Assembly: GCA_021806645.1 (NCBI GenBank)
Contig: JAJZQX010000004.1
Span: 186,001 to 250,000, forward strand
Source of the DNA: Myxococcales bacterium
GTDB lineage: Bacteria > Myxococcota > Myxococcia > Myxococcales > Anaeromyxobacteraceae
Length of the DNA: 64,000 nucleotides
Direction: 5' to 3'
The translations under genes were made by a program, and so were the position numbers. The notes under the pieces were generated by a model. It was not told where the DNA came from and made no database searches. It was given only the letters and a program-made list of their open reading frames with translations. Shown here one piece after another: positions 1-64,000 of this stretch. The first letter of the stretch is position 1, and every line of letters starts with the position of its first letter.

Positions 1-19
1 CTCGGCCCGAGCGGGGACC

Positions 20-3000
20 TCACGTCGCCACCTCCGCGGCGGTCCGTGCCTCCGGAGCCCCGTTGCCGTTCGCACCCCGCCTCCTGGCCAGCGCCAGGTA
101 GATGACCGGCAGCACCAGCAGGGTGAGCGCCGTCGAGGTGACGAGGCCGCCCATGACCACGACGGCGAGCGGCTTCTGGATGTCGGCACCGGAGCCTTGC
201 GCGTAGAGCATGGGCAGGTGGCCGATGAAGCTGGTGAGGGCGGTCATGATGAGCGGCCTGAACCGCAGGTCACAGCCCTCCCGGACCGCCTCGGCCGCCG
301 TCCGGCCCTGGTCGCGGAGCTGGCGCAGGAAGGCCACCAGGACCACGCCGTTCTGGACGGCGATGCCGAGCAGGACGATGAAGGCGACGGCCGCCGACAC
401 CGAGACCGGCATCCGGAAGGCCACCACCGCCACCACGCCGCCCACCAGCGCGAAGGGCAGGTTGAGGAGCACCAGGAGCGCGTCGCCGAAGGAGCCGAGC
501 GCGAGGAAGAGCAGGAGCAGGATGAGCCCGAGCGCGATGGGGACGACCACCGCCAGGGTGCGCATGGCGCGCTGCTGGTTCTCGAACTGGCCGCCCAGCT
601 CGATGAAGCTCCCCGGGGGCAGTTCCTTCTCGAAGGGGGCCAGCTTCTCCTTCACCTCGGCCACGAAGCCGCCCAGGTCGCGGCCGCGAATGTTGGCCTC
701 CACCACCACCCGCCGGATCCCGTTCTCGCGGGAGACCTGCGCCGGCGCCTCGACGAGCTGGATGTGGGCGAGCTGGGCCAGCGGCACCCGCTCCCCGCCC
801 GGCGCCGCCACCAGGAGCCGGCCCACCTGCTCGATGTCGGCGCGGGACTCGGACGGGAACCGGACCACCACCGCGAAGCGGCGCTGGTCCTCGATGAGGG
901 TGGTGGCCTTCTTGCCGGCGATGGCCGACTCGATGGTGTCGTTGATGTCGCCCACGGCGATGCCGTGGCGCGCCGCCGCCTCCCGGTCGATGACCACGTC
1001 GTACTGGGAGAGGCCGGAGACCTGCTCCACCTTGACGTCGCTGGCGCCATGGACGCTCCCCACGGCCACGGCGATCCGGTCGGCGACCCCCTTCAGCATG
1101 GCGAGGTCGGCGCCGAACACCTTGACCGCCAGGTCGCTCTTCACCCCCGAGATGAGCTCGTTCACGCGGAGCGCGATGGGCTGCGAGAAGGAGAAGCGGA
1201 GGCCCGGGATGGACGAGAGATCCTGCTGCATGGCCACGGCCAGCTCGGCCCGGGGACGTCCCCCGCCGAAGGCCTTGCGGGGCTTCAGCATGATGAAGAC
1301 GTCGGTCTGCTCCGGGCCCATGGGATCCTCGGAGATCTCGGCGCGGCCCGTCTTGGAGACCACCGCCTCGACCTCCGGGAAGGCCGCGAGCCGCTTCTCG
1401 AGGTACCGGGCCACCTCCACCGAGCCCTGCAGCGAGGCGTTGGGGAGGCGGACCACGTTGACGGCGATGGCCCCCTCGTCGAGCGCCGGCATGAACTCCG
1501 TGCCCACGAAGGGGACCAGCGCGCCGGCGGCCAGCAGCACCGCCACCGAGATGCCGATGGTGCGCCTCGGGCTGGCAACCGCCCGATCCAGCAGCGAGAG
1601 GTACCCGGCGTGGATCCGCTTCACGAAGCGGAACTCCTTCTCCGGCGCCTGCTTCAGCACCAGCTCGGAGAGGACCGGGATCACCAGCAGCGCCACCGCC
1701 AGCGAGACCAGGAGCGCGATGAGCATGGTCGAGGCGAGCGGGGCGAACATCTTCCCCTCGATCCCCTGGAGCGCGTAGAGCGGCACCAGGATCACCGCGA
1801 TGACCAGCACCGAGAAGGCCACCGGCCGGGCCACCTCCTGGACCGCCTCGGCCACGATGCGCCGCTTGGGCGCGTCGATCCGGTGAGCCAGGTGGCGCCG
1901 GACGTTCTCCACCACCACGATGGAGGCGTCCACCACCATGCCCACCGAGAAGGCCAGGCCTCCGAGCGACATGAGGTTGGAGGTGAGCCCCGCCCGCCCC
2001 ATGATGATGAAGGTGATGAGGAAGGTGAGCGGCAGGGAGACCAGCACGACCAGGGCAGTCCGCAGCTCGGCCACGAAGAGGAACAGGATGATGATGACGA
2101 AGATGCCGCCCTCGAGCAGGGCATCCACGACCGTGCGGATGCACGCCTCGATGAGCGAGGTCCGGTCGTAGAAGACGTTGATGCGAGCCCCCGGCGGCAG
2201 CGTGGTGGCGGCCTTCTGGATGGCCGCCTTGACGCTGGCCACCACGTCCTTGGCGTTCTCGCCCTTCAGCATGATGACCATGCCGGCCACCGCCTCGCCC
2301 TTGGCGCCGCGGGTGACCGCGCCCTGGCGAGGCTCGGCGCCGATGACCACGTCGGCCACGTCGCGCAGGTAGACCGGCGTGCCGTCGTGGGCCTTGAGGA
2401 CCACCCGCTCGATGTCCGGGATGTCCTTCAGGAGCCCCACGCCGCGCAGGTAGGCCTGCTCCCAGCCCTCCACCAGCACGCCGCCGCCGGCGTTGCCGTT
2501 GGAGCGCTCCAGGGCCGTGGCCACCTCGCCAACGGTGAGGCCGTACTTCACGAGCCGCTCGGGCCGGATCAGCACCTGGTACTGCTTCACGAACCCGCCG
2601 AAGCTGTTGACCTCGTTGACGCCGCGCACGGGCTTGAGGAGCGGAGCCACGATCCAGTCCTGGATGGTGCGCAGTTCCATCGGGGAGAGGTCGTCACCCT
2701 CCAGCGTGTACTGGAAGATTTCGCCCAGGCCGGTGGAGATGGGGCCGAGCTCCGGGTCGACTCCGGGCGGAAGGGTCTCCCGCACGGCGGCGAGCCGCTC
2801 GAAGACGATCTGGCGCGTCCAGTAGGTGTCGACGCCGTCCTCGAAGACCACCACCACCTGGGACAGCTCGGCCTTGGAGAGGGAGCGGACCGAGGTGACC
2901 TTGGGCAGGCCGCGCAGGTGCTGCTCGATGGGGAAGGAGACGCGGGACTCCACGTCCACGGCGGCCAGGCCCGGCGCCTTGGCGAGCACCATGACCTGCG

Positions 3001-3127
3001 TGTTGGTGACGTCGGGGAAGGCGTCGATGGGCAGGTGTGTCCAGGCCACCCCGCCGCCGATGGCGAGCGCGGCGGTGACCAGGAGGACGAGGAGGCGGTT
3101 GGCGAGAATCCAGGTGATGGCGCGCAT
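20..3127 (-). CDS. czcA: CzcA-type heavy-metal RND efflux pump
   Basis: Inner-membrane, proton-driven pump subunit of a tripartite metal efflux system; 1035 aa, the normal HME-RND length. The protein opens with the family's N-terminal helix, has two large periplasmic loops each followed by a block of membrane helices, and shows the HME signature VDASIVVVEN near residue 400, whose acidic residues serve proton relay and metal transfer in this family. That signature is nearer to Zn/Co/Cd/Ni pumps than to CusA, but exact metal is inferred. The ATG lies 11 nt after the adaptor's stop, so it is the last gene of a CzcI-like/OMF/adaptor/pump operon. A second, CusA-like pump lies at 55836-59117. Confidence 0.95.
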   Translation of the reverse strand: MRAITWILANRLLVLLVTAALAIGGGVAWTHLPIDAFPDVTNTQVMVLAKAPGLAAVDVESRVSFPIEQHLRGLPKVTSVRSLSKAELSQVVVVFEDGVDTYWTRQIVFERLAAVRETLPPGVDPELGPISTGLGEIFQYTLEGDDLSPMELRTIQDWIVAPLLKPVRGVNEVNSFGGFVKQYQVLIRPERLVKYGLTVGEVATALERSNGNAGGGVLVEGWEQAYLRGVGLLKDIPDIERVVLKAHDGTPVYLRDVADVVIGAEPRQGAVTRGAKGEAVAGMVIMLKGENAKDVVASVKAAIQKAATTLPPGARINVFYDRTSLIEACIRTVVDALLEGGIFVIIILFLFVAELRTALVVLVSLPLTFLITFIIMGRAGLTSNLMSLGGLAFSVGMVVDASIVVVENVRRHLAHRIDAPKRRIVAEAVQEVARPVAFSVLVIAVILVPLYALQGIEGKMFAPLASTMLIALLVSLAVALLVIPVLSELVLKQAPEKEFRFVKRIHAGYLSLLDRAVASPRRTIGISVAVLLAAGALVPFVGTEFMPALDEGAIAVNVVRLPNASLQGSVEVARYLEKRLAAFPEVEAVVSKTGRAEISEDPMGPEQTDVFIMLKPRKAFGGGRPRAELAVAMQQDLSSIPGLRFSFSQPIALRVNELISGVKSDLAVKVFGADLAMLKGVADRIAVAVGSVHGASDVKVEQVSGLSQYDVVIDREAAARHGIAVGDINDTIESAIAGKKATTLIEDQRRFAVVVRFPSESRADIEQVGRLLVAAPGGERVPLAQLAHIQLVEAPAQVSRENGIRRVVVEANIRGRDLGGFVAEVKEKLAPFEKELPPGSFIELGGQFENQQRAMRTLAVVVPIALGLILLLLFLALGSFGDALLVLLNLPFALVGGVVAVVAFRMPVSVSAAVAFIVLLGIAVQNGVVLVAFLRQLRDQGRTAAEAVREGCDLRFRPLIMTALTSFIGHLPMLYAQGSGADIQKPLAVVVMGGLVTSTALTLLVLPVIYLALARRRGANGNGAPEARTAAEVAT

Positions 3128-3138
3128 GGGGTCCTTGG

Positions 3139-4524
3139 CTAATCCGCGCAGCCGGCGCCCATCTTGGAGCGCAGCACGTCCGACTTGAGGAGGAAGGCGC
3201 CGGCCGTGGCCAGGGTCTCGCCTCCGGACAGGCCCTTCTTCACCTCGACCCAGTCCACGCTGGACCGGCCCGTCTCGATGGGGCGCCGGATGAAGAACTC
3301 GCCGTGGTGGTGGACGAAGACGAAGCTCCGCCCCTCGTCGGAGAGGACCGCCGCGCGAGGCACCGCGAGCGCCTCCTCCTCGCCGGGGAGGTAGAGCTGG
3401 ACGGCCGCGAACATGCCGGACCGGAGCTTCCCCTCCGCGTTCTTCACGCCGATGCGCACCTTCACGGTGCGCGTCTTCTCGTCCATGGTCGGGCCGACGA
3501 AGTCGACCGTCCCCGGGAAGACCTCACCGGGGTAGGCCTTCACGGAGACACCGGCCCGGAGGCCGCCCTTGGCGCCGGTGACCACGCGGCCGAGCTGATC
3601 CTCGTAGAGGTCGGCCCAGAGCCACAGGTCGGAGAGATCGCCAACGGTGATGATGGCCTGGTCGGGGCGCACCAGCTCCCCTGGGACGGCGTGCATCTCG
3701 AGGACGATCCCGGGGGCGGGCGCGCGCAGCGCCAGCGCACCGCGGCCGGCAGCGCCGCCCCGCTCCGGGAGCGCCTCGACCTCGCCATTCGAGAGCCCCA
3801 GGCGAACCAGCTTCTCGCGCGCCGCTCGCGCCCGGATCTCGGAGGCCTCGTGCTCCTGGCGGGCCTGCAGCCACTCCTTCTCCGAGGCGATCTGCTCCTT
3901 CCTCAGGGAGTCGGCCCGCTCGGCGGCCCGCCGGGCCAGCTCGAGGGCGCCCCGCGCCTCCAGGTACTGGCTCTGGGCCTCGCCGAGGGCCACGCTCTCC
4001 AGCTCGACGAGCGTCTCGCCGGCGCGGACCTTCTGGCCGAGGCTGATCCGCACGGCGCGCACCAGCGACTCGGTGCTCGGCGCGATGTGCGTCACGCGCC
4101 GCTCGTCGAACTTGATCTCGCCGGTCAAGGGGAGCGGCGCCTCCAGCTTGCGCCGGGCGGCCACCGCGGTCTTCACCAGGCCGTCGTCGAGCATGGCCTT
4201 GGGGACGCGGGCCACGCCGACGCCGTAGCGGCACTCGTCGCACTCGAAGCTCTTCTTCCCGTGCTCGCAGGACTGCGCCATGAGGGAATCGACGGGCTGG
4301 TCGAGGTCGGAGACCTTGGCGCCGCCTTCACCGTGGCCGTGTCCATCGTCGTCCTCGGCGTGGCCCGCGGGGGCTTCCTTGGCGTGTTCGTGACCGGCGT
4401 GGTCGTCGGCCTGGGCCTTCCCGGCCTCCGCCGGAGGGGCCGGCGGCGTGGCCGGCTGCGAGCCCTTGCTGCAGCCCACGGCGAGGGAGAGGACGGCGAA
4501 CAGCGCGAGGATCGTGCGGGTCAT
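3139..4524 (-). CDS. czcB: CzcB-type periplasmic adaptor lipoprotein
   Basis: Membrane-fusion (adaptor) protein that links the inner-membrane pump to the outer-membrane channel. The N-terminus is a lipoprotein signal (VLSLAVGC, Cys18), followed by a His/Asp-rich stretch at about residues 40-72 that probably binds metal in the periplasm. A Cys cluster of the form CEHG-x4-ECDEC follows near residue 90. The remainder has the barrel-sandwich, hairpin and beta-barrel order of HlyD/CzcB adaptors, with the hairpin around residues 180-250. Its start overlaps the stop of the preceding outer-membrane factor gene by 4 nt (ATGA), indicating translational coupling. Confidence 0.92.
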   Translation of the reverse strand: MTRTILALFAVLSLAVGCSKGSQPATPPAPPAEAGKAQADDHAGHEHAKEAPAGHAEDDDGHGHGEGGAKVSDLDQPVDSLMAQSCEHGKKSFECDECRYGVGVARVPKAMLDDGLVKTAVAARRKLEAPLPLTGEIKFDERRVTHIAPSTESLVRAVRISLGQKVRAGETLVELESVALGEAQSQYLEARGALELARRAAERADSLRKEQIASEKEWLQARQEHEASEIRARAAREKLVRLGLSNGEVEALPERGGAAGRGALALRAPAPGIVLEMHAVPGELVRPDQAIITVGDLSDLWLWADLYEDQLGRVVTGAKGGLRAGVSVKAYPGEVFPGTVDFVGPTMDEKTRTVKVRIGVKNAEGKLRSGMFAAVQLYLPGEEEALAVPRAAVLSDEGRSFVFVHHHGEFFIRRPIETGRSSVDWVEVKKGLSGGETLATAGAFLLKSDVLRSKMGAGCAD

Positions 4525-5765
4525 GGCAGCTCCAGTCCGGCCAGCGCGGCGAGGTCGCCGCAGGCGTTCTGCATGTCGAGGAGGAGGTCGAGGTACTCAC
4601 GGCGGGCGTCGAGGAGCACGCGGCGGGCGTCGATGACGTCCAGGAGCCCGGCCTCGCCGAGTTCGAAGGCGCGCCCCAGCGTGCGGGCCGACCCCTCGGC
4701 GCGGGGCACGATCTCGACCTGGAAGCGCCGGACGGCGGCCTGGCCGACCGCGCAGCCCTGCCAAGCGCCGGCGACCTGCGCCGACAGCTCGCGGGACAGG
4801 GCGTCCAGCCTGGCGCGCTCGCCCTCCACCGCGGCGTCGGCCTGGCGGATCTTGCCCTGGTTCCAGTTCCAGAGAGGGATGGCGACGGTGGCGGAGAAGG
4901 TGGTGGCCACGCGGTCGAGCTCCTCCGCGTGGGCCGCGCCTACGGAGAACTTCGGGAAGCGCTCCCAGCGCTCGGCGCTGGCCTCCTTGCCAGCGGCCTC
5001 GAGCCGAGCGCGGGAGGCCTGGATCGCCGGGTTGGAGGAGACCAGCCGCTCGCGGAGCTCGTCGAGCGGAGGGAGCGGGAGCGGCGCCGAGAGGTCCGCC
5101 TCGGCGCGGGTCAACGGCGCACCGAGCCAGGTGGAGAGGCGCTGCCGCTGCGCCTCCTCGACGGCCCGCGAGCGCTCCAGCGCACCACGCAGCCGTTCGA
5201 GCTCGATCTCGACGCGAGGGACCTCCGTCGGCCGGCCTTCGCCCCGCTCCGCCCGCTTCCGGACCAGCGCGGCCAGCTGGGCGACCTGCACCTCCAGCTC
5301 TGCGCCGGCCTCGACCACGGCTTGGGCGTGCACCAGCTCGACGAAGGAGCGGCGCAGGTCGCGGAGGACCTGGAGGCGAACCGTCCTGACTTCCTGGCGG
5401 CTTCCCTCCTCCGAGGCCGCCGCCGCTGCCACACGTGAGCCGCGCGTGGCGAGGAACTCGAGCGGCAGCTCGACCGAGTAGCCCCACTCGCGCCGGGTCG
5501 CACCGCCGTCGCGGGGACGCCCGTCTCCGGCCGAGAGGCCGAAGGTGGGGTTCGGCAACTCCCGGGCCGAAGTGACCGTGCCGGCCGCACCGCGCGCCCG
5601 AGCGGCGGCCTCGAGGAGGAGGGGGTGGCGATCGGCTGCAGCGGCCACGTCGGGCCAGCGGACGACTGCGCCAGAGGTCGGATGGGGTTCGGCCGCGATG
5701 GAGAGCGACGGACGAAGAGAGGCGATGGCGAGCAGGACGAGCCTGCCCCAAGCAGAGCGATGCAC
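4521..5765 (-). CDS. czcC: CzcC-type outer-membrane factor (TolC family)
   Basis: Outer-membrane channel of the czc tripartite pump, 414 aa with a GTG start and an N-terminal signal peptide ending near SIAAE. The body has the two TolC repeats of long amphipathic helices, including the recurring LSTWLGAPLTRAEADLSAP-type segment at the end of the first repeat. Its stop overlaps the adaptor gene by 4 nt. The CzcI-like gene lies 119 nt upstream on the same strand. A paralogous outer-membrane factor is at 52709-54118 with the cus-type pump. Confidence 0.9.
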   Translation of the reverse strand: MHRSAWGRLVLLAIASLRPSLSIAAEPHPTSGAVVRWPDVAAAADRHPLLLEAAARARGAAGTVTSARELPNPTFGLSAGDGRPRDGGATRREWGYSVELPLEFLATRGSRVAAAAASEEGSRQEVRTVRLQVLRDLRRSFVELVHAQAVVEAGAELEVQVAQLAALVRKRAERGEGRPTEVPRVEIELERLRGALERSRAVEEAQRQRLSTWLGAPLTRAEADLSAPLPLPPLDELRERLVSSNPAIQASRARLEAAGKEASAERWERFPKFSVGAAHAEELDRVATTFSATVAIPLWNWNQGKIRQADAAVEGERARLDALSRELSAQVAGAWQGCAVGQAAVRRFQVEIVPRAEGSARTLGRAFELGEAGLLDVIDARRVLLDARREYLDLLLDMQNACGDLAALAGLELP

Positions 5766-5884
5766 TGAAACCTCGTGGCGATCGTGCGGTCCCGCGCTCC
5801 AGCGCGGCTCGGGGCCGGCCGGAGCGCTCTGGGCGCACCGTGAACGGGAACCACGCCCGAAGGGCGCGGCAACGACGCGTCACG

Positions 5885-6211
5885 CTACGAGGCGATGGGA
5901 GGGCGGAACGGCAGCGTCGGCTCGTGCAGGGAGGCAAGCGTCCCTGGCATCGAGACCTGGCCGCAGGCCAGCACCAGGGTCACGGCGACCTCGGTCCGAG
6001 GCGCGGCGGCGACGACCTGCGAGGCACAGCAGCCGCAGTGATGCTGGGTCGTTCCGCAGCCGTGCTCGTCGCCCTGGCTCCCCAGGTCGCCCTGGTCGGC
6101 GTCGGAGTGGGCGAGGTGGCCGGAGGTCGCGAGGTGGACGACGGTCTCGGTGACTTCACCGAGGCCGGGTGCCATCCCGATGGCCAGCCACATGACGAGG
6201 AGGAACCGCAT
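5885..6211 (-). CDS. CzcI-like small His/Cys-rich exported protein
   Basis: First gene of the czc operon, 108 aa. I start it at the ATG at 6211 because residues 1-20 (MRFLLVMWLAIGMAPGLGEV) form a signal-like segment that recurs almost unchanged in the degenerate copy at 18804-19262; no good ribosome-binding site is visible. The middle is rich in potential ligands: HLAHSDAD, then DEHGCGTTQHHCGCC. Short periplasmic His/Cys proteins (CzcI) sit at the head of czc operons in Cupriavidus, and this looks like a functional analogue, though I cannot show homology. Role would be periplasmic metal binding or modulation of pump expression; inference only. Confidence 0.7.
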   Translation of the reverse strand: MRFLLVMWLAIGMAPGLGEVTETVVHLATSGHLAHSDADQGDLGSQGDEHGCGTTQHHCGCCASQVVAAAPRTEVAVTLVLACGQVSMPGTLASLHEPTLPFRPPIAS

Positions 6212-6748
6212 TGGCCGTGCACCATAGCCGAGGGGCGAACTCGAGTGCAACGCGAGGCCGGAGGAGGCTTGGCGACTTGAGGGCGCCTCGCCCCCGGTGA
6301 CGGCGCGCTCCAGGGAGACCGTCTCCGGAATGTTCCTGAAGAAGAAGCCAAGGGGGCGGACGGGAGGGCGGTCAGGCCACTGGAGCCACCGCGAGACGCC
6401 ACCCGAGGAGAAGACCACAGAGGAGGCGGTCGCCGCCGTGGTGGCCAGGGATGCAGCGCCCATCGGCCACGTCGAGCAGGCGCCCGCCGATCCGAACGTG
6501 AAGGTGGTCCTGTCAAGTGGTGATGCCGCGTCAAACCACTTCTTGGAGGTGCTGGCGCGCAATGGTGCCGTGCGCTCCGTAAGCCGCGCCAGGGTTGAAT
6601 GCCATGGTCCCCACGAAGTGAGCGATCGGGCACACCGGGGGCGGTGAAAGATGGGGTTGTCTCAAGTTGGCCGTGGCGTGCCGGCTGAAGCCGCGACTAC
6701 AGTCGCCGCTGGGGATGCGAGCGCGTCAACGTGCCGCAGGGTCCCCTC
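6212..6748. other. 537-nt interval with no recognisable gene
   Basis: Separates the leftward czc operon from the rightward DUF302 gene. Short open frames exist on both strands but none has a signal peptide, known motif, ribosome-binding site or a paralogue elsewhere in the window. I found neither a convincing sigma54 element nor one of the GTGACC palindromes here, so the czc promoter is not located. Confidence 0.5.
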
Positions 6749-7162
6749 ATGCACGGAGCAAGGGGGCATCAGGTGGCCAGCTTCGGACTGCGAAAGCCGA
6801 CGACATCGAGCTATGACGCCGTACTGCAAGAGCTCCCGGAACTGCTCAAGGCCGAGGGCTTCGGCGTCCTCACGCAGATCGACGTGAAGGACACGCTGAA
6901 GCAGAAGCTCGGCGTGGAGTTCCGTCGCTACAAGATCCTCGGTGCCTGCAACCCGAACCTCGCCCACGGCGCGCTCGCCGTGGAGTTGGAGATCGGCGTG
7001 ATGCTTCCCTGCAACGTGATCGTGTACGAGGGCGACGACCTCAAGGCCGTGGTCGTCGCCATCGATCCCATGCAGACCGTGGCGGCGGCGAACGAGAAGC
7101 TCGCTCCCTTCGCGCGAGAGGTTCGAGAGAAGCTCGCGAGGGTGCTGGGGAGGCTCTCCTAG
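6749..7162 (+). CDS. DUF302 domain protein
   Basis: A 137-aa cytoplasmic protein made almost entirely of one DUF302 domain. Diagnostic segments are the AEGFGVLTQIDVKDTLKQKL block (about residues 30-49), then GACNPNLAHGAL and the MLPCNVIVYEG strand, followed by IDPMQ. The family has no firmly established function; members are often found beside metal, thiol or respiratory genes. I chose the ATG at 6749; an in-frame GTG at 6731 would add six residues. It stands alone between the czc operon and the iron system. Confidence 0.85.
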   Translation: MHGARGHQVASFGLRKPTTSSYDAVLQELPELLKAEGFGVLTQIDVKDTLKQKLGVEFRRYKILGACNPNLAHGALAVELEIGVMLPCNVIVYEGDDLKAVVVAIDPMQTVAAANEKLAPFAREVREKLARVLGRLS

Positions 7163-7358
7163 AAACGCAGGGGCGGCTGACAGCTCTTCGACCTCGGCAA
7201 GGCATGTCTCTGGACATGGCCTTCATCGAGCGGCGTCGCCATTTTGATATTCGTCAAGCCGACCGGACTAACCCAGCACCTTTACGGGCGATCGAAACTT
7301 CGCCAAGATTGGCAACGTCCGGAACGCTCCGTTCGGATGGCGAGACTTCGTCTCTTGT

Positions 7359-7377
7359 GATAATGAGACCCATTATC
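7359..7377. promoter_or_regulatory. Fur box
   Basis: The 19-mer GATAATGAGACCCATTATC matches the classical Fur consensus GATAATGATAATCATTATC at 16 of 19 positions and is a near-perfect inverted repeat. It stands out as AT-rich in a GC-rich window. It lies 9 nt before the ATG at 7387 and heads the iron-transport operon, so iron-replete repression by Fur is the expected role. The exact sigma70 promoter around it could not be fixed. Confidence 0.88.
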
Positions 7378-7386
7378 ATATTCGCC

Positions 7387-7725
7387 ATGCGCTTCCGGTC
7401 CATTGCCATCTCGCTTCGGTTCGTTGCCGCGCTCTCGGCGGCGCTCCTCGCGTTCGCGGCCATCGCGGACGACGTGGCGACGTGCCCGGATCGAGCGCGC
7501 GAGGAAGGCGCTGCGATCGGCAGCCATCGGGACGAGACGCCTCCGGCCGCTCCGGCCCAGGAGTGCTCGGGCGGACCTTGCAGGACCCCCGCGCGGGTCT
7601 CGCAGGTAGGCCCGGTCGCCCGGGTGGTCGCGCCGGTGACCGCCCTCGTCGCCGGTCCCATCCTGCCTCCTCTCAGTGCCGAGCCCGTGGCGCCCGCCAC
7701 CCCACCTCCCCTGGCTCGACGCTGA
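7387..7725 (+). CDS. Small exported Pro/Ala-rich protein of the Fur-controlled operon
   Basis: A 112-aa product starting at the ATG just after the Fur box, with a basic start and hydrophobic core (MRFRSIAISLRFVAALSAAL) typical of a signal peptide. The mature part is rich in Pro, Ala and Arg and has three cysteines (ATCPD and ECSGGPC). It matches no family I know. It takes the first position in an FTR1 operon, where other bacteria often encode the periplasmic iron protein P19/FetP, but it lacks P19 features, so equivalence is only speculative. If transcription starts just downstream of the Fur box, this ATG might not be used. Confidence 0.45.
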   Translation: MRFRSIAISLRFVAALSAALLAFAAIADDVATCPDRAREEGAAIGSHRDETPPAAPAQECSGGPCRTPARVSQVGPVARVVAPVTALVAGPILPPLSAEPVAPATPPPLARR

Positions 7726-7879
7726 GCCAGAGGGCAACGGTTCCAGGCCTCAGTCGCGCGTCCTAGACCCTCGCCGCGTCGGCCCGTCGAAGGCGTTGTC
7801 CGTGCGCGCAGGCCGCCGCGAGGGACACCGGAGAGCCGGATCGGTCGCAGACGCAAACAGGGATCCAGGAGGACAAGCA

Positions 7880-9319
7880 ATGTTCCAGTCGTTCGTCATC
7901 ATGTTGAGAGAGGGCGTGGAAGCCGCCCTCGTCATCGGGATCATCCTGGTCGCGCTCGAGCGGACCGGCCGCAAGGACCTGAAGCGTCCGGTGTGGCTCG
8001 GCCTCGGCCTGGCCGTCCTGGCCAGCGTGGCGGCGGCCGTCGCGCTCACCCTGATGCCGATCCGGGAGGAGCTCTACGAAGGCGTGCTGTACTGGGTCTC
8101 GGCCGCCTTCGTGATCTCGATGCTCTGGTGGGTTCACCGCCACGCGAGGGGCCTCAAGAGCACGATAGAGAAGAGGATCTCGGACGCCGCGACCGCCACT
8201 GCGAGCGGCGGAAGCCGCAGGGAGGCGTGGGGGCTGGGTGCATTTGCGTTCCTCATGCTGTTCCGCGAAGGCGCCGAGGCAGCCATGTTCCTGGGCGCGG
8301 TGAACCTGACGACGGAGGCCATGCTCGCGTTCATCGGGACCCTGCTGGGTCTCGCCGGCGCCGTCGCGTTCGGCGTCATGTTCGTGAAGGGCAGCCTCAA
8401 GGTCGACCTGCGCAGGTTCTTCGCGGTCACCGAGGCCGTGCTCGCCATCTTCGTCCTGCAGCTGATCGTGAACGGCTACCACGAGTTCTCCGAGGCGGGC
8501 ATCCTGCCGGCGACGCAGCGGTCCATGGCGCTCGTGGGGCCGATCGTCCGGAACAACACGCTCTTCGTCATCGCGCTCGTGGCGATTCCCATCTTCACCT
8601 GGTTCACCAGGAGGCCGGCGGCGGAGCGGCCGGTGATGGAGGGGTCCCTCGCGGACGAGCGGCTCGCGAACGCGCGCGCCAAGCGGGAGCGCCTCTACAG
8701 GTATGGCGCCGTGGTGAGCTCGCTGCTGGTGCTCGTCCCGGTCGCGGTCGTGTACGCGCTCGAGGCCATGCCGAAGGAGGTCCCCGCGCCCGAGCCGGTC
8801 GCACGGGAGGGTGACGATCTCGTGGTCCCCCTGCAAGACCTCGAGGCCGGCAAGCTCAAGCGGTTCGGCGTCGTCCTTGACGGCCACACGGTGCGGTTCC
8901 TCGCGATGAAGACCGAGGACGGGAAGTACCGGACGGCGGTGGACGCCTGCGAGATGTGCGGCGCGTTCGGGTACGTCCAGGACGAGAAGACCGGCCACCT
9001 CGTCTGCCTGAACTGCGGCGCAGAGATCAATCCGCTGACGATGGGCCACAAGGGCGGCTGCAACCCGATCCCGCTGCCCTCGTCGGTCCAGGGGTCGGCC
9101 GTGAGGGTCGCCATCGGCGGGCTCCAGAAAGAGGCCCACCGGTTCTCGGCGAGCAAGCAGGAGCTGGTCGCCGTCGACCCCGTGTGCGGGATGCGGGTGC
9201 CCATCGCCGACGCCGGGGCCTTCGAGACGTATCAGGCGAAGACCTACTACTTTTGCAACATGCCCGGCAGCAAGTGCCACGCCATGTTCAAGCAGGACCC
9301 GGCGAAGTTCGCGAGGTAG
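7880..9319 (+). CDS. FTR1-family iron permease fused to DUF2318 and YHS domains
   Basis: A 479-aa membrane protein for iron uptake. The ATG at 7880 has a strong ribosome-binding site (AGGAGG) upstream. The N-terminal ~290 residues are an FTR1/EfeU permease with the duplicated REGxE motif (REGVEAALVIG near residue 10; REGAEAAMFLG near residue 130) that carries ferric iron in this family. After a last membrane helix comes a DUF2318-type Cys domain (CEMCG, CLNCG, GGC), then a C-terminal YHS metal-binding domain (DPVCGM ... FCNMPGSKC). In Campylobacter and E. coli Fet systems the FTR1 and DUF2318 parts are usually separate proteins. Followed 9 nt later by the ABC genes. Confidence 0.93.
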   Translation: MFQSFVIMLREGVEAALVIGIILVALERTGRKDLKRPVWLGLGLAVLASVAAAVALTLMPIREELYEGVLYWVSAAFVISMLWWVHRHARGLKSTIEKRISDAATATASGGSRREAWGLGAFAFLMLFREGAEAAMFLGAVNLTTEAMLAFIGTLLGLAGAVAFGVMFVKGSLKVDLRRFFAVTEAVLAIFVLQLIVNGYHEFSEAGILPATQRSMALVGPIVRNNTLFVIALVAIPIFTWFTRRPAAERPVMEGSLADERLANARAKRERLYRYGAVVSSLLVLVPVAVVYALEAMPKEVPAPEPVAREGDDLVVPLQDLEAGKLKRFGVVLDGHTVRFLAMKTEDGKYRTAVDACEMCGAFGYVQDEKTGHLVCLNCGAEINPLTMGHKGGCNPIPLPSSVQGSAVRVAIGGLQKEAHRFSASKQELVAVDPVCGMRVPIADAGAFETYQAKTYYFCNMPGSKCHAMFKQDPAKFAR

Positions 9320-9328
9320 GAGCTACCG

Positions 9329-10603
9329 ATGTTGTCGCGAATCCTCCTCGACTCCCTGACCCGGCGCCTCTCTCGAAAGGCGCTCTCGGTCGTCGCCGTC
9401 TGGATCGGCCTCACGCTCGTCCTCGCGCTTCTCTCGCTGAGCGTGGACGTGGGCGACAAGATGAACCTCGAGCTCCGCTCCTTCGGCGCCAATATCACGG
9501 TGGAGCCGCTCGCGTCCGCGATCCCCGTCGACGTGGGCGGCCACCGGCTCGCGGCCGAGGCGGTGCCGTCCTACCTCGACGAGGCCGAGCTCCTGAAGCT
9601 GAAGGCGATCACGTTCTTCTGGCGGAACAACATCCTTGGCGTCGCGCCCCGGATCCGCGCGGCCGGGCAGGCCAAGGGCCAGGACGTCGATCTCGTCGGC
9701 GTCTGGTTCGACCAGCCGGTCGCGACCGGGAGCGAGCCGCTCGTCACGGGCGCCCGCCAGGTCTACACGCACTGGGCGGTCCAGGGGGCGTGGCCGACCC
9801 GGGCCGAGGAGTGCCTGGTGGGAAGCGCAGCGGCGCGCAGGCTCGCGCTCGCGCCGGGCGACACCCTGGCGCTCGCGGTCGGACGCGAACAACTCACGCT
9901 CAAGGTGACCGGGATCCTGACCTCCGGCGACAAGGACGACGGCTCCATCATCGCGCCACTCTCGGCGGTTCAGGGCCTCGTCCACGCGCCGGGAAAGGTG
10001 TCGAGCGCGGACGTGAGCGCGCTCACGACGCCCGACAACAAGCTCGCGGAGAAGTACCGCCAGGACCCGAAGGCGCTGACGCCCGACGAGTACGATCGCT
10101 GGTACTGCACGCCCTACCCGGGTGCGGTGGCGAAGCAGGTGCAGGAGCTGATCCCAGGCTCGGCGGCTCGGGTGGTCCGCAGGGTCTCCGAGACGCAAGG
10201 GATGGTCTTCTCTCGCACCAAGGGGCTGATCGTGCTCCTCGCGGCGCTGACGTTCGTCGTGTGCAGCCTCAGCGTGACAGGGATCCTCACGGCCGCGGTC
10301 CTCGAGCGCCGCCCGGAGATGGCCCTGCTGCAGGCCATCGGCGCGCGCCGGGCGGACGTCCTGGTGCTGTTCCTGGCCGAGATGGCCATCCTCGGCATCG
10401 CCGGCGGCGTCCTCGCCGCCCTCACCGGACCGCTGCTCGGGCGCTGGCTCGTGTCGCTCGTGTTCGGGAGCACGGCGGAGCTGCACCTCGCGGTGGTCCT
10501 GGTCGCGCCCTTCCTGGGACTGGGGCTGGCCTGGGCCGGTGGGCTCTGGCCAGTGTGGCAGGCGGTGAACCAGGACGCCGCGCAGGTGCTGCATGGCAAC
10601 TGA
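9329..10603 (+). CDS. FtsX-type ABC permease of the FTR1 iron system (1)
   Basis: A 424-aa inner-membrane permease with one N-terminal helix (about residues 18-40), a large periplasmic domain, and three C-terminal helices, the MacB/FtsX arrangement. The C-terminal part shows the typical ALLQAIGARRADVLVLFLAE segment of the family. Two such permeases plus an ATPase accompany FTR1/DUF2318 genes in Fet-type operons (Cj1661-Cj1663 in Campylobacter jejuni), so a role in ferric/ferrous handling with the upstream permease is likely, although the substrate of this ABC unit is not settled in any organism I know. It begins 9 nt after the permease stop. Confidence 0.88.
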   Translation: MLSRILLDSLTRRLSRKALSVVAVWIGLTLVLALLSLSVDVGDKMNLELRSFGANITVEPLASAIPVDVGGHRLAAEAVPSYLDEAELLKLKAITFFWRNNILGVAPRIRAAGQAKGQDVDLVGVWFDQPVATGSEPLVTGARQVYTHWAVQGAWPTRAEECLVGSAAARRLALAPGDTLALAVGREQLTLKVTGILTSGDKDDGSIIAPLSAVQGLVHAPGKVSSADVSALTTPDNKLAEKYRQDPKALTPDEYDRWYCTPYPGAVAKQVQELIPGSAARVVRRVSETQGMVFSRTKGLIVLLAALTFVVCSLSVTGILTAAVLERRPEMALLQAIGARRADVLVLFLAEMAILGIAGGVLAALTGPLLGRWLVSLVFGSTAELHLAVVLVAPFLGLGLAWAGGLWPVWQAVNQDAAQVLHGN

Positions 10604-10648
10604 GCTCTCGACGGAGCGCCCCTCGAGTTCGCACGAGATGGAGGGCCG

Positions 10649-11764
10649 ATGCTCGCCCACATGATCCGCCATTCGCTGGTGAAGAGCGCCAGGGTGACGG
10701 CGTGGTCGCTCGCGACGCTGACGGCCTCGGCCGCGCTCGCGACGATCTTCTTCGCCGTGTCGATCGACGTCGGCGAGACGATGACCCGGAGCCTGAGAAG
10801 CCTCGGCGCGAATGCGGTCGCCCACGCCGGACAGCGGCACGACGGCCCCGGAGCCCCGGCCACCACCACCACCGCTGACTGGGAACGGGTCCGCGAGCTC
10901 GCGAAGGCCAGGCGAGCCGATCTCGTCGAGCTCCAGCTCCGGGTCGCGATGTTGCAGGGCGCCCCGACGGCCATCGTGACCGCGGATTCGGCCGGGCTCG
11001 CCCGCATGACGCCATACTGGGCGATGAACGGTGTGCGCGCCGTCGCGGAGGACGAGTGCGCCATGGGGCGCAAGCTCGCGCAGGCGACGGGGGCTTCGAT
11101 CGGAAAGAGCGTCGAGGTCCACTTCGAGGGCGCGGCTCGGAGCGAGCGCTATCGGGTCACTGGCATCTTCGATTCGGGCGACGAGGACGAAGGTCGCATC
11201 TTCGTCACCCGAGCGGTGCGCCCCGGGGACGCCCGCTTCAGCTACGCGCTGGTCTCGGTGCCGGGTGGCGAGCCGGACATCGACGCCCTCAATGCCTCGC
11301 TCGCTGCCGGCGCGGCCGGGGTCGAGCTCACGCCGCTCCGCCAGGTCCTTCACGGAGAGCAGGCGGTCGTCGGGAAGATCAACCTCCTGACCGGCATCAC
11401 GCTCCTCGCCGTCCTCCTGCTGAGCTCGGTCGGCGTCACCGCCGCCGTGCTGTCCCGCGTGATCGAGCGGCGGAAGGAGCTTGCGCTGCTCCAGGCCATT
11501 GGGGCCAGGCGCCGTTCGGTCGTGGCGTTCCTGCTGTCCGAAGGCGCGTCCGTCGGGATCGCGGCGGCGCTGGTCGGCTACGCCGTCGGGACCGGGTTGT
11601 CGCAAGTCATCGTGCGCCAGGTGTTCGGCGTCTCCGTGACGCCCCACGTTGCGCCGTTCCTCGCGGCAACGGTGGTGAGCGTGGTGATCGCGACCCTCGC
11701 CGCCGGCATCGGCGCCAGGCGGGCACTTCGCATGGGAACCGCAGTCCTCCTCAAGGGAGAGTGA
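10649..11764 (+). CDS. FtsX-type ABC permease of the FTR1 iron system (2)
   Basis: A 371-aa paralogue-type partner of the preceding permease with the same architecture: N-terminal helix near residues 17-37, periplasmic domain, and three C-terminal helices with the ELALLQAIGARRRSVVAFLL segment. An EMEGRC-like region before it contains GGAGGG at a suitable distance from the ATG. It overlaps the ATPase gene by one base (TGATG), which implies coupled translation. Together the two permeases would form a heterodimer. Confidence 0.88.
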   Translation: MLAHMIRHSLVKSARVTAWSLATLTASAALATIFFAVSIDVGETMTRSLRSLGANAVAHAGQRHDGPGAPATTTTADWERVRELAKARRADLVELQLRVAMLQGAPTAIVTADSAGLARMTPYWAMNGVRAVAEDECAMGRKLAQATGASIGKSVEVHFEGAARSERYRVTGIFDSGDEDEGRIFVTRAVRPGDARFSYALVSVPGGEPDIDALNASLAAGAAGVELTPLRQVLHGEQAVVGKINLLTGITLLAVLLLSSVGVTAAVLSRVIERRKELALLQAIGARRRSVVAFLLSEGASVGIAAALVGYAVGTGLSQVIVRQVFGVSVTPHVAPFLAATVVSVVIATLAAGIGARRALRMGTAVLLKGE

Positions 11765-12498
11765 TGGTGACGACTCAAGCGATCTCGGTGCAGGCCGTCA
11801 GCAAGATCTACCCCGGGGGGGTCCACGCGCTCGCCGACGTGAGCCTCGAGGTCCGGCAAGGAGAGTGGATCGCCATCATGGGCCCGTCAGGCTCAGGAAA
11901 GACGACGCTCCTCAGCATCCTGAACGGGCTCGACAAGCCGACCAGCGGGCAGATCCACGTGCTCGGTACCGACACGCACGGGTTCGGCCCCGACGACTGG
12001 GCCGTCTTCCGCCGGGAGAACATCGGGCTCGTGTTCCAGCAGTTCCACCTCATCCCGTACCTGACGGCGGTCGAGAACGTGATGCTCGCCCAGTACTACC
12101 ACTCCATGCCGGTGCGCGAGCAGGCGCTGGCCGCGCTGGAGAGGGTGCAGCTCGCCGGTCGCGCGCACCACCTCCCGTCCCAGCTCTCCGGCGGAGAGCA
12201 ACAGCGGGTCTGCATCGCTCGGGCGCTGATCAACGACCCCAAGGTCGTGCTCGCGGACGAGCCGACCGGGAACCTGGACGAGGAGAACGAGGCGCGCGTG
12301 CTCGACGTATTCCGGTCGCTTCACGCGGAGGGCAAGACCCTGGTGGTCGTCACCCACGATCCGGAGATCGGCTGCGCCGGAGAGCGGATCGTGGCGCTCA
12401 GCCACGGCAAGGTCTCGAAGGACACGAGGACCGCAGAGGGAGAACGCCTCCTCTCGGCGAGAGCGGTCACCGGCGAGGTGCGGGAGCACCTGCGGTAG
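11764..12498 (+). CDS. ABC transporter ATPase of the FTR1 iron system
   Basis: A 244-aa cytoplasmic nucleotide-binding subunit of the MacB/LolD class. Walker A is GPSGSGKTT (about residues 39-47), the signature is LSGGEQQR, Walker B is [12 protein letters not shown] and the H-loop is VTHD. I place the start at the ATG overlapping the previous stop; a longer in-frame extension upstream runs through the permease gene and is not real. Last gene of the Fur-box operon. A palindrome at 12578-12601 follows. Confidence 0.93.
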
Positions 12499-12577
12499 CG
12501 GCCCAGGCAGGCGGAGCGGGGTTCCGGCCAGCGGGCTCTCCTGCCCAGGATGGCGGCGAGGAGCAGTGAGGCCCGTG

Positions 12578-12601
12578 GAGCCTCGCGCTACCTCGAGGCT
12601 C
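12578..12601. terminator. Hairpin between converging genes
   Basis: GAGCCTCG and CGAGGCTC form a perfect 8-bp stem around an 8-nt loop, overlapping the stop codon of the leftward methyltransferase gene and lying 80 nt after the rightward ABC operon. There is no T-run on either side, so it is a terminator by position and structure only. Confidence 0.45.
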
Positions 12602-13241
12602 GGAGCACGTAGTCTCCTTCCGTCACCCGTCCGTGCAGCCCGATGACGCGGACGCCCGCGAAGCCAGCGCTGGAGGCAGCCTCGACGATCGCGCCGTTCT
12701 CGTGGAACCGGAAGCCGTGCCGGGTGATCGCCCCGAAGCTCCGCAACTTCTCGGCGCCGGAGAAGCCGATGGTGAGCAGGCCGCCCGGCCGAAGGACGCG
12801 GTGCAGCTCGCGGAAGGCACGCCCCAGGTCCGGCCAGAAGTAGACCGTGTTCGTCGAGGCCACCACGTCGAAGCTCGTGTCGGGGAGTGGGAGCGACTCG
12901 ACCGCTCCGATCTCCAGCCGAAGCCGTGATCCGGGCAGCCACTCCGGCCTGCGACGAAGTCGAGTCACCGCGTCCTCGGAAGGATCGACTCCCGCGAGCT
13001 CGCGTGCGCCGCGGCCGTGAGCGAGCTCGAGCAGAAGGCCACCGCCGAAGCCGACGTCGAGAAGCTGCGAGTCATGCCCCAGGGCCACGCCCTCCAGCGT
13101 CGCCTCGATGAGGTCGCGGTTCCCGCGGTTCAGGACCCGCGTCATCACGGTGCGGCCGAACCACCCGCGCGGCTGCGCAAGCTGGCGCGCTATCACGGCG
13201 GAGACGGGAGCGAGCAGGCGGAGCAGGAATGCGTTGCGCAT
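12588..13241 (-). CDS. Class I SAM-dependent methyltransferase
   Basis: A 217-aa methyltransferase with motif I LLDVGFGGGLLLELA (about residues 60-74), an acidic loop GVDPSEDA, and the RELHRVLRPGGLLTIGF motif of the UbiE/COQ5 group. No substrate can be read from the sequence. It begins 24 nt downstream of the P-type ATPase gene on the same strand, so it is the third gene of the ArsR-ATPase operon and may be co-induced by metal. It lacks the conserved cysteines expected of an arsenite methyltransferase (ArsM). Confidence 0.85.
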   Translation of the reverse strand: MRNAFLLRLLAPVSAVIARQLAQPRGWFGRTVMTRVLNRGNRDLIEATLEGVALGHDSQLLDVGFGGGLLLELAHGRGARELAGVDPSEDAVTRLRRRPEWLPGSRLRLEIGAVESLPLPDTSFDVVASTNTVYFWPDLGRAFRELHRVLRPGGLLTIGFSGAEKLRSFGAITRHGFRFHENGAIVEAASSAGFAGVRVIGLHGRVTEGDYVLRASR

Positions 13242-13265
13242 GGCGTGGAAACCCGGGCGTGTGCG

Positions 13266-15356
13266 TCAGGCGCGCAGCATCCTCAGCCCGCTCCCGATGA
13301 CCACGAACTCGCTCAGCTCGTGCGCGACCACGGCCACCGGCAGCGAGAGCGAGCCGGTCACGGCGAGAACGACCAGGGTCCCGATGACCAGCACCGACAG
13401 CCCCAGGTTCTGCCTCACGACGCTGGCGTGGCGGCGCGCCAGGCGGACGGCGTACTCCAGCCGGGACAGGTCGTCCGCCATGAGCGCCACGTCCGCGGTC
13501 TCCAGCGCGACGTCCGTGCCGGCGGCCCCCATGGCGATGCCGACGGTGGCCTGTGCCAGGGCCGGCGCGTCGTTGATGCCGTCGCCGACCATGGCGACGT
13601 GCCGGTGCTCCTTCACGAGCGCCCGCACCGCGTCGAGCTTGGCCTGGGGGTCGAGCTCCGCGAACACCTCGTCGATCCCGGCGGCGCCGGCGATGGCCTT
13701 GGCGGCGTGGAGATGGTCGCCGCTCAGCATCACGATCCGCTCGATGCCTGCGCTGCGGAGGGCGCGGACGGCGTCCGCCGCGCCCGGCCGGAGCTGGTCG
13801 CGGACCCCGATGACGAGCCAGGGCCGACCGGCCTCGCCGACGGTGACGACCGTCTTGCCCTCCAGCTCGAGTCGCTCGGCGAGGTCCCGCACGGCCTGGG
13901 AGACGGCGCCGATGCGATCGAACAGCGCCATGTGACCCGCGTAGACCAGGCGGTCCCGCCATCTCGCCGACGCGCCGGAGCCAGGGATCGCCTGCGCCTC
14001 CGCCACGTCGATCCGCGGGAGCCCGCGTCCGTCGGCGTGCGCGACGACGGCCAACGCGAGCGGGTGGGTGGAACGCCGCTCGACGGCCGCTGCGATCGCG
14101 AGGCATTCGTCGGTGGACAGCCCGGTACCTTCGACTGGAAGGACGTCGGTGACCACCGGCTTTCCCATGGTGAGCGTTCCCGTCTTGTCGAAGGCGACGA
14201 CGCGGATGCGCGCCAGCTCCTCCACGTGGCGGCCGCCCTTCACCAGGACGCCCTTGCGGGCTCCGGTCCCGAGGGTGGCGACCATGGTGATCGGCACGGA
14301 GATGACGAGCGCGCACGGGGCCGCCGCGACGATGAAGACCGTGGCCCGCGCCAGCCACTCCCGCACGTCCCCGCCGGCGACGAGCGGGGCGAGCGCGAGG
14401 AGCACGCCGACCCCGAGCACGGCCGGGCTGTAGATGGCGCCGAACCGCTCGATGAACCGCTGGCTCCGGCCCTTCTGCTCTTGCGCCTCCTCGACGAGGT
14501 GGATGATCCGGGACAGGGTGTTGTCGGCGAAGGTCTTCGTCGCCCGGACCTCCAGCGCGCCGTTGCCGTTGATGGACGCCGCGAAGACCGTGCCGCCTGG
14601 CGCCTTCTCCACGGGGATGCTCTCCCCCGTGACGGGCGCCTGGTCGAGGCTGGAGGCGCCCGAGAGGACGACGCCGTCGGTCGGGACCGACTGGCCGGGC
14701 TTCACGACGAAGGTGTCGCCGACGGCCAGCTCCTCGACCGGGATCTCCTCCTCGCGGCCGTCGCGCAGGCGCAGCGCGGTCCTGGGCGCGAGCTTCATGA
14801 GCGCCCGGACGGCGGCGCGGGTCTTCTCCTCCGTGTAGCCCTCCGCGGCCTCGCTGATGGAGTAGAGGAAGGCGAGCATGGCGCCCTCGCCGGGAGCGCC
14901 CAGGAAGGCGGCGGCGACCGCCGCGACGCTCATGAGGAGCTCGATGCCGACGCGGCGCTCGTGGACCAGGTCCTCGAGGGCCTCCCGGCCGAAGTAGTAG
15001 CCGCCGACGAGCAGCGAGGCCACGTAGGCGGCGAGCACGGCCGGAGGCGCCACGCCGGCGCGCGCGAGTCCCCAGCCGACCGCCAGGATGGCCCCGGACG
15101 CCAACGACGCCAGGACCTTGGGGTTGCGCCAGACCGACGGGGGGCCCCGCTCCTCGCGCTCGGGTGGGAAGCCGAGCTCCGCGAGCCGCGCCTCCAGGCG
15201 CTCGCGGGCGGCGCCCTCCAGCAGCGCGGAGACCTTGCCGGCCTTGGGGTAGACCTTCAGGTCCGAGAGTCCCTCGAAGGTCGAGAGGCCGCGCCGGATG
15301 GCCGCGGCCTCGTTCTCGCAGTCGACGTTCCGGACCCGAATCTCGACTCGTGCCAT
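13266..15356 (-). CDS. Zn/Cd/Pb-type P1B ATPase
   Basis: A 696-aa heavy-metal exporting P-type ATPase. The N-terminal HMA-like domain has a VDCENE site in place of the usual GMxCxxC, a variant seen in some divalent-metal pumps. Core motifs are TGES, APC in the membrane (AAPCALVISVP, the SPC/APC-type of Zn/Cd rather than Cu pumps), the phosphorylation site DKTGTLT and the hinge GDGINDAP. The C-terminal helix ends HELSEFVVIGSGLRMLR. It follows the arsR-type regulator by 26 nt. Predicted role is export of Zn, Cd or Pb from the cytoplasm; the metal is inferred from motif class. Confidence 0.93.
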   Translation of the reverse strand: MARVEIRVRNVDCENEAAAIRRGLSTFEGLSDLKVYPKAGKVSALLEGAARERLEARLAELGFPPEREERGPPSVWRNPKVLASLASGAILAVGWGLARAGVAPPAVLAAYVASLLVGGYYFGREALEDLVHERRVGIELLMSVAAVAAAFLGAPGEGAMLAFLYSISEAAEGYTEEKTRAAVRALMKLAPRTALRLRDGREEEIPVEELAVGDTFVVKPGQSVPTDGVVLSGASSLDQAPVTGESIPVEKAPGGTVFAASINGNGALEVRATKTFADNTLSRIIHLVEEAQEQKGRSQRFIERFGAIYSPAVLGVGVLLALAPLVAGGDVREWLARATVFIVAAAPCALVISVPITMVATLGTGARKGVLVKGGRHVEELARIRVVAFDKTGTLTMGKPVVTDVLPVEGTGLSTDECLAIAAAVERRSTHPLALAVVAHADGRGLPRIDVAEAQAIPGSGASARWRDRLVYAGHMALFDRIGAVSQAVRDLAERLELEGKTVVTVGEAGRPWLVIGVRDQLRPGAADAVRALRSAGIERIVMLSGDHLHAAKAIAGAAGIDEVFAELDPQAKLDAVRALVKEHRHVAMVGDGINDAPALAQATVGIAMGAAGTDVALETADVALMADDLSRLEYAVRLARRHASVVRQNLGLSVLVIGTLVVLAVTGSLSLPVAVVAHELSEFVVIGSGLRMLRA

Positions 15357-15382
15357 GACGTGCGCTCCTGGATGACGGGACT

Positions 15383-15787
15383 TCAGCGGAAGACGACGGG
15401 CTCGACGGGATCCCTGCGGCGGGCGGCGTCTCGGAGGAGCCGCCGCACCACCTGGCTGGCCAGCCGGTAGTAGGCGAGCTTGCCCTCCGACCGGTAGCTG
15501 ACGACCTGCAGCCGCCGCAGGGCCGCGAGCTGGTGGGACACCGCCGGGATGGAGCGGCCGGCCACCCGCGCGAGGTCGCAGACGCACAGCTCCTCGCGCG
15601 CCAGGGCGTAGAGGATGCGCAGCCTGGTCTCGTCGGACAGCAGGCCGAACAGGTCGGCGGTGGCGCGCAGCGCCTCCGGGCCGGGCACGCTCGCCCTGGC
15701 CGAGGCGACGCGGGCCTCGTCGACGTAGAGCACCTTGCAGGCCGGGGTGGCGGGAAGCCGGGGCCGGCGGCGTGCGGTCGCTTGCAT
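15383..15787 (-). CDS. ArsR/SmtB-family metal repressor (CadC-like)
   Basis: A 134-aa winged-helix repressor starting at the ATG at 15787. The recognition and metal helix contain ELCVCDL (Cys68, Cys70), and Cys17 near the N-terminus could complete a thiol site like that of CadC (Cys7, Cys58, Cys60 in that protein). The DNA-reading segment is SIPAVSHQLAALRRLQVV. It precedes the P-type ATPase it presumably controls. A palindrome at 15781-15798 covers its start codon, suggesting autorepression. Confidence 0.9.
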   Translation of the reverse strand: MQATARRRPRLPATPACKVLYVDEARVASARASVPGPEALRATADLFGLLSDETRLRILYALAREELCVCDLARVAGRSIPAVSHQLAALRRLQVVSYRSEGKLAYYRLASQVVRRLLRDAARRRDPVEPVVFR

Positions 15788-15798
15788 GACTGTGCAAG
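15781..15798. promoter_or_regulatory. Inverted repeat at the arsR start, probable operator
   Basis: CTTGCATGACTGTGCAAG is a perfect 6-bp inverted repeat with a 6-nt centre. It overlaps the ATG of the leftward ArsR gene and lies within the 63-nt gap to the rightward response-regulator gene, next to an AT-rich TATAGTATG. Location and symmetry suit an ArsR-family operator that could affect both directions. Confidence 0.55.
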
Positions 15799-15850
15799 TA
15801 TAGTATGAAGGGACCGCGCGCAAGCCCGAGTCGCGCCATGGAGGGTTTGG

Positions 15851-16552
15851 GTGCTCCACCCCGTGCTCGTCGTCGAGGACGACCGGAAGATCGCCCGGGT
15901 GGTGGCCCTCTACCTCGAGGAGGCGGGCTACCGGGTGGTGCAGGCCGCCACCGGCCGGGCGGCGCTCGAGGAGGCCGCCCGGGAGCTGCCGCTCCTCGTG
16001 GTCCTCGACCTCATGCTCCCCGACATCGGCGGCGAGCAGGTCATCCAGGAGCTCCAGGCTCTCGGCGACGTCCCGGTCATCATCCTCACCTCCCGCTCCT
16101 CGGAGGAGGATCGGGTGGTGGGCTTCGCCCTCGGCGCCGACGACTACGTGGTGAAGCCCTTCAGCCCCCGGGAGCTGGTCAGCCGCGTGAAGGCGGTGCT
16201 CAAGCGATCGCGACGCGACGATCTCTCGGACGCGGGCCAGGTCAGCTTCGAGCGGGGGCTCCTGGTCCTCGACGGGCACCGCTACGAGGCCCGGTGCCGC
16301 GGCGAGCGGGTGAGCCTCACACCCGCCGAGTTCAAGGTGCTCTTCGCGCTGGCCTCCAGCCCGGACCGGGTGATGACCCGCGGCGAGCTCGTCGACAAGG
16401 CCCTCGGCTACCAGTTCGAGGGCTACGAGCGGAGCGTCGACGCCCACGTCAAGAACATCCGCCAGAAGCTGGGGGACGATCCCAGGAAGCCCACCTTCAT
16501 CCTCACCGTCTACGGCCTCGGCTACAAGTTCGTCGGGAAGCGCGATGCGTAG
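15851..16552 (+). CDS. OmpR-family response regulator
   Basis: A 233-aa response regulator with a GTG start preceded by GGAGGG. The receiver has acidic residues VVEDD at its start, phospho-acceptor Asp53 in VLDLMLP and the conserved Lys in VVKPFSP. The C-terminal winged helix (about residues 130-230) ends in TVYGLGYKFV, typical of PhoB/OmpR DNA-binding domains. It overlaps the kinase gene by 8 nt. Being divergent from a metal-ATPase operon and upstream of a ZraP-like protein, it may be a CzcR/CusR-like metal-sensing regulator; this is inference. Confidence 0.92.
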   Translation: MLHPVLVVEDDRKIARVVALYLEEAGYRVVQAATGRAALEEAARELPLLVVLDLMLPDIGGEQVIQELQALGDVPVIILTSRSSEEDRVVGFALGADDYVVKPFSPRELVSRVKAVLKRSRRDDLSDAGQVSFERGLLVLDGHRYEARCRGERVSLTPAEFKVLFALASSPDRVMTRGELVDKALGYQFEGYERSVDAHVKNIRQKLGDDPRKPTFILTVYGLGYKFVGKRDA

Positions 16553-17885
16553 CCGCCTCCGGACCAAGCTCCTGGCGCTCCTCCTGGCCGTGGTGGCGGT
16601 GGCCCTCTCCGCGGCGCTCGTGCTGCGCGGCCTCATGGTGCGCGACTTCCGGGCCTACCTGGAGGGCCAGGCCGAGGACCGGGTCTACTGGATCACGGCC
16701 GACGCCGAGCGGACCTACGCCAGGCACGGCCGCTGGAGCCGGGAGTGGGTGGACGAGGACGCGCTCTGGGCGCTCATGCTCGGGTTCCAGGTCCGGGTGC
16801 TCGATGCGGGTGGGCATGTGGTCTCCGACACCGAGGCGGCCCTCGGCGCCCTCACGCCGGCCATGGCCGGTCGCGGCCTGGTACCCCCGCCCGGGCCGGG
16901 GGCCCCGGAGGAGTGGGTGCCGTACCCGCTCTTCCTCGGTGGCGAGCAGATCGGGACGCTGGAGGTCCGCCGCCTGGGCCCGCCGGGCGACGCCCCGCTC
17001 GTCGAGCGCTCGAACCTGTACCTGCTGGCGTCGGTGCTCGTGCTCGGAGGCCTCGCGCTCGGGCTCAGCGCCTTTACCTCGCGGCGCCTCACGGCCCGGC
17101 TGTCCCGCCTCGCGGAGGCGGCGGCGGCCATCGGCCGCGGCGACCTCAAGGTCCGGGCACCGGGCGGGGGCGAGGACGAGGTGGGCGCGCTCGCCGAGAC
17201 GTTCAACCGGATGGCCCTCCAGCTCGACGGACTCGAGCAGCAGCGCAAGAAGCTCCTCACGGACCTGGCGCACGACCTGCGGACACCCCTCGGCGCCATC
17301 CGTGGGGAGCTCGAGGCCATGCAGGACGGGCTGCTCCCGACCACCCGGGAGGGGCTGCAGTCGTTGCACGAGGAGACGGGCCGGCTGCAGCGCATGCTGG
17401 AGGGCATCGAGGCGCTGGCCCAGGCGCAGGCGAGCGCCCTGACGCTCGCCAAGGAGCGGGTCGCCCTGCGGCCGCTGCTGAGCCACCTCCTGGAGCGGGC
17501 GGAGCGGGGCGTGGCCGCGAAGCAGGTGACGACGCGCCTCGACTGCGCCGCGGGCCTATCCGTGCTGGCCGACCCCGATCGGCTCGGCCAGGTGGTCATG
17601 AACCTCCTGGTCAACGCCACCCGGGCGGTCGGCGTCGGTGGTTCGGTGACGGTCCGCGCCTCTCGGCGGGAAGGCCAGGTCGCGATCGCGGTCGAGGACG
17701 ACGGGCCCGGCATCGCCGAGACCGACCTGCCCCTCATCTTCGAGCGCTTCTACCGCCGCTCGGAAGCGGGGCTCGGCATCGGGCTCGCCATCGCCAGGGA
17801 GCTCGTGGAGGCGCACGGAGGCCGGATCTCCGCGGAGATCCCGCCGGGCGAGGGCGCCAAGTTCACGATCTGGCTGCCGGAATGA
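16545..17885 (+). CDS. Membrane sensor histidine kinase
   Basis: A 446-aa partner of the preceding regulator. A first membrane helix lies at residues 8-29, a periplasmic sensor of about 125 residues follows, the second helix is near 158-176, then a HAMP linker, the H-box LAHDLRTPLG (His243), N-box NLLVNATRA, and ATP-binding motifs DDGPGIAE and GLGIGLAIA. The periplasmic domain lacks a clear Cys or His cluster, so the stimulus cannot be named. Gene order and overlap indicate one transcript with the regulator. Confidence 0.92.
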   Translation: MRSRLRTKLLALLLAVVAVALSAALVLRGLMVRDFRAYLEGQAEDRVYWITADAERTYARHGRWSREWVDEDALWALMLGFQVRVLDAGGHVVSDTEAALGALTPAMAGRGLVPPPGPGAPEEWVPYPLFLGGEQIGTLEVRRLGPPGDAPLVERSNLYLLASVLVLGGLALGLSAFTSRRLTARLSRLAEAAAAIGRGDLKVRAPGGGEDEVGALAETFNRMALQLDGLEQQRKKLLTDLAHDLRTPLGAIRGELEAMQDGLLPTTREGLQSLHEETGRLQRMLEGIEALAQAQASALTLAKERVALRPLLSHLLERAERGVAAKQVTTRLDCAAGLSVLADPDRLGQVVMNLLVNATRAVGVGGSVTVRASRREGQVAIAVEDDGPGIAETDLPLIFERFYRRSEAGLGIGLAIARELVEAHGGRISAEIPPGEGAKFTIWLPE

Positions 17886-17889
17886 GCCC

Positions 17890-17929
17890 TCACAATTGCT
17901 CACGATCCCCTCCCGGCTCCTTCACGACC
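17890..17929 (+). promoter_or_regulatory. Tandem TCAC repeats before the ZraP-like gene
   Basis: Three direct repeats begin at 17890 (TCACAATTG), 17900 (TCACGATCC) and 17922 (TCACGACCG). The spacing of 10 and 22 nt equals about one and two helical turns. OmpR-type regulators commonly bind such direct repeats on one DNA face, so this is a candidate site for the adjacent response regulator at the promoter of 17990-18355. Confidence 0.35.
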
Positions 17930-17989
17930 GGGCGCTAGGTTGGCCGCGTGGATGACTGCTGCCTACCCGAACGCGAAGGAGGGACGAAC

Positions 17990-18355
17990 ATGAAGAGGAT
18001 CCTGGGAGGACTCGTCGTCGCCGCCGTGCTGCTCACCGCAGGGGTCGCTACGGCCTGCGACTGGTGCTACGGCCACGGCGGTGGACCGGGCGCCGGCAGC
18101 CCAGCCGCCATGAGGGCGTTCCACAAGGAGACGGTGGGCCTGCGTGAGGACCTGGCGGCGCGTCAGATCGACCTGGCCGAGGCGTACGACAAGGAGCCCG
18201 CCGACCCCGCCCGCATCGCCGCTCTCCGGAAGGAGATCGTGGACCTCGAGGCGAAGCTGCAGGCCGCGGCAGACAAGAGCGGCCTCCGGCCGTGGGGCCC
18301 TGGGCGAGGCCATGGCATGATGACCGGCGGCAGCGGCCGTTGCGGATGCTGGTAG
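17990..18355 (+). CDS. ZraP/CpxP-like periplasmic protein
   Basis: A 121-aa exported protein; the ATG at 17990 has an excellent ribosome-binding site (AAGGAGGG). A signal peptide ends near ATACDW. The mature part contains a Cys pair CDWC, a His/Gly segment, a helical core around LREDLAARQIDLAEAY and EIVDLEAKLQAAADKSGL, and a metal-ligand tail with HGMM and CGC. The helical hairpin with flanking His/Met/Cys resembles the zinc-resistance-associated ZraP family, periplasmic metal-binding chaperones induced through two-component systems. It lies directly downstream of such a system. Confidence 0.72.
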   Translation: MKRILGGLVVAAVLLTAGVATACDWCYGHGGGPGAGSPAAMRAFHKETVGLREDLAARQIDLAEAYDKEPADPARIAALRKEIVDLEAKLQAAADKSGLRPWGPGRGHGMMTGGSGRCGCW

Positions 18356-18413
18356 TGAGGACCACGGTGGAGCTCGGGGCCGGTCGCTGGCCCCGGCTCC
18401 AGGGAGCCACGCG

Positions 18414-18767
18414 ATGAGTCGGACAGCCGTACGCGTCGCAGGGATGACCGCCGCACTGCTCGGCGCGCTCGCCGTCCCGGTGGCGGCCCGCGCCGACCCG
18501 GGGTGCGGCTGCGGCTGGTGCGAGCGCCGCCCCTACGGCAGCACGGCGCCCGGAGACGCCGCGCGCTACGGCGCGAAGGACCCGGTGAAGTCCGCCGAGG
18601 AGGCCCGGAAGCGCCTGGAGGCCTTCTACGACGGCGACGACCTCGTCGTCGGCAAGGTCAGCGAGCGCCCGCTCTACTTCGAGGCCAGCATCAAGCACAA
18701 GGATGGGCGCCTGGTGGACCGCGTCATCGTCGACAAGCGATCCGGCCGGATCCGGTCGATCCTCTGA
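18414..18767 (+). CDS. Small exported protein with PepSY-like C-terminus
   Basis: A 117-aa protein with a signal peptide (MSRTAVRVAGMTAALLGALA) and a Cys cluster just after cleavage (GCGCGWCERR). The second half, about residues 58-117, reads FYDGDDLVVGKVSERPLYFE followed by a strand ending DRVIVDKRSGRIRSIL, the pattern of a PepSY-type fold. It probably shares a transcript with the ZraP-like gene 58 nt upstream. Its CGCGWC motif echoes CDWCYG in that neighbour. Function unknown. Confidence 0.65.
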   Translation: MSRTAVRVAGMTAALLGALAVPVAARADPGCGCGWCERRPYGSTAPGDAARYGAKDPVKSAEEARKRLEAFYDGDDLVVGKVSERPLYFEASIKHKDGRLVDRVIVDKRSGRIRSIL

Positions 18768-18803
18768 GTCAGCTGCTCCCGCGCCTGGGCGCGAGCCCGA
18801 CGC

Positions 18804-19262
18804 CTACTGGATGGCTCCGCTCGACGCACTGAGCTTGTCGACGAGCGGTTGCATGTCGGCCAGCCGGCCACGACTGCTCGTCCTCGATGCCTTCGGCCCG
18901 AAGCCACGGCGCGCGCTGACGCCAGGCCTTTGCGGGATGGTTGCCGAGCCGTACGAGAGTGCTCGATGCTCATCGCCTCGCAGGGCGCCCTCGCCGAGTG
19001 GCCCGAGCTGTCCGCGCCAACGGACTTGCGACACCCGCAAGCGCGCCGCCGGGAGGAAGTGTGCAGCGGCGCCCGCCTGGCCCTCCTGGGCCCGTTCGCA
19101 TGGGTGCTGCGAATATCGACCCTGATAGATACCCCGGTCGCCGCGGTCGGCGTCCGAGTGGGCCAGGTGGCCGGAGGTCGCGAGGAGGACCACGGTCTCG
19201 GCGACTTCGCCGAGGCCCGGGGCCCACCCGACGGCCAACCACATGACCAGGAGGAACCGCAT
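18804..19262 (-). pseudogene. Chimeric remnant: CzcI-like head joined to a Met-rich lipoprotein tail
   Basis: This 152-codon frame begins with a near copy of the czc-operon protein (MRFLLVMWLAVGWAPGLGEV, then HLAHSDADRGD) but loses the His/Cys core of the 5885-6211 protein after about 45 residues. It ends in LADMQPLVDKLSASSGAIQ, which matches the C-terminus of the large lipoprotein at 19859-22408 (AGMQPLVDKLSTSTGMI). The middle is Arg/Gly-rich and resembles neither. The likeliest history is deletion fusing two gene fragments. DNA near 19150-19262 is also clearly similar to 6120-6211. Confidence 0.6.
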
Positions 19263-19390
19263 GATCCGGGGAAGATGCCGACTCGGCTGGGGTGGCGCAA
19301 GGCGACCGGGATCACGCCGATTCATCGAACGCACGGGCTGCGTGCAGATCAACTGAGCGCGCCGAACCTACTTGCCGGGACGGCGCGCCT

Positions 19391-19807
19391 TCACCCGCCA
19401 CCACCTGCCGCCACCGGGACGGCGAACGCGGCCGGCGAGTTCGGCGCGATCGCCTGCAGCGGGACCGCGGGCGTGGCTCGGTGGTTCGACGCGTAGACGC
19501 CCATCCCGACGACCATCACGGCCATCATCACCCCCATCACGATCCACATCGAGGTCATGTGGTCGGAGTGGCCCGAGTGATCGCCATCGCCGGACCCCGG
19601 CAGCGGTGGAAGCTGCGGGAGGAGGTCGGTGGCCGGCAGCTGGCGCGTCCTCGGAGCCGAGACGCCCAGGTCAGGGGTGCGTGACGCGGCGGGAGCCGCC
19701 TGGGCCGATTCCACGAGGGCCGTGCTCGGGTCAGCGCCGCCGTCTTGCGGCACTGGCGCCTGGATGGGAAGGGCCGCATAGAGCACGTACGTCAGGGCGA
19801 GCAGCAT
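19391..19807 (-). CDS. Single-span membrane protein with His-rich and Met-rich motif, copy A
   Basis: A 138-aa protein with an N-terminal hydrophobic signal (MLLALTYVLYAALPI), a Pro/Ala-rich linker, and then GSGDGDHSGHSDHMTSMWIV at residues 71-90 leading into a Met-rich membrane helix (MGVMMAVMVVGMGVY). The tail is short and Ala/Gly-rich. A paralogue of exactly the same length lies at 33480-33896. The His-Asp patch at the membrane face followed by a helix full of Met suggests binding of Cu or Ag, but no family is recognised. It lies 51 nt downstream of the large Met-rich lipoprotein, probably in its operon. Confidence 0.7.
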   Translation of the reverse strand: MLLALTYVLYAALPIQAPVPQDGGADPSTALVESAQAAPAASRTPDLGVSAPRTRQLPATDLLPQLPPLPGSGDGDHSGHSDHMTSMWIVMGVMMAVMVVGMGVYASNHRATPAVPLQAIAPNSPAAFAVPVAAGGGG

Positions 19808-19858
19808 CTCGAGCCTCCGCTGGCAGGGTGATGGACGACGCTTCGAAGGGGACGACCG

Positions 19859-22408
19859 TCACGGCCCCGCGGGGATCATCCCCGTCGAGGTCGAGAGCTT
19901 GTCGACGAGGGGCTGCATCCCGGCGAGCGGGACGCCCGAGACGTTCATGCCGGAGCCGACGAACGAGGTCATGGCGGCGGCGAGCCCGGCGGTGCCGGCG
20001 CTCGACGACATCATGGTCCCGCCCCCGCCCATCATCCCGCCGGGCATGCCGGTCATGGTGATGGCGGTGGAGCCCATCTTCCCGTTCATGACGCCGTCCG
20101 AGGCGTCCTTGACCATCGCCGTGACCATGCCCGACGAGGAGCCGGTCATCCCCATCGTCTTGGCGTACTGGGACATCGCGGCGATCACCATGCCGTAGTC
20201 CTTCATGTCCTGGGTCGCGCCTATCCCCGAGCCGGCCACCGACGGGTCCATCGGCCGGGTCATGAGGATGTCGCCGACCATGAAGTAACTCCCGACCCCG
20301 GCGTTGGCCGACGCGGCGTTGGCCGAGGTCATGCCGCCGGCCATGGACTGCGCCATGCTCTGCGCCATCGAGGTGAGCGGCGTGACCTGGACGCCGGCGG
20401 TGGTCGCGCCCGACGCCACCGCGGGGATGCAGGCCGTCAGCACGTCGCCGGACTGCATCGCCATCGTCGTCCCGGTAGCCTCGTCCATGAACGTCCCGCC
20501 GGCCAGCTCGAGCATGACGGTGCCGGCGTAGGCGCCGAGGGGGATGCTGAACCCGCCCGACGCGCCGACCGCGGCCGAGCCGATCATCGGCCCCATGGTC
20601 CCGCCGCTCACGGCGTAGGCGGTCATGGTGCCTCCAGTGGTACTGCCCATGAACGCGGTCCCGCTCACCATGCCGTGGGGCGTGGCGACGCCGCCGGCAC
20701 CGGGGAGCTGGCCGTTCGATCCTGCCAGGTGCGTCATGAGCGCCTGCATGTCGGCCAGGGCCACTCCAGACCGGTTCATGGCGGAGCCGATGAAGGCTGC
20801 CATGGCGTCCGACATGGCCGTGGTCCCCGAGGCCGGCAGCATGGTGCCGCCCATCATGCCGCCCATGCCCATCATGGAGACGGCCGTCGAGCCCATCATC
20901 CCGTCCATCACGCCGTCCGAGGCGTCGTCCATCATCGCCGTCACCATCCCCGACGACGACGTCATCCCGAGCCCCATGGCCTCCTGGGACATGGCCGCCA
21001 GGGCCATGCCGTAGTTCTTCTGGTCCTGGGTGGCGCCCGTGCCGGCGCCCGCGACGGTCGGGTCCATGGGCATGGTCCGGAGGATGTCCCCCACCATGAA
21101 GTAGCTTCCGACCGCCGCATTGGCGGCGGCGACGTTGGCGGGCGTCATGCCGCCGCTCATGGCGGCCGCCCGGGCCAGGGCCATCGAGGTGAGCGGCGTG
21201 ATCTGCACGTCCGTCACCTGGGCGCCGGCTGCGAACGCGTCGATGCCGGCGGCCAGGTGGTCGCCGGACGCCACGGACATGGTGGTGCCGGAGGCCTCAT
21301 CGACGTAGGTCCCGCCGGTCATCTCCAGGGCGACCGGCCCGGTGTAGGTGCCCACCGAGACGGCATAGTGACCGGTGTCGTCGGTGGTGGCCGTGCCGAG
21401 CTGCGCACCCATCATCCCGCCGGCGATGGCGTGGGCCGTGACGGTCGCGCCGGCGACTGGGCCCTTGGTGGCCGCCCCGGAGATCATCCCGGCGGAGGTG
21501 CCACCGCCCGCCCCGGAGAGCTGACCGCTCGAGCCGGCCAGCTTGGTCATGAGGGCCTGCATGTCCGACATGGCGAGACCGGACTTGTTCATCGCGGAGC
21601 CGATGAAGGCCGCCATGGCGTCCGACATGCCGGTCGTGCCGGCGGTCGAAGCCATCATCGTCCCGCCCATCATCCCGCCGCCCATGGCGACGGGTGCGCC
21701 GCTCATCATCCCGTCCATCACGCCGTCGGCGGCGTCGCCCATCATGGCGGTGACGATGCCGGAGGACGCGGTCATGCCGAGGCCGTGGGCGTACTGGGAC
21801 ATGGCGGCGATGGCCATGCCGTAGTTCCGGGCGTCCTGGCTGGCCCCGGCGCCCGCTCCGGCCATCGTCGGGTTCATCGGGGCCACGTGGAGGATGTCGC
21901 TCACGGAGAAGTAGCTGCCGACCGCCGCGTTGGCGGCCGAGATGTTGGCGTCGGTGATGCCACCCGCCATGTGGTGGACCCGGGCGTGGGCCATCGAGGT
22001 GAGGGGCGTGACCTGGATGCCGGTAGTGGTGGCGTCCGCCATCACCGCGGGGACGGCGCAGGCCAACGCGTCCCCGGCGACCACCGTCATCGTGGTCCCG
22101 GTGGCTTCGTCGAGGTAGCTGCCGCCGGCCGTCTGCAGCATGAGCGGGCCGGCGTAGTGGCCGATGGAGATGGCGAAGTTGCCGGCGGCGTCGGTGGTGC
22201 CGCCTCCGACCTGGGCGCCCATCGTCCCGCCCGTGATGGCGTAGGCGCGGACGGTCGCGCCGCTCACCGGGCCGAGCACCACCGAGCCGCTGATGGTGCC
22301 GGTGGCGGGTGTCGGGTTGCTCGGCGGCATTGTGCTGCTCCCGCCGCACGCGAAGAGGAGGAGCGACGAGGCGAGGAGCGACGCTGCTGCGAGGAATGAC
22401 GGCTTCAT
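19859..22408 (-). CDS. Large Met-rich lipoprotein with three internal repeats
   Basis: An 849-aa predicted lipoprotein starting at the ATG at 22408, with lipobox LLFAC (Cys21) followed by a Ser/Pro linker. The rest is three tandem copies of a ~270-residue unit (residues 37-307, 308-579, 580-849). Each unit starts with a carboxypeptidase-regulatory-like strand pattern (SGxxxxGPVxGATV), has a VTPLTSMA motif, a VGSYFxVxDIL segment and a Met-rich block (GGMMGGTMM), and ends in DMQALMTKLAG. The Gly/Met blocks resemble Met-rich copper-binding segments of CopA/PcoA-type proteins. Role is unknown; surface or periplasmic metal binding is inferred. I see no sigma54 element upstream. Confidence 0.75.
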   Translation of the reverse strand: MKPSFLAAASLLASSLLLFACGGSSTMPPSNPTPATGTISGSVVLGPVSGATVRAYAITGGTMGAQVGGGTTDAAGNFAISIGHYAGPLMLQTAGGSYLDEATGTTMTVVAGDALACAVPAVMADATTTGIQVTPLTSMAHARVHHMAGGITDANISAANAAVGSYFSVSDILHVAPMNPTMAGAGAGASQDARNYGMAIAAMSQYAHGLGMTASSGIVTAMMGDAADGVMDGMMSGAPVAMGGGMMGGTMMASTAGTTGMSDAMAAFIGSAMNKSGLAMSDMQALMTKLAGSSGQLSGAGGGTSAGMISGAATKGPVAGATVTAHAIAGGMMGAQLGTATTDDTGHYAVSVGTYTGPVALEMTGGTYVDEASGTTMSVASGDHLAAGIDAFAAGAQVTDVQITPLTSMALARAAAMSGGMTPANVAAANAAVGSYFMVGDILRTMPMDPTVAGAGTGATQDQKNYGMALAAMSQEAMGLGMTSSSGMVTAMMDDASDGVMDGMMGSTAVSMMGMGGMMGGTMLPASGTTAMSDAMAAFIGSAMNRSGVALADMQALMTHLAGSNGQLPGAGGVATPHGMVSGTAFMGSTTGGTMTAYAVSGGTMGPMIGSAAVGASGGFSIPLGAYAGTVMLELAGGTFMDEATGTTMAMQSGDVLTACIPAVASGATTAGVQVTPLTSMAQSMAQSMAGGMTSANAASANAGVGSYFMVGDILMTRPMDPSVAGSGIGATQDMKDYGMVIAAMSQYAKTMGMTGSSSGMVTAMVKDASDGVMNGKMGSTAITMTGMPGGMMGGGGTMMSSSAGTAGLAAAMTSFVGSGMNVSGVPLAGMQPLVDKLSTSTGMIPAGP
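19862..22300 (-). repeat. Three tandem ~810-bp coding repeats
   Basis: Unit 1 spans 22300-21488, unit 2 21487-20672 and unit 3 20671-19862, all in frame within the lipoprotein gene. Units 1 and 2 are more alike in their second half (DAMAAFIGSAMN, DMQALMT) than either is to unit 3, whose end has diverged (MQPLVDKLSTS). Repeats of this size can recombine and could mis-assemble. Confidence 0.8.
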
Positions 22409-22612
22409 CGGTGCCTTTCGGTAGCACTCGCCACGAACGTCTCCGGGAGCCGGCGGCGTGGCTGCGCTGGTCCCTTCGATCCGACCCAACTCGGTGCGAA
22501 AGGGTTCATTCCAGAGGCGGCAGACCCATCCGGCGGCTGCTCGCGTCGGGGGCCGGGGGCGCTGCGGCCCGGGGCGTAGGGTGTTCGCCCCTCACGCCCC
22601 GGAGCCCGACCC

Positions 22613-22778
22613 CTACTTCCCCTCCAGCTCCTTGGCCCGCAGGTGGTGGAACCTGGCGAGCTCGTCGGCCTCGGCGGCCGCGTTCTCCACGTCCTTGGCG
22701 ATGTTCATGCAGTGCTTCTCCATCTCCGCGGCCGCGCGATTCACCGCTCCGCTCTTCCGGTCGTGGTGGGCGTGGGCA
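22613..22778 (-). pseudogene. Truncated member of the DRKSG small exported protein family
   Basis: Read leftwards in the frame ending at the stop 22613-22615, this gives HDRKSGAVNR, AAAEMEKHCMNIAKD and FHHLRAKELEGK, clearly homologous to the C-terminal half of the proteins at 60604-60957 and 62546-62905. There is no start codon or signal peptide in this frame. It begins exactly where the 95-aa frame 22779-23066 stops, one base out of register, so a single frameshift would join the two. Confidence 0.7.
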
Positions 22779-23066
22779 TCAGCGGGACATGGGGCGGGCC
22801 CAGGGCTTGGACGACACCCACGGGCCGGTCGTGACGGGCACCCGGGCGATGTCCGCGACGACTGGGCGGGCGCCAGGCTTGGATGGGGTCCAGGCGCCGG
22901 TCATGATCGGCACGCCCGGCGTGCTCGTCGGCACGGAGATGCGGGCTCCCGGCTTCGAGGCGGTCCAGACGCCGGTGGTGATGACGGTGGGCGGCAGCTC
23001 TGCGGCCAGGGTGGGCACCGCGGCGACGAGGGCGGCGAGGGTCAGGACGAGGCGGGGCAGGTTCAT
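22779..23066 (-). CDS. Exported protein with three SKPGAR repeats, possibly frameshifted
   Basis: A 95-aa product with a good ribosome-binding site (GGAGGAAC) and a signal peptide (MNLPRLVLTLAALVAAVPTL, cleaved near LAAE). The mature part is three copies of TGxWxxSKPGAR (residues 31-42, 56-67, 80-91) spaced 24-25 residues. It terminates where the DRKSG-family remnant begins in another frame, so it may be the 5' half of a broken gene. No known family. A GTGACG palindrome and a weak sigma54 element lie upstream. Confidence 0.5.
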   Translation of the reverse strand: MNLPRLVLTLAALVAAVPTLAAELPPTVITTGVWTASKPGARISVPTSTPGVPIMTGAWTPSKPGARPVVADIARVPVTTGPWVSSKPWARPMSR

Positions 23067-23151
23067 CGTGGTTCCTCCGGTTGATGAGGACGACTTCTCT
23101 GGTTGACTGCACGAGGCGATCCAACGGCGCACGCCATTTCGCCCGTGAAAT

Positions 23152-23167
23152 CGCGTGCTGCATGCCT
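23152..23167 (-). promoter_or_regulatory. Weak sigma54-type element before the SKPGAR gene
   Basis: AGGCATGCAGCACGCG on the minus strand has the essential GG and GC separated by 10 nt, but differs from the GGCACG/TGCT form shared by the strong sites in this window. It lies 86 nt before the ATG and 36 nt from a palindrome. Tentative. Confidence 0.3.
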
Positions 23168-23193
23168 TACCGCTCGCACGTCTCGGTGACCCT

Positions 23194-23210
23194 GTGACGT
23201 GTCACGTCAC
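23194..23210. promoter_or_regulatory. 17-bp palindrome GTGACG-N5-CGTCAC
   Basis: GTGACGTGTCACGTCAC is a perfect 8-bp inverted repeat around one base and matches the GTGACC-N5-GGTCAC operator class with one change per half. It could act leftwards on the SKPGAR gene or as a second upstream site for corE. Confidence 0.55.
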
Positions 23211-23442
23211 GATGCGGGCATTGACGAGGCAGAACGTACGGCGGTGAGCGGCAGGCGACGCCCTCCAACATGCCGCTCGAGGCCAGGCTCAGTGCGAGCC
23301 CGGAGCGGCTCCCAGCATGACCTCCTTGACCGTCCCCTTCCCGCAGAGCCCATCCTGGTGGGCAACAGCGCGGCTCGGTCTTCTTCTCGGGTGAGCCGGG
23401 AGAGGTGCGCGCCGGTAGCATGCAAGTTCCCTAGGAGAGACC

Positions 23443-23459
23443 GTGACCAGAGTGGTCAC
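23443..23459. promoter_or_regulatory. Activator palindrome upstream of corE-copA
   Basis: GTGACCAGAGTGGTCAC, the full consensus of the shared operator. Its centre is 83 nt before the GG of the sigma54 element at 23533-23548, a normal distance for an NtrC-type upstream activating sequence. Confidence 0.75.
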
Positions 23460-23532
23460 ACCGCTGCATCCTTCGACAACATCACCACCATCCGAGACAT
23501 GAGGAATCATGGGGGTCCCGGCACGCTCAGCG

Positions 23533-23548
23533 CGGCACGCCACGTGCT
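23533..23548 (+). promoter_or_regulatory. Sigma54 promoter of corE-copA
   Basis: CGGCACGCCACGTGCT: -24 GGCACG and -12 TGCT with GG-N10-GC spacing. Transcription would start near 23560, about 50 nt before the corE-like ATG. Confidence 0.75.
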
Positions 23549-23609
23549 TCTCACTCGACCCAGGTCGATCCGCGTGGAAGTGGCGTCACCTACCCTGGAG
23601 ATGGACTAC

Positions 23610-24167
23610 ATGCCTCTGAAGGCTCTGCGGACCATGGAGGCGCTCGCCTCGAAGAAGCCCCAGTTCCTGGGCTTCCTCCGGGCGCGCCTCGGTGACGAGC
23701 GCCTCGCCGAGGACGTCCTGCAGGCAGCCTACCTGCGGGCCCTGGAGAAGGGCGGGGCCATCCAGCAGGACCAGAGCAGTGTGGCCTGGTTCTACCAGTT
23801 GCTCCGCAACGCCGTCGTCGACCTCCACCGGGCTCGCGCCCGCGGACACGACGGGCCACCCCTCGACGAGCTCGACGACGCCGCGCTCGGAGTGGCGCCC
23901 GAGCAGCTCCGGGAGGCGGCGTGCCGCTGCCTGGAGGCGGTGGTCGACACCCTGAGCCCCGCCCACGCCCGGTTGCTCCGCCGGGTGGACCTGGAGGGTG
24001 CCTCCGTCCCGGCGGTGGCGGCGGAGGAGGGGATCACCCCCAACAACGCCGGCGTACGCCTGCACCGGGCCCGCGCCGCGCTCCGAGACCGCCTTCGGCG
24101 GGTCTGCGGCGCCTGCTCGCGCCACGGCTGCCTCGACTGTCGCTGCACGCCACCCCGGCCCACGTAA
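23610..24167 (+). CDS. CorE-like (ECF44) metal-dependent sigma factor
   Basis: A 185-aa ECF sigma factor with region 2 around LAEDVLQAAYLRALEKG and WFYQLLRNAVVDLHR, and region 4 around GASVPAVAAEEGITPNNAGV. A CRC motif (Cys105, Cys107) lies in the linker and a Cys-rich tail contains CGACSRHGCLDCRC (Cys166, 169, 174, 177, 179). The linker CxC plus C-terminal Cys-rich domain is the hallmark of CorE sigma factors, which in Myxococcus respond directly to Cu (CorE) or Cd/Zn (CorE2) without an anti-sigma factor. The copA gene follows immediately, a known type of CorE target. Start chosen at 23610 because GGAG lies 9 nt upstream. Confidence 0.85.
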   Translation: MPLKALRTMEALASKKPQFLGFLRARLGDERLAEDVLQAAYLRALEKGGAIQQDQSSVAWFYQLLRNAVVDLHRARARGHDGPPLDELDDAALGVAPEQLREAACRCLEAVVDTLSPAHARLLRRVDLEGASVPAVAAEEGITPNNAGVRLHRARAALRDRLRRVCGACSRHGCLDCRCTPPRPT

Positions 24168-24212
24168 GAGCCAGGCGCCTCGCGCGTCTCCCTGGGCATG
24201 GAGGATGTGACC

Positions 24213-26669
24213 ATGCACCAGCACGACCAGGCGGCCGCCCCGATGGCGGCCAAGCACGACGCGGTCCGCGATCCCGTCTGCGGGATGACCGTGGACCCGA
24301 CCAGCCCGAAGGGCGGCCAGCTCCGCCACGAGGGGCACACCTACGGCTTCTGCAGCGCACGCTGCCGGGAGAAGTTCGCCGCCGACCCGCAGAGGTACCT
24401 CACGCCGGAGGTGGCGCAGCCCGCGCCTCCCTCGCCGGCCGCCGCCCGGTTCATCTGCCCGATGGACCCCGAGGTCGAGTCCGACCATCCGGGCCCCTGC
24501 CCGAAGTGCGGCATGGCGCTCGAACCGGCCGAGGTCGAGGCTCCGAGCCGGGTCGAGTACACCTGCCCGATGCACCCGGAAGTGGTGTCCACCGCGCCGG
24601 GCCACTGCCCGATCTGCGGCATGGCGCTCGAGCCCCGGACGGTGGCCGTCGAGGAGGCCAACCCCGAGCTCGACGACATGACGCGGCGGTTCTGGGCCGC
24701 CGCCGCGCTGGCGCTGCCGCTGTTCCTGGCCGGGATGTCCGACCTGATCCCCGGTCAGCCGCTGCAGCACCTGGTCTCGCCCGTGGTGCTCGCCTGGCTC
24801 GAGCTGGCGCTCGGGACCCCGGTGGTCCTCTGGGCGGGGTGGCCGTTCTTCCAGCGCGGGTGGGCCTCGGTGGTGAACCGCAGCCCCAACATGTTCACGC
24901 TCATCGCCACGGGCACCGGCGCGGCCTACCTCTTCAGCGTCGTCGTCACCGTGGCGCCATGGCTCATCCCCGCCGAGCAGCGGGGCCACGGCGGCGCCCT
25001 CCCCCTCTACTACGAGGCCGCCGCCGTCATCACGGCGCTGGTGCTCCTCGGCCAGGTCCTGGAGCTCCGGGCCCGGGCCAGCACCCGGGGCGCCCTGAAG
25101 GCGCTGCTCGGCCTCGCACCGAAGACGGCGCGGCTGGTGGATCCCCTCGGCGCCGAGCGCGACGTCCCGCTCGCCGAGGTGCGCAAGGGCGACCGGCTGC
25201 GCGTCCGCCCGGGCGAGAAGGTCCCGGTGGACGGGGTGGTGATCGAGGGCGAGAGCAGCGTGGACGAGTCGATGATCACCGGGGAGCCGCTGCCCGTGGA
25301 GAAGGCCCCCGGCGCCCGGGTGACCGGCGCCACCGTCAACGGCACCGGCACCTTCGTGATGCAGACCGAGCGCATCGGCAAGGACGCCCTCCTCGGCCAG
25401 ATCGTCCAGCTCGTGGGCCAGGCGCAGCGCAGCCGCGCCCCCATCCAGCGGCTGGCCGACGCCATCTCGGGGTGGTTCGTCCTGGCCGTGCTGGCGGTCG
25501 CCGCCGTGACCTTCATCGCCTGGCTGCTGGTGGGCCCGGCGCCTGCCCTGACTCACGCCCTCGTGAACGCGGTCGCCGTGCTCATCATCGCCTGCCCGTG
25601 CGCCCTTGGCCTGGCGACCCCCATGAGCGTGATGGTCGGCACCGGGCGAGGCGCGTCGGTCGGCGTGCTGGTCCGGGATGCGGAGGCGCTCGAGGTGATG
25701 GAGAAGGTGGACACCCTCCTCGTCGACAAGACCGGCACGCTCACCGAGGGTCGGCCGGCGCTGGCCACGGTCGAGGGGGCGGCGACCTTCGACGAGGCCA
25801 CCGTCCTGCGGCTGGCCGCCGGCGCGGAGAAGGGCAGCGAGCACCCGCTGGCGCGGGCCCTCCTGGAGGGCGCAGCCGCCCGGGGCATCGGCGTCCCGGC
25901 GTCGTCCGGGTTCCGGGCGCTGTCCGGGCGGGGGATCGTCGCGACCGTCGAGGGGCGGGCCGTCGGCCTGGGCAACGAGGCGCTGCTCACCGAGCTCGGC
26001 CTCGAGGCGGGCCCGCTCCTCGGGCGCGCCGTGGCGCTGCGGCGTGCCGGCCAGACGGTCATGTTCCTGGCCGTCGATGGCCGCCTGGCGGGGCTGGTCG
26101 GGGTGGCCGATCCGATCAAGCCGTCCACCCCGGAGGCGCTCCGGGCGCTGCGGGCCGACGGCCTGCGCATCGTCATGGTCACCGGCGACAGCCGCGCCAC
26201 CGCGGAGGCCGTCGCCAGGGAGCTCGGCATCGACGAGGTCGAGGCCGAGGTCCAGCCGGCCGAGAAGCACGCGGTGGTCGAGCGGCTGCGCGCCGCCGGC
26301 CGGGTGGTGGCCATGGCCGGCGACGGCATCAACGACGCCCCGGCCCTGGCGGCGGCCCACGTCGGCATCGCCATGGGCTCCGGCACCGACGTGGCCATGG
26401 AGAGCGCCGGCATCGTGCTGGTGAAGGGCGACCTGCGCGGGATCGTCCGCGCGCGTCGCCTGAGCCGGGCCACGCTGCGCAACATCCGGCAGAACCTCTT
26501 CTTCGCCTTCGCCTACAACTCGCTCGGCGTCCCGGTCGCGGCCGGCCTGCTCTACCCGTTCCTCGGCCTGCTCCTCAGCCCGATGCTCGCCAGCGCCGCC
26601 ATGAGCCTGAGCTCCGTCTCGGTCATCGCCAATGCGCTCCGGCTGCGGGGGGCGAATCTGGGCGGGTGA
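24213..26669 (+). CDS. copA: Copper-exporting P1B ATPase with YHS and two HMBD domains
   Basis: An 818-aa Cu(I) exporter. The N-terminus has a His-rich start, a YHS domain (DPVCGM at 20-25; FCSARC near 47-52), and two heavy-metal-binding domains (CPMDPE...CPKCGM at about 82-101; CPMHPE...CPICGM at about 118-137), with no HMA domain. Core motifs are TGEP, the CPC copper site ([13 protein letters not shown]), DKTGTLT and [10 protein letters not shown]. The ATG at 24213 has GGAGG 8 nt upstream; an ATG at 24198 is possible. It lies 45 nt after the corE-like gene and ends facing the leftward operon across a hairpin. Confidence 0.95.
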
Positions 26670-26678
26670 GCAGACGAG

Positions 26679-26720
26679 GGAGTGCATCCAATGGCCATTT
26701 CCATGGCCCTTGGCACTCCT
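26679..26720. terminator. Bidirectional terminator-like hairpin
   Basis: Between the converging copA and NtrC-type regulator genes. Outer arms GGAGTGC (26679-26685) and GCACTCC (26713-26719) enclose an inner perfect stem GGCCAT (26693-26698) and ATGGCC (26703-26708) with a TTCC loop. Position and symmetry fit a shared terminator, without a long T-run. Confidence 0.6.
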
Positions 26721-26728
26721 TGCGCTGC

Positions 26729-28078
26729 TTACTCGCCTTCGTCAGCATCTTCCGCCCCCGCGCGGCCGATGCTGGCCAGGAGCGAGTAGAGGCGGCGGCG
26801 GGTCACGCCGAGGAGCTTCGCGGCGTTGGTCTTGTTGCCGCCGGCTCGCTCGAGGGCCGCCTGGATGAGCTCCGCCTCGAAGCCGTCCAGACTGAAGCCC
26901 TCCCCGATGAGCTCTGCCACCCGGCGCCCCCGGGAGGTCGCTGGGCCGCCAGCGACGAGGTGCTGGGGACCGACCTCCGCCTCGCCGGACAGGATCAGTG
27001 CGCGCTCCAGCGCGTTCTCGAGCTCGCGAACGTTGCCCGGCCACGCCTGGGAGATCAGCCGCTCCCGGGCGGCCGCCCCGAGCTTGGAGGCCGGCAGCCC
27101 CTTCCCGGCCAGGAACCGCTCGGCCAGGGGCAGCACGTCCTCAGGACGTTCCCGGAGCGGAGGGACCCGGATTGCGAATACGTTCAGCCGGTAGAAGAAA
27201 TCCTCCCGGAATTGACCTGCCCGGACGGCCCCCTCGAGGTCCCGGTTCGTGGCGGAGATGACGCGCACGTCCACCTTGCTCGCGTCGGTGGCACCCAGCG
27301 GGACGAAGGTCCGCTCCTGGAGGAACCGGAGCAGCTTCACCTGGGTGGCCTGGGTGATCTCGCCGATCTCGTCGAGGAACAGCGTCCCACCACCCGCCGC
27401 CGCGAGGTGCCCGACCTTCCGGTGGGTGGCCCCCGTGAAGGCGCCGCGCTCGTACCCGAAGAGCTCGCCCTCGAGCAGGGTCTCGGGGAGGGCGGCGCAG
27501 TGGACCTCCACGAGCGGCGCCGCGGCGCGCTTGCCCTGGAAGTGGATGTACCGGGCCAGCTGGCTCTTGCCGGTCCCGCTCTCGCCGAGGAGGAGCACCG
27601 TCGCGTCGGTGGCCGCCACCTGGCGCGCAGCTGCGAGGGCGGCCTTCATGGCAGCGCTCTCGGCAACCAGCTCCGGCGTCAACCGTTCGAGGAGGCGGAC
27701 GCTGGATGCCTCGGCCTCCCGCTGGGCCGCCAGCCGGCGGACCCGCATCCGCAGTTCCTCCATCGAGAAGGGCTTGAGGACGTAGTCTGCCGCGCCGGCC
27801 TTCATCGCGGCGACCGCGTTCTCCGCGGTGCCGTAGGCGGTCATGAGCACGACCTCAGGCGGGCGGGGACGCGCTCGGGCCGCGGCCAGCACGGCCAACC
27901 CGTCCACCTCCGGCATCCGCAGGTCGGTGACCACGACATCGATGTCGCGGGTGGCCAGGGCGACCAGCGCCTCGCGGCCGCCGCCGGCCTTGAGGACCTC
28001 GTGGCCGTCGAGGGCCAGCATCTCGGCGATGAGCCTGCCGAGCTTCGGTTCGTCGTCCACCACCAGGACTCGGTTCAC
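26729..28078 (-). CDS. NtrC-family sigma54 activator (response regulator A)
   Basis: A 449-aa response regulator with a GTG start overlapping the kinase stop by 4 nt (GTGA). Receiver: VVDDE start and Asp52 in TDLRMP. AAA+ domain: Walker A GESGTGKS, the sigma54-contact loop GAFTGA intact, Walker B LFLDEIGE. C-terminal Fis-type helix-turn-helix NKTNAAKLLGVTRRRLYSLL. It is the last gene of the Met/His-rich envelope operon and probably activates that operon's own sigma54 promoter at 32226-32241. Whether it also controls the GTGACC regulon is open. Confidence 0.93.
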   Translation of the reverse strand: MNRVLVVDDEPKLGRLIAEMLALDGHEVLKAGGGREALVALATRDIDVVVTDLRMPEVDGLAVLAAARARPRPPEVVLMTAYGTAENAVAAMKAGAADYVLKPFSMEELRMRVRRLAAQREAEASSVRLLERLTPELVAESAAMKAALAAARQVAATDATVLLLGESGTGKSQLARYIHFQGKRAAAPLVEVHCAALPETLLEGELFGYERGAFTGATHRKVGHLAAAGGGTLFLDEIGEITQATQVKLLRFLQERTFVPLGATDASKVDVRVISATNRDLEGAVRAGQFREDFFYRLNVFAIRVPPLRERPEDVLPLAERFLAGKGLPASKLGAAARERLISQAWPGNVRELENALERALILSGEAEVGPQHLVAGGPATSRGRRVAELIGEGFSLDGFEAELIQAALERAGGNKTNAAKLLGVTRRRLYSLLASIGRAGAEDADEGE

Positions 28079-29331
28079 GTCCGTTTCCCTCCGGGCGCGA
28101 GCGGCACCGCCAGCGTGAAGACGGCGCCGGGTGGCCCTGCATCCGCCAGCTCCAGCGATCCGCCGAGGCGCTCCACGATCCGGCGGGAGATGGCAAGCCC
28201 GAGGCCGGTGCCGTCGACGCGCCCCGAGGCGAACGGGTCGAACAGCTTGACCTGGAGCTCCTCGGGGATGCCGGGGCCATCGTCGCGCAACTCCAGCCTG
28301 GCCTGGCGTCCGTCGGCGTGGCCTCGCACCTCCACGCGGGTTGCGCCAGCCTGGCAGGCGTTGGTGAGGAGGTTTCCCAGCACCTGCCGCAGCCGGCCCG
28401 GATCGGCAACGACCTGGAGCGGGGGCACGTCGACCTTCACCTCGACGGCTGCCCAGGCGTGCCCCAGCCCGCGTGCCGCCTCCTCCACCAGTGCGCCGAG
28501 GTCGACCGGCTGCGGCTCCAGCCGCGGCTCCCTGGCCAGGTCGAGGAAGTCCTCGGTGAGTCGATTGAGCCGCTGTACCTCGTCGAGGACGTCCTGTAGT
28601 GCCCCCTGGTCGATGGCTTCGAGCCGCTCTCCGGCACGCGCCCGGACCAGCTCCGCCGCGCCCCGGATGATGCCAAGCGGATTGCGCACCTCGTGGGCCA
28701 CCATCGCGGCCATCCGAGCCAGCGCGCCACCGCGGGCGCCCCGCTCGGCCTCGGCGCGGCGCAGCGCCTCGGTGCGAGCCCATTGCCAGGCCGCCGCCGC
28801 GAGGGCCAAGGCCACGAGGCCGGAGAGGATAACGCCGCCGAGCAGTGCCCGGCGAAGGGCCTGTCGTGACGCGGCGAACTCCTGCCCGGCCTCCAGCGCG
28901 AGCACCGCGATCACCCGGCCGGCCGGGTCGCGGACCGGAAAGTAGCCGGTGGCGATGGGCTGGTCCCCCACGGTGAAGGCGACCGCGACCGTGGGCTCCC
29001 CAGCCTGCGCCCTTGCCGCACGACCCATGTCGGTCCGAAGCAGGTCAGCCCTCCCGCCGGCCGGACCGGTCGCGTCGGCCAGGACGGTCCTGCCTGGGCC
29101 CAGGAGGTAGGCCCCCTCCAGCTTGCTCGACCGCATGAGCGCCCGCAGCACCTCAGGGGAGGCGCTCACTGGCGTGAGCAGGGTCGCCGCGGTCTCGCCG
29201 GCTCCAAGCAGGCGCTCCTCGAGGACCCGCTCCAGGGCGGCGTCGGCGGCCGCGTGGAGGTAGAGCGTGGCGCCGAGCGCGCCTGCCAGGCCTAGGAGGC
29301 CCGCCACCAGGGGCAGCGCGGCACGACGCAT
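28075..29331 (-). CDS. Sensor histidine kinase of the Met/His-rich envelope operon
   Basis: A 418-aa kinase. Two membrane helices (about residues 4-26 and 165-187) bracket a periplasmic sensor of about 140 residues, followed by H-box MVAHEVRNPLGIIRG, N-box NLLTNACQAGA and GLGLAISRRIVERLGG. The class matches kinases that partner NtrC-type regulators. Its start overlaps the stop of the beta-barrel gene by one base and its stop overlaps the regulator, so all are translationally coupled. The periplasmic domain has no Cys and few His residues, so a direct metal site is not evident. Confidence 0.92.
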   Translation of the reverse strand: MRRAALPLVAGLLGLAGALGATLYLHAAADAALERVLEERLLGAGETAATLLTPVSASPEVLRALMRSSKLEGAYLLGPGRTVLADATGPAGGRADLLRTDMGRAARAQAGEPTVAVAFTVGDQPIATGYFPVRDPAGRVIAVLALEAGQEFAASRQALRRALLGGVILSGLVALALAAAAWQWARTEALRRAEAERGARGGALARMAAMVAHEVRNPLGIIRGAAELVRARAGERLEAIDQGALQDVLDEVQRLNRLTEDFLDLAREPRLEPQPVDLGALVEEAARGLGHAWAAVEVKVDVPPLQVVADPGRLRQVLGNLLTNACQAGATRVEVRGHADGRQARLELRDDGPGIPEELQVKLFDPFASGRVDGTGLGLAISRRIVERLGGSLELADAGPPGAVFTLAVPLAPGGKRT

Positions 29332-30791
29332 CAGAGCCCCTTCGTCCAGGCGATGCCGACGGTCGGCACCAGCTTCGAGTAGCTCGCGGAAGGGGCGTTG
29401 GACCGGACCTCCCGGCCCTCGAGGGCCGCGCGGATCGTCCACGCCGTGCCGACGTCCCACTCGAGCAGGAGGGTTCCGTCCAGCGTCGTGTCCGCGCGCT
29501 TCAGCGCCAGCGTGCTATCGTACGCTGCGTACTGCCGCCAGGCCAGCCCGGCTTCCAGGCCAGCGCGGAAGGTGGGCGTGAAGACGGCGTGGAGCTCGGC
29601 GCGGGGGCCGTGCTCGTCATAGGACGCGACGCCTGCGTGGGCGGCATCATGGGTGAACCCGTACCGCAGGGCGGCCCATGCCTGGGGAAGGAAGGTCCAG
29701 GCAGCCTTGACCTCCGCCCGCTGCAATGTGCCGGAGAAGGGCTGGTAGGCCGTGGCGTAGTCCTCCAGCCTCGCGAAGTAGAGGGTGCTCCAGGTCCAGT
29801 CTCCGGTGGTGACCCACCCTGAGCCCAGCAGCCGGTGCGCCAGGAGATAGGGTGAGCTACCGAAGCGCTGGTCTCCGAACGCGTACTCGCCGAGCACGCC
29901 GTGGCCCGCCCGAGCCCACTGCCACCCCGCGGCGGCCTCGCCCACGGCGAGGTCATACCCGTTCTGCTGGAGGTACCGCCGCACCGAGCCGATGCCCCGC
30001 AGGTATGGACCGCTCGGTCCGAGCGGTCGCCACAGGGCCGAGAGTGCCAGGTCGTAGAGCCCGTCGCCGTTCATGAAGGCCCCCGAGCCGCCCATCGAGC
30101 CGCCCCCCATCATGCCTCCGCTCGCGGAGCCCGTCCCGCCGGCTTGACTCGCCAGCGAGACGTTCGAGTCCGCTCCGACGCGAGCCTCGAAGCCGATCAC
30201 CAGCGGCCCGTCCCGCTGGGCCATGCGGGAGAGGGTCGCCGCCATGGCGGCGAGCCCCTGGTTGGTGGCGCTGGCGTCGAACAGCGAGGCCGCCTGCGCC
30301 GAGCGTCCCGCGCGGAGGGCCAGGAGGCCCAGGTAGAACCGGGAGAGCTCCTGATGTTCGGGAGCGCCCTCCGCCTCCTCGAGGGCGGCCTCGGCGGCGG
30401 CGTCCTCCCCGAGCCTGTAGCGGCAGACGCCCTCGAGGAGCGCGGCGGAGCGGTCTCCGCTGCGCCGTGCCTTGGCGAATGACTCGGCGGCGCCCTTCAG
30501 GTCACCGGCCGACATGCGCCGCTGGCCCTCCGTGAAAGCATCCTGGGCGTCGGCCGACGCCCCCTCGGCGCAGAGCGCCCGGAGCGCCTGGCGGGATGCG
30601 GCGTCCGCGGGGTCGAGTGCGGCGGCCTTGCGATAGGCGACGGTCGCCGTGCCGCGGAACCCTGCGATGCGCTCGGCGTCGCCGGCGCGCCGGTAGAGCG
30701 TCGCAGCCTCGCGATCGGGGCTTGCCGCGGTGTCGACCGGGGCGCAGGGATCCTGGGCCGCCAGCGCCAGCAGCAGGAGCTGGGTGATCAC
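29331..30791 (-). CDS. TPR-plus-beta-barrel outer-membrane protein with Met-rich loop
   Basis: A 486-aa exported protein. After a short signal, residues 25-190 are TPR-like helical repeats (Ala-rich, with AYRKAAALDPADAASRQAL). From about 197 onwards the sequence alternates like outer-membrane beta strands with aromatic girdles (GWQWARAGHGVLGEYAFG, TTGDWTWSTLYFARL) and ends in a strand (VPTVGIAWTKGL). The plan resembles TPR/beta-barrel assembly modifiers. An insertion at 226-240, GMMGGGSMGGSGAFM, repeats the Met motif of the lipoprotein at 19859-22408. Function unknown; possibly an outer-membrane port for the upstream Met/His-rich protein or for metal. Confidence 0.72.
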   Translation of the reverse strand: MITQLLLLALAAQDPCAPVDTAASPDREAATLYRRAGDAERIAGFRGTATVAYRKAAALDPADAASRQALRALCAEGASADAQDAFTEGQRRMSAGDLKGAAESFAKARRSGDRSAALLEGVCRYRLGEDAAAEAALEEAEGAPEHQELSRFYLGLLALRAGRSAQAASLFDASATNQGLAAMAATLSRMAQRDGPLVIGFEARVGADSNVSLASQAGGTGSASGGMMGGGSMGGSGAFMNGDGLYDLALSALWRPLGPSGPYLRGIGSVRRYLQQNGYDLAVGEAAAGWQWARAGHGVLGEYAFGDQRFGSSPYLLAHRLLGSGWVTTGDWTWSTLYFARLEDYATAYQPFSGTLQRAEVKAAWTFLPQAWAALRYGFTHDAAHAGVASYDEHGPRAELHAVFTPTFRAGLEAGLAWRQYAAYDSTLALKRADTTLDGTLLLEWDVGTAWTIRAALEGREVRSNAPSASYSKLVPTVGIAWTKGL

Positions 30792-31375
30792 GGCAGCGTC
30801 CCCACTGCACCGGCCTGGGCCTCCGATAGGCGGTAGTGATCCGGGCGTCGCAGCGCCTGTTCAGCGGCCTCCTGACAGTAGGCCCGCGAAAGGATCGGCC
30901 GCTTCAAGCCACGCTGCTCCGCGCACTGGGCCAGGTACCAATCAATGGCTGCAGGGACCGGCGGTACGGCGAGCACCGACCCGATGCGGCTACGAAGGCG
31001 TGCCGCCTGGTCCGCGATCTTGGGACCCGAACGGTCCCCCACCATGGCGAGCAGCCGATCCGCTGCGAGATAGAGGCGGGCGTCGTAGGCCGCCACGGCC
31101 CGGTAGTAGTCCGTCAGCGCGTCCCGACCAGGACCGCCCAGCCCACCGAACGCCTCGATGGCCTCGAGCGGCCGCTCCAGCTTCACGAGCGTGGCGCCGG
31201 CGTAGTCGCCGGACTCCGGCGCGCCGAGCTCCTGGGCGACGCGAAACTCCACCAGCGCCTCCGCGTAGCGGGCTTCGCGGAAGGCGTGGGCGCCGGCGAG
31301 CAGATGCTCGTCAGCGCCAGGCCCGCCGGCAGTCAGGATGAGTGATGCGACCAGGAGGATGCCGGACGGGTTCAC
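30788..31375 (-). CDS. Exported TPR-like protein
   Basis: A 195-aa protein with a signal peptide (MNPSGILLVASLILTAGG) and helical repeats (AHAFREARYAEALVEFRVAQ, TLVKLERPLEAIEAFGGLGG, DALTDYYRAVAAYDARLYLA) characteristic of TPR scaffolds. The C-terminal quarter has two Cys residues (AQCAEQ, AYCQEA). It overlaps the next gene by 4 nt and follows the Met/His-rich gene by 10 nt. Likely an accessory scaffold for the beta-barrel partner; inferred from context. Confidence 0.7.
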   Translation of the reverse strand: MNPSGILLVASLILTAGGPGADEHLLAGAHAFREARYAEALVEFRVAQELGAPESGDYAGATLVKLERPLEAIEAFGGLGGPGRDALTDYYRAVAAYDARLYLAADRLLAMVGDRSGPKIADQAARLRSRIGSVLAVPPVPAAIDWYLAQCAEQRGLKRPILSRAYCQEAAEQALRRPDHYRLSEAQAGAVGTLP

Positions 31376-31385
31376 GTTCGCTCCG

Positions 31386-32180
31386 TCAGTGGTGCGGGCC
31401 AGGCATCGGCGCAGGAGCGGTGGGGCCGATCGGCGCAGGCGTACCGGGCAGCGGAGTGGCGGGCGGCGGCGTCCCGGGCATGGTCGTGCCCGGCGGCGTG
31501 GTGCCGGGGGAGGGAGTTCCCGGCGTCATGGTGCCCGGCGCGGAGGTTCCGGGGGTGGTCGTGCCCGGCGTCATCGTGCCCGGCATCGTGGTCCCCGGCA
31601 TGGAGCCCGGAGTCGTCGTGCCAGGCGTCCCGGAGCCGCCGCCCATCATCCCGCCACCAGAGCCCCCGGGCATGCCACCCGGGTGCATCTGCTGCATGTT
31701 CTGCTGCATCGCGGGGGTGTCCATTCCGGCGCCGCTACCCATCATCGTGCCGCTGGACGCGCCGCCCATCATGGCGGGGCCGCGCGCCCCGCCGCCGTTC
31801 GGCCCGCCGCCCATGGCGGCGCCCATGGCCGCCTTGTTGGCCGCATCCACGTGGTTTGCACCTGCAGCGTGCATCCCGGCGCCCTGGGCGCCGTGATGCG
31901 GCATGCCCTTGGGCATCGCTGCCTGTCCGGCCCCGTGCTGCGCCGGAGCCGCCCCATTGGCGGGGGTACCCGCCATCCCAGGCATGCCCTGGTGGTTCCC
32001 CATCATGGCGCCCGGGGTCGCGTGATCCGGCATCGCCGGCGCACCTTCCGGCGTGGTCGCCTGGGCGTGCATCGCGTCGTGCATGGCCTGGTGCGCCGCC
32101 GCACCGGCCTCCTGGGCGCTGCCCCGACCCGCCGCGATGAGACCTGCCGCGGCGACTGCGTACTTCCAGCTCTTCGTCAT
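31386..32180 (-). CDS. Exported Met/His-rich low-complexity protein with PGT repeats
   Basis: A 264-aa protein with a signal peptide (MTKSWKYAVAAAGLIAAGRG, cleaved near SAQ). Residues 25-180 are rich in Met, His, Gly and Ala, with motifs such as HQAMHDAMHAQ, GNHQGMPGMAG, MPHHGAQGAGMHAAG and GGMMGGGSG, all plausible Cu(I)/Ag ligands. From about 184 to 250 it is a Pro-Gly-Thr repeat (PGTTTPGSMPGTTMPGTMTP), probably an extended stalk. First gene of an operon with TPR, beta-barrel, kinase and sigma54-activator genes. No family recognised. A periplasmic or surface metal sponge is the inference. Confidence 0.72.
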   Translation of the reverse strand: MTKSWKYAVAAAGLIAAGRGSAQEAGAAAHQAMHDAMHAQATTPEGAPAMPDHATPGAMMGNHQGMPGMAGTPANGAAPAQHGAGQAAMPKGMPHHGAQGAGMHAAGANHVDAANKAAMGAAMGGGPNGGGARGPAMMGGASSGTMMGSGAGMDTPAMQQNMQQMHPGGMPGGSGGGMMGGGSGTPGTTTPGSMPGTTMPGTMTPGTTTPGTSAPGTMTPGTPSPGTTPPGTTMPGTPPPATPLPGTPAPIGPTAPAPMPGPHH

Positions 32181-32225
32181 GCTCCGCTCCTTGGTGGCCG
32201 CGTCGTGCGGCTCGGCAGTCCAGTG

Positions 32226-32241
32226 AGCAAGGTCTGTGCCT
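32226..32241 (-). promoter_or_regulatory. Sigma54 promoter of the Met/His-rich envelope operon
   Basis: AGGCACAGACCTTGCT on the minus strand: -24 GGCAC and -12 TTGCT with exact GG-N10-GC spacing. A start near 32215 leaves a 35-nt leader before the ATG at 32180. It lacks a GTGACC palindrome; a different one lies at 32306-32319. Confidence 0.7.
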
Positions 32242-32305
32242 CACGTCTTCACGGGCACTTGGAGTAGTTCAAGGCCTGCCAGCGTACCGATGGGTCCACT
32301 GACCT

Positions 32306-32319
32306 GTACCGAACGGTAC
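32306..32319. promoter_or_regulatory. Palindrome GTACCG-N2-CGGTAC upstream of the envelope operon
   Basis: GTACCGAACGGTAC is a perfect 6-bp inverted repeat with a 2-nt centre, about 98 nt before the predicted start. A partial copy (GTACCGATGGGTCC) lies at 32284-32297. It differs from the GTGACC class, so it may be the site of the operon's own activator (26729-28078). Confidence 0.5.
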
Positions 32320-32369
32320 GAGCCAGGCGGCCCTCAGAAGGTGCAGGACCTGATTTCATGGTACGGCAA

Positions 32370-32402
32370 CGCCCGTCGCCATCCCGCTGATGGCGACGGG
32401 CG
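32370..32402 (-). terminator. Long hairpin after the lipoprotein gene
   Basis: Arms CGCCCGTCGCCATC (32370-32383) and GATGGCGACGGGCG (32389-32402) form a perfect 14-bp stem with a 5-nt loop. It lies 21 nt beyond the stop of the leftward lipoprotein gene and before the next operon's regulatory region. No T-run follows, but it is the best intrinsic hairpin in the window. Confidence 0.65.
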
Positions 32403-32422
32403 GCCAGTCACCGGCGGCTGGG

Positions 32423-33082
32423 TTACCGTGCCGCCAGCACCCTCGCTCGACGCACCACCTCGGCAGCTGCCGGCTGATCCTCTGCCCGGATCTCGACGAG
32501 GACCATCGCATCGCCGGGTGCAGTCACCTTCACGCTGGTGCCCTTGACGGCGAGGGGGTCGACACCGTCGTCGCCTTCCGCTGCGGCGCGGGCGATCCTG
32601 CAACCTAGCAGGCGCTCCACGTCGGCCGAGTTGGTCGCGCCAGCCAGCGTCAACTTGGCCCCCTGCAGATACTGCGGGTAGTAGCCCTTGCCCGAGTGAA
32701 CGACCGTCGGTACCGTGCCTTGCCGGATTTCGTCCACCGAAGCGATCCGGGCGCCGGCGATGGCAGCGCCGGCCGCGGCGGCCGGAACCCCTTCACACGC
32801 CTTGACCTCCTCATCGGTCAGCGCGCGCGCAGCAGCGCGGTGAGCGTCGGCGAGTTCCCGGTGGCGCGGCGCCATGTAGTGGGCGTACTGCGCGCCACGG
32901 CCAACCTTCTTCGCGTCCTCGGCGGCCTTTGCCGCCTTGCCCTCCTCCGCTGCTGCTGCCGCCTCATGGCCTCGGACTGTGAGGTCATGAGGCCGGGTCT
33001 TGTTGAACGCTGCGCACCCGCTGAGCATGCTCGCTGCGAGGGCAGCCGTGATCGTGAACAGCGCCGTGGTCTTCCAGGTCAT
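32423..33082 (-). CDS. Lipoprotein of the sigma54 regulon
   Basis: A 219-aa predicted lipoprotein with lipobox MLSGC (Cys23) and a ribosome-binding site (GGGAGG). The mature protein has an Ala/Lys/Glu-rich helix (EEGKAAKAAEDAKKVG), a His-containing helix (HYMAPRHRELADAHRAAARA), one Cys in KACEGVP and a C-terminal alpha/beta domain containing LLGCRIAR. I recognise no family. A sigma54 element and a GTGATC palindrome lie upstream at the same 91-nt spacing as three other loci, which places it in the shared regulon. Confidence 0.75.
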   Translation of the reverse strand: MTWKTTALFTITAALAASMLSGCAAFNKTRPHDLTVRGHEAAAAAEEGKAAKAAEDAKKVGRGAQYAHYMAPRHRELADAHRAAARALTDEEVKACEGVPAAAAGAAIAGARIASVDEIRQGTVPTVVHSGKGYYPQYLQGAKLTLAGATNSADVERLLGCRIARAAAEGDDGVDPLAVKGTSVKVTAPGDAMVLVEIRAEDQPAAAEVVRRARVLAAR

Positions 33083-33120
33083 GTCGTCCTCCCGAGTGGT
33101 CTTCCTGCAGCCATCGGTAG

Positions 33121-33136
33121 AGCACGTGGCGTGCCC
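33121..33136 (-). promoter_or_regulatory. Sigma54 promoter of the lipoprotein gene
   Basis: GGGCACGCCACGTGCT on the minus strand, with GG-N10-GC spacing and nearly the same sequence as the corE promoter. Transcription would begin near 33110, 28 nt before the ATG. Confidence 0.72.
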
Positions 33137-33217
33137 GCGGCCGGCGACGCCGGAGCCCCTGATACCAAGGGCTTCCGGCGCCTCAGGCCAGCCCAGGTGG
33201 CCCGATCGAGTGACCGT

Positions 33218-33234
33218 GTGATCGCTTCCATCAC
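33218..33234. promoter_or_regulatory. Activator palindrome of the lipoprotein gene
   Basis: GTGATCGCTTCCATCAC keeps the GTGA and TCAC ends at the same 17-bp spacing as the other sites, though its inner bases differ. Its centre is 91 nt from the GG of the promoter. Confidence 0.6.
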
Positions 33235-33479
33235 GTCTCGGCCGCCGGAGCGCTTGGGGTCGGTAGCGGGGCACGCCTCCCCTCGGCTCGGAGGTCGACG
33301 GCGCTCCGGCTCCGACAGGCGAACGCCGGGGCGGGCACGCTGCGCCTTCCTGTGAGGCTCCTGGTTACGACCCTCATGACACCTCTCGGAGGGCGAATCC
33401 TGGCCGGAGGACCAGGGTCTCATCGAATGCCGGTCCATTCGGATCGGCCTTCTTCTTGCCCCGACGCCCCGAGGTCCAC

Positions 33480-33896
33480 ATGCTGCTTGCCCTGACGTGC
33501 GCGCTCTGCGCCGCCCAACCTCTTCAGGCTACGCCTCTCGCCGAGCCGGCCCCGGAGCTTCGGCTCGCGGTCACGGAGAGCGCTCCGGCGCCCGCTGCCG
33601 CACCGGTCGCACCCGACCTCCGGGCCGCCGCTCCTGCGCAGCACCTCGACCAGACGGCGCCAGCGCGTGCGCCGCTGCTGCCTCGGCTCCCCGGCTCCGG
33701 CGACGGGGACCACTCTCACTCCGATCACATGACGACGATGTGGATCGTCATGGGTGGGATGATGGCCGTGATGATGGTCGGAGCCGGCGTGTACTACATG
33801 AACCACCGCGGCACGGCCGCGAGCCCGGTCCACACTTCTGGCCTGTCCGGTCCGGCTGCGCTCGCCTTGCCCGTCGCCCCCGCAGGCGGCGGGTGA
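33480..33896 (+). CDS. Single-span membrane protein with His-rich and Met-rich motif, copy B
   Basis: A 138-aa paralogue of the protein at 19391-19807, identical in length when started at the ATG at 33480. Shared parts are the N-terminal MLLALT, the GSGDGDHSHSDHMTTMWIVM motif, and the Met-rich membrane helix GGMMAVMMVGAGVYYMNHR. The linker and tail have diverged. Two copies in one window, both beside Met-rich or lipoprotein genes, suggest a conserved role in envelope metal handling. Family unknown. Confidence 0.72.
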   Translation: MLLALTCALCAAQPLQATPLAEPAPELRLAVTESAPAPAAAPVAPDLRAAAPAQHLDQTAPARAPLLPRLPGSGDGDHSHSDHMTTMWIVMGGMMAVMMVGAGVYYMNHRGTAASPVHTSGLSGPAALALPVAPAGGG

Positions 33897-33985
33897 CGGA
33901 GGCGGATCGACCTCGCACACGGCTTCGACGGGGTCCGGGGTCCCGCGGTGACGACGCCGCGGGAGGGGGGTCACGGCCTCGCTCG

Positions 33986-35053
33986 TCACCCCTCCTGGAG
34001 CCATGGCACGGAGTCGCGCCGCGCCATGGCGAGTGCCACCGGGCCAGCAGCAAGTGCCCCGAGCAGCGCACATCCGGCGGCGACCAGGAGCATCGTCGTC
34101 CAGGTGGCCGCGCTCACCGGCGCCGAGCCCTGGTCCATCAGGGCCGAGAGCGCCAAGCCGCTCACGGCTCCCGCCGTCCCACCGGCGAGTCCAACGGCCA
34201 GCGATCTCGCCACCATCGTCCACCAGACCGTGTCCGCCCCGGCGCCGATGGCGCGGAGGGTTGCGACCTCGGCGCGCCGCTCGGCGGCGTCGAGGTGTGC
34301 CATGACCGAGAGGCCGAGGGCGATGAGCACCGCCAGGACGCCCTGGGCGAGGTAGCGCCCCTTCGAGAGCGCGCCCTGGACCTCCTCGTCGGCCGGCGCA
34401 CCGCGCGCGCCCGGGACGACCCTGGCCTGGAGGGTGGCCGCCTGGAGCCTGGAGACCGCGGCGCGCGGCGGGGCCCCGGCACGCAGGAAGACCTGGACCT
34501 CGTTGACGCCACCTCGGCCCACCAGCGCCTGGGCCTCCGCCAGCGCCACGACGACCGCGCCATCCTCCGCGGTGCCGGTGGCCTCCTGGACGGACTGGAC
34601 CGGCCAGGCCCGCCCGCCGAGGTCGACGCGCCGTGGGTGTCCCAGCGCCTCGGCCAGCGCCGCCCCGAGCAGGGCGACGCCCGGGGGCACACCCGGGGCG
34701 CCGATCACGGGCACGGTCCTCCCGGAGACGACGCGCTGGAGCACCAGCCTGGCCCGGAGCTCCCGGAGATCGGCCCCCAGGATCGCCTCGACCTGGCCCA
34801 CCGCCTCGGCAGGCAGGAGCTCCGGGCCGAGGTCGAGGCGCGCCAGCCCGGTCCCGCTGACGCCGGTCGGAATCACCCTCAGGGCGGGCCCGACCCCGTC
34901 GATGCGGGCGTTGGCCGCCTCCTCCCGCCCGAGCGCCACCAGCTCCAGGCCGCATCCGAGGGCCGCGGCCGCCGCCACCAGGGCTGCGGCGAGGAGGGCT
35001 CGTCCTCCGCGAGCCCTGAGCTCGCGGAATGCCAGCCACGTCCCGGTCCTCAC
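33986..35053 (-). CDS. FtsX-type ABC permease of a MacB/Lol-like exporter (1)
   Basis: A 355-aa inner-membrane permease with a GTG start overlapping the ATPase stop by 4 nt. One N-terminal helix (RALLAAALVAAAAALGCGLE), a periplasmic domain and three C-terminal helices with EVATLRAIGAGADTVWWTMV fit the FtsX/MacB fold. Last gene of a permease-ATPase-permease operon. Substrate unknown; the operon's sigma54 promoter and shared palindrome suggest export or lipoprotein trafficking during envelope stress. Confidence 0.85.
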   Translation of the reverse strand: MRTGTWLAFRELRARGGRALLAAALVAAAAALGCGLELVALGREEAANARIDGVGPALRVIPTGVSGTGLARLDLGPELLPAEAVGQVEAILGADLRELRARLVLQRVVSGRTVPVIGAPGVPPGVALLGAALAEALGHPRRVDLGGRAWPVQSVQEATGTAEDGAVVVALAEAQALVGRGGVNEVQVFLRAGAPPRAAVSRLQAATLQARVVPGARGAPADEEVQGALSKGRYLAQGVLAVLIALGLSVMAHLDAAERRAEVATLRAIGAGADTVWWTMVARSLAVGLAGGTAGAVSGLALSALMDQGSAPVSAATWTTMLLVAAGCALLGALAAGPVALAMARRDSVPWLQEG

Positions 35054-35745
35054 GAGGCGAGCTTCCGCATGCTGGGTCGGTCTTCGATGATCCTCCCCGC
35101 CCGCAGCCGGACGACACGACTCGCCTGCTCCGCCAGATCGGCGTCGTGGGTGACGAGGACGATGGTCTGGCCCTCCTCGTTGAGCTGCCGGAGCAGCGCG
35201 ACGACGTGGCCTGCCGACTCGGGATCGAGGTTGCCGGTCGGTTCGTCCGCCAAGATGACGCCGGGATCGTTCACCAGGCTGCGGGCGATGCCCGCGCGCT
35301 GCCGCTCGCCCACCGAGAGCTGGGCTGGCCGGTGGTGGCGCCGGTCGCCGAGGCCGAGCCGCTCCAGGAGGCGCATCGCCCCGGCCTCCGCCTCCCTCCG
35401 GCCGCGCTTCGCCAGGATGGCGGGGAGCATGACGTTCTCGAGCGTCGTCAGGTACGGGACCAGGTTGAAGGTCTGGAAGACGAACCCGATGGCGTCGCGC
35501 CGGAGCGCGGCTCGGCCGCCCTGGTCGAGGTCGTAGACCGCCTGCCCGTCGAGGACGACGCGGCCCCCGGTGGGCGCCGAGAGCCCGCCCATCGTGAAGA
35601 GGAGCGTCGACTTCCCGCTGCCGCTCGCCCCCACGATCGCCACGAGTTCCCCTTGCCCGATCCGCAGGCTCACGCCGTCGAGCGCCTTCACCTCACCACC
35701 TCCCGGCGCGGCGAAGGTCCTGCTCACCTCGTGGATCTCGATCAT
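35050..35745 (-). CDS. ABC ATPase of the MacB/Lol-like exporter
   Basis: A 231-aa nucleotide-binding protein with Walker A GASGSGKST, signature LSVGERQR (Val in place of the usual Gly), Walker [13 protein letters not shown] and H-loop VTHD, plus the family's VFQTFNLVPYLTTLENVMLP segment. Overlaps of 4 nt at both ends (ATGA and GTGA) couple it to the two permeases. Same class as the iron-operon ATPase at 11764-12498. Confidence 0.92.
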   Translation of the reverse strand: MIEIHEVSRTFAAPGGGEVKALDGVSLRIGQGELVAIVGASGSGKSTLLFTMGGLSAPTGGRVVLDGQAVYDLDQGGRAALRRDAIGFVFQTFNLVPYLTTLENVMLPAILAKRGRREAEAGAMRLLERLGLGDRRHHRPAQLSVGERQRAGIARSLVNDPGVILADEPTGNLDPESAGHVVALLRQLNEEGQTIVLVTHDADLAEQASRVVRLRAGRIIEDRPSMRKLAS

Positions 35746-36827
35746 GCAGCGGTCTCCCGGAGCGCGACGGCTGGGTCGAGCGCGGCGGCCCGCAGCGCGG
35801 GGAAGGCGGCGGCCGCGGCGCTCAGCGCGGCCGCCCCGAGGACCAGGGCGAAGGAGGGGGCCGGGGCGGCGGCCGCCGCGGCGCCCACGAGGTATCGTGA
35901 GATCGGGTCCGCCCAGAGCCAGCCGGCCAGCCCGCCGGCCAGGCCGACCAGCGCGGACTCCAGCACGAGGAGGCTGGCCAGGCGACCCGGCGGCACGCCG
36001 ATCGCCGAGAGGAGCCCGAGCTCGCGGGCCCTCCGTCGGGCCCCGGCGATGGCCAGGCCGGCCACCAGCGCCACCACCAGCGCCGCGGCCAGGAGGTGGA
36101 GGGCGGTGCCGTAGCGTCGGACCACGTCGACCGTCCCCTGCTGCGCCTGGAGCACGCTCGCCACGGTGATGGCGCGGCTGCCCGGGAGCGCCGCCTCGAT
36201 CTGGGCCCCCAGCGTCTTCACGTCCACCCGGCACCAGCAGCCGGCGAGCCGGATGGCCGAGAGCTCCCCGGGGCGTCCGAGCAGCCGCTGCGCCGCCTCG
36301 ACCGGCAGGAAGAGCGCGGAGTCGAGGCCGTCGGGGGGCTGGTCCGAGACCTCCAGGATGGCGAGCCGATCGGCACCGAGCGGCAGCGTGCCACCCGCCT
36401 TGAGCCCGAGCATGCGAGCCGCCTCGGCGCCGGCGACGGCGGGCACCCGCCCGTCCGGAAGCGCGGGCCAGCCGAGATCCTGCCCCACCAGGATCACCGG
36501 CCTTCCCTGGACCTCGAGGTTGCCGTAGAGCCGGGCCTCCATCGACTTGATGTGCTGCCCTGCCGGTGACGCCTTGATCCGCTCGGGCGCCGAGTCGGAC
36601 AGGCCACCCCGGTACCGCTGGGCGTAGAAGTCTGCGGGGGCCACGTCGGCCGGGAGGAGCAGCATGTTCCGGCCGAGCCGGTGTGCGATGTCGTGGACCT
36701 CGGCCTCGGCCGCGCTGGAGGTGGCGCGAAGTGCGCCCAGCCCCGCGACCACCGCCGCGATCACCACCCCCGCGAGCAGGTGCTCAGGCCAGCGGCGGCG
36801 GAGTCCGCCGAGCAGGATCATCCACAT
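35742..36827 (-). CDS. FtsX-type ABC permease of a MacB/Lol-like exporter (2)
   Basis: A 361-aa permease, first gene of the operon. N-terminal helix EHLLAGVVIAAVVAGLGALR, periplasmic domain with a conserved-looking GCWCRVD motif near residue 197, and C-terminal helices with LGLLSAIGVPPGRLASLLVL. The CWC pair in the periplasmic domain may bind metal or form a disulfide. A sigma54 promoter lies about 105 nt upstream and a full-consensus palindrome about 210 nt upstream. Confidence 0.87.
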   Translation of the reverse strand: MWMILLGGLRRRWPEHLLAGVVIAAVVAGLGALRATSSAAEAEVHDIAHRLGRNMLLLPADVAPADFYAQRYRGGLSDSAPERIKASPAGQHIKSMEARLYGNLEVQGRPVILVGQDLGWPALPDGRVPAVAGAEAARMLGLKAGGTLPLGADRLAILEVSDQPPDGLDSALFLPVEAAQRLLGRPGELSAIRLAGCWCRVDVKTLGAQIEAALPGSRAITVASVLQAQQGTVDVVRRYGTALHLLAAALVVALVAGLAIAGARRRARELGLLSAIGVPPGRLASLLVLESALVGLAGGLAGWLWADPISRYLVGAAAAAAPAPSFALVLGAAALSAAAAAFPALRAAALDPAVALRETAA

Positions 36828-36929
36828 TCCTCGACTCCTTCACGAATGGTGGCCCGGGCCGCTCGCCACGCTTCCCACCGAGGGTGGCTTTCGCCTTCGG
36901 AGCGAGCGGCACGGGCCGACGGACCTGTT

Positions 36930-36945
36930 AGCAACCGCCGTGCCT
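36930..36945 (-). promoter_or_regulatory. Sigma54 promoter of the ABC exporter operon
   Basis: AGGCACGGCGGTTGCT on the minus strand: -24 GGCACG and -12 TTGCT, the closest match to the textbook consensus in the window. Start expected near 36919. Confidence 0.77.
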
Positions 36946-37039
36946 CCGCCCGGCCGATGGCCCTACCTCGGATCTCCGCGAATTCACTCGAGATGCACCT
37001 CGCGAGCGCCGGGCCCACGCCGGCCGGAGCGGACACGGA

Positions 37040-37056
37040 GTGACCGAAGTGGTCAC
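37040..37056. promoter_or_regulatory. Activator palindrome of the ABC exporter operon
   Basis: GTGACCGAAGTGGTCAC, full consensus; centre 104 nt from the GG of the promoter at 36930-36945. The differing 5-nt core from the corE site shows that the arms, not the centre, are conserved. Confidence 0.75.
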
Positions 37057-37152
37057 GGTCTCCAGGTCTCGCGGGGCGCTCCTGGCTGGCCCTGGCGATC
37101 CTGCACCAGCGAGGCTGCTGCGCCCCTCGAGGTCCAGCCTTAGGTCTGGTGC

Positions 37153-37299
37153 ATGCAGGACTGCTGCAAGACCGCGCCTCGCCGCGCGAGGTACGTCGTC
37201 ATCGCGGTCGTGATGGGACTTGCGGTGCTGGTGGCGCTCCTGGCCGGAGGCGGCGCGGAGCCCTCGGCACCCGGCGCGAGCTCGGCATCTCGGCGGTAG
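37153..37299 (+). CDS. Possible 48-aa single-span membrane peptide
   Basis: An ATG-started frame encoding MQDCCKTAPRRAR followed by a hydrophobic helix (YVVIAVVMGLAVLVALLAGG) and a short Ala/Ser tail. The Cys pair plus basic residues before the helix would stay in the cytoplasm. No ribosome-binding site is obvious and no homologue is known to me. The coherent Cys-basic-helix plan is the only support. Confidence 0.35.
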   Translation: MQDCCKTAPRRARYVVIAVVMGLAVLVALLAGGGAEPSAPGASSASRR

Positions 37300-37345
37300 G
37301 TCGCGGCTGGTCCTGGTGGTTCGAAGGGCCGACTGGACCAGTCAC

Positions 37346-37657
37346 TCAGTGCTCGTGCTTCATCTCCGCCCCTACGCTCACGCTGGTCGCCTCCATCTTG
37401 CCACCGGCGTCCTTGCCCTTCACGACCACGCGCGCGCCCACCCCGATCGCCTCTCGCGGGATGGCCTTGTGATCTCGCAAGTACTGGGTCCCCGCCGTCA
37501 GCGCGAAGCTGGTGTCCTTGCCGTGCTCGTCGGTGACGACGAGGCGCGCCGCCGTCACCTCCTTCACGACGCCGTAGGCGCTGTGGCCTCCCTCATGGGC
37601 GAGTGCGGGGAGCGTGACGGCGAGGGTGAATAGGACGGCGGCGATGAGCTTCTTCAT
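37346..37657 (-). CDS. Small periplasmic His-tailed OB-fold-like protein
   Basis: A 103-aa exported protein with ribosome-binding site GGAGGC and a signal peptide (MKKLIAAVLFTLAVTLPALA). The mature part starts HEGGHSAYGVVKEV, has strands typical of DUF5666/CusF-sized OB folds (ARLVVTDEHGKDTSFAL, GARVVVKGKDAGGKMEATSV) and ends MKHEH. His at both ends suggests metal binding. It lies 22 nt downstream of the cytochrome c gene and probably shares its transcript. Confidence 0.7.
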   Translation of the reverse strand: MKKLIAAVLFTLAVTLPALAHEGGHSAYGVVKEVTAARLVVTDEHGKDTSFALTAGTQYLRDHKAIPREAIGVGARVVVKGKDAGGKMEATSVSVGAEMKHEH

Positions 37658-37679
37658 GGGAGCCTCCAGTCGATTCTGG

Positions 37680-38282
37680 TCAGTGGCCGGAATGGCCGCG
37701 CGGTGAAGGGGCGCTGCCCTTTCCCTTCAGGAACTCCGTCTCCTCCTGGAGCTCGCGCCACTCGTCCGGGCTGCGCGGGTTGAGGAGCTCCATCCCGGCC
37801 CGCTCGTCGGGCGTCAGCGCCGGCAGGTGACGGATGAAGTGGACCAGCTTCCAGCTCTCCTCGGGCTTCCCGGCCCCGCCCCACGCCGGCATGCCGGTCA
37901 GCCGGACGCCGTTCTCGATGATGTAGAAGATCTCGCCGTCGCTGAGCGCCTGGGTGGCCGGACCGCGCATGTCGGGCGCGCGCGGATACAGGCTCCGGCC
38001 GAGCGCGGTGTCGCCGCTCCCATCGTTGGCGTGGCAGCTCGCGCAGTGGTCGGCGAAGTGGGCGCGCCCTTCGGCGAGGACGCGCTGGTCGAGGGCGAGT
38101 GGGTTGCGCGCCTCCTGGGCTGCCGCGGGGACGAGGGCGCTGCGCAGGCGCCTGGCCAGCGCGACCTCGGCGGCGCCAGGCTCCGGGCGCGCCGACACGC
38201 CCCCGCCCACCAGCACGGCGAGCGGGATGACCGCCACCGCCACCAGCACCAGGGAGAGTCCGATGCACCACCAGCGCCCCAT
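37680..38282 (-). CDS. Membrane-anchored class I cytochrome c
   Basis: A 200-aa protein with an uncleaved or signal helix (GLSLVLVAVAVIPLAVLVGG), one haem site CASCH near residue 80 and a plausible distal Met in RLTGMPAWGG. The C-terminal helix FLKGKG is followed by a His-containing tail. It would carry electrons in the periplasm. It is divergent from the cupredoxin operon across the shared regulatory region, though no sigma54 element faces it. Possible partner for copper or thiol oxidation; inferred only from neighbours. Confidence 0.85.
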   Translation of the reverse strand: MGRWWCIGLSLVLVAVAVIPLAVLVGGGVSARPEPGAAEVALARRLRSALVPAAAQEARNPLALDQRVLAEGRAHFADHCASCHANDGSGDTALGRSLYPRAPDMRGPATQALSDGEIFYIIENGVRLTGMPAWGGAGKPEESWKLVHFIRHLPALTPDERAGMELLNPRSPDEWRELQEETEFLKGKGSAPSPRGHSGH

Positions 38283-38361
38283 CGAGGCCTCCAGGTCCGT
38301 CGAGCCGCACGAAGGGTAACTCGGGGCCAGCGCCCCCGCTCGCACGAGTCCGTGGCCCAGC

Positions 38362-38378
38362 GTGACCGTTCCGCTCAC
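38362..38378. promoter_or_regulatory. Activator palindrome of the cupredoxin-VKOR operon
   Basis: GTGACCGTTCCGCTCAC, one mismatch from consensus; centre 81 nt from the GG of the promoter at 38450-38465. Confidence 0.68.
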
Positions 38379-38449
38379 ACTGTTGCAGCGTCCGCCGCCT
38401 GGGCCCGCGAATTTCCATCGTTTTCCAGGGCCCCGGCGCTCCCCCCGGC

Positions 38450-38465
38450 CGGCACGCCCCATGCT
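38450..38465 (+). promoter_or_regulatory. Sigma54 promoter of the cupredoxin-VKOR operon
   Basis: CGGCACGCCCCATGCT with GG-N10-GC spacing. Start expected near 38476, about 50 nt before the cupredoxin ATG. Confidence 0.75.
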
Positions 38466-38524
38466 TTGAGGGTGCTGTAATCACCGCCTCGATGCCGGGG
38501 CGCCCACGCCTGGAGATGATGGAC

Positions 38525-38929
38525 ATGACCATGAAGAGCCTCGCCGCCGCCGCCTCGTTCGCCGCCCTCGCCGCCCTGCCCTCGGCGGCGCTCGCCCAGC
38601 ACGACCACGCGGGCATGGGCCACCAGATGAGCGGCGACCACGCCGCGCCGGCCGCCGCGAAGGCCGGCCAGGCCATCGACATCGCCGTGACGGGCGACGG
38701 CTTCGTCCCGGCCAGCATCAAGGTCAAGCAGGGGCAGCCGGTGAAGCTGGTGGTGACCCGGAAGACCGACCGGACCTGCGCCACCGAGATCGTCATCAAG
38801 GACGCCGGCATCAACCAGAAGCTCCCGCTCAACCAGCCGGTCACCGTCGAGTTCACGCCCAAGAAGAGCGGCCAGCTCCGCTACGCCTGCGGCATGGACA
38901 TGATCTCCGGCGTCATCGTCGTCGAGTAG
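38525..38929 (+). CDS. Cupredoxin-domain exported protein (1)
   Basis: A 134-aa exported protein; GGAG lies 9 nt before the ATG at 38525, with other ATGs nearby. After the signal peptide (ending SAALA) there is QHDHAGMGHQMSGDH, a His/Met-rich head. The remainder is a cupredoxin_1 (EfeO/CopC-like) beta-sandwich with VTGDGFVPASIKVKQGQPVK, Cys in RTCATEI, and the ligand region YACGMDMISG near the end. Likely periplasmic copper binding. First gene of a cupredoxin-VKOR-cupredoxin operon. Confidence 0.85.
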   Translation: MTMKSLAAAASFAALAALPSAALAQHDHAGMGHQMSGDHAAPAAAKAGQAIDIAVTGDGFVPASIKVKQGQPVKLVVTRKTDRTCATEIVIKDAGINQKLPLNQPVTVEFTPKKSGQLRYACGMDMISGVIVVE

Positions 38930-38991
38930 CAGGGGCTCGACGCGCGGGGGCGGCCCACCCCCTGGCCGCCCCCGCGCCACCCCCTCCTGCC

Positions 38992-39576
38992 ATGCCCATG
39001 CAATCGCCTCCTCGCCGCTCCCGCAGGCCGCTGGCCCTGTCACTGGTGCTGGCGCTGGCGGGGTTCGCGCTCGCCGCGCAGCTCGCCGCCGTCCGCGCGA
39101 CCGCCGTGAGCCGCCTGCTCTGCACCACGACGGATCCGGTGGGCTGCGACGTCGTGGCCACCAGCGGGCTGACCCTGCTGTTCGGCGTGCCTCTGCCGAT
39201 CTGGGGGCTCCTCGCCTTCGGTGGCCTGGCGGCCCTGGCGGCCTCCGGGCTCGCCCGGGACCGCCCGCACGACCACTGGCCCGCCGGCCTCCTGTTCATC
39301 GGCGGCGCGAGCGCCGCGCTGGCCTCGGTGGCCCTCGCGGTCGCAAGCCACCTGTCCGTCCCCGTCACCTGCCTGCTGTGCACCGCCGTCTGGGCCGTGA
39401 GCGGTGGGCTCTTTGCGCTCGGCTGGCGCCTCGCCCACGCCGCCGGCGGAGTCTCCGAGGCGCTCCGGCTCGACCTGGAGGCGGCCGGGGCGCGCCCGCG
39501 GCGGACCATGGTCCTGGCCCTGACGCTGGCCGGCGGTGTCGCCTTCCTCCTGGTCCACGCAGCGCTCAGATCCTAG
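38992..39576 (+). CDS. VKOR-family membrane disulfide oxidoreductase
   Basis: A 194-aa membrane protein with four or five helices. The VKOR signature is present: a loop pair CTTTDPVGCDVVATS (about residues 44-58, including the conserved Ser), and the redox-active CLLC in a later helix (near residue 127). Bacterial VKORs replace DsbB and keep a DsbA-like partner oxidised. Here it sits between two cupredoxins whose conserved Cys could be its target, or it may use copper-linked redox; the latter is speculation. Confidence 0.82.
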   Translation: MPMQSPPRRSRRPLALSLVLALAGFALAAQLAAVRATAVSRLLCTTTDPVGCDVVATSGLTLLFGVPLPIWGLLAFGGLAALAASGLARDRPHDHWPAGLLFIGGASAALASVALAVASHLSVPVTCLLCTAVWAVSGGLFALGWRLAHAAGGVSEALRLDLEAAGARPRRTMVLALTLAGGVAFLLVHAALRS

Positions 39577-39586
39577 AGGTTCCTCC

Positions 39587-40033
39587 ATGAACGGGCCGCT
39601 CCGCGTCCTCGCAGCAGTCTCCTTCGCGCTCCTGGTTCTCCCCGCTAGGGCCCAGCACGCCGGCCACGGGGGCTCCACCGGCGCGCCCCCGGGTGGCCCG
39701 GCACCGCGCCAGGACCCGACCAGGGGCCCAGCGCCCCTGATTCCCTCTCCGGGCCCGCGGCAGGTCCAGGTCACCATCTCCGAGGCCGGCATCGAGCCCG
39801 GCGAGATTCGGGCGGAGGCTGGCGACTCGGTGACCCTCCTCTTCCGAAGGGTCACCGAGAAGACCTGCGCCAAGGAGATCAACTTCGTCGGGCGCGGCCT
39901 CCAGGTCGCGGTGCCCAGGGACCAGGAGGTCAAGGTCACCATCGACGTGAACGAGCCAGGCGTGTTCCGCTTCGGCTGCCTCGGCGGTGGGGAGAGCGCC
40001 GTCATCCGGGTCGCCGCCAACAGCCGCCCGTGA
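39587..40033 (+). CDS. Cupredoxin-domain exported protein (2)
   Basis: A 148-aa protein with signal peptide (LAAVSFALLVLPARA) and a His-Gly-rich head (QHAGHGG). The cupredoxin domain mirrors the first copy (VTISEAGIEPGEIRAEAGDS, KTCAKEINFVGRGLQVAVP, EPGVFRFGCLGGGE) but replaces the Met-containing CGMDM by CLGGG, so its metal site, if any, must differ. Located 10 nt after the VKOR gene. Confidence 0.8.
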   Translation: MNGPLRVLAAVSFALLVLPARAQHAGHGGSTGAPPGGPAPRQDPTRGPAPLIPSPGPRQVQVTISEAGIEPGEIRAEAGDSVTLLFRRVTEKTCAKEINFVGRGLQVAVPRDQEVKVTIDVNEPGVFRFGCLGGGESAVIRVAANSRP

Positions 40034-40065
40034 CCGGCCTCGAGGCCGGAGCCGAGGGCGAAGGC

Positions 40066-40082
40066 GTGACCGGTCCCGTCAC
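40066..40082. promoter_or_regulatory. Activator palindrome before the TTDEAR gene
   Basis: GTGACCGGTCCCGTCAC, extended by two more paired bases on each side (GC/GC). Centre 92 nt from the GG of the promoter at 40165-40180. Confidence 0.72.
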
Positions 40083-40164
40083 GCTGAAAGCGTGCCGTCC
40101 GATTCGAGGTGCCATCCGCGATCCGGTTCCCGTGAGAGATCCGTCGGTTGCGCGCCGAGGCCCT

Positions 40165-40180
40165 TGGCACGCGGGGTGCT
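40165..40180 (+). promoter_or_regulatory. Sigma54 promoter of the TTDEAR operon
   Basis: TGGCACGCGGGGTGCT, exact -24 TGGCACG and GG-N10-GC spacing. Start expected near 40191; the ATG is at 40222 with GGGAG before it. Confidence 0.77.
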
Positions 40181-40221
40181 CCACCTGAGGGCGCAGCACT
40201 CACGAATCCAGGGAGCCGATC

Positions 40222-40599
40222 ATGAACCCCAACCCCCGCCTGTTTGTCGCCCTTCTCGTCCTCGCTGCTGCCCCCCTGGCAAGGGCCCAACCGACGCCTC
40301 TGACCACCGACGAGGCGAGGGCGCTGACCCACGCCGCATTGCCGGCAGATGAGCCTCGTCCCACGCCCGCTGTAGCAGGACCGGTCTTCACGACGGACGA
40401 GGCCCGCGCCGCCGCTGGCAGGTCCTTGCCGAGCCCGGACGCTCCGGCGCTCGCCTTCCACATGGCTCCTCGAACGACCGACGAGGCTCGCGCCCTCGCT
40501 GGAGCCGCCATCCGCGCCGGCTGGCCTTCGGATCCCGCCAAGGCCTCCGACGCCAGTCCCACGGGGCTGCGCCTGAAGGCACAGGTAGCGCACCCCTGA
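40222..40599 (+). CDS. Small exported protein with three TTDEAR repeats
   Basis: A 125-aa exported protein: signal peptide (LFVALLVLAAAPLARA) then three copies of TTDEARA at residues 28, 57 and 85, spaced 28-29 residues, each followed by a short Ala-rich helix and Pro-rich linker. The layout is reminiscent of the short repeat proteins grouped as DUF4148, but I cannot show that link. Sigma54 promoter and palindrome upstream. First of three tightly spaced genes. Confidence 0.7.
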   Translation: MNPNPRLFVALLVLAAAPLARAQPTPLTTDEARALTHAALPADEPRPTPAVAGPVFTTDEARAAAGRSLPSPDAPALAFHMAPRTTDEARALAGAAIRAGWPSDPAKASDASPTGLRLKAQVAHP

Positions 40600-40606
40600 G
40601 GTCGAT

Positions 40607-41041
40607 ATGGACGAAATGGAGGATTTCGAACGCCTCCGGGACAGCGCCAGGCGCCACCACGTCCACTTCGAGGTCCAGCCGGAGCTGACCCCCGTGCGCG
40701 ACGTCCTGACTCAGGTCGGGTACCAGGTGCGCGTCTGGACCGTCCACGACAAGGGGGCACACGCGATGCCCGGCTGCGGGAAGTGCCGGGAGTTGCTGGC
40801 AGAGCTCGACCGGATCGTCCAGTGGGCCGTACCGGCCGAGGATCGCCCTACGCGGATCGAGATCGAGCGACCGGGCGCGGCGCTCTATGACTCGAGCGAG
40901 GTTCCGGGCTCCGACGAGGTGGCCCTCACCATTCGGCTGACCCACCGGGAGGCCTATGCGAGCCCGATCGACGCGTGCGAGCGGCGCTGTCTCCAGCAGA
41001 TCCGCGAGCGGCTCCGGTGGCTCGGGATCCCGGAGCGCTGA
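40607..41041 (+). CDS. Unrecognised cytoplasmic protein with CGKC motif
   Basis: A 144-aa soluble protein without signal peptide. Features: a strand-helix start (FERLRDSARRHHVHFEVQPE), a CGKC motif near residue 57 (GCGKCRELLAEL), an acidic beta region and a C-terminal helix with DACERRC. The CGKC could be redox-active or metal-binding. It follows the TTDEAR gene by 7 nt and is followed one base later by the STAS-like gene. Family not recognised. Confidence 0.65.
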   Translation: MDEMEDFERLRDSARRHHVHFEVQPELTPVRDVLTQVGYQVRVWTVHDKGAHAMPGCGKCRELLAELDRIVQWAVPAEDRPTRIEIERPGAALYDSSEVPGSDEVALTIRLTHREAYASPIDACERRCLQQIRERLRWLGIPER

Positions 41042-41042
41042 G

Positions 41043-41336
41043 GTGCACGCGGAGGCCCTCAAGCTGCGGCTCTCCTTCGACGGCTCGTTCGGTCCCGGCG
41101 ACGCCCTGCGCACCTCTGGCCTGCTGGAGGGCACCATCCACGGCGCCCTCGTCAACCTCGACTTCGCTCACTGCCGTGAGGTCGATCCCACCGCCCTGGC
41201 CCATCTCACCGAGACGATCCTCGCCCAGGGAGGCAAGGTAGCGCTTCTCGGCCTCTCCCGGCACGACCTGCGGATCCTTCACTACCTGATAGGGCCTTGG
41301 GGCGAGACCCAGCCGGAATTCGAGGAACCGGGCTGA
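41043..41336 (+). CDS. STAS-like domain protein
   Basis: A 97-aa protein with a GTG start right after the previous stop. The core GALVNLDFAHCREVDPTALA followed by LTETILAQGGKVALLGLS has the pattern of anti-sigma-factor antagonist (STAS) domains, where a Ser/Thr after the strand is phosphorylated; here the position reads Asp-Pro-Thr. The fold assignment is moderate and a partner kinase is not in the window. Third gene of the TTDEAR operon. Confidence 0.6.
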   Translation: MHAEALKLRLSFDGSFGPGDALRTSGLLEGTIHGALVNLDFAHCREVDPTALAHLTETILAQGGKVALLGLSRHDLRILHYLIGPWGETQPEFEEPG

Positions 41337-41637
41337 CGAACCTGGCCTGCGAGGAGGCGATTTCCGTTTCGGCGGACACTATTCCGTTCTCCGCTTGACA
41401 GGACACGCCTCTGTTATGCAGGATGTCGGACATGCCGTGGTCCTCCTCGACGACCCGCCTCGCCAACGCCGCGCCCCGCGCGGATCGGCGCGCCACCTGT
41501 CCCTGTCGAGGGCCGGCGGCGCCCGCGCGACCGCGCGGCTGAGCCGCCGGCTCGTCGAACCCTCTCCGAACTCCAGCTGAGCGACGCCTGGCGGGCTGCC
41601 GGGCGTCGTCCTCCCCTTGCACGCCCTTGGAGCCGCC
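41337..41637. other. 301-nt leader region of the sulfur operon
   Basis: Contains a TTGACA at 41395-41400 with no well-spaced -10 element, three direct GGACA(C/T) hexamers (41374, 41401, 41427), a short ATG frame ending at 41580 and a strong hairpin at 41582-41608. No protein gene is convincing. Confidence 0.45.
41582..41608 (+). promoter_or_regulatory. Hairpin in the leader of the sulfur operon, possible attenuator
   Basis: Arms CGACGCCTGGC and GCCGGGCGTCG form an 11-bp stem with one G-T wobble and a GGGCT loop. It starts right after the stop of a short leader frame and ends 29 nt before the OsmC ATG. A pyrimidine-rich stretch follows. Could be an attenuator or only a stable leader structure. 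Confidence 0.35.
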
Positions 41638-42168
41638 ATGAGCCAGCAGATCCTGAACGCCATCCAGTCGCTGAACCGCGCCGTCGCCGACAGCCCCTCC
41701 GCCGCCAAGGCGGTATTCCGCGCGTCGACGGTGTCCGCCGGCGACGACTTCTCGACCGACTCGACCATCCGCTCCTTCCAGATCCGCAACGACGAGCCGG
41801 CCGACCTCGGCGGCAGCGACACCGGGCCCAACCCGGTGGAGGCGGTCCTGGCCGCGCTCGGGAGCTGCCAGGCCATCGTCTACCGGGCCTACGCCAACGC
41901 GCTGGGCCTGAGCCTGGACCGGGTGGAGGTGGAGACGCGCGGCCACCTCGACATCCGCGGCTTCCTGGGCGACGCCACCGTCCCGGCCGGCTTCGAGCGC
42001 GTCACCTTCACGACCCGGGTGGTCTCCAGCGAGCCGGCCGAGAAGATCGAGGCCCTGGCCCGGGTGGTCGAGCAGCACTGCCCGGTGCTCGACATCCTCA
42101 AGCGGCCCATCGCGGTCACGGGGGCCGTGAAGCACGTCGCCCCGGCCGCCGTCCTCGAAGTCGCCTGA
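41638..42168 (+). CDS. OsmC/Ohr-family protein
   Basis: A 176-aa cytoplasmic protein with the OsmC pattern: N-terminal strand domain, GPNPVEAVLAALGSCQAIVY (containing the first active Cys), and the second Cys in EQHCPVLDILKRP. Family members reduce organic peroxides through this Cys pair; others accept sulfur compounds. It heads a sulfur-assimilation operon (transporter, siroheme synthase, sulfite reductase), which favours a sulfur-linked role. Confidence 0.9.
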   Translation: MSQQILNAIQSLNRAVADSPSAAKAVFRASTVSAGDDFSTDSTIRSFQIRNDEPADLGGSDTGPNPVEAVLAALGSCQAIVYRAYANALGLSLDRVEVETRGHLDIRGFLGDATVPAGFERVTFTTRVVSSEPAEKIEALARVVEQHCPVLDILKRPIAVTGAVKHVAPAAVLEVA

Positions 42169-42175
42169 GGCGCCC

Positions 42176-43516
42176 ATGACCTCGTCCGCCACCTTCGCGC
42201 TCCCCCCCTGGCACAGGCGAGAGGACACCTGGGCCATCCTCATCGCGCTCGGGCTCGTCCTCGCGGTGACCCTGGCCTTCTTCCTCGGTGGCGCTCGCGC
42301 CGTGTCCACGGCGGCGCTCTCGATCCCGACCTGGTCCGACGGAGACAAGCTCCTCGGCGCCCTGGCGGCGAACCCCCTGGCGCCTCTCACGCTGTTCGGC
42401 CTGTTCCTGGCCGCCTTCTCCGGCGCCTCGTTCGTCCTCGGCTGGGACGTCGCCAGGTACGCGGCCGGCTTCGCGCTGCTCTTCGTGTTCTCGGTGATCG
42501 TCACCGCGCTCGGGTCCAATGCGGCCCTGAAGCAGTGGCAGCTGGAGACGCCGCTCCTCGCCCTGGCCATCGGCATCGCCCTCGGCAACCTGGTGCGCCT
42601 GCCCGGCTGGTTCCAGTCGGCGCTCCGCACCGAGTTCTACGTCAAGGTCGGCATCGTGCTGATGGGCGCCACCCTGCCCTTCACCATCATCCTGCAGGCG
42701 GGTCCGCTCGCCATCGCGCAGGCCACCATCGTCGCGGTCACGACCTTCGTCGCCATCTACATGGCGGCGACCCGCCTCTTCGGCCTGGATCGCCGCTTCG
42801 GCGCGACCCTCGGGGCGGGTGGGTCGATCTGCGGCGTCTCGGCCGCCATCGCCATCGGCGGCGCCTGCCGCGCCGAGAAGAGCCACGTCTCGGTCGCCAT
42901 CTCCATGGTGATCCTGTGGGCCGTCGCGATGATCTTCGCCCTCCCGGTCGCCTGCCGGCAGCTCGGCCTCGCGCCCGGCGTGGCCGGCGCCTGGATCGGC
43001 ACCTCCGAGTTCGCCGACGCGGCCGGCTTCGCCGCGGCCGGGGCCATCGGGGACGATCGGGCCGTCAAGACCTTCACGCTCATGAAGGTGGTCGGCCGCG
43101 ACATGTTCGTCGGCGTCTGGGCCGTGGCGGTGGCGTTCCTCTCCGTGACCAGGTGGGATCGCGGCGCCGCGGGCGCCTCGGAGCGCGTCGGTGCCGGGGA
43201 GATCTGGCGCCGCTTCCCCAAGTTCATCATCGGCTTCCTGGTCGCCTCGCTCCTCGTCACCGTCGTCCTGGCGTCGATCGACTCGGCGAGCGGAACCCAG
43301 TACTCGAAGGAGGCCATCGGGCCGCTCAAGACGCTGCGCGGCTGGGCCTTCACCTGGACCTTCCTCTCCATCGGGTTCACCACCCGCTTCCGTGAGCTGA
43401 CCCGCTTCGGCTGGAGGCCCTTCGCGGCCTTCGCGGTCGGCGTCCTCATCAACGTGCCGCTCGGCTACTGGCTCTCGACGAGCGTGTTCGAGAGCTTCTG
43501 GCTCGCGGTGCGGTGA
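42176..43516 (+). CDS. YeiH-family putative sulfate exporter/anion transporter
   Basis: A 446-aa membrane protein with about ten helices and the family segment LGAGGSICGVSAAIAIGGAC, TLPFTIILQAG and SEFADAAGFAAAGAIGDDRA. YeiH (UPF0324) proteins are annotated as putative sulfate exporters and are often near sulfite or cysteine genes. Placed 7 nt after the OsmC gene. A role in sulfite or sulfate export is consistent with the downstream sulfite reductase but unproven. Confidence 0.88.
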   Translation: MTSSATFALPPWHRREDTWAILIALGLVLAVTLAFFLGGARAVSTAALSIPTWSDGDKLLGALAANPLAPLTLFGLFLAAFSGASFVLGWDVARYAAGFALLFVFSVIVTALGSNAALKQWQLETPLLALAIGIALGNLVRLPGWFQSALRTEFYVKVGIVLMGATLPFTIILQAGPLAIAQATIVAVTTFVAIYMAATRLFGLDRRFGATLGAGGSICGVSAAIAIGGACRAEKSHVSVAISMVILWAVAMIFALPVACRQLGLAPGVAGAWIGTSEFADAAGFAAAGAIGDDRAVKTFTLMKVVGRDMFVGVWAVAVAFLSVTRWDRGAAGASERVGAGEIWRRFPKFIIGFLVASLLVTVVLASIDSASGTQYSKEAIGPLKTLRGWAFTWTFLSIGFTTRFRELTRFGWRPFAAFAVGVLINVPLGYWLSTSVFESFWLAVR

Positions 43517-43524
43517 GGCGGGAC

Positions 43525-43758
43525 ATGGTCGACCACGTCCTGCAGGTCACCGTGGACGCCCGGGACGCCCGAGAGGCGGCCCTGGCGGAGGCCCTCGCCG
43601 CGCGTGGCTTCTCCCTGCGCCGCTCGGCCGGCCGCCTCCTGGCCGAGTCGACGGTGGTCGAGGCCCGGGAGGCGAAGGCCTGGCTCCGGTCGCTCGGCTT
43701 CCTGGATCGGGAGTACCGGGTGCACGTGGAGTTCTCCAGGCAGTGGGGCTTCCTGTGA
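43525..43758 (+). CDS. Small protein between the transporter and siroheme genes
   Basis: A 77-aa soluble product, MVDHVLQVTVDARDAREAAL at its start, with beta-alpha-beta character and no Cys. GAGG lies 8 nt before the ATG at 43525; a GTG at 43513, overlapping the transporter stop, is an alternative. It overlaps the next gene by 4 nt (GTGA). Its tight packing within the sulfur operon is the main reason to believe it; function unknown. Confidence 0.65.
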   Translation: MVDHVLQVTVDARDAREAALAEALAARGFSLRRSAGRLLAESTVVEAREAKAWLRSLGFLDREYRVHVEFSRQWGFL

Positions 43759-45119
43759 CCCCGCCGCTCCTCCCCCTCTTCGTCAAGCTGGCCGGCCGCC
43801 GGGTGGTGGTGGTGGGCGGCGGCGCGATGGCCGCCGTGCGGGTCCGCCAGCTCGTCGAGGCGGGCGCCCTGGTGACGGTCGTGGCCCCCGAGGTCCGATC
43901 CGAGATCGAACCGGGCGCTGCGGCGGTCCTGCGACGCCCGTTCCGCCCGGAGGACCTGGACGGCGCCTGGTACGCGGTGGCCGCCGCGACGGCCGAGGTG
44001 AACCGGGAGGTGGCGGCCGCCGCCGAGGCGCGACGCATCCTCCTGAACGCCGTGGACGACCCCTCACAGGCCACCACCTACGCCGCGGCGACCGTCCGGC
44101 GAGGCTCGGTGACGTTGGCCATCTCCTCGGGTGGGCTCGCCCCGGCGCTGTCCGGCCTCCTCCGGGAGGGGCTGGAGGCGGTCCTTCCGGAGGATCTCGG
44201 GTCCTGGGCGCGGATCGCCGCGGCCGAGCGGCCGGCGTGGAGGCGTGGCCGCGTGCCGATGGAGGACCGGCGGCCACTCCTGCTCCGGAGGCTGAACGAG
44301 CTGTACGCGACCGGGCCCGCCGCGGCGGGCGCGCCGCGCCCGGCTGGGGGCTTCGTCTCGCTGGTGGGCGCTGGCCCGGGCGCCTCCGCCCTCCTCACGC
44401 TGCGCGCGGCCGAGCGCCTCCGAGAGGCCGACGTCGTCTTCTACGACGCGCTGGTGCGGCCGGAGGTCCTCGCCTTCGCCCCGCGGGCGCATCGCTTCTT
44501 CGTCGGCAAGCGCGCCGGCAGGCCGAGCGTCTCGCAGCGAACCATCGAGCGCCTGCTCATCCGGACGGCCCGGCGAGGGAGGCGCGTGGTCCGGCTCAAG
44601 TGCGGCGACCCGTTCGTGCTGGGCCGTGGCGGCGAGGAGGCGCTGGCGCTGGCCGGGGCCGGCGTACCCTTCGAGATCGTCCCGGGCGTGTCGTCGGCCC
44701 TGGCCGGACCCGCGCTGGCGGGCATCCCCCTGACCCACCGCGGGCTCTCGACGGCCCTCACCGTCGTCTCGGGCCACGCCGAGTCGGCGTACGGCGCGAT
44801 CCTCGACCGGCTCCTCCCTGGCGCCATGTCGATCGTCATCCTCATGGGTCTCGGGGAGCGTGCCCGGATCGCCGCACGGCTCCGCGGTCATGGGTGGTCG
44901 GACGCCACGCCGGTGGCCGTCATCCTCGGCGCCTCGGGTGAGGAGGCCGCCACCTGGCGCGGCACCCTGGCCGACCTCCAGTCGTGGCCGATCCCGCCGG
45001 CCAGCGCCCACCTCCCGGGCACCATCGTCGTCGGACCCACCGCCTCGCTGTCGCTCCTGGCCCCGGCCACCCCGGACCAGGCCCACGCGCAGCGCTCCCC
45101 CGCCGCCCAAGACGCCTGA
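43755..45119 (+). CDS. cysG: Bifunctional siroheme synthase (CysG-type)
   Basis: A 454-aa fusion, near the length of E. coli CysG. The N-terminal third is precorrin-2 dehydrogenase/ferrochelatase (VVVVGGGAMAAVRVRQLVEA NAD site, LNAVDDP). The C-terminal two thirds, from about residue 200, is uroporphyrinogen-III methyltransferase (VSLVGAGPGASALLTLRAAE, VVFYDALV, GDPFVLGRGGEE, IPLTHRGLS). It makes siroheme for the sulfite reductase encoded 10 nt downstream. A GTG start overlapping the previous stop is chosen; a GTG four codons upstream is also possible. Confidence 0.94.
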   Translation: MTPPLLPLFVKLAGRRVVVVGGGAMAAVRVRQLVEAGALVTVVAPEVRSEIEPGAAAVLRRPFRPEDLDGAWYAVAAATAEVNREVAAAAEARRILLNAVDDPSQATTYAAATVRRGSVTLAISSGGLAPALSGLLREGLEAVLPEDLGSWARIAAAERPAWRRGRVPMEDRRPLLLRRLNELYATGPAAAGAPRPAGGFVSLVGAGPGASALLTLRAAERLREADVVFYDALVRPEVLAFAPRAHRFFVGKRAGRPSVSQRTIERLLIRTARRGRRVVRLKCGDPFVLGRGGEEALALAGAGVPFEIVPGVSSALAGPALAGIPLTHRGLSTALTVVSGHAESAYGAILDRLLPGAMSIVILMGLGERARIAARLRGHGWSDATPVAVILGASGEEAATWRGTLADLQSWPIPPASAHLPGTIVVGPTASLSLLAPATPDQAHAQRSPAAQDA

Positions 45120-45129
45120 CGGAACCGCC

Positions 45130-46962
45130 ATGACCACTCCTCCGCCCCACGCCGGACCGCACCGCGCCAGCTTCGCCGACGACGCCGAGATCACCGCCTT
45201 CGCCGAGACCCTGGCCCGCTTCGAGCGAGGGGAGATCGACGCCGAGAGCTGGCGAGCCTACCGGGTGGCTCGCGGCGCCTACGGCCAGCGGCAGGACGGG
45301 TGCCACATGCTCCGGGTCAAGCTGCCGCAGGGCGCCGTCTCCGGCGACCAGCTTCGGGCCCTGGCGGAGGTGGCCGCCCGCTATTCGCGGGGCTTCGGCC
45401 ACGTGACCACGCGCCAGAACTTCCAGCTGAACTTCGTACGACCGGAGCACCTCGAGCCTGCCATGCGGCACCTGGCCCTGGCCGGCATCACCACCTCGGG
45501 CTCCGGAGGCAACGCCGTCCGCAACGTCGTCGCCTGCCCCCACGCCGGGGTCGCTCCAGGCGAGGTGTTCGACGTGACGCCGTATGCCGAGGCCTTCACG
45601 CGCCACTTCCTCCGCCACCCCCTCGGCAGCGCCCTGCCGCGCAAGTTCAAGGTGGCCTTCGAGGGCTGTGCGGACGACCACGTGGCGACCGCCATCCAGG
45701 ACCTCGGCTTCCGCGCACGCCACCGCACGGGCGCCTCCGGGACCACGAGGGGCTTCCAGGTGACGGCCGCCGGCGGCACCTCCTCCCTCTGCACCAGCGG
45801 CGCGGTGCTGTTCGACTTCCTGGCGGCCGGCGACATCCTGGCGCTCGGCGAGGCGGTCGTCCGCGTGTTTCACGCCCATGGCGACAGGGTCAACAAGCAG
45901 CGCAATCGCCTCAAGTTCCTGGTGCGGTCTCTCGGCTACGAGGCCTTCCGTGGCCTCGTGGAGGCGGAGCTCGCTCGGGTCCGGGCCGAGGGTGCGCCGG
46001 CCCTGCCCTTCGATCCGGAGTCGCCCCCGCCGGACGCCGCTCGCCTCGCTCGACGCCCTCCCCCCCCGCCGGAGGTCCTGGCGGCCCGGGTCCGCTCGGC
46101 CCGCCTGTCCGGCCCTGGCGAGCCGCCGCCGCTCGAGATCGTGACCGAGCCTGCACCCGGTTCCCTGTCCGCGTTTCGGGACACCAACGTTTGGGCTCAG
46201 CGGCAGCCTGGCCACTCGGTGGTCACCGTCTCCCTCCCCCAGGGAGACGTGACATCCGCGCAGCTCGAGATCCTCGCCGAGCTCGCCGAGGCCTACGGCG
46301 ACGGCGCCGCTCGCTTCACGAGCGGCGGCCACGCGCTGCTTCGCTGGGTGGGCACGGACGCCGTGCCGGAGCTCTACGCGCGGCTGGCAGCGGCCGGGCT
46401 CGGCCGCGGCGGCGCCGGGAGCGCCGCCGACGTGGTCGCCTGCCCTGGCGCGGAGGTGTGCCGCCTCGCGGTGACCCGCACCCGGACGTTCGCGAGGTTC
46501 GTCGAGGCCGAGGTCCGGCGCCTCCTCCCCCCCGCCTCTCTGTCGGCGGACCTGCCGGTCCGGGTGTCCGGGTGCCCGAACGGCTGCAGCCAGCATCACC
46601 TGGCGGCCATCGGGCTGCAAGGCGGTGCACGGCGGCTCGGCACCCGCATGGCCCCCCACTACTCCGTGCTGCTCGGCGGGCACGTCGACGCGGCCGGCGC
46701 GGCGTTCGGGCGCCTCGCCGCCAAGATCCCGGCGCGACGCTCGGGCGAGGCGGTCGCGCGGCTGGTGGCGCTCTACCTCGCGGAGCGGCGAGACGGCGAG
46801 CTCGCCGGCCCGTTCTTCGCTCGGGTCTTCGATCGCGCCGCGGCCGTGCTCGCCCCGTTCGAGGCGCTCGGACCCGAGGATGCGGAGCCGGCGGACTTCG
46901 TGGAGCCCGGCGCGTCCGAGGACTTCCGCCCGTCAGTCCAGGGCGGGGAGTGCGCGGCGTAG
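45130..46962 (+). CDS. Siroheme-dependent sulfite (or nitrite) reductase
   Basis: A 610-aa assimilatory hemoprotein reductase with the duplicated ferredoxin-like/siroheme repeat (TTRQNFQLNFVRPEHLEPAM in the first half; RFTSGGHALLRWVGT in the second). The [4Fe-4S]/siroheme cysteines are CPGAEVC (C-x5-C) and CPNGC (C-x3-C) in the C-terminal half. Sulfite and nitrite enzymes are hard to separate by motif; the OsmC/YeiH/CysG neighbours favour sulfite. Last gene of the operon. Confidence 0.9.
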   Translation: MTTPPPHAGPHRASFADDAEITAFAETLARFERGEIDAESWRAYRVARGAYGQRQDGCHMLRVKLPQGAVSGDQLRALAEVAARYSRGFGHVTTRQNFQLNFVRPEHLEPAMRHLALAGITTSGSGGNAVRNVVACPHAGVAPGEVFDVTPYAEAFTRHFLRHPLGSALPRKFKVAFEGCADDHVATAIQDLGFRARHRTGASGTTRGFQVTAAGGTSSLCTSGAVLFDFLAAGDILALGEAVVRVFHAHGDRVNKQRNRLKFLVRSLGYEAFRGLVEAELARVRAEGAPALPFDPESPPPDAARLARRPPPPPEVLAARVRSARLSGPGEPPPLEIVTEPAPGSLSAFRDTNVWAQRQPGHSVVTVSLPQGDVTSAQLEILAELAEAYGDGAARFTSGGHALLRWVGTDAVPELYARLAAAGLGRGGAGSAADVVACPGAEVCRLAVTRTRTFARFVEAEVRRLLPPASLSADLPVRVSGCPNGCSQHHLAAIGLQGGARRLGTRMAPHYSVLLGGHVDAAGAAFGRLAAKIPARRSGEAVARLVALYLAERRDGELAGPFFARVFDRAAAVLAPFEALGPEDAEPADFVEPGASEDFRPSVQGGECAA

Positions 46963-47007
46963 CGGGTCCTCCAGAGCGCCGGACAGGCGCGCCTCCGTTG
47001 GTCGGGC

Positions 47008-47024
47008 GTGACGGATCCGGCCAC
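47008..47024. promoter_or_regulatory. Activator palindrome before the 88-aa exported protein
   Basis: GTGACGGATCCGGCCAC, one mismatch in each half from consensus; centre 91 nt from the GG of the promoter at 47106-47121. Confidence 0.62.
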
Positions 47025-47105
47025 GTCGTAGCTGAGGCGTCCGATTGGCGCCACCCGGCCCTGGCCCATCCCCGCGGATTCCTTCGAGGTCCGTGCTGCG
47101 AGTCT

Positions 47106-47121
47106 TGGCACGTCCGATGCT
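47106..47121 (+). promoter_or_regulatory. Sigma54 promoter of the 88-aa exported protein gene
   Basis: TGGCACGTCCGATGCT, identical over all 16 bases to the promoter at 62430-62445, with GG-N10-GC spacing. Start expected near 47132; ATG at 47173 with GGAAGGAAAT before it. Confidence 0.77.
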
Positions 47122-47172
47122 CAACCATGGATCAGTGAATCGCAGGGGCGCGCTGCCCCGGAAGGAAATCAC

Positions 47173-47439
47173 ATGTCCAAGATCAGCAACGTCCTGAAGA
47201 CCGCTCTCGTCGCCACCTCCCTGCTCCTCGCCGCGGCCGCGTATGCGGGTGACGTCACCTCCGATCGTGCTCAGGCCGCCGCGAACGCCAAGGCAAGCGT
47301 CACCGAGCGCCATCGGGCCTCTGGTGATGCGCAGCCCACCGAAAGCAAGGCGTGCCACTGCGCTACGGGCGCTCCCAAAGCTGCCGCCGAGCGGTCCCTG
47401 CTCGACGACCCGAACTTCAGGGGCTACCTCCCCGGCTAG
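47173..47439 (+). CDS. Small exported protein with CHC motif
   Basis: An 88-aa exported protein with signal peptide (TALVATSLLLAAAAYA) and a mature Ala/Ser-rich part containing a single metal-like motif KACHCATG and the tail LLDDPNFRGYLPG. No family recognised. Its strong sigma54 promoter and palindrome put it in the shared regulon, and the CHC site fits copper or zinc binding. The PepSY gene follows after 154 nt. Confidence 0.72.
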   Translation: MSKISNVLKTALVATSLLLAAAAYAGDVTSDRAQAAANAKASVTERHRASGDAQPTESKACHCATGAPKAAAERSLLDDPNFRGYLPG

Positions 47440-47593
47440 GGTCCATTGGCCGTTGCGCCGGTCCCGAGGAGGGCCTCGCCGAGAGGCCCTATCGGGGTCC
47501 GCCGTACTTCAGCCAGTCCGGCGCGGCTGGTCGCCCCGATGCGGCCTGCCCTGAGTCCAAGTCGTCTCCTCACCCGTGATAGCCTCGCGCGCC

Positions 47594-48364
47594 ATGTGGC
47601 ACCGCCCGCCCTCACGCCGCTTCTGGACATGGCACCGCTGGCTGGGCCTCACGATCCTGTTGCCGCTCGTCTGGTGGACGGGCACCGCGCTCGTCTTCGC
47701 GCTGCGTCCCATCGAGGAGATCCGCGGTCGCACGTGGAGCACCGGCCGGAAGCCGGAGCCAGCGACGCTGGGAGTTCCGCGCCTTCCGACCGCGGAGTCG
47801 CTCAAGAACGTTCGGAGCCTCGCAATCCGAATCGTCGAAGGGCACCAGGTCCTGATCCTCGACCGCGGCGCCGATCAAGCGCCGGAGGTCCTGAACCAGC
47901 CGGACGGGCTCCCGCTCGGTGCGGCCATCCCGGTCTCCTGGGCGCTCGACGCGGCTCGCCAGGACTTCGCAGGCACCTTCGAGCCGGAGTCCGTGTACCT
48001 GTTCCCTCGCCAGGGACAAGGGCATCGGGTCGGCGGAGCCGGTCCAGACGGGATGGAGCGGCCCGAGGAGTACGGCGGGCCCTTTCCGGCCTACGCCATC
48101 CACCTGCGGGGCTGGCCCGGGATGCACCTCTACGTCGACGGCCTGGACGGAGAGATCCGGGCGCGCCGCACCTCCCTCTGGCGTCTCTACGATGGGGCCT
48201 TCCAGCTCCACGCGCTGGACTTCCTCCCCGACTGGGCCAAGAGGGTGGTGATGGCGCTGGTCGTCGTCGCCTGGGTCGGACTCGGCGTCTCGGGGCTGCG
48301 GCTCGGCGTGGCCTGGCTGCGCCGGCCGGCGCCACGAAGGGCTGCCGCGCCGCCTCTCTCCTGA
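47594..48364 (+). CDS. PepSY-associated membrane protein
   Basis: A 256-aa protein with two membrane helices: the N-terminal RFWTWHRWLGLTILLPLVWW segment, which carries the typical W-H-x2-G-L of PepSY_TM proteins, and a C-terminal helix (VVMALVVVAWVGLGVSGL). Between them are two PepSY-like periplasmic domains (SLAIRIVEGHQVLILD; MHLYVDGLDGEIRARRTSLW). Such proteins often accompany iron or flavin-reductase systems. ATG at 47594 preferred over GTG at 47576. Likely downstream in the same sigma54 unit as the CHC protein. Confidence 0.82.
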   Translation: MWHRPPSRRFWTWHRWLGLTILLPLVWWTGTALVFALRPIEEIRGRTWSTGRKPEPATLGVPRLPTAESLKNVRSLAIRIVEGHQVLILDRGADQAPEVLNQPDGLPLGAAIPVSWALDAARQDFAGTFEPESVYLFPRQGQGHRVGGAGPDGMERPEEYGGPFPAYAIHLRGWPGMHLYVDGLDGEIRARRTSLWRLYDGAFQLHALDFLPDWAKRVVMALVVVAWVGLGVSGLRLGVAWLRRPAPRRAAAPPLS

Positions 48365-48392
48365 GGCACCGGCGGCGCCACGGTCCGCTCGA

Positions 48393-49367
48393 TCACCCGA
48401 GGTCGGGGAGCGCCTCGGAGGCGGCCAGCCGCTCGAGCGCGGCGAGGCTCGGCGCGTCGAGCTTGCCGCTCAGCGCGCGCATCCGGTCGAGCACCTCGGC
48501 CACGGACATGCGGCCCTTGTAGGGCCGAGCCTCGAGGAGCGCTGCGAAGACATCCGCGACGCGGAGCACCCGGGCCAGGGGCGGGATCCGATCGCCCCCG
48601 AGCCCCCTCGGGTACCCGCTTCCGTCCGGGCACTCGTGGTGGCACAGGACGATCTCGGCGATCTCCTCGGCGCCACGGACGGGCCGCAGGAGCTGCGCGG
48701 CGATGACGGCATGGCGCTCGACGCGACCTCGCTCCTCGGACGTCAGGTCGCCTGGCTTGAAGAGCACGTCGTCCCGCACGCCGATCTTGCCGACGTCGTG
48801 CACGACCGCCGCGAGCCGGAGGACGTGGAGCCGCTCCGGTGGGATGGAGAGGGCCTCGCCCAGGCTCACCGCGACCCGGGCGACCCGTTCGCAGTGCGAC
48901 GCAGTCCCGTCGTCCCGCTCGCGGAGCGCGCCGGAGAGGCTGGCGATCGCCTGCACCATCGCGTCCCGCTGCGCCGACCGCTCGGCCTCCCTCCGGGCGC
49001 GCCGCTCGCGCTCCGCCGCCTCGACGAGCACGCCGGCGACCACGCCGACGAACAGGTAGATCGCGACGAGCACCACCCGGTTGGCGTTCTCCATGGGCTG
49101 GTCCACCCAGGCCGTCCCGGTGTGGAGCAGGTACACGGCGCCCGAGGCCGCAGCCAGGAGGACGGCCTGGCGGACGCCCAGCCAGGCCGCGGCCGCGACG
49201 ATGGGCAGAAGGTAGGCGGCGCCGAAGACCAGGTGGAGGAGGTGCTGGCCGTGCGTGGCGCGACCCACCAGAAGGTGGACGGCGCCGATCGCCAGGAAGG
49301 CCAGCGCGATCCAGGGCCATGCCCCGGGCCCCCGCTCCCGGACAGTGACGACGGACTCGGCGGGCAT
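48393..49367 (-). CDS. Membrane HD-GYP phosphodiesterase
   Basis: A 324-aa protein with a strong ribosome-binding site (GAGGAGGC). The N-terminal ~110 residues hold about four helices (a small integral membrane sensor). The C-terminal HD-GYP domain has VVHDVGKIGV, HAVIAAQLL, HHECPDGSGYPRGL and VADVFAALLEARPYKG; the catalytic HD, HH and GYP residues are present, so cyclic-di-GMP hydrolysis is expected. It lies 91 nt downstream of the sigma54 activator gene on the same strand and may be a third member of that signalling operon. Confidence 0.88.
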   Translation of the reverse strand: MPAESVVTVRERGPGAWPWIALAFLAIGAVHLLVGRATHGQHLLHLVFGAAYLLPIVAAAAWLGVRQAVLLAAASGAVYLLHTGTAWVDQPMENANRVVLVAIYLFVGVVAGVLVEAAERERRARREAERSAQRDAMVQAIASLSGALRERDDGTASHCERVARVAVSLGEALSIPPERLHVLRLAAVVHDVGKIGVRDDVLFKPGDLTSEERGRVERHAVIAAQLLRPVRGAEEIAEIVLCHHECPDGSGYPRGLGGDRIPPLARVLRVADVFAALLEARPYKGRMSVAEVLDRMRALSGKLDAPSLAALERLAASEALPDLG

Positions 49368-49458
49368 GCTCGCCTCCTCTCCCCGGCCCCCTCGCTGCCC
49401 CATTCGGGGTCTCCAGCTCCTGCGGTGCGCCGCCCACGCACACCGCCACGGCGCTCGC

Positions 49459-50853
<1,395 letters not shown>

Positions 50854-50855
50854 TC

Positions 50856-52304
50856 CTAGACCTTCCCCGGCGGCGTGGCCGGCAGACGGACGGTGAAGCG
50901 GGCGCCGCGGCCCGCGGGCGAGTCGGCCAGCAGCGTCCCGCCGTGGGCCTGGACGATGCCCAGCGAGACGGCCAGGCCGAGGCCGGTGCCGGTCGGCTTG
51001 GTGGTGAAGAACGGCTCGAAGAGCTTGTCGCTGGCCTCGGCGGGGAGCCCTGCGCCGGAGTCGGAGACGACGACCTCCGCCCCGCCATCGGCCGACTGCG
51101 AGACGGCCACCTCGACCCGGCCATCGGCGCCCGCGGCCTCGGCGCCGTTCTTGATGAGGTTGAGGACGACCTGGCGCAGCTTCTGCGGGTGGCCGTCGAC
51201 GCTGGCCGTCCCCTGGACCTCGACCGCCGCGCCAGCGAGCCGGTCGGTGCTCCGGAGCCGTGAGACGGCCTCCTCGCACAGCTCCTTCAGGTCCACCGGC
51301 TCCGGCGCCGAGGCCAGCGGTCGAGAGAGATCGAGGAGCCCCTCCACGATCTCCTGGGCCCGCAGCGCCTCGTCCTGGATGATCCCGAGATCCCCGGCCA
51401 GGTCGCCCTCGGCCTTGCGCTGCAGCAGCTTGGCGTAGCCGAGGATGACCGCGAGCGGGTTGTTGATCTCGTGAGCCACCCCGGCGGCGAGCCGTCCGAT
51501 CCCTGCCAGCTTCTCGCTCTGCACGAGGCGCTCCTGTTGGTCCTTGAGGGAACTGGTCATCGCGTTGAACTGCCGCGCCAGGGCGCCGAACTCGTCCGGG
51601 CTGTCGACCTGGATCCTGGCGTCGAGGTCACCGGCGGCGACCCTGGCGGCGCCCTCGCCCAGCCGCGCCACGGGCCGCGCCACCGAGCGGTAGATGGAGA
51701 GGCCGACCCCGACCGCCAGGAGCGGTGCCCCGGCCAGGAAGAAGAGCGTCCAGCGGAAGGCCGCCCGCTGGACGTCGCGGACCTGCCCCTGGATGTCCCC
51801 GATGCTGGTCTCGAAGCGATCGACGAGCCGGTCGGTCCGCTCCTGGATCTGGGTGACCACGAGCTGGGCGCGCCCGTGCTCCTCCATGACGTCCTCGGCC
51901 TGCTTGCGGAGCACCGCCGGGACGATGCGCTGGCGGAAGATCCGGTCGAGCTCCAGCGTGGCGCGCTCGATCTCCACCACCCAGGCGCGCTCGTCGGGCC
52001 GTCGGACCCGCGCCTTCACGGCCTCGGTGAGCTCGACGACCCGCTTCTCCGCCTCCGTGTAGAACGGGAGGTGCGTCTCGTTGCCGAGGATGATGGTGTG
52101 GGCCTGGTGGGCGTACTGGTCGCGGACCGCGCTGGCCAGGGTCAGGGCCAGCCGCACCCCCTCCTCGCGCTCCTTGATCTCGGCGAGCCCGCCCTGGATG
52201 TCCCTCAGGCTGGCGAGGGCGAACCACGAGGAGATGGCGAAGATCGAGAGGAGCCCCGCGAAGGCGAGGATGAGGCGACGGGCCGTTCCGGAGGGGATCC
52301 GCAT
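50856..52304 (-). CDS. Sensor histidine kinase paired with sigma54 activator B
   Basis: A 482-aa kinase: membrane helix near residues 11-30, a long helical periplasmic sensor (about 30-188) with one NETHLPFY stretch, a second helix (TLFFLAGAPLLAVGVGLSIY), HAMP, H-box GVAHEINNPLAVILGYAKLL, N-box NLIKNGAEAAG and GTGLGLAVSLGIVQAHGG. The four-helix-type sensor lacks a Cys cluster. Start at 52304 follows a GAGGACC. Operon kinase-activator-HD-GYP, divergent from the cus operon it probably controls. Confidence 0.92.
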   Translation of the reverse strand: MRIPSGTARRLILAFAGLLSIFAISSWFALASLRDIQGGLAEIKEREEGVRLALTLASAVRDQYAHQAHTIILGNETHLPFYTEAEKRVVELTEAVKARVRRPDERAWVVEIERATLELDRIFRQRIVPAVLRKQAEDVMEEHGRAQLVVTQIQERTDRLVDRFETSIGDIQGQVRDVQRAAFRWTLFFLAGAPLLAVGVGLSIYRSVARPVARLGEGAARVAAGDLDARIQVDSPDEFGALARQFNAMTSSLKDQQERLVQSEKLAGIGRLAAGVAHEINNPLAVILGYAKLLQRKAEGDLAGDLGIIQDEALRAQEIVEGLLDLSRPLASAPEPVDLKELCEEAVSRLRSTDRLAGAAVEVQGTASVDGHPQKLRQVVLNLIKNGAEAAGADGRVEVAVSQSADGGAEVVVSDSGAGLPAEASDKLFEPFFTTKPTGTGLGLAVSLGIVQAHGGTLLADSPAGRGARFTVRLPATPPGKV

Positions 52305-52392
52305 GGCAGGTCCTCGTGGGTAGAGCAACCTTCGCGCCACCTGGGGGCGGGCCGGAATTCAAGGCATTGGCCTTGGCCCGGCGGCTGGAAGC

Positions 52393-52409
52393 GTAACCCG
52401 ACTGGTCAC
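52393..52409. promoter_or_regulatory. GTGACC-class palindrome near the kinase gene
   Basis: GTAACCCGACTGGTCAC, one mismatch from consensus. It is nearer to the leftward kinase gene than to the cus promoter, so it may serve autoregulation of the kinase-activator operon. Confidence 0.58.
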
Positions 52410-52508
52410 ATGGTGACGGTAGTCGGACAGGTCGCCCCAGCACCCACTAGATCACGCTGAGTGGACTCATCGCCAGTGCCATGGAGCATGAGATCGGCCC
52501 CGACAGGC

Positions 52509-52525
52509 GTGACCTTCCGGGTCAC
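52509..52525. promoter_or_regulatory. Activator palindrome of the cus operon
   Basis: GTGACCTTCCGGGTCAC, full consensus in both halves; centre 116 nt from the GG of the promoter at 52632-52647. Confidence 0.75.
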
Positions 52526-52631
52526 GAAGTCACCGCCATGGCCAGGGACGGCCGTCCCGTGCGCCGCTCCAAGCGCCTGATACCATTGACGTTGCGTGCG
52601 GCAGAACCCCGGAGGGGCTGCTCGGTTCTGA

Positions 52632-52647
52632 TGGCACGCCCGGTGCT
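52632..52647 (+). promoter_or_regulatory. Sigma54 promoter of the cus operon
   Basis: TGGCACGCCCGGTGCT with exact GG-N10-GC spacing. Start expected near 52658; the outer-membrane-factor ATG is at 52709. Confidence 0.77.
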
Positions 52648-52708
52648 TTGGTGGGAGCGTGCCTCGTCGTCCTGAAGCTCTTTCCTCATGACCGCCCAGA
52701 AGGCCACG

Positions 52709-54118
52709 ATGACCAGAATCCTCAGCGCCTTGCCAGCGCTCCTCCTCGCAGCCTCGGCCCTGGCTGACCCAACCTCCACCGCCACCCCGGGAACCGCCAC
52801 CGATCCGGTCCTCGCGGAGCTCATCCGCGACAGCCTGGCCCACCGGCCGGAGCTCCGGCAGGCCGCCGCGCTCGTCCAGGCCGAGCGGGAGCGGGTTCCG
52901 CAGGCCGGCGTCTGGCAGGACCCGGTGCTGACGCTCGGGCTCCAGAACGACGGCTTCAACGGCCTGCAGATCGGGAAGATGGAGACCAGCTACTACCAGG
53001 TCATGGTCACCCAGCCGATCCCCTGGCCCGGCAAGACCGGCCTGCGCACCGAGGTGGCCTCCACCGGCGCGCGGCTCGCCGAAGCCTCCGTCTCGAGGGC
53101 CCGCCTGACCGCCGAGGCGGATGTCCGGCGCGCCTACCTCGATCTCCTGCTGGTCCGGGACCGGCTGGCGCTCCTGGTCAAGCTGGAGGCGCTCTGGGTC
53201 AAGTCGGAGGGGCTGGCCCGCACTCGCTACGAGGCGAGCGAGGGCGCGCAGTCCGACATCCTGCGCGCCCAGCTGGAGCGCAACCGCCTGCGCCAGCGCC
53301 GCTGGGCGCTCGAGGCCGAGGAGCGGACCAGCCTCCAGGCCATCAACCGGCTGCGGGCGCACCCGCTCGACGAGCCGCTCCAGACCACGGCGTCGGTCCG
53401 CCAGCTGGGCCTCCCCGCGGTGCCCGAGGTCGAGGCGGCCCTGGCCGACGCCGAGCAGCGCAGCCCGGAGCTCCTGCAGGCGCGGCTCCAGGCGCAGCGC
53501 GCCGCCTCCCAGGTGGCCCTGGCGAAGCGGGATCGCTGGCCAGACCTGGCCGTGACCGCCGCCCTCATGCCGCGCGGGAGCCTGGAGCCCATGTGGGCGG
53601 CCGGCGTCTCGATCACGCTGCCGATCTTCTCGGGCTCCAAGCAGTCGAGGGCGGTGGCCGAAGGGGAAGCCCGCGCCGCGGCCAGCGACGGCGGCGTCGA
53701 GGCGGTCCAGCAGGTGCTGCGCCTCCGGGTCCAGGAGCGGATCGCCCAGCTCACCAACCTGGTGGAGTCGGCCGCCATCTACCGGGACGGCCTCCTCGTC
53801 CAGTCGCAGGCCACGGTCGACAGCACCATGAGCCAGTACCGCGTCGGCCGCGTCACCTTCGCCTCCGTGCTGGAGGCCGTCAGCGGGGTCATCTCCGACG
53901 AGGACGGCTACCTGCAGACCGTCGCGGCCTCCCAGCGGATCGCCATCGCGGCCGACGAGGTCAGCCTGGACGCGGCCGGCGGCGGCGCCGCGGGCCTCTC
54001 CGGAGCGGCGATGCCCGGCGCCGGGGCGACCGGTTCGGGCGGCCCGGCCTCGGCTGGCGCCACGCCCTCGGCCGCCGGCGACGCCGGTTCCTCCTCCTCT
54101 TCCATGAACAAGATGTAG
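52709..54118 (+). CDS. cusC: Outer-membrane factor of the cus-type pump (TolC family)
   Basis: A 469-aa exported channel; ATG at 52709 has AGAAGG 7 nt upstream. Signal peptide (ILSALPALLLAASALAD), then two TolC repeats: QAGVWQDPVLTLGLQNDGF with the family's PIPWPGKTGLRTEVA, and later MPRGSLEPMWAAGVSITLPI. The C-terminus is a long Gly/Ala/Ser-rich low-complexity tail (after residue ~430) ending SSSSSMNKM. It supplies the outer-membrane duct for the adaptor and pump downstream. Confidence 0.9.
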   Translation: MTRILSALPALLLAASALADPTSTATPGTATDPVLAELIRDSLAHRPELRQAAALVQAERERVPQAGVWQDPVLTLGLQNDGFNGLQIGKMETSYYQVMVTQPIPWPGKTGLRTEVASTGARLAEASVSRARLTAEADVRRAYLDLLLVRDRLALLVKLEALWVKSEGLARTRYEASEGAQSDILRAQLERNRLRQRRWALEAEERTSLQAINRLRAHPLDEPLQTTASVRQLGLPAVPEVEAALADAEQRSPELLQARLQAQRAASQVALAKRDRWPDLAVTAALMPRGSLEPMWAAGVSITLPIFSGSKQSRAVAEGEARAAASDGGVEAVQQVLRLRVQERIAQLTNLVESAAIYRDGLLVQSQATVDSTMSQYRVGRVTFASVLEAVSGVISDEDGYLQTVAASQRIAIAADEVSLDAAGGGAAGLSGAAMPGAGATGSGGPASAGATPSAAGDAGSSSSSMNKM

Positions 54119-54131
54119 CCCTGGAGCATCC

Positions 54132-55832
54132 ATGACGACCGACAACACGACCGAAGTGACCGCCTCGCCGCGCCGCCCCCGCCGCCTCCTCGGCTACGCC
54201 CTGGTGGCGCTCGCCAGCCTGGCGCTCGGCAGCGTGGGCACCTCCCTGCTCTCCCGCTCCGGCGGCGACGGGCACGATCACGGCACGGCGGCCGCCAAGG
54301 ACCAGTACCAGTGCCCGATGCACCCGACCATCGTCCAGGACCACCCCGGCGACTGCCCGATCTGCGGCATGAAGCTCGTCAAGATGGCGGGCGCCGCGCC
54401 AGGCGAGGCCGCCAAGCCGGCCGCGGCCGAGGCCAAGCCCCAGTACCAGTGCCCCATGCACCCGACGGTCGTATCGGACCACCCGTCCGACTGCCCGATC
54501 TGCGGCATGAAGCTCGTCAAGATGGCCGCGGCGGCGAAGGAGCCGTCCTCGCCGGCCGCCTCGGGCCAGGTCCAGTACCAGTGCCCCATGCACCCCAACG
54601 TCCACCAGGACAAGCCTGGCGACTGCCCGCTCTGCGGCATGAAGCTCGAGAAGCTCAACGAGAGCGGTGCCTTCGACGTGCCGCCGGGAGAGCGCAAGAT
54701 CGCCTTCTACCGCTCGCCCATGGACCCCAAGCAAACCTCGCACACGCCCCGCAAGGACGAGATGGGCATGGACTTCGTCCCGGTCTACCTCGACGAGCTC
54801 CAGGCGACTGGCTCGGTCTCCGGCCTGGTCACCGTGAAGATCGACCCGGCCCGGCAGCAGCTCATCGGCCTGGTGACCACCAAGGCCACCGAAGGCTCGA
54901 TCAGCGGCGCGCTCCGGACCACGGGGCGCGTGGCCGTCGACGAGACGCGTGTCCACAAGGTCAACGTGAAGTTCGGCGGGTTCGTCGAGACGGTCCAGGC
55001 CGACTTCGTCGGCCGGACCGTGCAGCGCGGTGAGCCGCTCTTCTCCATCTACAGCCCCGAGCTCCTGGCGGCCCAGGAGGAGCTCGTGCTCGCCCTCAAG
55101 ACCCAGCAGGACCTGTCATCGGCCAAGGGCCTCGTCGGCAACGGCGACGACCTGGTGGCCTCGGCGCGGCGCAAGCTCCAGTTGTGGGACGTCCCGGCCG
55201 CCACCGTCGCCCGCATCGAGCAGACCAGGCAGGCGGAGCGCACCGTGACCGTCACGTCCCCGACGGGCGGCGTGGTGGTCAAGAAGGAGATCGTCCCCGG
55301 CATGCGGATCGAGGCCGGCGGCATGCCGTACGAGATCTGGGACCTCTCCTCGATCTGGGTCCTGGCGGACGTCTACGAGACCGAGCTGCAGCAGGTGAAG
55401 GTGGGCAGCCCAGTCACCCTCACCCTGAAGGCCTTCCAGGGCAAGGAGTTCCAGGGCCGGGTCGCCTTCGTCGATCCCGTCCTCGATCCCAAGACCCGCA
55501 CCGCCAAGGTCCGCATCGCCGTGGCCAACCCAGGGGGGCTCCTCAAGCCCGAGATGTTCGGCGAGGTGGTCCTGGGCACGCCGTCACGGAAGGCGCTGCG
55601 CATCCCGACCGACGCGGTCATCGACTCCGGGACCCGCAGCGTCGTCTTCGTCGCGCTGGGAGACGGCAAGTTCCAGCCGCGAGTGGTCCGGCTCGGCGCC
55701 ACCGACGGCGACCAGATCGAGGTGCAGGACGGCCTGGCCGCCGGCGACCAGATCGTCACGCGGGCCAACTTCCTGGTCGACTCCGAGTCGCGCCTCAAGG
55801 CCTCCCTGCAGGCGCTCGGCGGGGGGAAGTAA
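54132..55832 (+). CDS. cusB: Periplasmic adaptor with three heavy-metal-binding domains (CusB-like)
   Basis: A 566-aa adaptor. One N-terminal helix (LLGYALVALASLALGSVGTS), a His motif (GDGHDHG), then three tandem HMBDs, each YQCPMHP...CPxCGMKL (about residues 59-82, 105-128, 149-172). A degenerate fourth (FYRSPMDP...DEMGMDFVPVY), standard for CusB, precedes the HlyD barrel-sandwich core (VHKVNVKFGGFVETVQADFV). Most CusB proteins have no or one HMBD; three would let the adaptor present several Cu/Ag ions to the pump. The pump gene follows after 3 nt. Confidence 0.92.
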   Translation: MTTDNTTEVTASPRRPRRLLGYALVALASLALGSVGTSLLSRSGGDGHDHGTAAAKDQYQCPMHPTIVQDHPGDCPICGMKLVKMAGAAPGEAAKPAAAEAKPQYQCPMHPTVVSDHPSDCPICGMKLVKMAAAAKEPSSPAASGQVQYQCPMHPNVHQDKPGDCPLCGMKLEKLNESGAFDVPPGERKIAFYRSPMDPKQTSHTPRKDEMGMDFVPVYLDELQATGSVSGLVTVKIDPARQQLIGLVTTKATEGSISGALRTTGRVAVDETRVHKVNVKFGGFVETVQADFVGRTVQRGEPLFSIYSPELLAAQEELVLALKTQQDLSSAKGLVGNGDDLVASARRKLQLWDVPAATVARIEQTRQAERTVTVTSPTGGVVVKKEIVPGMRIEAGGMPYEIWDLSSIWVLADVYETELQQVKVGSPVTLTLKAFQGKEFQGRVAFVDPVLDPKTRTAKVRIAVANPGGLLKPEMFGEVVLGTPSRKALRIPTDAVIDSGTRSVVFVALGDGKFQPRVVRLGATDGDQIEVQDGLAAGDQIVTRANFLVDSESRLKASLQALGGGK

Positions 55833-55835
55833 GCC

Positions 55836-58800
55836 ATGATCAAAGCCATCATCCGCTTCAGCGCGACCAACAAGTACCTGGTCGTCGCCGCCACCATGGT
55901 TGCCCTGGCGGGCGCTTGGTGGTCGATGAAGAACATCCCGCTCGACGCCCTGCCGGACCTCTCCGACACGCAGGTGATCGTCTACTCCAAGTGGGACCGG
56001 AGCCCGGACATCATCGAGGATCAGGTCACCTACCCGATCACCACCGCCCTGCTCGGCGCGCCGCGGGTCAAGGCCATCCGCGGCTTCTCGGACTTCGGCT
56101 TCAGCTACGTCTACGTCATCTTCGAGGATGGCACGGACATGTACTGGGCGCGGACCCGCGTCCTCGAGTACCTGTCCAAGATCCAGCCGCAGCTCCCGGC
56201 GGGCGTGACGACGGAGCTTGGACCGGATGCCACCAGCGTCGGGTGGGTCTTCCAGTACGCGCTGGTGGACAAGACTGGCACCCACTCGTCCGACGAGCTC
56301 CGCTCCTATCAGGACTGGAACCTGCGCTACGCCGTCCAGAGCGTGCCGGGCGTCTCCGAGGTGGCCACGGTGGGCGGGCAGGTCCGCCAGTACCAGATCA
56401 CGGTCAACCCCAACGCCCTCGCCTCCTACAAGCTCCCGCTCGAGAGCGTCATCAACGCCGTCCGGCGCGGCAACAACGACGTCGGGGGTCGGCTCGTCGA
56501 GCTCTCCGGCCGCGAGTACATGGTCCGCGGCCGCGGCTACGTGAAGACCCTGGCCGACCTCGAAAGCCTGGTCCTCAAGTCGGAGGGTGGCACCCCGGTC
56601 ACCGTGAAGGACGTGGCCACCGTGGCGCTCGGCCCGGAGATGCGCCGCGGCATCGCCGACTTCGACGGCCAGGGCGACGTGGTGGGCGGCATCGTGGTGA
56701 TGCGTTCCGGCGAGAATGCCCTCAACGTCATCAACCGGGTCAAGCAGAAGCTCGAGGACATCAAGCCCTCCCTGCCCAAGGGCGTCGAGGTGGTCACCAC
56801 CTACGACCGCTCCGAGCTCATCGACCAGGCCATCGAGACGGTGAAGGGGAAGCTCATCGAGGAGATCATCGTGGTCTCCATCATCATCCTTATCTTCCTC
56901 TGGCACATCCCGAGCGCCATCATCCCCATCGTCACCATCCCGGTGAGCGTGGCCCTGGCCTTCATCCCCATGTACTTCATGGGGCTCAACGCCAACCTCA
57001 TGTCGCTGGCCGGCATCGCCATCTCCATCGGCGTGCTGGTGGACGGGGCCATCGTGGAGGTGGAGAACGCCTACAACAAGATCCACCACTGGGACGCCGG
57101 GGGTCGAAAAGAGGACTTCCACCACGTGCGACTGGAGGCCCTGCTGGAGGTGGGGCCGGGGGTATTCTTCTCGCTGCTGGTCATCGCCGTGGCCTTCATG
57201 CCGGTCTTCACCCTGGTGGACCAGGAGGGGCGGCTCTTCCGGCCGCTCGCCTACTCGAAGAACCTGGCCATGGCCATCGCCGCGTTCCTGGCCATCACCC
57301 TCGACCCGGCCATGCGGATGATGTTCGCCCGCATCGACCCTTTCACGTTCAAGCCGCGCTGGGTGGCCAAGGTCGCGGACGCCGTCTTCGTCGGCAAGTA
57401 CCACTCGGAGGAGAAGCACCCCATCAGCGCCTTCCTCCACAAGATCTACGAGCCGCCCTGCCGCCTCGTGCTGCGCCACCCCAAGGCCACCATTGGCCTG
57501 GCCCTGCTGCTGGTGGCCACCACCGTCCCCGCCTACATGAAGCTCGGCTCCGAGTTCATGCCGCCGCTGCGGGAGGGGACCATCCTCTACATGCCCTCTG
57601 CTGTGCAGCCCGGCATGTCGGTCGCCGAGGCGCAGAAGGCGCTCCAGGTCCAGGACAAGATCCTGATGACCTTCCCGGAGGTGGAGCGGGTCTTCGGCAA
57701 GGCCGGCCGCGCGGCCACCTCGACCGATCCGGCCCCATTCACCATGATGGAGACCACCGTCATCCTGAAGCCGGAGCAGGAGTGGCGCGAGAAGCCGCGC
57801 TGGTACTCCTCGTGGGCCCCGGGCTGGAGCAAGTCCGTGCTCCGGTCGTTCTGGCGCGACCGGATCACCGAGGACGATCTCAAGAACGAGATGGACGCCG
57901 CATTGCAGCTGCCTGGCATCTCCAACGCCTGGACCATGCCCATCCGCGGCCGGCTCGACATGCTCTCCACCGGCATCCGCACCCCGGTCGGCATCAAGGT
58001 GAGCGGGGCGGATCTCAAGGTCATCGAGCAGACCGCCCAGGAGATCGAAGCGGTGGTGCAGAAGGTCCCGGGGACCCGCAGCGTCTACGCCGAGCGGGTG
58101 GCTGGAGGCTACTTCCTCGACTTCGTCCTCAAGCGCGACCAGCTTGCGCGCTACGGCCTCTCGGTCGACGACGCCAACATGATGGTCATGACCGCGGTCG
58201 GCGGCGACAACCAGACCACCACGGTCATGGGGCGCGAGCGCTACGGCGTGTCGGTCCGCTACGCCCGCGACTACCGCGAGGACCTCTCGGCCCTCAAGCG
58301 GGTCCTGCTTCCCCTGCCGAGCGGCCAGGGTCAGATCCCCATGGAGGAGATCGCCACCGTCGAGCTCGTGCAGGGGCCGTCGATGATCCGCGACGAGAAC
58401 GGCCTGCTGGCCGGCTACGTCTACGTTGACTTCGACACCTCCAAGATCGACGTCGGCAGCTACGTCGAGGAGGCCAAGAAGGCGGTCGCCACCGGCATCA
58501 AGCTCCCCACCGGCTACAACCTGGCCTGGAGCGGCCAGTACGAGAACATGCTGCGCGTGAAGGAGCGGCTCAAGCTCATCCTCCCGATCACGCTGGTGCT
58601 CATCTTCGCCCTCCTCTACATGAACACCAAGAGCGCGGTGAAGGCCTCCATCGTCATGCTGGCGGTCCCCTTCTCGGCCATCGGCGCCGTCTGGCTCATC
58701 TGGGCGCTCGGCTACAACGTCTCCATCGCCGTCTGGGTCGGCATGATCGCCCTCATGGGGCTCGACGCCGAGACCGGAGTGTTCATGCTGCTGTTCCTGG

Positions 58801-59117
58801 ACCTCTCCCACGACGAGGCCAAGGCGGCCGGCAAGCTCCGCGACGAGAAGGAGCTCATCGAGGCCATCATCCACGGTGCTGTGAAGCGCGTCCGCCCCAA
58901 GGCCATGACCGTCTTCGCGGCCATGATCGGCCTCTTGCCCATCATGTGGTCTACCGGCACCGGCGCCGACCTCATGAAGCGGATCGCCGCCCCCATGGTC
59001 GGCGGCCTCGTCACCAGCTTCCTCATGGAGCTGCTGGTCTACCCGGCCGTCTACTTCCTCTGGAAGCGGAAGGAGTTCACGAAGCCCACGCCGTCCGCCG
59101 ACCCCGTGACGGCCTGA
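55836..59117 (+). CDS. cusA: CusA-type copper/silver RND efflux pump
   Basis: A 1093-aa inner-membrane pump. N-terminal helix, the LDALPDLSDTQVIVYSKWD segment typical of CusA, two periplasmic loops, and the HME signature VDGAIVEVENAYNKIHHW near residue 400, which matches the CusA/SilA group. Several Met residues expected for a copper relay occur in the periplasmic cleft (e.g. FMPPLREGTILYMP and PAPFTMMETTV). Third gene of a sigma54-controlled operon. With the activator divergent, a copper/silver stress role is likely. Confidence 0.95.
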   Translation: MIKAIIRFSATNKYLVVAATMVALAGAWWSMKNIPLDALPDLSDTQVIVYSKWDRSPDIIEDQVTYPITTALLGAPRVKAIRGFSDFGFSYVYVIFEDGTDMYWARTRVLEYLSKIQPQLPAGVTTELGPDATSVGWVFQYALVDKTGTHSSDELRSYQDWNLRYAVQSVPGVSEVATVGGQVRQYQITVNPNALASYKLPLESVINAVRRGNNDVGGRLVELSGREYMVRGRGYVKTLADLESLVLKSEGGTPVTVKDVATVALGPEMRRGIADFDGQGDVVGGIVVMRSGENALNVINRVKQKLEDIKPSLPKGVEVVTTYDRSELIDQAIETVKGKLIEEIIVVSIIILIFLWHIPSAIIPIVTIPVSVALAFIPMYFMGLNANLMSLAGIAISIGVLVDGAIVEVENAYNKIHHWDAGGRKEDFHHVRLEALLEVGPGVFFSLLVIAVAFMPVFTLVDQEGRLFRPLAYSKNLAMAIAAFLAITLDPAMRMMFARIDPFTFKPRWVAKVADAVFVGKYHSEEKHPISAFLHKIYEPPCRLVLRHPKATIGLALLLVATTVPAYMKLGSEFMPPLREGTILYMPSAVQPGMSVAEAQKALQVQDKILMTFPEVERVFGKAGRAATSTDPAPFTMMETTVILKPEQEWREKPRWYSSWAPGWSKSVLRSFWRDRITEDDLKNEMDAALQLPGISNAWTMPIRGRLDMLSTGIRTPVGIKVSGADLKVIEQTAQEIEAVVQKVPGTRSVYAERVAGGYFLDFVLKRDQLARYGLSVDDANMMVMTAVGGDNQTTTVMGRERYGVSVRYARDYREDLSALKRVLLPLPSGQGQIPMEEIATVELVQGPSMIRDENGLLAGYVYVDFDTSKIDVGSYVEEAKKAVATGIKLPTGYNLAWSGQYENMLRVKERLKLILPITLVLIFALLYMNTKSAVKASIVMLAVPFSAIGAVWLIWALGYNVSIAVWVGMIALMGLDAETGVFMLLFLDLSHDEAKAAGKLRDEKELIEAIIHGAVKRVRPKAMTVFAAMIGLLPIMWSTGTGADLMKRIAAPMVGGLVTSFLMELLVYPAVYFLWKRKEFTKPTPSADPVTA

Positions 59118-59128
59118 GGCGGCGCACC

Positions 59129-60490
59129 GTGCCCTCACAGGACACCCTCGAGCTCATCGGCGGCACACCGCTGCTGCGCGTCAGGCACCTCGACACGGGA
59201 CCGTGCGAGCTCTACCTGAAGCTCGAGAGCCAGAACCCCGGGGGGTCCATCAAGGACCGCATCGGCCGGTCCATGATCGACGCCGCCGAGCGGGATGGCC
59301 TGCTCGGCGGGGCGCGGCGGCACCTCGTCGAGGCCACGGCCGGCAATACCGGCCTCGGCCTGGCGCTGGTCGCGGCTCAGAAGGGGTACCGGCTCACGCT
59401 CGTCATCCCCGACAAGATGAGCCAGGAGAAGATCTTCCACCTGAAGGCCCTGGGCACCACGGTGGTGATGACCCGCTCGGACGTCGAGAAGGGGCATCCG
59501 GCCTACTACCAGGACATGGCGGAGCGGCTGGCGCTCGAGGAGGGCGCCTTCTACGTCAACCAGTTCGGGAACCCTGCCAACCCGCTCGCCCACGAGACCA
59601 CCACCGGCCCGGAGATCTTCGCCCAGCTCGGCGGGCGCATCGACGCGATGGTCTGCGGCGTCGGGTCGGGCGGCACCATCACGGGGCTCTCTCGGTTCTT
59701 CGCCCGCGCAGCGCCGGCGTGCGAGATGGTGCTGGCCGATCCGGTGGGCTCGGTCCTGGCGGGCTATGTGAAGACCGGCACCCTGGGCAAGGCCGGCTCC
59801 TGGCTCGTCGAGGGCATCGGCGAGGACTTCCTCCCGCCCATCTGCGACCTGTCACGCGTCCGCCTGGCCTACTCCATCCCCGACCGGGAGAGCCTGGACA
59901 CCGCACGCGCGCTGTTGCGCGCCGAGGGCGTGCTGGCAGGCTCCTCCTCCGGAACCCTCCTCTCGGCAGCGCTCCGGTATTGCTGCGAGCAGGACCGCCC
60001 GAAGCGGGTCTGCACGCTCGTCTGCGACAGCGGCAACAAGTACCTCTCGAAGATGTTCGATGACCACTGGATGTCCGACCAGGGGCTCGTCGATCGCGCA
60101 CAGACGGGCGACCTGAGGGACGTCGTCTCGCGCCGGCACTCCGAGGGCGCGGTCGTCACCGTGGACCTGGACGACCCGCTCCTCGTGGCCTACGGCCGCA
60201 TGAGGCTCCATGGCGTATCGCAGCTGCCGGTGATGGAGGACGGCAAGGTCGTCGCCATCGTGGACGAGTCCGACCTCCTGCTGGCGGCCACCGAGGATCC
60301 GTCTCGCCTCCGGCGACCCGTCCGCGACGTCATGTCCAGGAGGCTCGAGACCGTCCCGGTGAGAACGCCCATCTCGAGGCTCCTGCCCATGTTCGACCAG
60401 GGCCTCGTGCCGGTTGTCGTCGACGAGGGCGAGTTCGTCGGCCTGCTCACTCGCATCGACCTGGTCAACTTCCTGCGGCGGAAGCTCTGA
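59129..60490 (+). CDS. Cystathionine beta-synthase/cysteine synthase with CBS pair
   Basis: A 453-aa PLP enzyme with a GTG start 11 nt after the cusA stop. Residues 1-320 are a fold-type II beta-replacing enzyme: PLP lysine in NPGGSIKDR (Lys42), substrate loop EATAGNTGLGLALV, phosphate loop GVGSGGTITG, and SSSGT near the end. Residues 340-453 are two CBS modules (VVTVDLDDPLLVAYGRMR; SRRLETVPVRTPISRLL), as in bacterial cystathionine beta-synthases. Possible outputs are cystathionine, cysteine or H2S. Its place at the end of a copper pump operon suggests thiol or sulfide supply under metal stress; inference. Confidence 0.88.
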   Translation: MPSQDTLELIGGTPLLRVRHLDTGPCELYLKLESQNPGGSIKDRIGRSMIDAAERDGLLGGARRHLVEATAGNTGLGLALVAAQKGYRLTLVIPDKMSQEKIFHLKALGTTVVMTRSDVEKGHPAYYQDMAERLALEEGAFYVNQFGNPANPLAHETTTGPEIFAQLGGRIDAMVCGVGSGGTITGLSRFFARAAPACEMVLADPVGSVLAGYVKTGTLGKAGSWLVEGIGEDFLPPICDLSRVRLAYSIPDRESLDTARALLRAEGVLAGSSSGTLLSAALRYCCEQDRPKRVCTLVCDSGNKYLSKMFDDHWMSDQGLVDRAQTGDLRDVVSRRHSEGAVVTVDLDDPLLVAYGRMRLHGVSQLPVMEDGKVVAIVDESDLLLAATEDPSRLRRPVRDVMSRRLETVPVRTPISRLLPMFDQGLVPVVVDEGEFVGLLTRIDLVNFLRRKL

Positions 60491-60603
60491 GGCCCGGGGG
60501 GACCACGGGGCCGACCTGTTTGGGACCACCGGCCGCCCGGGGCCGCCCCTCGCCCTTGCGGTAGATTCAGGGCCTGGCAGCGTCACCCATGGAGAACGAC
60601 CAC

Positions 60604-60957
60604 ATGCACATCCGGAACATTCTCGCAGTGCTGGCCCTGACGTTCACCCTCGGCACCGGCGTCGCGCTCGCCGAGGAGGCCAAGGTCCCCGTCACGGCCG
60701 CCGACCACACGGCGATGGCGAAGAGCTACGCAGAGAAGGCCGCCACCTACCGGGCGGAGGCCGCCTACCACAAGCAGATGGCGGCGGCGTACGCCAAGGA
60801 GCACCCGGACCGGAAGAGCGGCGCCCGCAACCCCTGGACTGTTGAAATGGAGAAGCACTGCAAGGCCATCGTGAAGGACGCCGAGAAGCTGGCTTCCGAC
60901 GCGGAGTTCGCCGCCAAGTTCCACGAGGCCCACGCCAAGGAGCTGGAGGGCAAGTAG
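60604..60957 (+). CDS. DRKSG-family small exported protein, copy 1
   Basis: A 117-aa exported protein; GGAG lies 9 nt before the ATG at 60604. After the signal peptide (ending ALAEEAK) come VPVTAADH, two helical heptad-like segments (MAKSYAEKAATYRAEAAYHK; KELEGK at the end) and the conserved centre HPDRKSGARNPWTVEMEKHC with one Cys. Copy 2 at 62546 and a fragment at 22613 share this core. The many His, Lys and Glu residues suggest a helical periplasmic protein; function unknown. No sigma54 element was found here, so it may be read through from the cus operon 113 nt upstream. Confidence 0.75.
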   Translation: MHIRNILAVLALTFTLGTGVALAEEAKVPVTAADHTAMAKSYAEKAATYRAEAAYHKQMAAAYAKEHPDRKSGARNPWTVEMEKHCKAIVKDAEKLASDAEFAAKFHEAHAKELEGK

Positions 60958-60964
60958 GGGCGCC

Positions 60965-62239
<1,275 letters not shown>

Positions 62240-62331
62240 CGTCGGGTGTCCCAATCCTGCCACGCCTCCGGGTCGGGATGGCTCGGCATCGATGCACGGA
62301 GGCGCCGACGGCCCACCGACCTCTCGGCACC

Positions 62332-62348
62332 GTGACCTGGAACGTCAC
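62332..62348. promoter_or_regulatory. Activator palindrome before DRKSG copy 2
   Basis: GTGACCTGGAACGTCAC, one mismatch from consensus; centre 91 nt from the GG of the promoter at 62430-62445. Confidence 0.7.
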
Positions 62349-62429
62349 GACGTGATCTCCCCGGTCCGGCGCTCCGGTCCTCGAGCCCGCGAGGGCCCTG
62401 AAATCGCTGGGGCCCCGAGGCCCCTGGGC

Positions 62430-62445
62430 TGGCACGTCCGATGCT
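62430..62445 (+). promoter_or_regulatory. Sigma54 promoter of DRKSG copy 2
   Basis: TGGCACGTCCGATGCT, identical to the 47106-47121 promoter. Start expected near 62456. Confidence 0.77.
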
Positions 62446-62545
62446 CTCTGTACTGCCAAGCCGCTGCTCCACGCTGGCGTTACCGAGCAGGGCAGGAATC
62501 GCATCCTGGTTCACGTTCGTTGACCTGCAGAAGGAGAGTCAGACC

Positions 62546-62905
62546 ATGACCCGCAATCCAGGCCGTTTCTTCGCCGCGCTCGCGCTCGCGCTGTCCCTCG
62601 TTGGCACCTCCGCGCGCGCCGAGGAGGCCAAGGTCCCCGTCACCGCCGCCGACCACATGGCCATGTCGAAGAGCTACTCCGAGAAGGCCGCCACCTACCG
62701 TGCGGAGGCCGCCTACCACAAGGAGATGGCCAAGGCGTATGCGAAGGCGCACCCGGACCGCAAGAGCGGCGCACGGAACCCGTGGACCGTCGAGATGGAG
62801 AAGCACTGCCGTGCCATCGTGAAGGACTCGGAGAAGCTCGCGGCAGACGCGGAGTGGGCCGCCAAGTTCCACGAGATGCACGCCCGGGAGCTGGAGGGCA
62901 AGTAG
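62546..62905 (+). CDS. DRKSG-family small exported protein, copy 2
   Basis: A 119-aa paralogue of the 60604-60957 protein, with AAGGAG before the ATG. From residue 25 on it is nearly the same protein (EEAKVPVTAADH, RAEAAYHKEMAKAYAK, HPDRKSGARNPWTVEMEKHC, MHARELEGK), while the signal peptides differ. Unlike copy 1 it has its own sigma54 promoter and palindrome, so the two copies are probably regulated differently. Function unknown. Confidence 0.78.
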   Translation: MTRNPGRFFAALALALSLVGTSARAEEAKVPVTAADHMAMSKSYSEKAATYRAEAAYHKEMAKAYAKAHPDRKSGARNPWTVEMEKHCRAIVKDSEKLAADAEWAAKFHEMHARELEGK

Positions 62906-62949
62906 ACCGAGAGGCCTCGGAGGCTTGAGCATCTCCCGCAGAGCGACTA

Positions 62950-62970
62950 TCATTCAAACATGCGTTTGAT
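62950..62970. promoter_or_regulatory. Probable ArsR operator at the repressor start
   Basis: CATTCAAACATGCGTTTGATG is read over these 21 bases in two parts: CATTCAAACA and TGCGTTTGATG. The TCAAAC/GTTTGA arms are perfect and the flanks nearly so. TCAAA...TTTGA symmetry is like the CadC/SmtB class of operators. It covers the ATG at 62960, indicating autorepression. Confidence 0.65.
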
Positions 62971-63355
62971 GAAGTCACGGAAGCGCCCGCCGGCCGCCCC
63001 CGCCTGCCTCGACCGCTGCAAGGTGCCCTGCTTCAAGGAGGAGGTCGTCGAGCGGGTCAGGCGCAGCCTGCCTCCCGACCTCGCGCTGGAGTCCGCCCGG
63101 GCCCTCTTCGCGGCCCTGGCGGACCGGACCCGCCTCCGCATCCTCCACGCGCTCCTGGGCGCCGACGAGCTGTGCGTCTGCGACGTGGCCCACGTGCTCG
63201 GGATGAGCGTCGCCGCCACGTCACACCACCTCCGCAAGCTCAGGCTGCTCGGCATCCTCGGCCTGAGGAACGACGGCAAGATGGCCTACTACTCGCTGCG
63301 GGATCGCTTCGCCGCCGAGCTCGCCACCCACGCGCTCCGCAAGCTCGCCGCGTAG
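62960..63355 (+). CDS. ArsR/SmtB-family metal repressor with CadC-like Cys site
   Basis: A 131-aa winged-helix repressor. Metal ligands are suggested by ELCVCDVAHVL (Cys72, Cys74) and an N-terminal Cys group ACLDRCKVPC (Cys16, 20, 24), the combination used by CadC for Cd/Pb/Bi. DNA-reading segment: MSVAATSHHLRKLRLLGIL. An operator-like palindrome overlaps its start. The MtrA-like gene begins 15 nt downstream, so that gene is probably its target. Confidence 0.9.
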   Translation: MRLMKSRKRPPAAPACLDRCKVPCFKEEVVERVRRSLPPDLALESARALFAALADRTRLRILHALLGADELCVCDVAHVLGMSVAATSHHLRKLRLLGILGLRNDGKMAYYSLRDRFAAELATHALRKLAA

Positions 63356-63370
63356 AAGAGGCACACCGCC

Positions 63371-64000
63371 ATGCTCGCGACACCTCACCCGGATCGAGCC
63401 GCGGCGCTGGCCATCGTGGCCGAGCAGCTCGAGGAGGGCATCGCGGCGAAGAAGTGCCACGCCTGCGGCTGCTTCCAGGCCGCCGTGGCCGCGTTCGAGG
63501 GGACCGCGCCGGGCCGCCACGAGCTCAGGAGCGCCCTCGAGCGCGCCCGCGGCGTGCTGACCCCGACGAAGTACGACTGCCTCGGCTGCCAGGTCTGCTA
63601 CCCGGCCGTCGCGGAGAACGCCTTCGCCGACGCCTTCCCCGGCGAGGCCATCGCGCCCCTCTGCCCCACCGACGCCCCGGCGGAGCGGCCGGGCTGGCCG
63701 CCGCTCCCCGGTGACTACCGGGTGGTCCGCTACGGCGCCCCGGTGGCGGTCTGCACGCTCAACTCCGCGGAGCTGGCCGGGACGCTGGCCGCTCGCGCGC
63801 CGGCCGGGCTCGCGCTCGCCGGGACGCTGCACACCGAGAACCTCGGGATCGAGCGCATCGTGCGAAACGTGCTCGCCAACCCCCACGTCCGCTTCCTCGT
63901 GGTCTGTGGCGAGGACACCCGCCAGGCCATCGGCCATCTCCCGGGCCAGTCGCTCGTGGCGCTCTGCGAGGGCGGCCTCGACGAGGCGGGGAGGATCCGC
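63371..64000 (+). CDS. MtrA-like corrinoid-type protein with ferredoxin-like Cys head (partial)
   Basis: 210 codons are visible and the frame runs off the window. Residues 25-80 hold a double Cys motif, CHACGC and CLGCQVC, suggesting iron-sulfur binding. From about residue 108 the sequence matches subunit A of tetrahydromethanopterin methyltransferase: WPPLPGDY, TLHTENLGIERIVRNVLANP, RFLVVCGE and AIGHLPGQS. His189 in GHLPGQS is at the position of the MtrA His that ligates cobalt. Bacterial relatives (DUF4346/MtrA-like) have no clear role. Control by a thiol-type ArsR repressor hints at metal or metalloid methyl transfer; speculative. Confidence 0.75.
   Translation, partial: MLATPHPDRAAALAIVAEQLEEGIAAKKCHACGCFQAAVAAFEGTAPGRHELRSALERARGVLTPTKYDCLGCQVCYPAVAENAFADAFPGEAIAPLCPTDAPAERPGWPPLPGDYRVVRYGAPVAVCTLNSAELAGTLAARAPAGLALAGTLHTENLGIERIVRNVLANPHVRFLVVCGEDTRQAIGHLPGQSLVALCEGGLDEAGRIR

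Follow-up and report, generated by a model that had tools for sequence, protein, structure and literature searches.

Classical methionine-motif Cu(I)/Ag(I) proteins of the SilE, CusF and Ctr type are characterized by MxM, MxxM or MM spacing, and most of the Met-rich buffers known for copper and silver are short or disordered. The sponges SilE, CopM and CopI are described as extracytoplasmic copper/silver proteins that are Met-rich or have Met-rich regions, SilE being described as intrinsically disordered. A different function is proposed for MrpX, which is presented as a Met-rich periplasmic peptide acting as an oxidant sink, encoded together with the putative reductase YedYZ and belonging to the SigF/NrsF regulon (PMC4623255). 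On the structural side, PgcA of Geobacter sulfurreducens is described as an extracellular cytochrome with three hemes that is required for reducing Fe(III) oxide and is predicted to be a surface lipoprotein (PMC5732950), and its non-heme domain is reported to end at Met252 (PMC11520253). Here we describe a lipoprotein of three tandem units which, like the sponges, is rich in methionine and, like PgcA, is predicted to be a lipoprotein, the model of one unit having a PgcA-like fold.

The protein is encoded in a stretch of 64,000 nucleotides from a Myxococcales bacterium (contig JAJZQX010000004.1 of assembly GCA_021806645.1, positions 186,001 to 250,000), hereafter the window, whose coordinates are used below and in Table 1. 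The open reading frame lies on the minus strand, from an ATG at 22408, with GAAAGG on its 5' side, to a stop at 19859, and encodes 849 residues. Residues 16-21 (LLLFAC, read by eye) are lipobox-like, which predicts Cys21 as the site of lipid attachment with Gly at position +2, the Phe at -2 being unusual. The frame and the lipobox-like start agree with the sequence-only reading, which had proposed an 849-residue lipoprotein made of three complete repeats of about 270 residues. Self-comparison indeed gives three units of 270-272 residues, with pairwise identities of 65.4% (unit 2 with unit 1), 54.3% (3 with 1) and 59.4% (3 with 2), and at the DNA level the repeats are spaced by 816 and 810 nt. 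A search against Rfam gave no match.

Table 1. Coordinates of the features of the repeat protein and of its surroundings in the window.
Feature	Position	Strand	Remarks
Signal peptide and lipobox LLLFAC|G	22346..22408	(-)	by eye; relatives keep ...AACGGG / ...FACGGG
Unit 1, residues 37-306	21491..22300	(-)	27 Met
Unit 2, residues 307-578	20675..21490	(-)	32 Met; modelled at pLDDT 90.1
Unit 3, residues 579-849	19862..20674	(-)	35 Met
GGGMMGG block, unit 1	21662..21682	(-)	
GGMMGG block, unit 2	20846..20863	(-)	
GGMMGG block, unit 3	20024..20041	(-)	
DDASDGVMDG acidic loop, unit 2 copy	20900..20929	(-)	pattern conserved in Met-rich and low-Met units
138-aa Met/His membrane protein	19391..19807	(-)	51 nt downstream of repeat gene, same strand
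ECF sigma gene	23601-24167		
Copper-translocating P1B ATPase	24198..26669	(+)	TIGR01511, 586 bits against a cut-off of 397
Sigma-54 response regulator and sensor kinase, ZraR/ZraS-like	26729..29331	(-)	below equivalog cut-offs
486-aa TPR and predicted beta-barrel protein	29331..30791	(-)	GGMMGG at residue 225; barrel as proposed by the sequence-only reading
264-aa exported Met-rich protein	31386..32180	(-)	11.4% Met; GGMMGG at residues 175-181
OEP, CusB-like adaptor, CusA/CzcA heavy-metal efflux pump	52688..59117	(+)	

Judged from its predicted genes, the surroundings of the repeat gene are a metal-resistance island. The copper ATPase has a YHS/HMBD-like N-terminus (by eye). The window also encodes another heavy-metal ATPase, this one of the Cd/Zn type (TIGR01512, 497.6 bits where the cut-off is 313.5), and two CusA/CzcA pumps (TIGR00914, 1077 bits each against 701). 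The adaptor listed in Table 1 passes TIGR01730 (126.5 bits against 94.9) and stays below the cut-off of the CusB model, while the OEP was called by eye and from its match to relatives. The gene of the 138-residue protein is likely to lie in the same operon as the repeat gene. When up to 2 mismatches were allowed, a sigma-54 promoter pattern was found 11 times where 6.87 matches were expected, none of them just upstream of the repeat gene. The island also holds two similar small exported proteins starting MRFLLVMWLA(I/V)G, at 5885-6211 (-) and 18804-19262 (-).

Methionine accounts for 96 of the 849 residues (11.3%), compared with a median of 1.79% over the 52 window genes of at least 100 aa called by a simple purpose-written script, so that the abundance of Met claimed from the letters is borne out; within the window this share is equalled only by that of the 264-residue exported protein. 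The GGMMGG motif is common to the repeat protein, the 486-residue protein and the exported protein, as the sequence-only reading had stated, and the 4.14-Mb genome contains 9 copies of its coding DNA pattern, 5 of which lie inside the window, against 0 for the reversed control pattern. The description of each unit as a beta domain combined with Gly/Met blocks is right about the blocks, but these carry only a minority of the methionines and the rest are dispersed across the whole fold. Using 5000 shuffles, we found Met pairs no more frequent than chance at i+1 (11 vs 10.8), i+2 (4 vs 10.7) and i+3 (7 vs 10.8); pairs at i+4 were enriched (21 vs 10.8 expected, p 0.0006). The repeat protein thus differs from the classical Met-motif proteins, whose enriched close spacing is absent here, and close-spaced motifs were rejected as proof of copper sites.

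A model of unit 2, computed with 28 units as alignment, reached a pLDDT of 90.1 and a pTM of 0.89 and comprises nine strands with helices after them, a Gly/Met stretch at about residues 198-222 forming a less certain loop. A model of the full-length protein from 3 sequences had a mean pLDDT of only 41.8 and was set aside. Among PDB entries the unit 2 model best matches the PgcA non-heme domain (9i0d). Foldseek gives E 5.6e-5 over 147 columns with a modest TM by target of 0.46, and VIA gives Z 11.0 and rmsd 3.4 over 160 of 201 residues at 22% identity; 9i0e follows with Z 8.5 over 151 aligned residues at 20% identity, and over both programs the structure-based identity to 9i0d is 22-24%. The other PDB rows are mostly transthyretin- and Ig-like half-matches, with Z up to 5.4. 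A single unit therefore has a confidently predicted fold that is PgcA-like over its whole length, whereas the carboxypeptidase-regulatory-like label given to it earlier finds support only in matches to transthyretin and carboxypeptidase regulatory domains at about residues 1-100 of the unit, and has no Pfam match behind it. Against the whole repeat protein Pfam returned only bMG3 and Big_6, both below cut-off, and searches of the PDB sequence set with the protein and with Met-rich and low-Met unit profiles gave no meaningful match and did not reach PgcA. The architectures differ as well: PgcA has one such domain followed by three hemes and TPT repeats, whereas the repeat protein has three domains at 11% Met, and no CxxCH heme motif is present in its 849 residues. 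Its acidic loop looks like a Ca2+ loop, and from the spacing we would guess that it corresponds to the site of D208/D212, mutated in 9i0d.

Relatives were found at 13 loci in one scan and, as the sequence-only reading had suggested looking for, one-repeat homologues exist alongside two- and three-unit forms. The family spans Anaeromyxobacter, Betaproteobacteria, Nitrospirota and a Gemmatimonadaceae MAG, with three units in A. oryzae and two MAGs, and two units in Betaproteobacteria, the Gemmatimonadaceae MAG and others. The repeat protein is single-copy in its own genome. E-values of the whole-genome search fell into two groups, Met-rich matches below 1e-50 and, in the remaining genomes, weak best matches above 1e-42. 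Among the matches listed, Met-rich proteins occur in 11 of 195 Myxococcota genomes, all from the organism's own family (11 of its 24 genomes), in 8 of 245 genomes of the Nitrospirae MAG's phylum (one being a fragment), and in 2 of the 399 genomes from the family to which the Aquabacterium MAG belongs. In the plasmid collection all matches were distant, at 27-37% identity, and came from Vibrio, Myxococcus and Tenderia.

In a tree of 85 of the 95 units (dropping those that covered fewer than 225 profile positions, as well as sequences identical to or contained in others) the 52 Met-rich units are monophyletic, with a FastTree support of 0.873. All 52 contain 7.3-14.2% Met, compared with 0-2.6% in 32 low-Met relatives from Myxococcota, Nitrospirota and Burkholderiales, which are full-length profile homologues of the unit (E 1e-9 to 1e-41), mostly placed near the N-terminus of larger lipoproteins, many of whose ORFs have about 500-1700 aa. 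Every one of the 52 Met-rich units and 30 of the 32 low-Met ones carry the acidic DxxxDGxxDG-like loop. Homologues without the Met blocks, which the sequence-only reading had named as evidence against itself, thus occur only outside the clade, and since these distant relatives are nearly Met-free, the comparison of sequences shows Met enrichment to be a derived and conserved trait of one branch, by which that reading is not refuted. In 25 columns half or more of the Met-rich units have Met; in the relatives 13 of these columns are hydrophobic (L, I, V, F, M), 11 hold other kinds of residue and 1 is an insertion. At M103 and M230 the share of Met-rich units with Met is 98%. Between Met-rich units of 45-70% identity Met sites are retained at 66%, compared with 50% for Leu, 42% for Val and 38% for Ile, and fall below Gly, Tyr, Phe and Asp. 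A two-unit Nitrospirota protein with 7-9% Met (L163:8072-9700 (-); L129/L163), which has several small Met-rich neighbour genes, lies outside the core clade and may represent an independent enrichment; being intermediate, L129/L163 was excluded from both the 52-unit core and the low-Met controls. A. oryzae also encodes a 606-residue lipoprotein (L083:9218-11038 (-)) in which a CxxCH cytochrome-like region, matching Pfam Cytochrom_C below cut-off, lies N-terminal to one Met-rich unit. The family is undescribed in the literature searched, which was covered mainly at listing level with most subscription papers outside reach, making this absence a weak one; what appears to be new here is a Met-rich variant with a PgcA-type domain as its base.

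Of the 31 Met-rich loci, 11 have copper markers nearby (CopA-type ATPase, CusA/CzcA pump, multicopper oxidase, CusF, DUF411 and cupredoxin), compared with none of the 25 low-Met loci (Fisher p 0.0006), with thresholds common to both groups that were fixed after the scores had been seen, and with some loci not independent, since the members of L082/L083, L075/L085, L141/L155 and L147/L148 share a genome within each pair. Without one near twin and the two loci from which the markers were taken, the count is 8 of 28 Met-rich loci (p 0.0047), and counting L129/L163 as low-Met gives 26 control loci, still with 0 markers. The anchor gene was missed by the caller in L074 and in five low-Met loci (L081, L160, L161, L165, L175), which were kept in the counts. 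The company is not universal: 20 of the 31 Met-rich loci have no copper marker, and most Anaeromyxobacter loci (L073, L075, L076, L077, L082, L083 and L085) have none, several lacking any copper gene within about 8 kb. In other phyla the Met-rich relatives adjoin multicopper oxidase, CusF, DUF411, CusCBA and CopA genes; at L146 the repeat gene overlaps a multicopper oxidase gene by one base, with CusF, cupredoxin, DUF411, a CopA-type ATPase and an RND pump nearby, the identities of the markers being confirmed by Pfam. A Pfam tally of 122 of the 138 near neighbours (L074 and L075 lie outside that set) is headed by DUF6502 (5), followed by E1-E2 P-type ATPase (4), Cu-oxidase_3 (4) and sigma-70 region 2 (4). 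In five loci of Betaproteobacteria (L146, L149, L150, L151, L152) the repeat gene has a DUF6502 gene, possibly encoding a regulator, beside it or close by. Neighbours of 60-400 aa with at least 8.5% Met number 28 of 283 at Met-rich loci vs 2 of 238 at low-Met loci. A small Met-rich protein recurs near the repeat gene in Nitrospirota (CAEQWLKxAIDLHExHxKDPKTATEASQxEMMDQMKKAYGC; L138:9352-9948 (-), without Pfam match, L143:9395-9691 (-) and L163:309-569 (-)).

The same genome holds a second metal cluster (C23:103000-119000 and 124000-137000; L176, L177) from which the repeat protein is absent. It encodes paralogues of the 138-, 264- and 486-residue proteins, the last keeping GGMMGG, together with a ZraSR-like pair. 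At a distance of about 20 kb this contig also carries a 176-residue Met-rich, lipoprotein-like GGMMGG gene, a CopA-type ATPase and a CusA-type pump. A family of small exported proteins of 172-176 aa with the pattern CPMxVxGTxV...NGE/NGV and Met/Gly stretches, without Pfam match, occurs here (L006/L007 in C23) and elsewhere (L010:3277-3795 (+), L072:9979-10503 (-)), adjoining the repeat gene in two loci.

That the repeat protein soaks up metal is probable, because its gene sits among copper-resistance genes in several unrelated bacteria; the fuller proposal, in which a surface domain of the PgcA type was recruited as a Cu(I)/Ag(I) sponge anchored in the envelope, stands, in our estimate, about evenly between right and wrong. 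Its chief rival, which we consider rather unlikely, is a sacrificial sink in which envelope methionines would scavenge hypochlorite or other oxidants and be re-reduced by methionine sulfoxide reductase, in the manner of MrpX. Dispersal of Met over the fold without close-spaced ligand motifs would suit such bulk thioether capacity, an ECF sigma gene is present in the window, and the A. oryzae gene is preceded by genes for an ECF sigma factor and for an anti-sigma factor of the NrsF family, the regulator pair reported for MrpX (PMC4623255). However, while the MrpX peptide is described with its own putative reductase gene (PMC4623255), phmmer searches with the MsrB-MsrA and Oxidored_molyb proteins of the bacterium's own genome detected no homologue of MsrA/MsrB or of a molybdopterin oxidoreductase in the genes called at 57 loci (31 Met-rich and 26 distant). 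One MsrB-MsrA protein is encoded in the genome, on another contig, and the recurrent neighbours are copper genes.

The fold itself could point instead to a PgcA-like surface scaffold that anchors or spaces extracellular redox or mineral-binding proteins, its methionines serving packing or mineral/metal contact. The best fold match, the A. oryzae protein with a CxxCH region before its unit, and cytochrome c-like genes near three loci are consistent with this; yet CxxCH is found in that 1 anchor protein only, the same domain occurs in relatives at 0-2.6% Met without copper genes nearby, and both the conservation of Met and the copper company would be left unexplained, so that we judge a pure scaffold decidedly unlikely. 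We disfavour as highly improbable that the sequence drifted neutrally towards Met-rich low complexity without its methionines serving as ligands: many of the changes from Leu, Ile or Val to Met are conservative, but in many such columns 80-98% of the 52 Met-rich units, which come from several phyla, have Met, Met has a single codon, and the surrounding genes have the low median given above. The sponge has evidence against it too, since methionines at the 13 columns that are hydrophobic in relatives would be poor ligands if buried, unless the fold opens locally. As for the convergent or shared copper-ligand design suggested by the sequence-only reading, the metal island, the copper-gene neighbours in other phyla and the recurrence of GGMMGG in the second cluster speak for it, whereas the lack of enrichment from i+1 to i+3 and the several Anaeromyxobacter loci without a copper gene speak against it, so that on balance it is supported in part.

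In the Cu(I)/Ag(I) sponge as we picture it, three tandem PgcA-type domains, rebuilt with Met at surface and core, would form a high-capacity thioether buffer outside the cytoplasm, the lipoprotein probably being placed at the outer membrane or the cell surface. Metal exported by the CopA-type ATPase or CusCBA-type pumps, or entering from outside, would be bound by exposed methionines, the candidate ligands being those of the Gly/Met loop after the acidic loop and those on helix faces, with which the excess of i+4 Met pairs agrees, and free Cu(I) would be kept low by buffering. At loci with a multicopper oxidase, Cu(I) may be held until its oxidation, with a presumed hand-over, and the capacity of the buffer would be set by the number of units, from 1 to 3. 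Considering that close-spaced motifs are not enriched and that core-like methionines are unlikely ligands in the folded state, bulk capacity appears a better picture than defined Cu(I) sites. In contrast to the intrinsic disorder described for SilE, the repeat unit has a confidently predicted globular fold.

A bolder version, distinctly improbable in our view, is that core and surface methionines turned a PgcA-type electron-transfer domain into a modular extracellular Cu(I)/Ag(I) store whose capacity rises with the number of units, heme-fused forms such as that of A. oryzae reducing Cu(II) at the surface and passing Cu(I) directly to the Met domain. If true, this would join metal respiration to copper detoxification. 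The repeat protein itself presents a domain of predicted globular fold with 27-35 Met per unit, partly at positions that are hydrophobic in relatives, which has kept its fold markers and is distributed, as single or tandem copies, over several phyla. The low-Met relatives constitute a natural control, the same domain with and without Met, which makes it testable whether bulk thioether content, without spaced motifs, is enough for metal buffering or oxidant scavenging.

Follow-up and report, generated by a model that had tools for sequence, protein, structure and literature searches.

A likely corrinoid-binding MtrA-domain protein in a conserved, soft-metal-associated bacterial operon

The 64,000-nt window analysed here (G000:C8:186001-250000, from a Myxococcales bacterium) ends in an operon in which a thiol-type ArsR repressor is followed by a 386-aa protein that joins a seven-cysteine helical domain, an MtrA domain and a DUF4346 domain. 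Our best reading of this operon is a soft-metal response module that is conserved and has been scattered horizontally. ArsR-controlled soft-metal operons are of a known kind; the literature that we searched does not describe this effector for them. In about a dozen bacterial phyla, and on plasmids, soft-metal repressors precede this corrinoid domain, which is known from methanogenesis. As to activity, our tentative proposal, to which we give somewhat less than an even chance, is that a corrinoid protein induced by soft metals adds methyl groups to a metal or removes them from it.

Table 1 Features of the operon and its surroundings (plain ranges are window positions; L002 ranges are locus positions).
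Feature	Position	Strand	Remarks
CusB/CusA-type RND pump genes	54132-59117		upstream of ArsR gene
Operator-like palindrome TCAAACATGCGTTTGA, 16 bp, perfect	62954..62969		overlaps arsR ATG
ArsR/SmtB repressor, CadC type, 131 aa	62960..63355	+	NF033788, 80.6 bits; phmmer matches to Lmo1102 and CadC
MtrA-like protein, first 210 of 386 aa	63371..64000	+	gene runs off window; L002:3372-4532
CxxCxC motif (C29, C32, C34)	63455..63472	+	invariant or nearly so in relatives
CxxCxxC motif (C70, C73, C76)	63578..63598	+	invariant in relatives
Seventh invariant cysteine, C98	63662..63664	+	relatives alignment
MtrA domain, residues 107-266	63689..64000, continues past window	+	PF04208, E 3.5e-41
His189 codon	63935..63937	+	equivalent to cobalt-ligand His84 of MtrA
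Thioredoxin-like gene, 140 aa, membrane-anchored	L002:4579-5001		3' of MtrA-like gene
CcdA/DsbD_TM gene, 224 aa	L002:4998-5672		after thioredoxin-like gene
ModA gene	L002:5767-6552		after CcdA/DsbD_TM gene

The original prediction, made from the letters of the window, had joined a CxxCxC/CxxCxxC head to an MtrA-like domain, and this architecture is borne out in the full product, whose stop lies at the position equivalent to 64531, 531 bases past the window edge. The MtrA domain scores 141.2 bits against PF04208, for which the curated cut-off is 25, and so belongs to that family. A search of PDB sequences matches it to 5l8x (E 4e-34), and Foldseek aligns it to the cobalamin-bound MtrA structure 5laa (E 1.3e-13, TM 0.86 by target length). 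Residues 285-363 match DUF4346 (PF14251, E 3.9e-16), a domain that is also C-terminal in the dihydropteroate-synthase-like family TIGR00284. The NCBIfam model NF002128, 'tetrahydromethanopterin S-methyltransferase subunit A', spans the whole protein at 508.6 bits, below its cut-off of 568; it describes the same family at full length under a name that comes from methanogens and omits the metal context. These profile and fold matches make the predicted domain plan well supported.

The cobalt of MtrA is bound by His84, which Glu54 keeps in place, and Asn55 contacts the corrinoid (PMC4915002). All 43 relatives compared retain the equivalent residues of the 386-aa protein, H189, E156 and N157; His189, in the GHLPGQS segment where a retained cobalt ligand had been proposed, aligns with the ligand of the solved MtrA. 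The protein therefore likely binds a corrinoid, as far as these alignments tell. It shares with MtrA of the methyl-H4MPT:coenzyme M methyltransferase (PF04208, 5L8X, 5LAA) a homologous corrinoid domain of about 40% identity over 160 aa, including the His-on ligand, the TEN motif and the fold. In contrast to the methanogen protein, it has neither MtrB-H partners nor a membrane anchor, it adds the seven-cysteine head and DUF4346, and it is bacterial and metal-regulated; the meander motif reads GKRPxLKN here and GAIPFxEN in methanogens. We rejected assignment to the methanogen Mtr complex, given that the equivalog model TIGR01111 yields 134 bits against a cut-off of 249 and that no mtr genes are found at the loci. 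A methanogenesis or C1 context was likewise set aside, no such genes being present in the operons.

The head (residues 1-105) is modelled as an all-helical domain, with a block pLDDT of about 90 over residues 11-88. Both predicted motifs are there, as C29xxCxC34 and C70xxCxxC76, together with the invariant C98. Searches of Pfam, of PDB sequences and of PDB folds returned no match for this domain; in particular, no profile or fold match links it to a known Fe-S fold of the ferredoxin or CFeSP type, and a few ferritin hits are too weak (E >5) to carry meaning. The cysteines may hold an Fe-S cluster in a new fold. Many family members also carry a Cys-rich C-terminal tail, a CGC tail, and the copy on Planococcus plasmid pA30H1 (L086:7350-8729) has several additional cysteine repeats of CGC type, placed between its head and MtrA domain.

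The repressor had been called thiol-type, and indeed its Cys20, Cys24, Cys72 and Cys74 align with the alpha3N soft-metal site of CadC. Its closest solved structures by phmmer are Lmo1102 (E 1.8e-20) and CadC (1u2w, E 2.5e-20), both with aligned cysteines; these relatives and the four-Cys site place it in the CadC type, and the site is retained in the type-A ArsR relatives. Such a site predicts that the window ArsR would be freed from DNA by Cd, Pb, Bi or Hg. The expected operator over the arsR start codon is also present: TCAAACATGCGTTTGA covers the ATG and, because it recurs at the same site in loci L004 and L005, is more than a chance palindrome. Proteobacterial type-A loci have an equivalent motif, ATCATTTTCG-N-CGAAATGA, at the same arsR-start position. 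The 15-nt gap reported between arsR and the next ATG is likewise correct (63356-63370). Some relatives use a second type of ArsR, recognised by KPxLxxRxLL...DPCV...GLCLxED, and TTACAT-N6-[AG]TGTAA is found upstream of 11 of the 23 genes of this type, compared with 0.6% in shuffles. These type-B genes (for example in L042, L047, L055 and L057) have an operator of their own. Regulator type and operators are well supported by the alignments and by the recurrence of the motifs.

We scanned 84,980 species genomes and found about 60 bacterial relatives in about a dozen phyla, including Acidobacteriota, Pseudomonadota, Myxococcota, Nitrospirota, Chloroflexota and Thermodesulfobacteriota. Since the tree requires several changes between phyla, some horizontal transfer of the module is likely; mis-binning of MAGs is a possible contributor. 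In 48 of 61 loci the MtrA-like gene is preceded by an ArsR gene on the same strand, which directly abuts it in 29, and the loci that lack one mostly have CusA, a CDF pump, a MerR-type regulator, SMR or mer genes instead. When we looked within about 6 kb, ArsR or metal genes accompanied 24 of 25 full-length loci and 1 of 20 random 13-kb stretches, a contrast that is an upper bound, the seed proteins having come from the test loci and the controls from Myxococcota relatives. Genes for MerC-like proteins, mer functions, Cus pumps, P-type ATPases and SMR transporters recur around the family, and the metals vary by locus, with mer, ars, cus and cad-type genes all represented. A conserved metal regulator with transporters is what characterises a soft-metal resistance operon, and at the level of gene content these counts establish a metal neighbourhood for the family.

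Individual loci give the same picture. A MerC-like gene is inserted between ArsR and MtrA in eight Gamma- and Zetaproteobacterial operons; the one product that we checked matches PF03203 (E 8e-11) and scores 38 bits against the NCBI MerC cut-off of 170. Paired SMR-type transporter genes are found in four operons (L026, L030, L031, L040), merR, merT, merC and merA lie beside the operon in L020, and merR, merC and merA do so in L028. On Planococcus plasmids, a single cassette encodes ArsR, a CopZ/MerP-like protein, a Cd/Pb-type ATPase and MtrA-DUF4346, and a Paraburkholderia plasmid copy adjoins a CadR/PbrR-like gene. The family thus resembles the mer operon (MerC, MerA, MerB) in having MerC-like genes inside eight operons and merA beside two loci; unlike mer, its core protein has no homology to MerB or MerA and its main regulator is a CadC-type ArsR, not MerR. 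With CadC/CadA cadmium-lead resistance it shares the four-Cys repressor and, in the Planococcus cassette, a Cd/Pb-type ATPase, but its effector goes beyond an efflux pump in being a corrinoid-type protein. The literature we searched contained no mention of DUF4346 and no paper joining MtrA to mercury or ArsR operons.

Past position 64000, where partner genes had been expected to be informative, the operon continues with the thioredoxin-like and CcdA-like genes and then ModA; C1-metabolism genes are absent there. We looked for the outcome that would have counted against the original idea, a purely C1 context with no ArsR linkage, and found thioredoxin-like and CcdA-like genes downstream and ArsR linkage kept across phyla. 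The thioredoxin-like/CcdA-like pair lies 3' in 27 loci; the former has one conserved cysteine and the latter NPCC, CC and PCxTP motifs. The operon conserves neither a partner methyltransferase nor a reactivase for the corrinoid.

Corrinoid use by the hosts is broadly in place. CobS was found in 26 of 46 host genomes, and since this criterion alone is too strict we added B12-dependent MetH (35 of 46); 41 genomes have one or both and 5 have neither. The window's own genome has CobS. No cobalamin riboswitch was detected in the ten loci searched. MerA scores above cut-off in 15 and MerB in 5 of the 46 genomes, counts that have no matched baseline, and HgcA in 1. The window's genome has MerA only as a below-cut-off match, no HgcA match, and no MerB match in a search in which no control genome matched either. 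Given this distribution, the module is no mere appendage of mer or hgcAB, and with MerB in so few hosts we discarded a close link to merB.

We propose the following course of events. A CadC-type or second-type ArsR would repress the operon until a thiophilic metal of the Cd/Pb/Hg class releases it; the induced cytosolic protein would hold a corrinoid base-off/His-on in its MtrA domain, and the seven-Cys domain and C-terminal Cys tail would hold either the metal or a cluster that reduces cobalt to Co(I). A methyl group could then be moved between a metal-carbon bond and the corrinoid, and to or from a pterin, perhaps via DUF4346. The likeliest direction would be demethylation of a methylated soft metal, for example methylmercury, by an 'oxidative' route that bypasses MerB, after which neighbouring pumps or MerA would handle the freed metal; we favour it because MerC-like transporters, MerA and efflux pumps suit the release of inorganic metal inside the cell. 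We infer the methyl transfer, its direction and the metal from domains and neighbours. Several results given above speak against this proposal: the lack of a conserved methyltransferase or reactivase gene, the absence of a cobalamin riboswitch, the low MerC score, the variety of metals among loci, the small shares of hosts with MerA or MerB, and the five hosts with neither CobS nor MetH. We consider it unlikely that the operon is, specifically, the long-sought basis for demethylating methylmercury or a similar methylated metal without MerB (the 'oxidative' route), through a metal-induced MtrA-type corrinoid enzyme that passes methyl from metal to cobalt to pterin.

The same genes can be read in other ways. 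The known corrinoid metal-methylation pair, hgcAB, is commonly ArsR-controlled and likewise combines a corrinoid protein with a Cys-rich partner function (PMC10349881). The original interpretation is supported in part; its comparison with HgcA/HgcB stands at the level of logic, but the 386-aa protein is not HgcA: NF040863 is not listed for it up to E 1, its Cys domain is fused and unlike ferredoxin, and the hosts are mostly non-methylators. The two cobalt ligands differ as well, Cys in HgcA and His here. Methylcobalamin spontaneously methylates Hg(II), and the paired SMR genes of four operons could export a methylated or volatile product that might otherwise leave by diffusion; yet eight operons have a MerC-like, uptake-type gene instead, and HgcA is nearly absent from the hosts, so that HgcAB-like methylation of soft metals appears distinctly unlikely to us.

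A role as soft-metal buffer or chaperone, in which the cysteines bind metal and pass it to the pumps and the MtrA domain has lost methyl transfer or makes no use of it, strikes us as somewhat unlikely. The seven invariant cysteines, the Cys-rich tails and the Planococcus plasmid form, with its several CGC-type repeats beside a CopZ-like protein and an efflux ATPase, would all fit it, but a mere buffer needs neither the invariant cobalt-ligand His nor its E/N pair, and the MtrA fold remains close to the cobalamin-bound structure. Quite improbable, in our estimate, is a metal-stress back-up of methyl metabolism, with the corrinoid protein moving methyls between pterins and thiols when soft metals inhibit thiol enzymes or the methionine synthase that depends on B12. 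In archaea, both MtrA and DUF4346 are associated with pterin/thiol methyl transfer, the genes downstream in 27 loci point to thiol redox, and most hosts have MetH; nevertheless, the operons contain no C1 or methionine genes, and such a role leaves the MerC-like, mer and ATPase partners and the plasmid metal cassettes unexplained.

One paper calls the oxidative demethylation of methylmercury 'mostly unknown' (PMC7591507). For this question, the operon supplies named genes, a point mutation (H189) and cultured hosts, namely Dechloromonas hortensis, Methylomonas methanica, Anaeromyxobacter oryzae and Planococcus with its plasmids. Should the methyl-transfer reading prove wrong, our analysis still corrects the methanogenesis-enzyme label that this family now bears, and it contributes a new cysteine domain as well as a second type of ArsR and the operator that goes with it.

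Several further features vary among the loci. A V4R-domain protein (PF02830, related to the MsvR C-terminus) is encoded between ArsR and the MtrA-like gene in five loci from Acidobacteria and Methylomonas (L007:5044-5580, L013:5451-5912, L014:5484-5990, L018 and L061). In deltaproteobacterial operons (L041:3940-4892, L042, L046, L047, L053, L055, L062) other genes replace Trx/CcdA, either a small exported protein that has no Pfam match and a membrane protein (FLLPLAVFLGVAAAHY...), or FtsX/ABC transporter genes 3' of the MtrA-like gene. SAM methyltransferase genes, MduS-like or ArsM/UbiE-like, adjoin some operons (L021:2302-3003, L017:7511-8146, L033:162-776), and the pA30H1 copy adjoins an ISL3 transposase.

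Upstream in the window, the CusB-like membrane-fusion protein (54132-55832) has three HMBD (heavy-metal-binding) repeats and is followed by the CusA-type RND pump. Two paralogous small exported proteins (60589-60957, which has no Pfam match, and 62546-62905) have much alike mature parts, and an uncharacterised minus-strand gene (60965-62263) lies between them. On the 3' side, near ModA and PstS-like genes, L002:10384-14392 encodes a molybdopterin oxidoreductase and its Fe-S subunit; tetrathionate reductase TtrA/TtrB is nearest, at scores far under the cut-offs. Tri-selenoprotein (Tso) systems, considered on account of weak ArsR and DsbD hits, were dismissed with scores far below cut-off. Finally, two host genomes have MerB homologues with an in-frame TGA (G232:C112:11520-11882 and G200:C148:6662-6910), which may be selenoprotein forms of MerB or broken genes.
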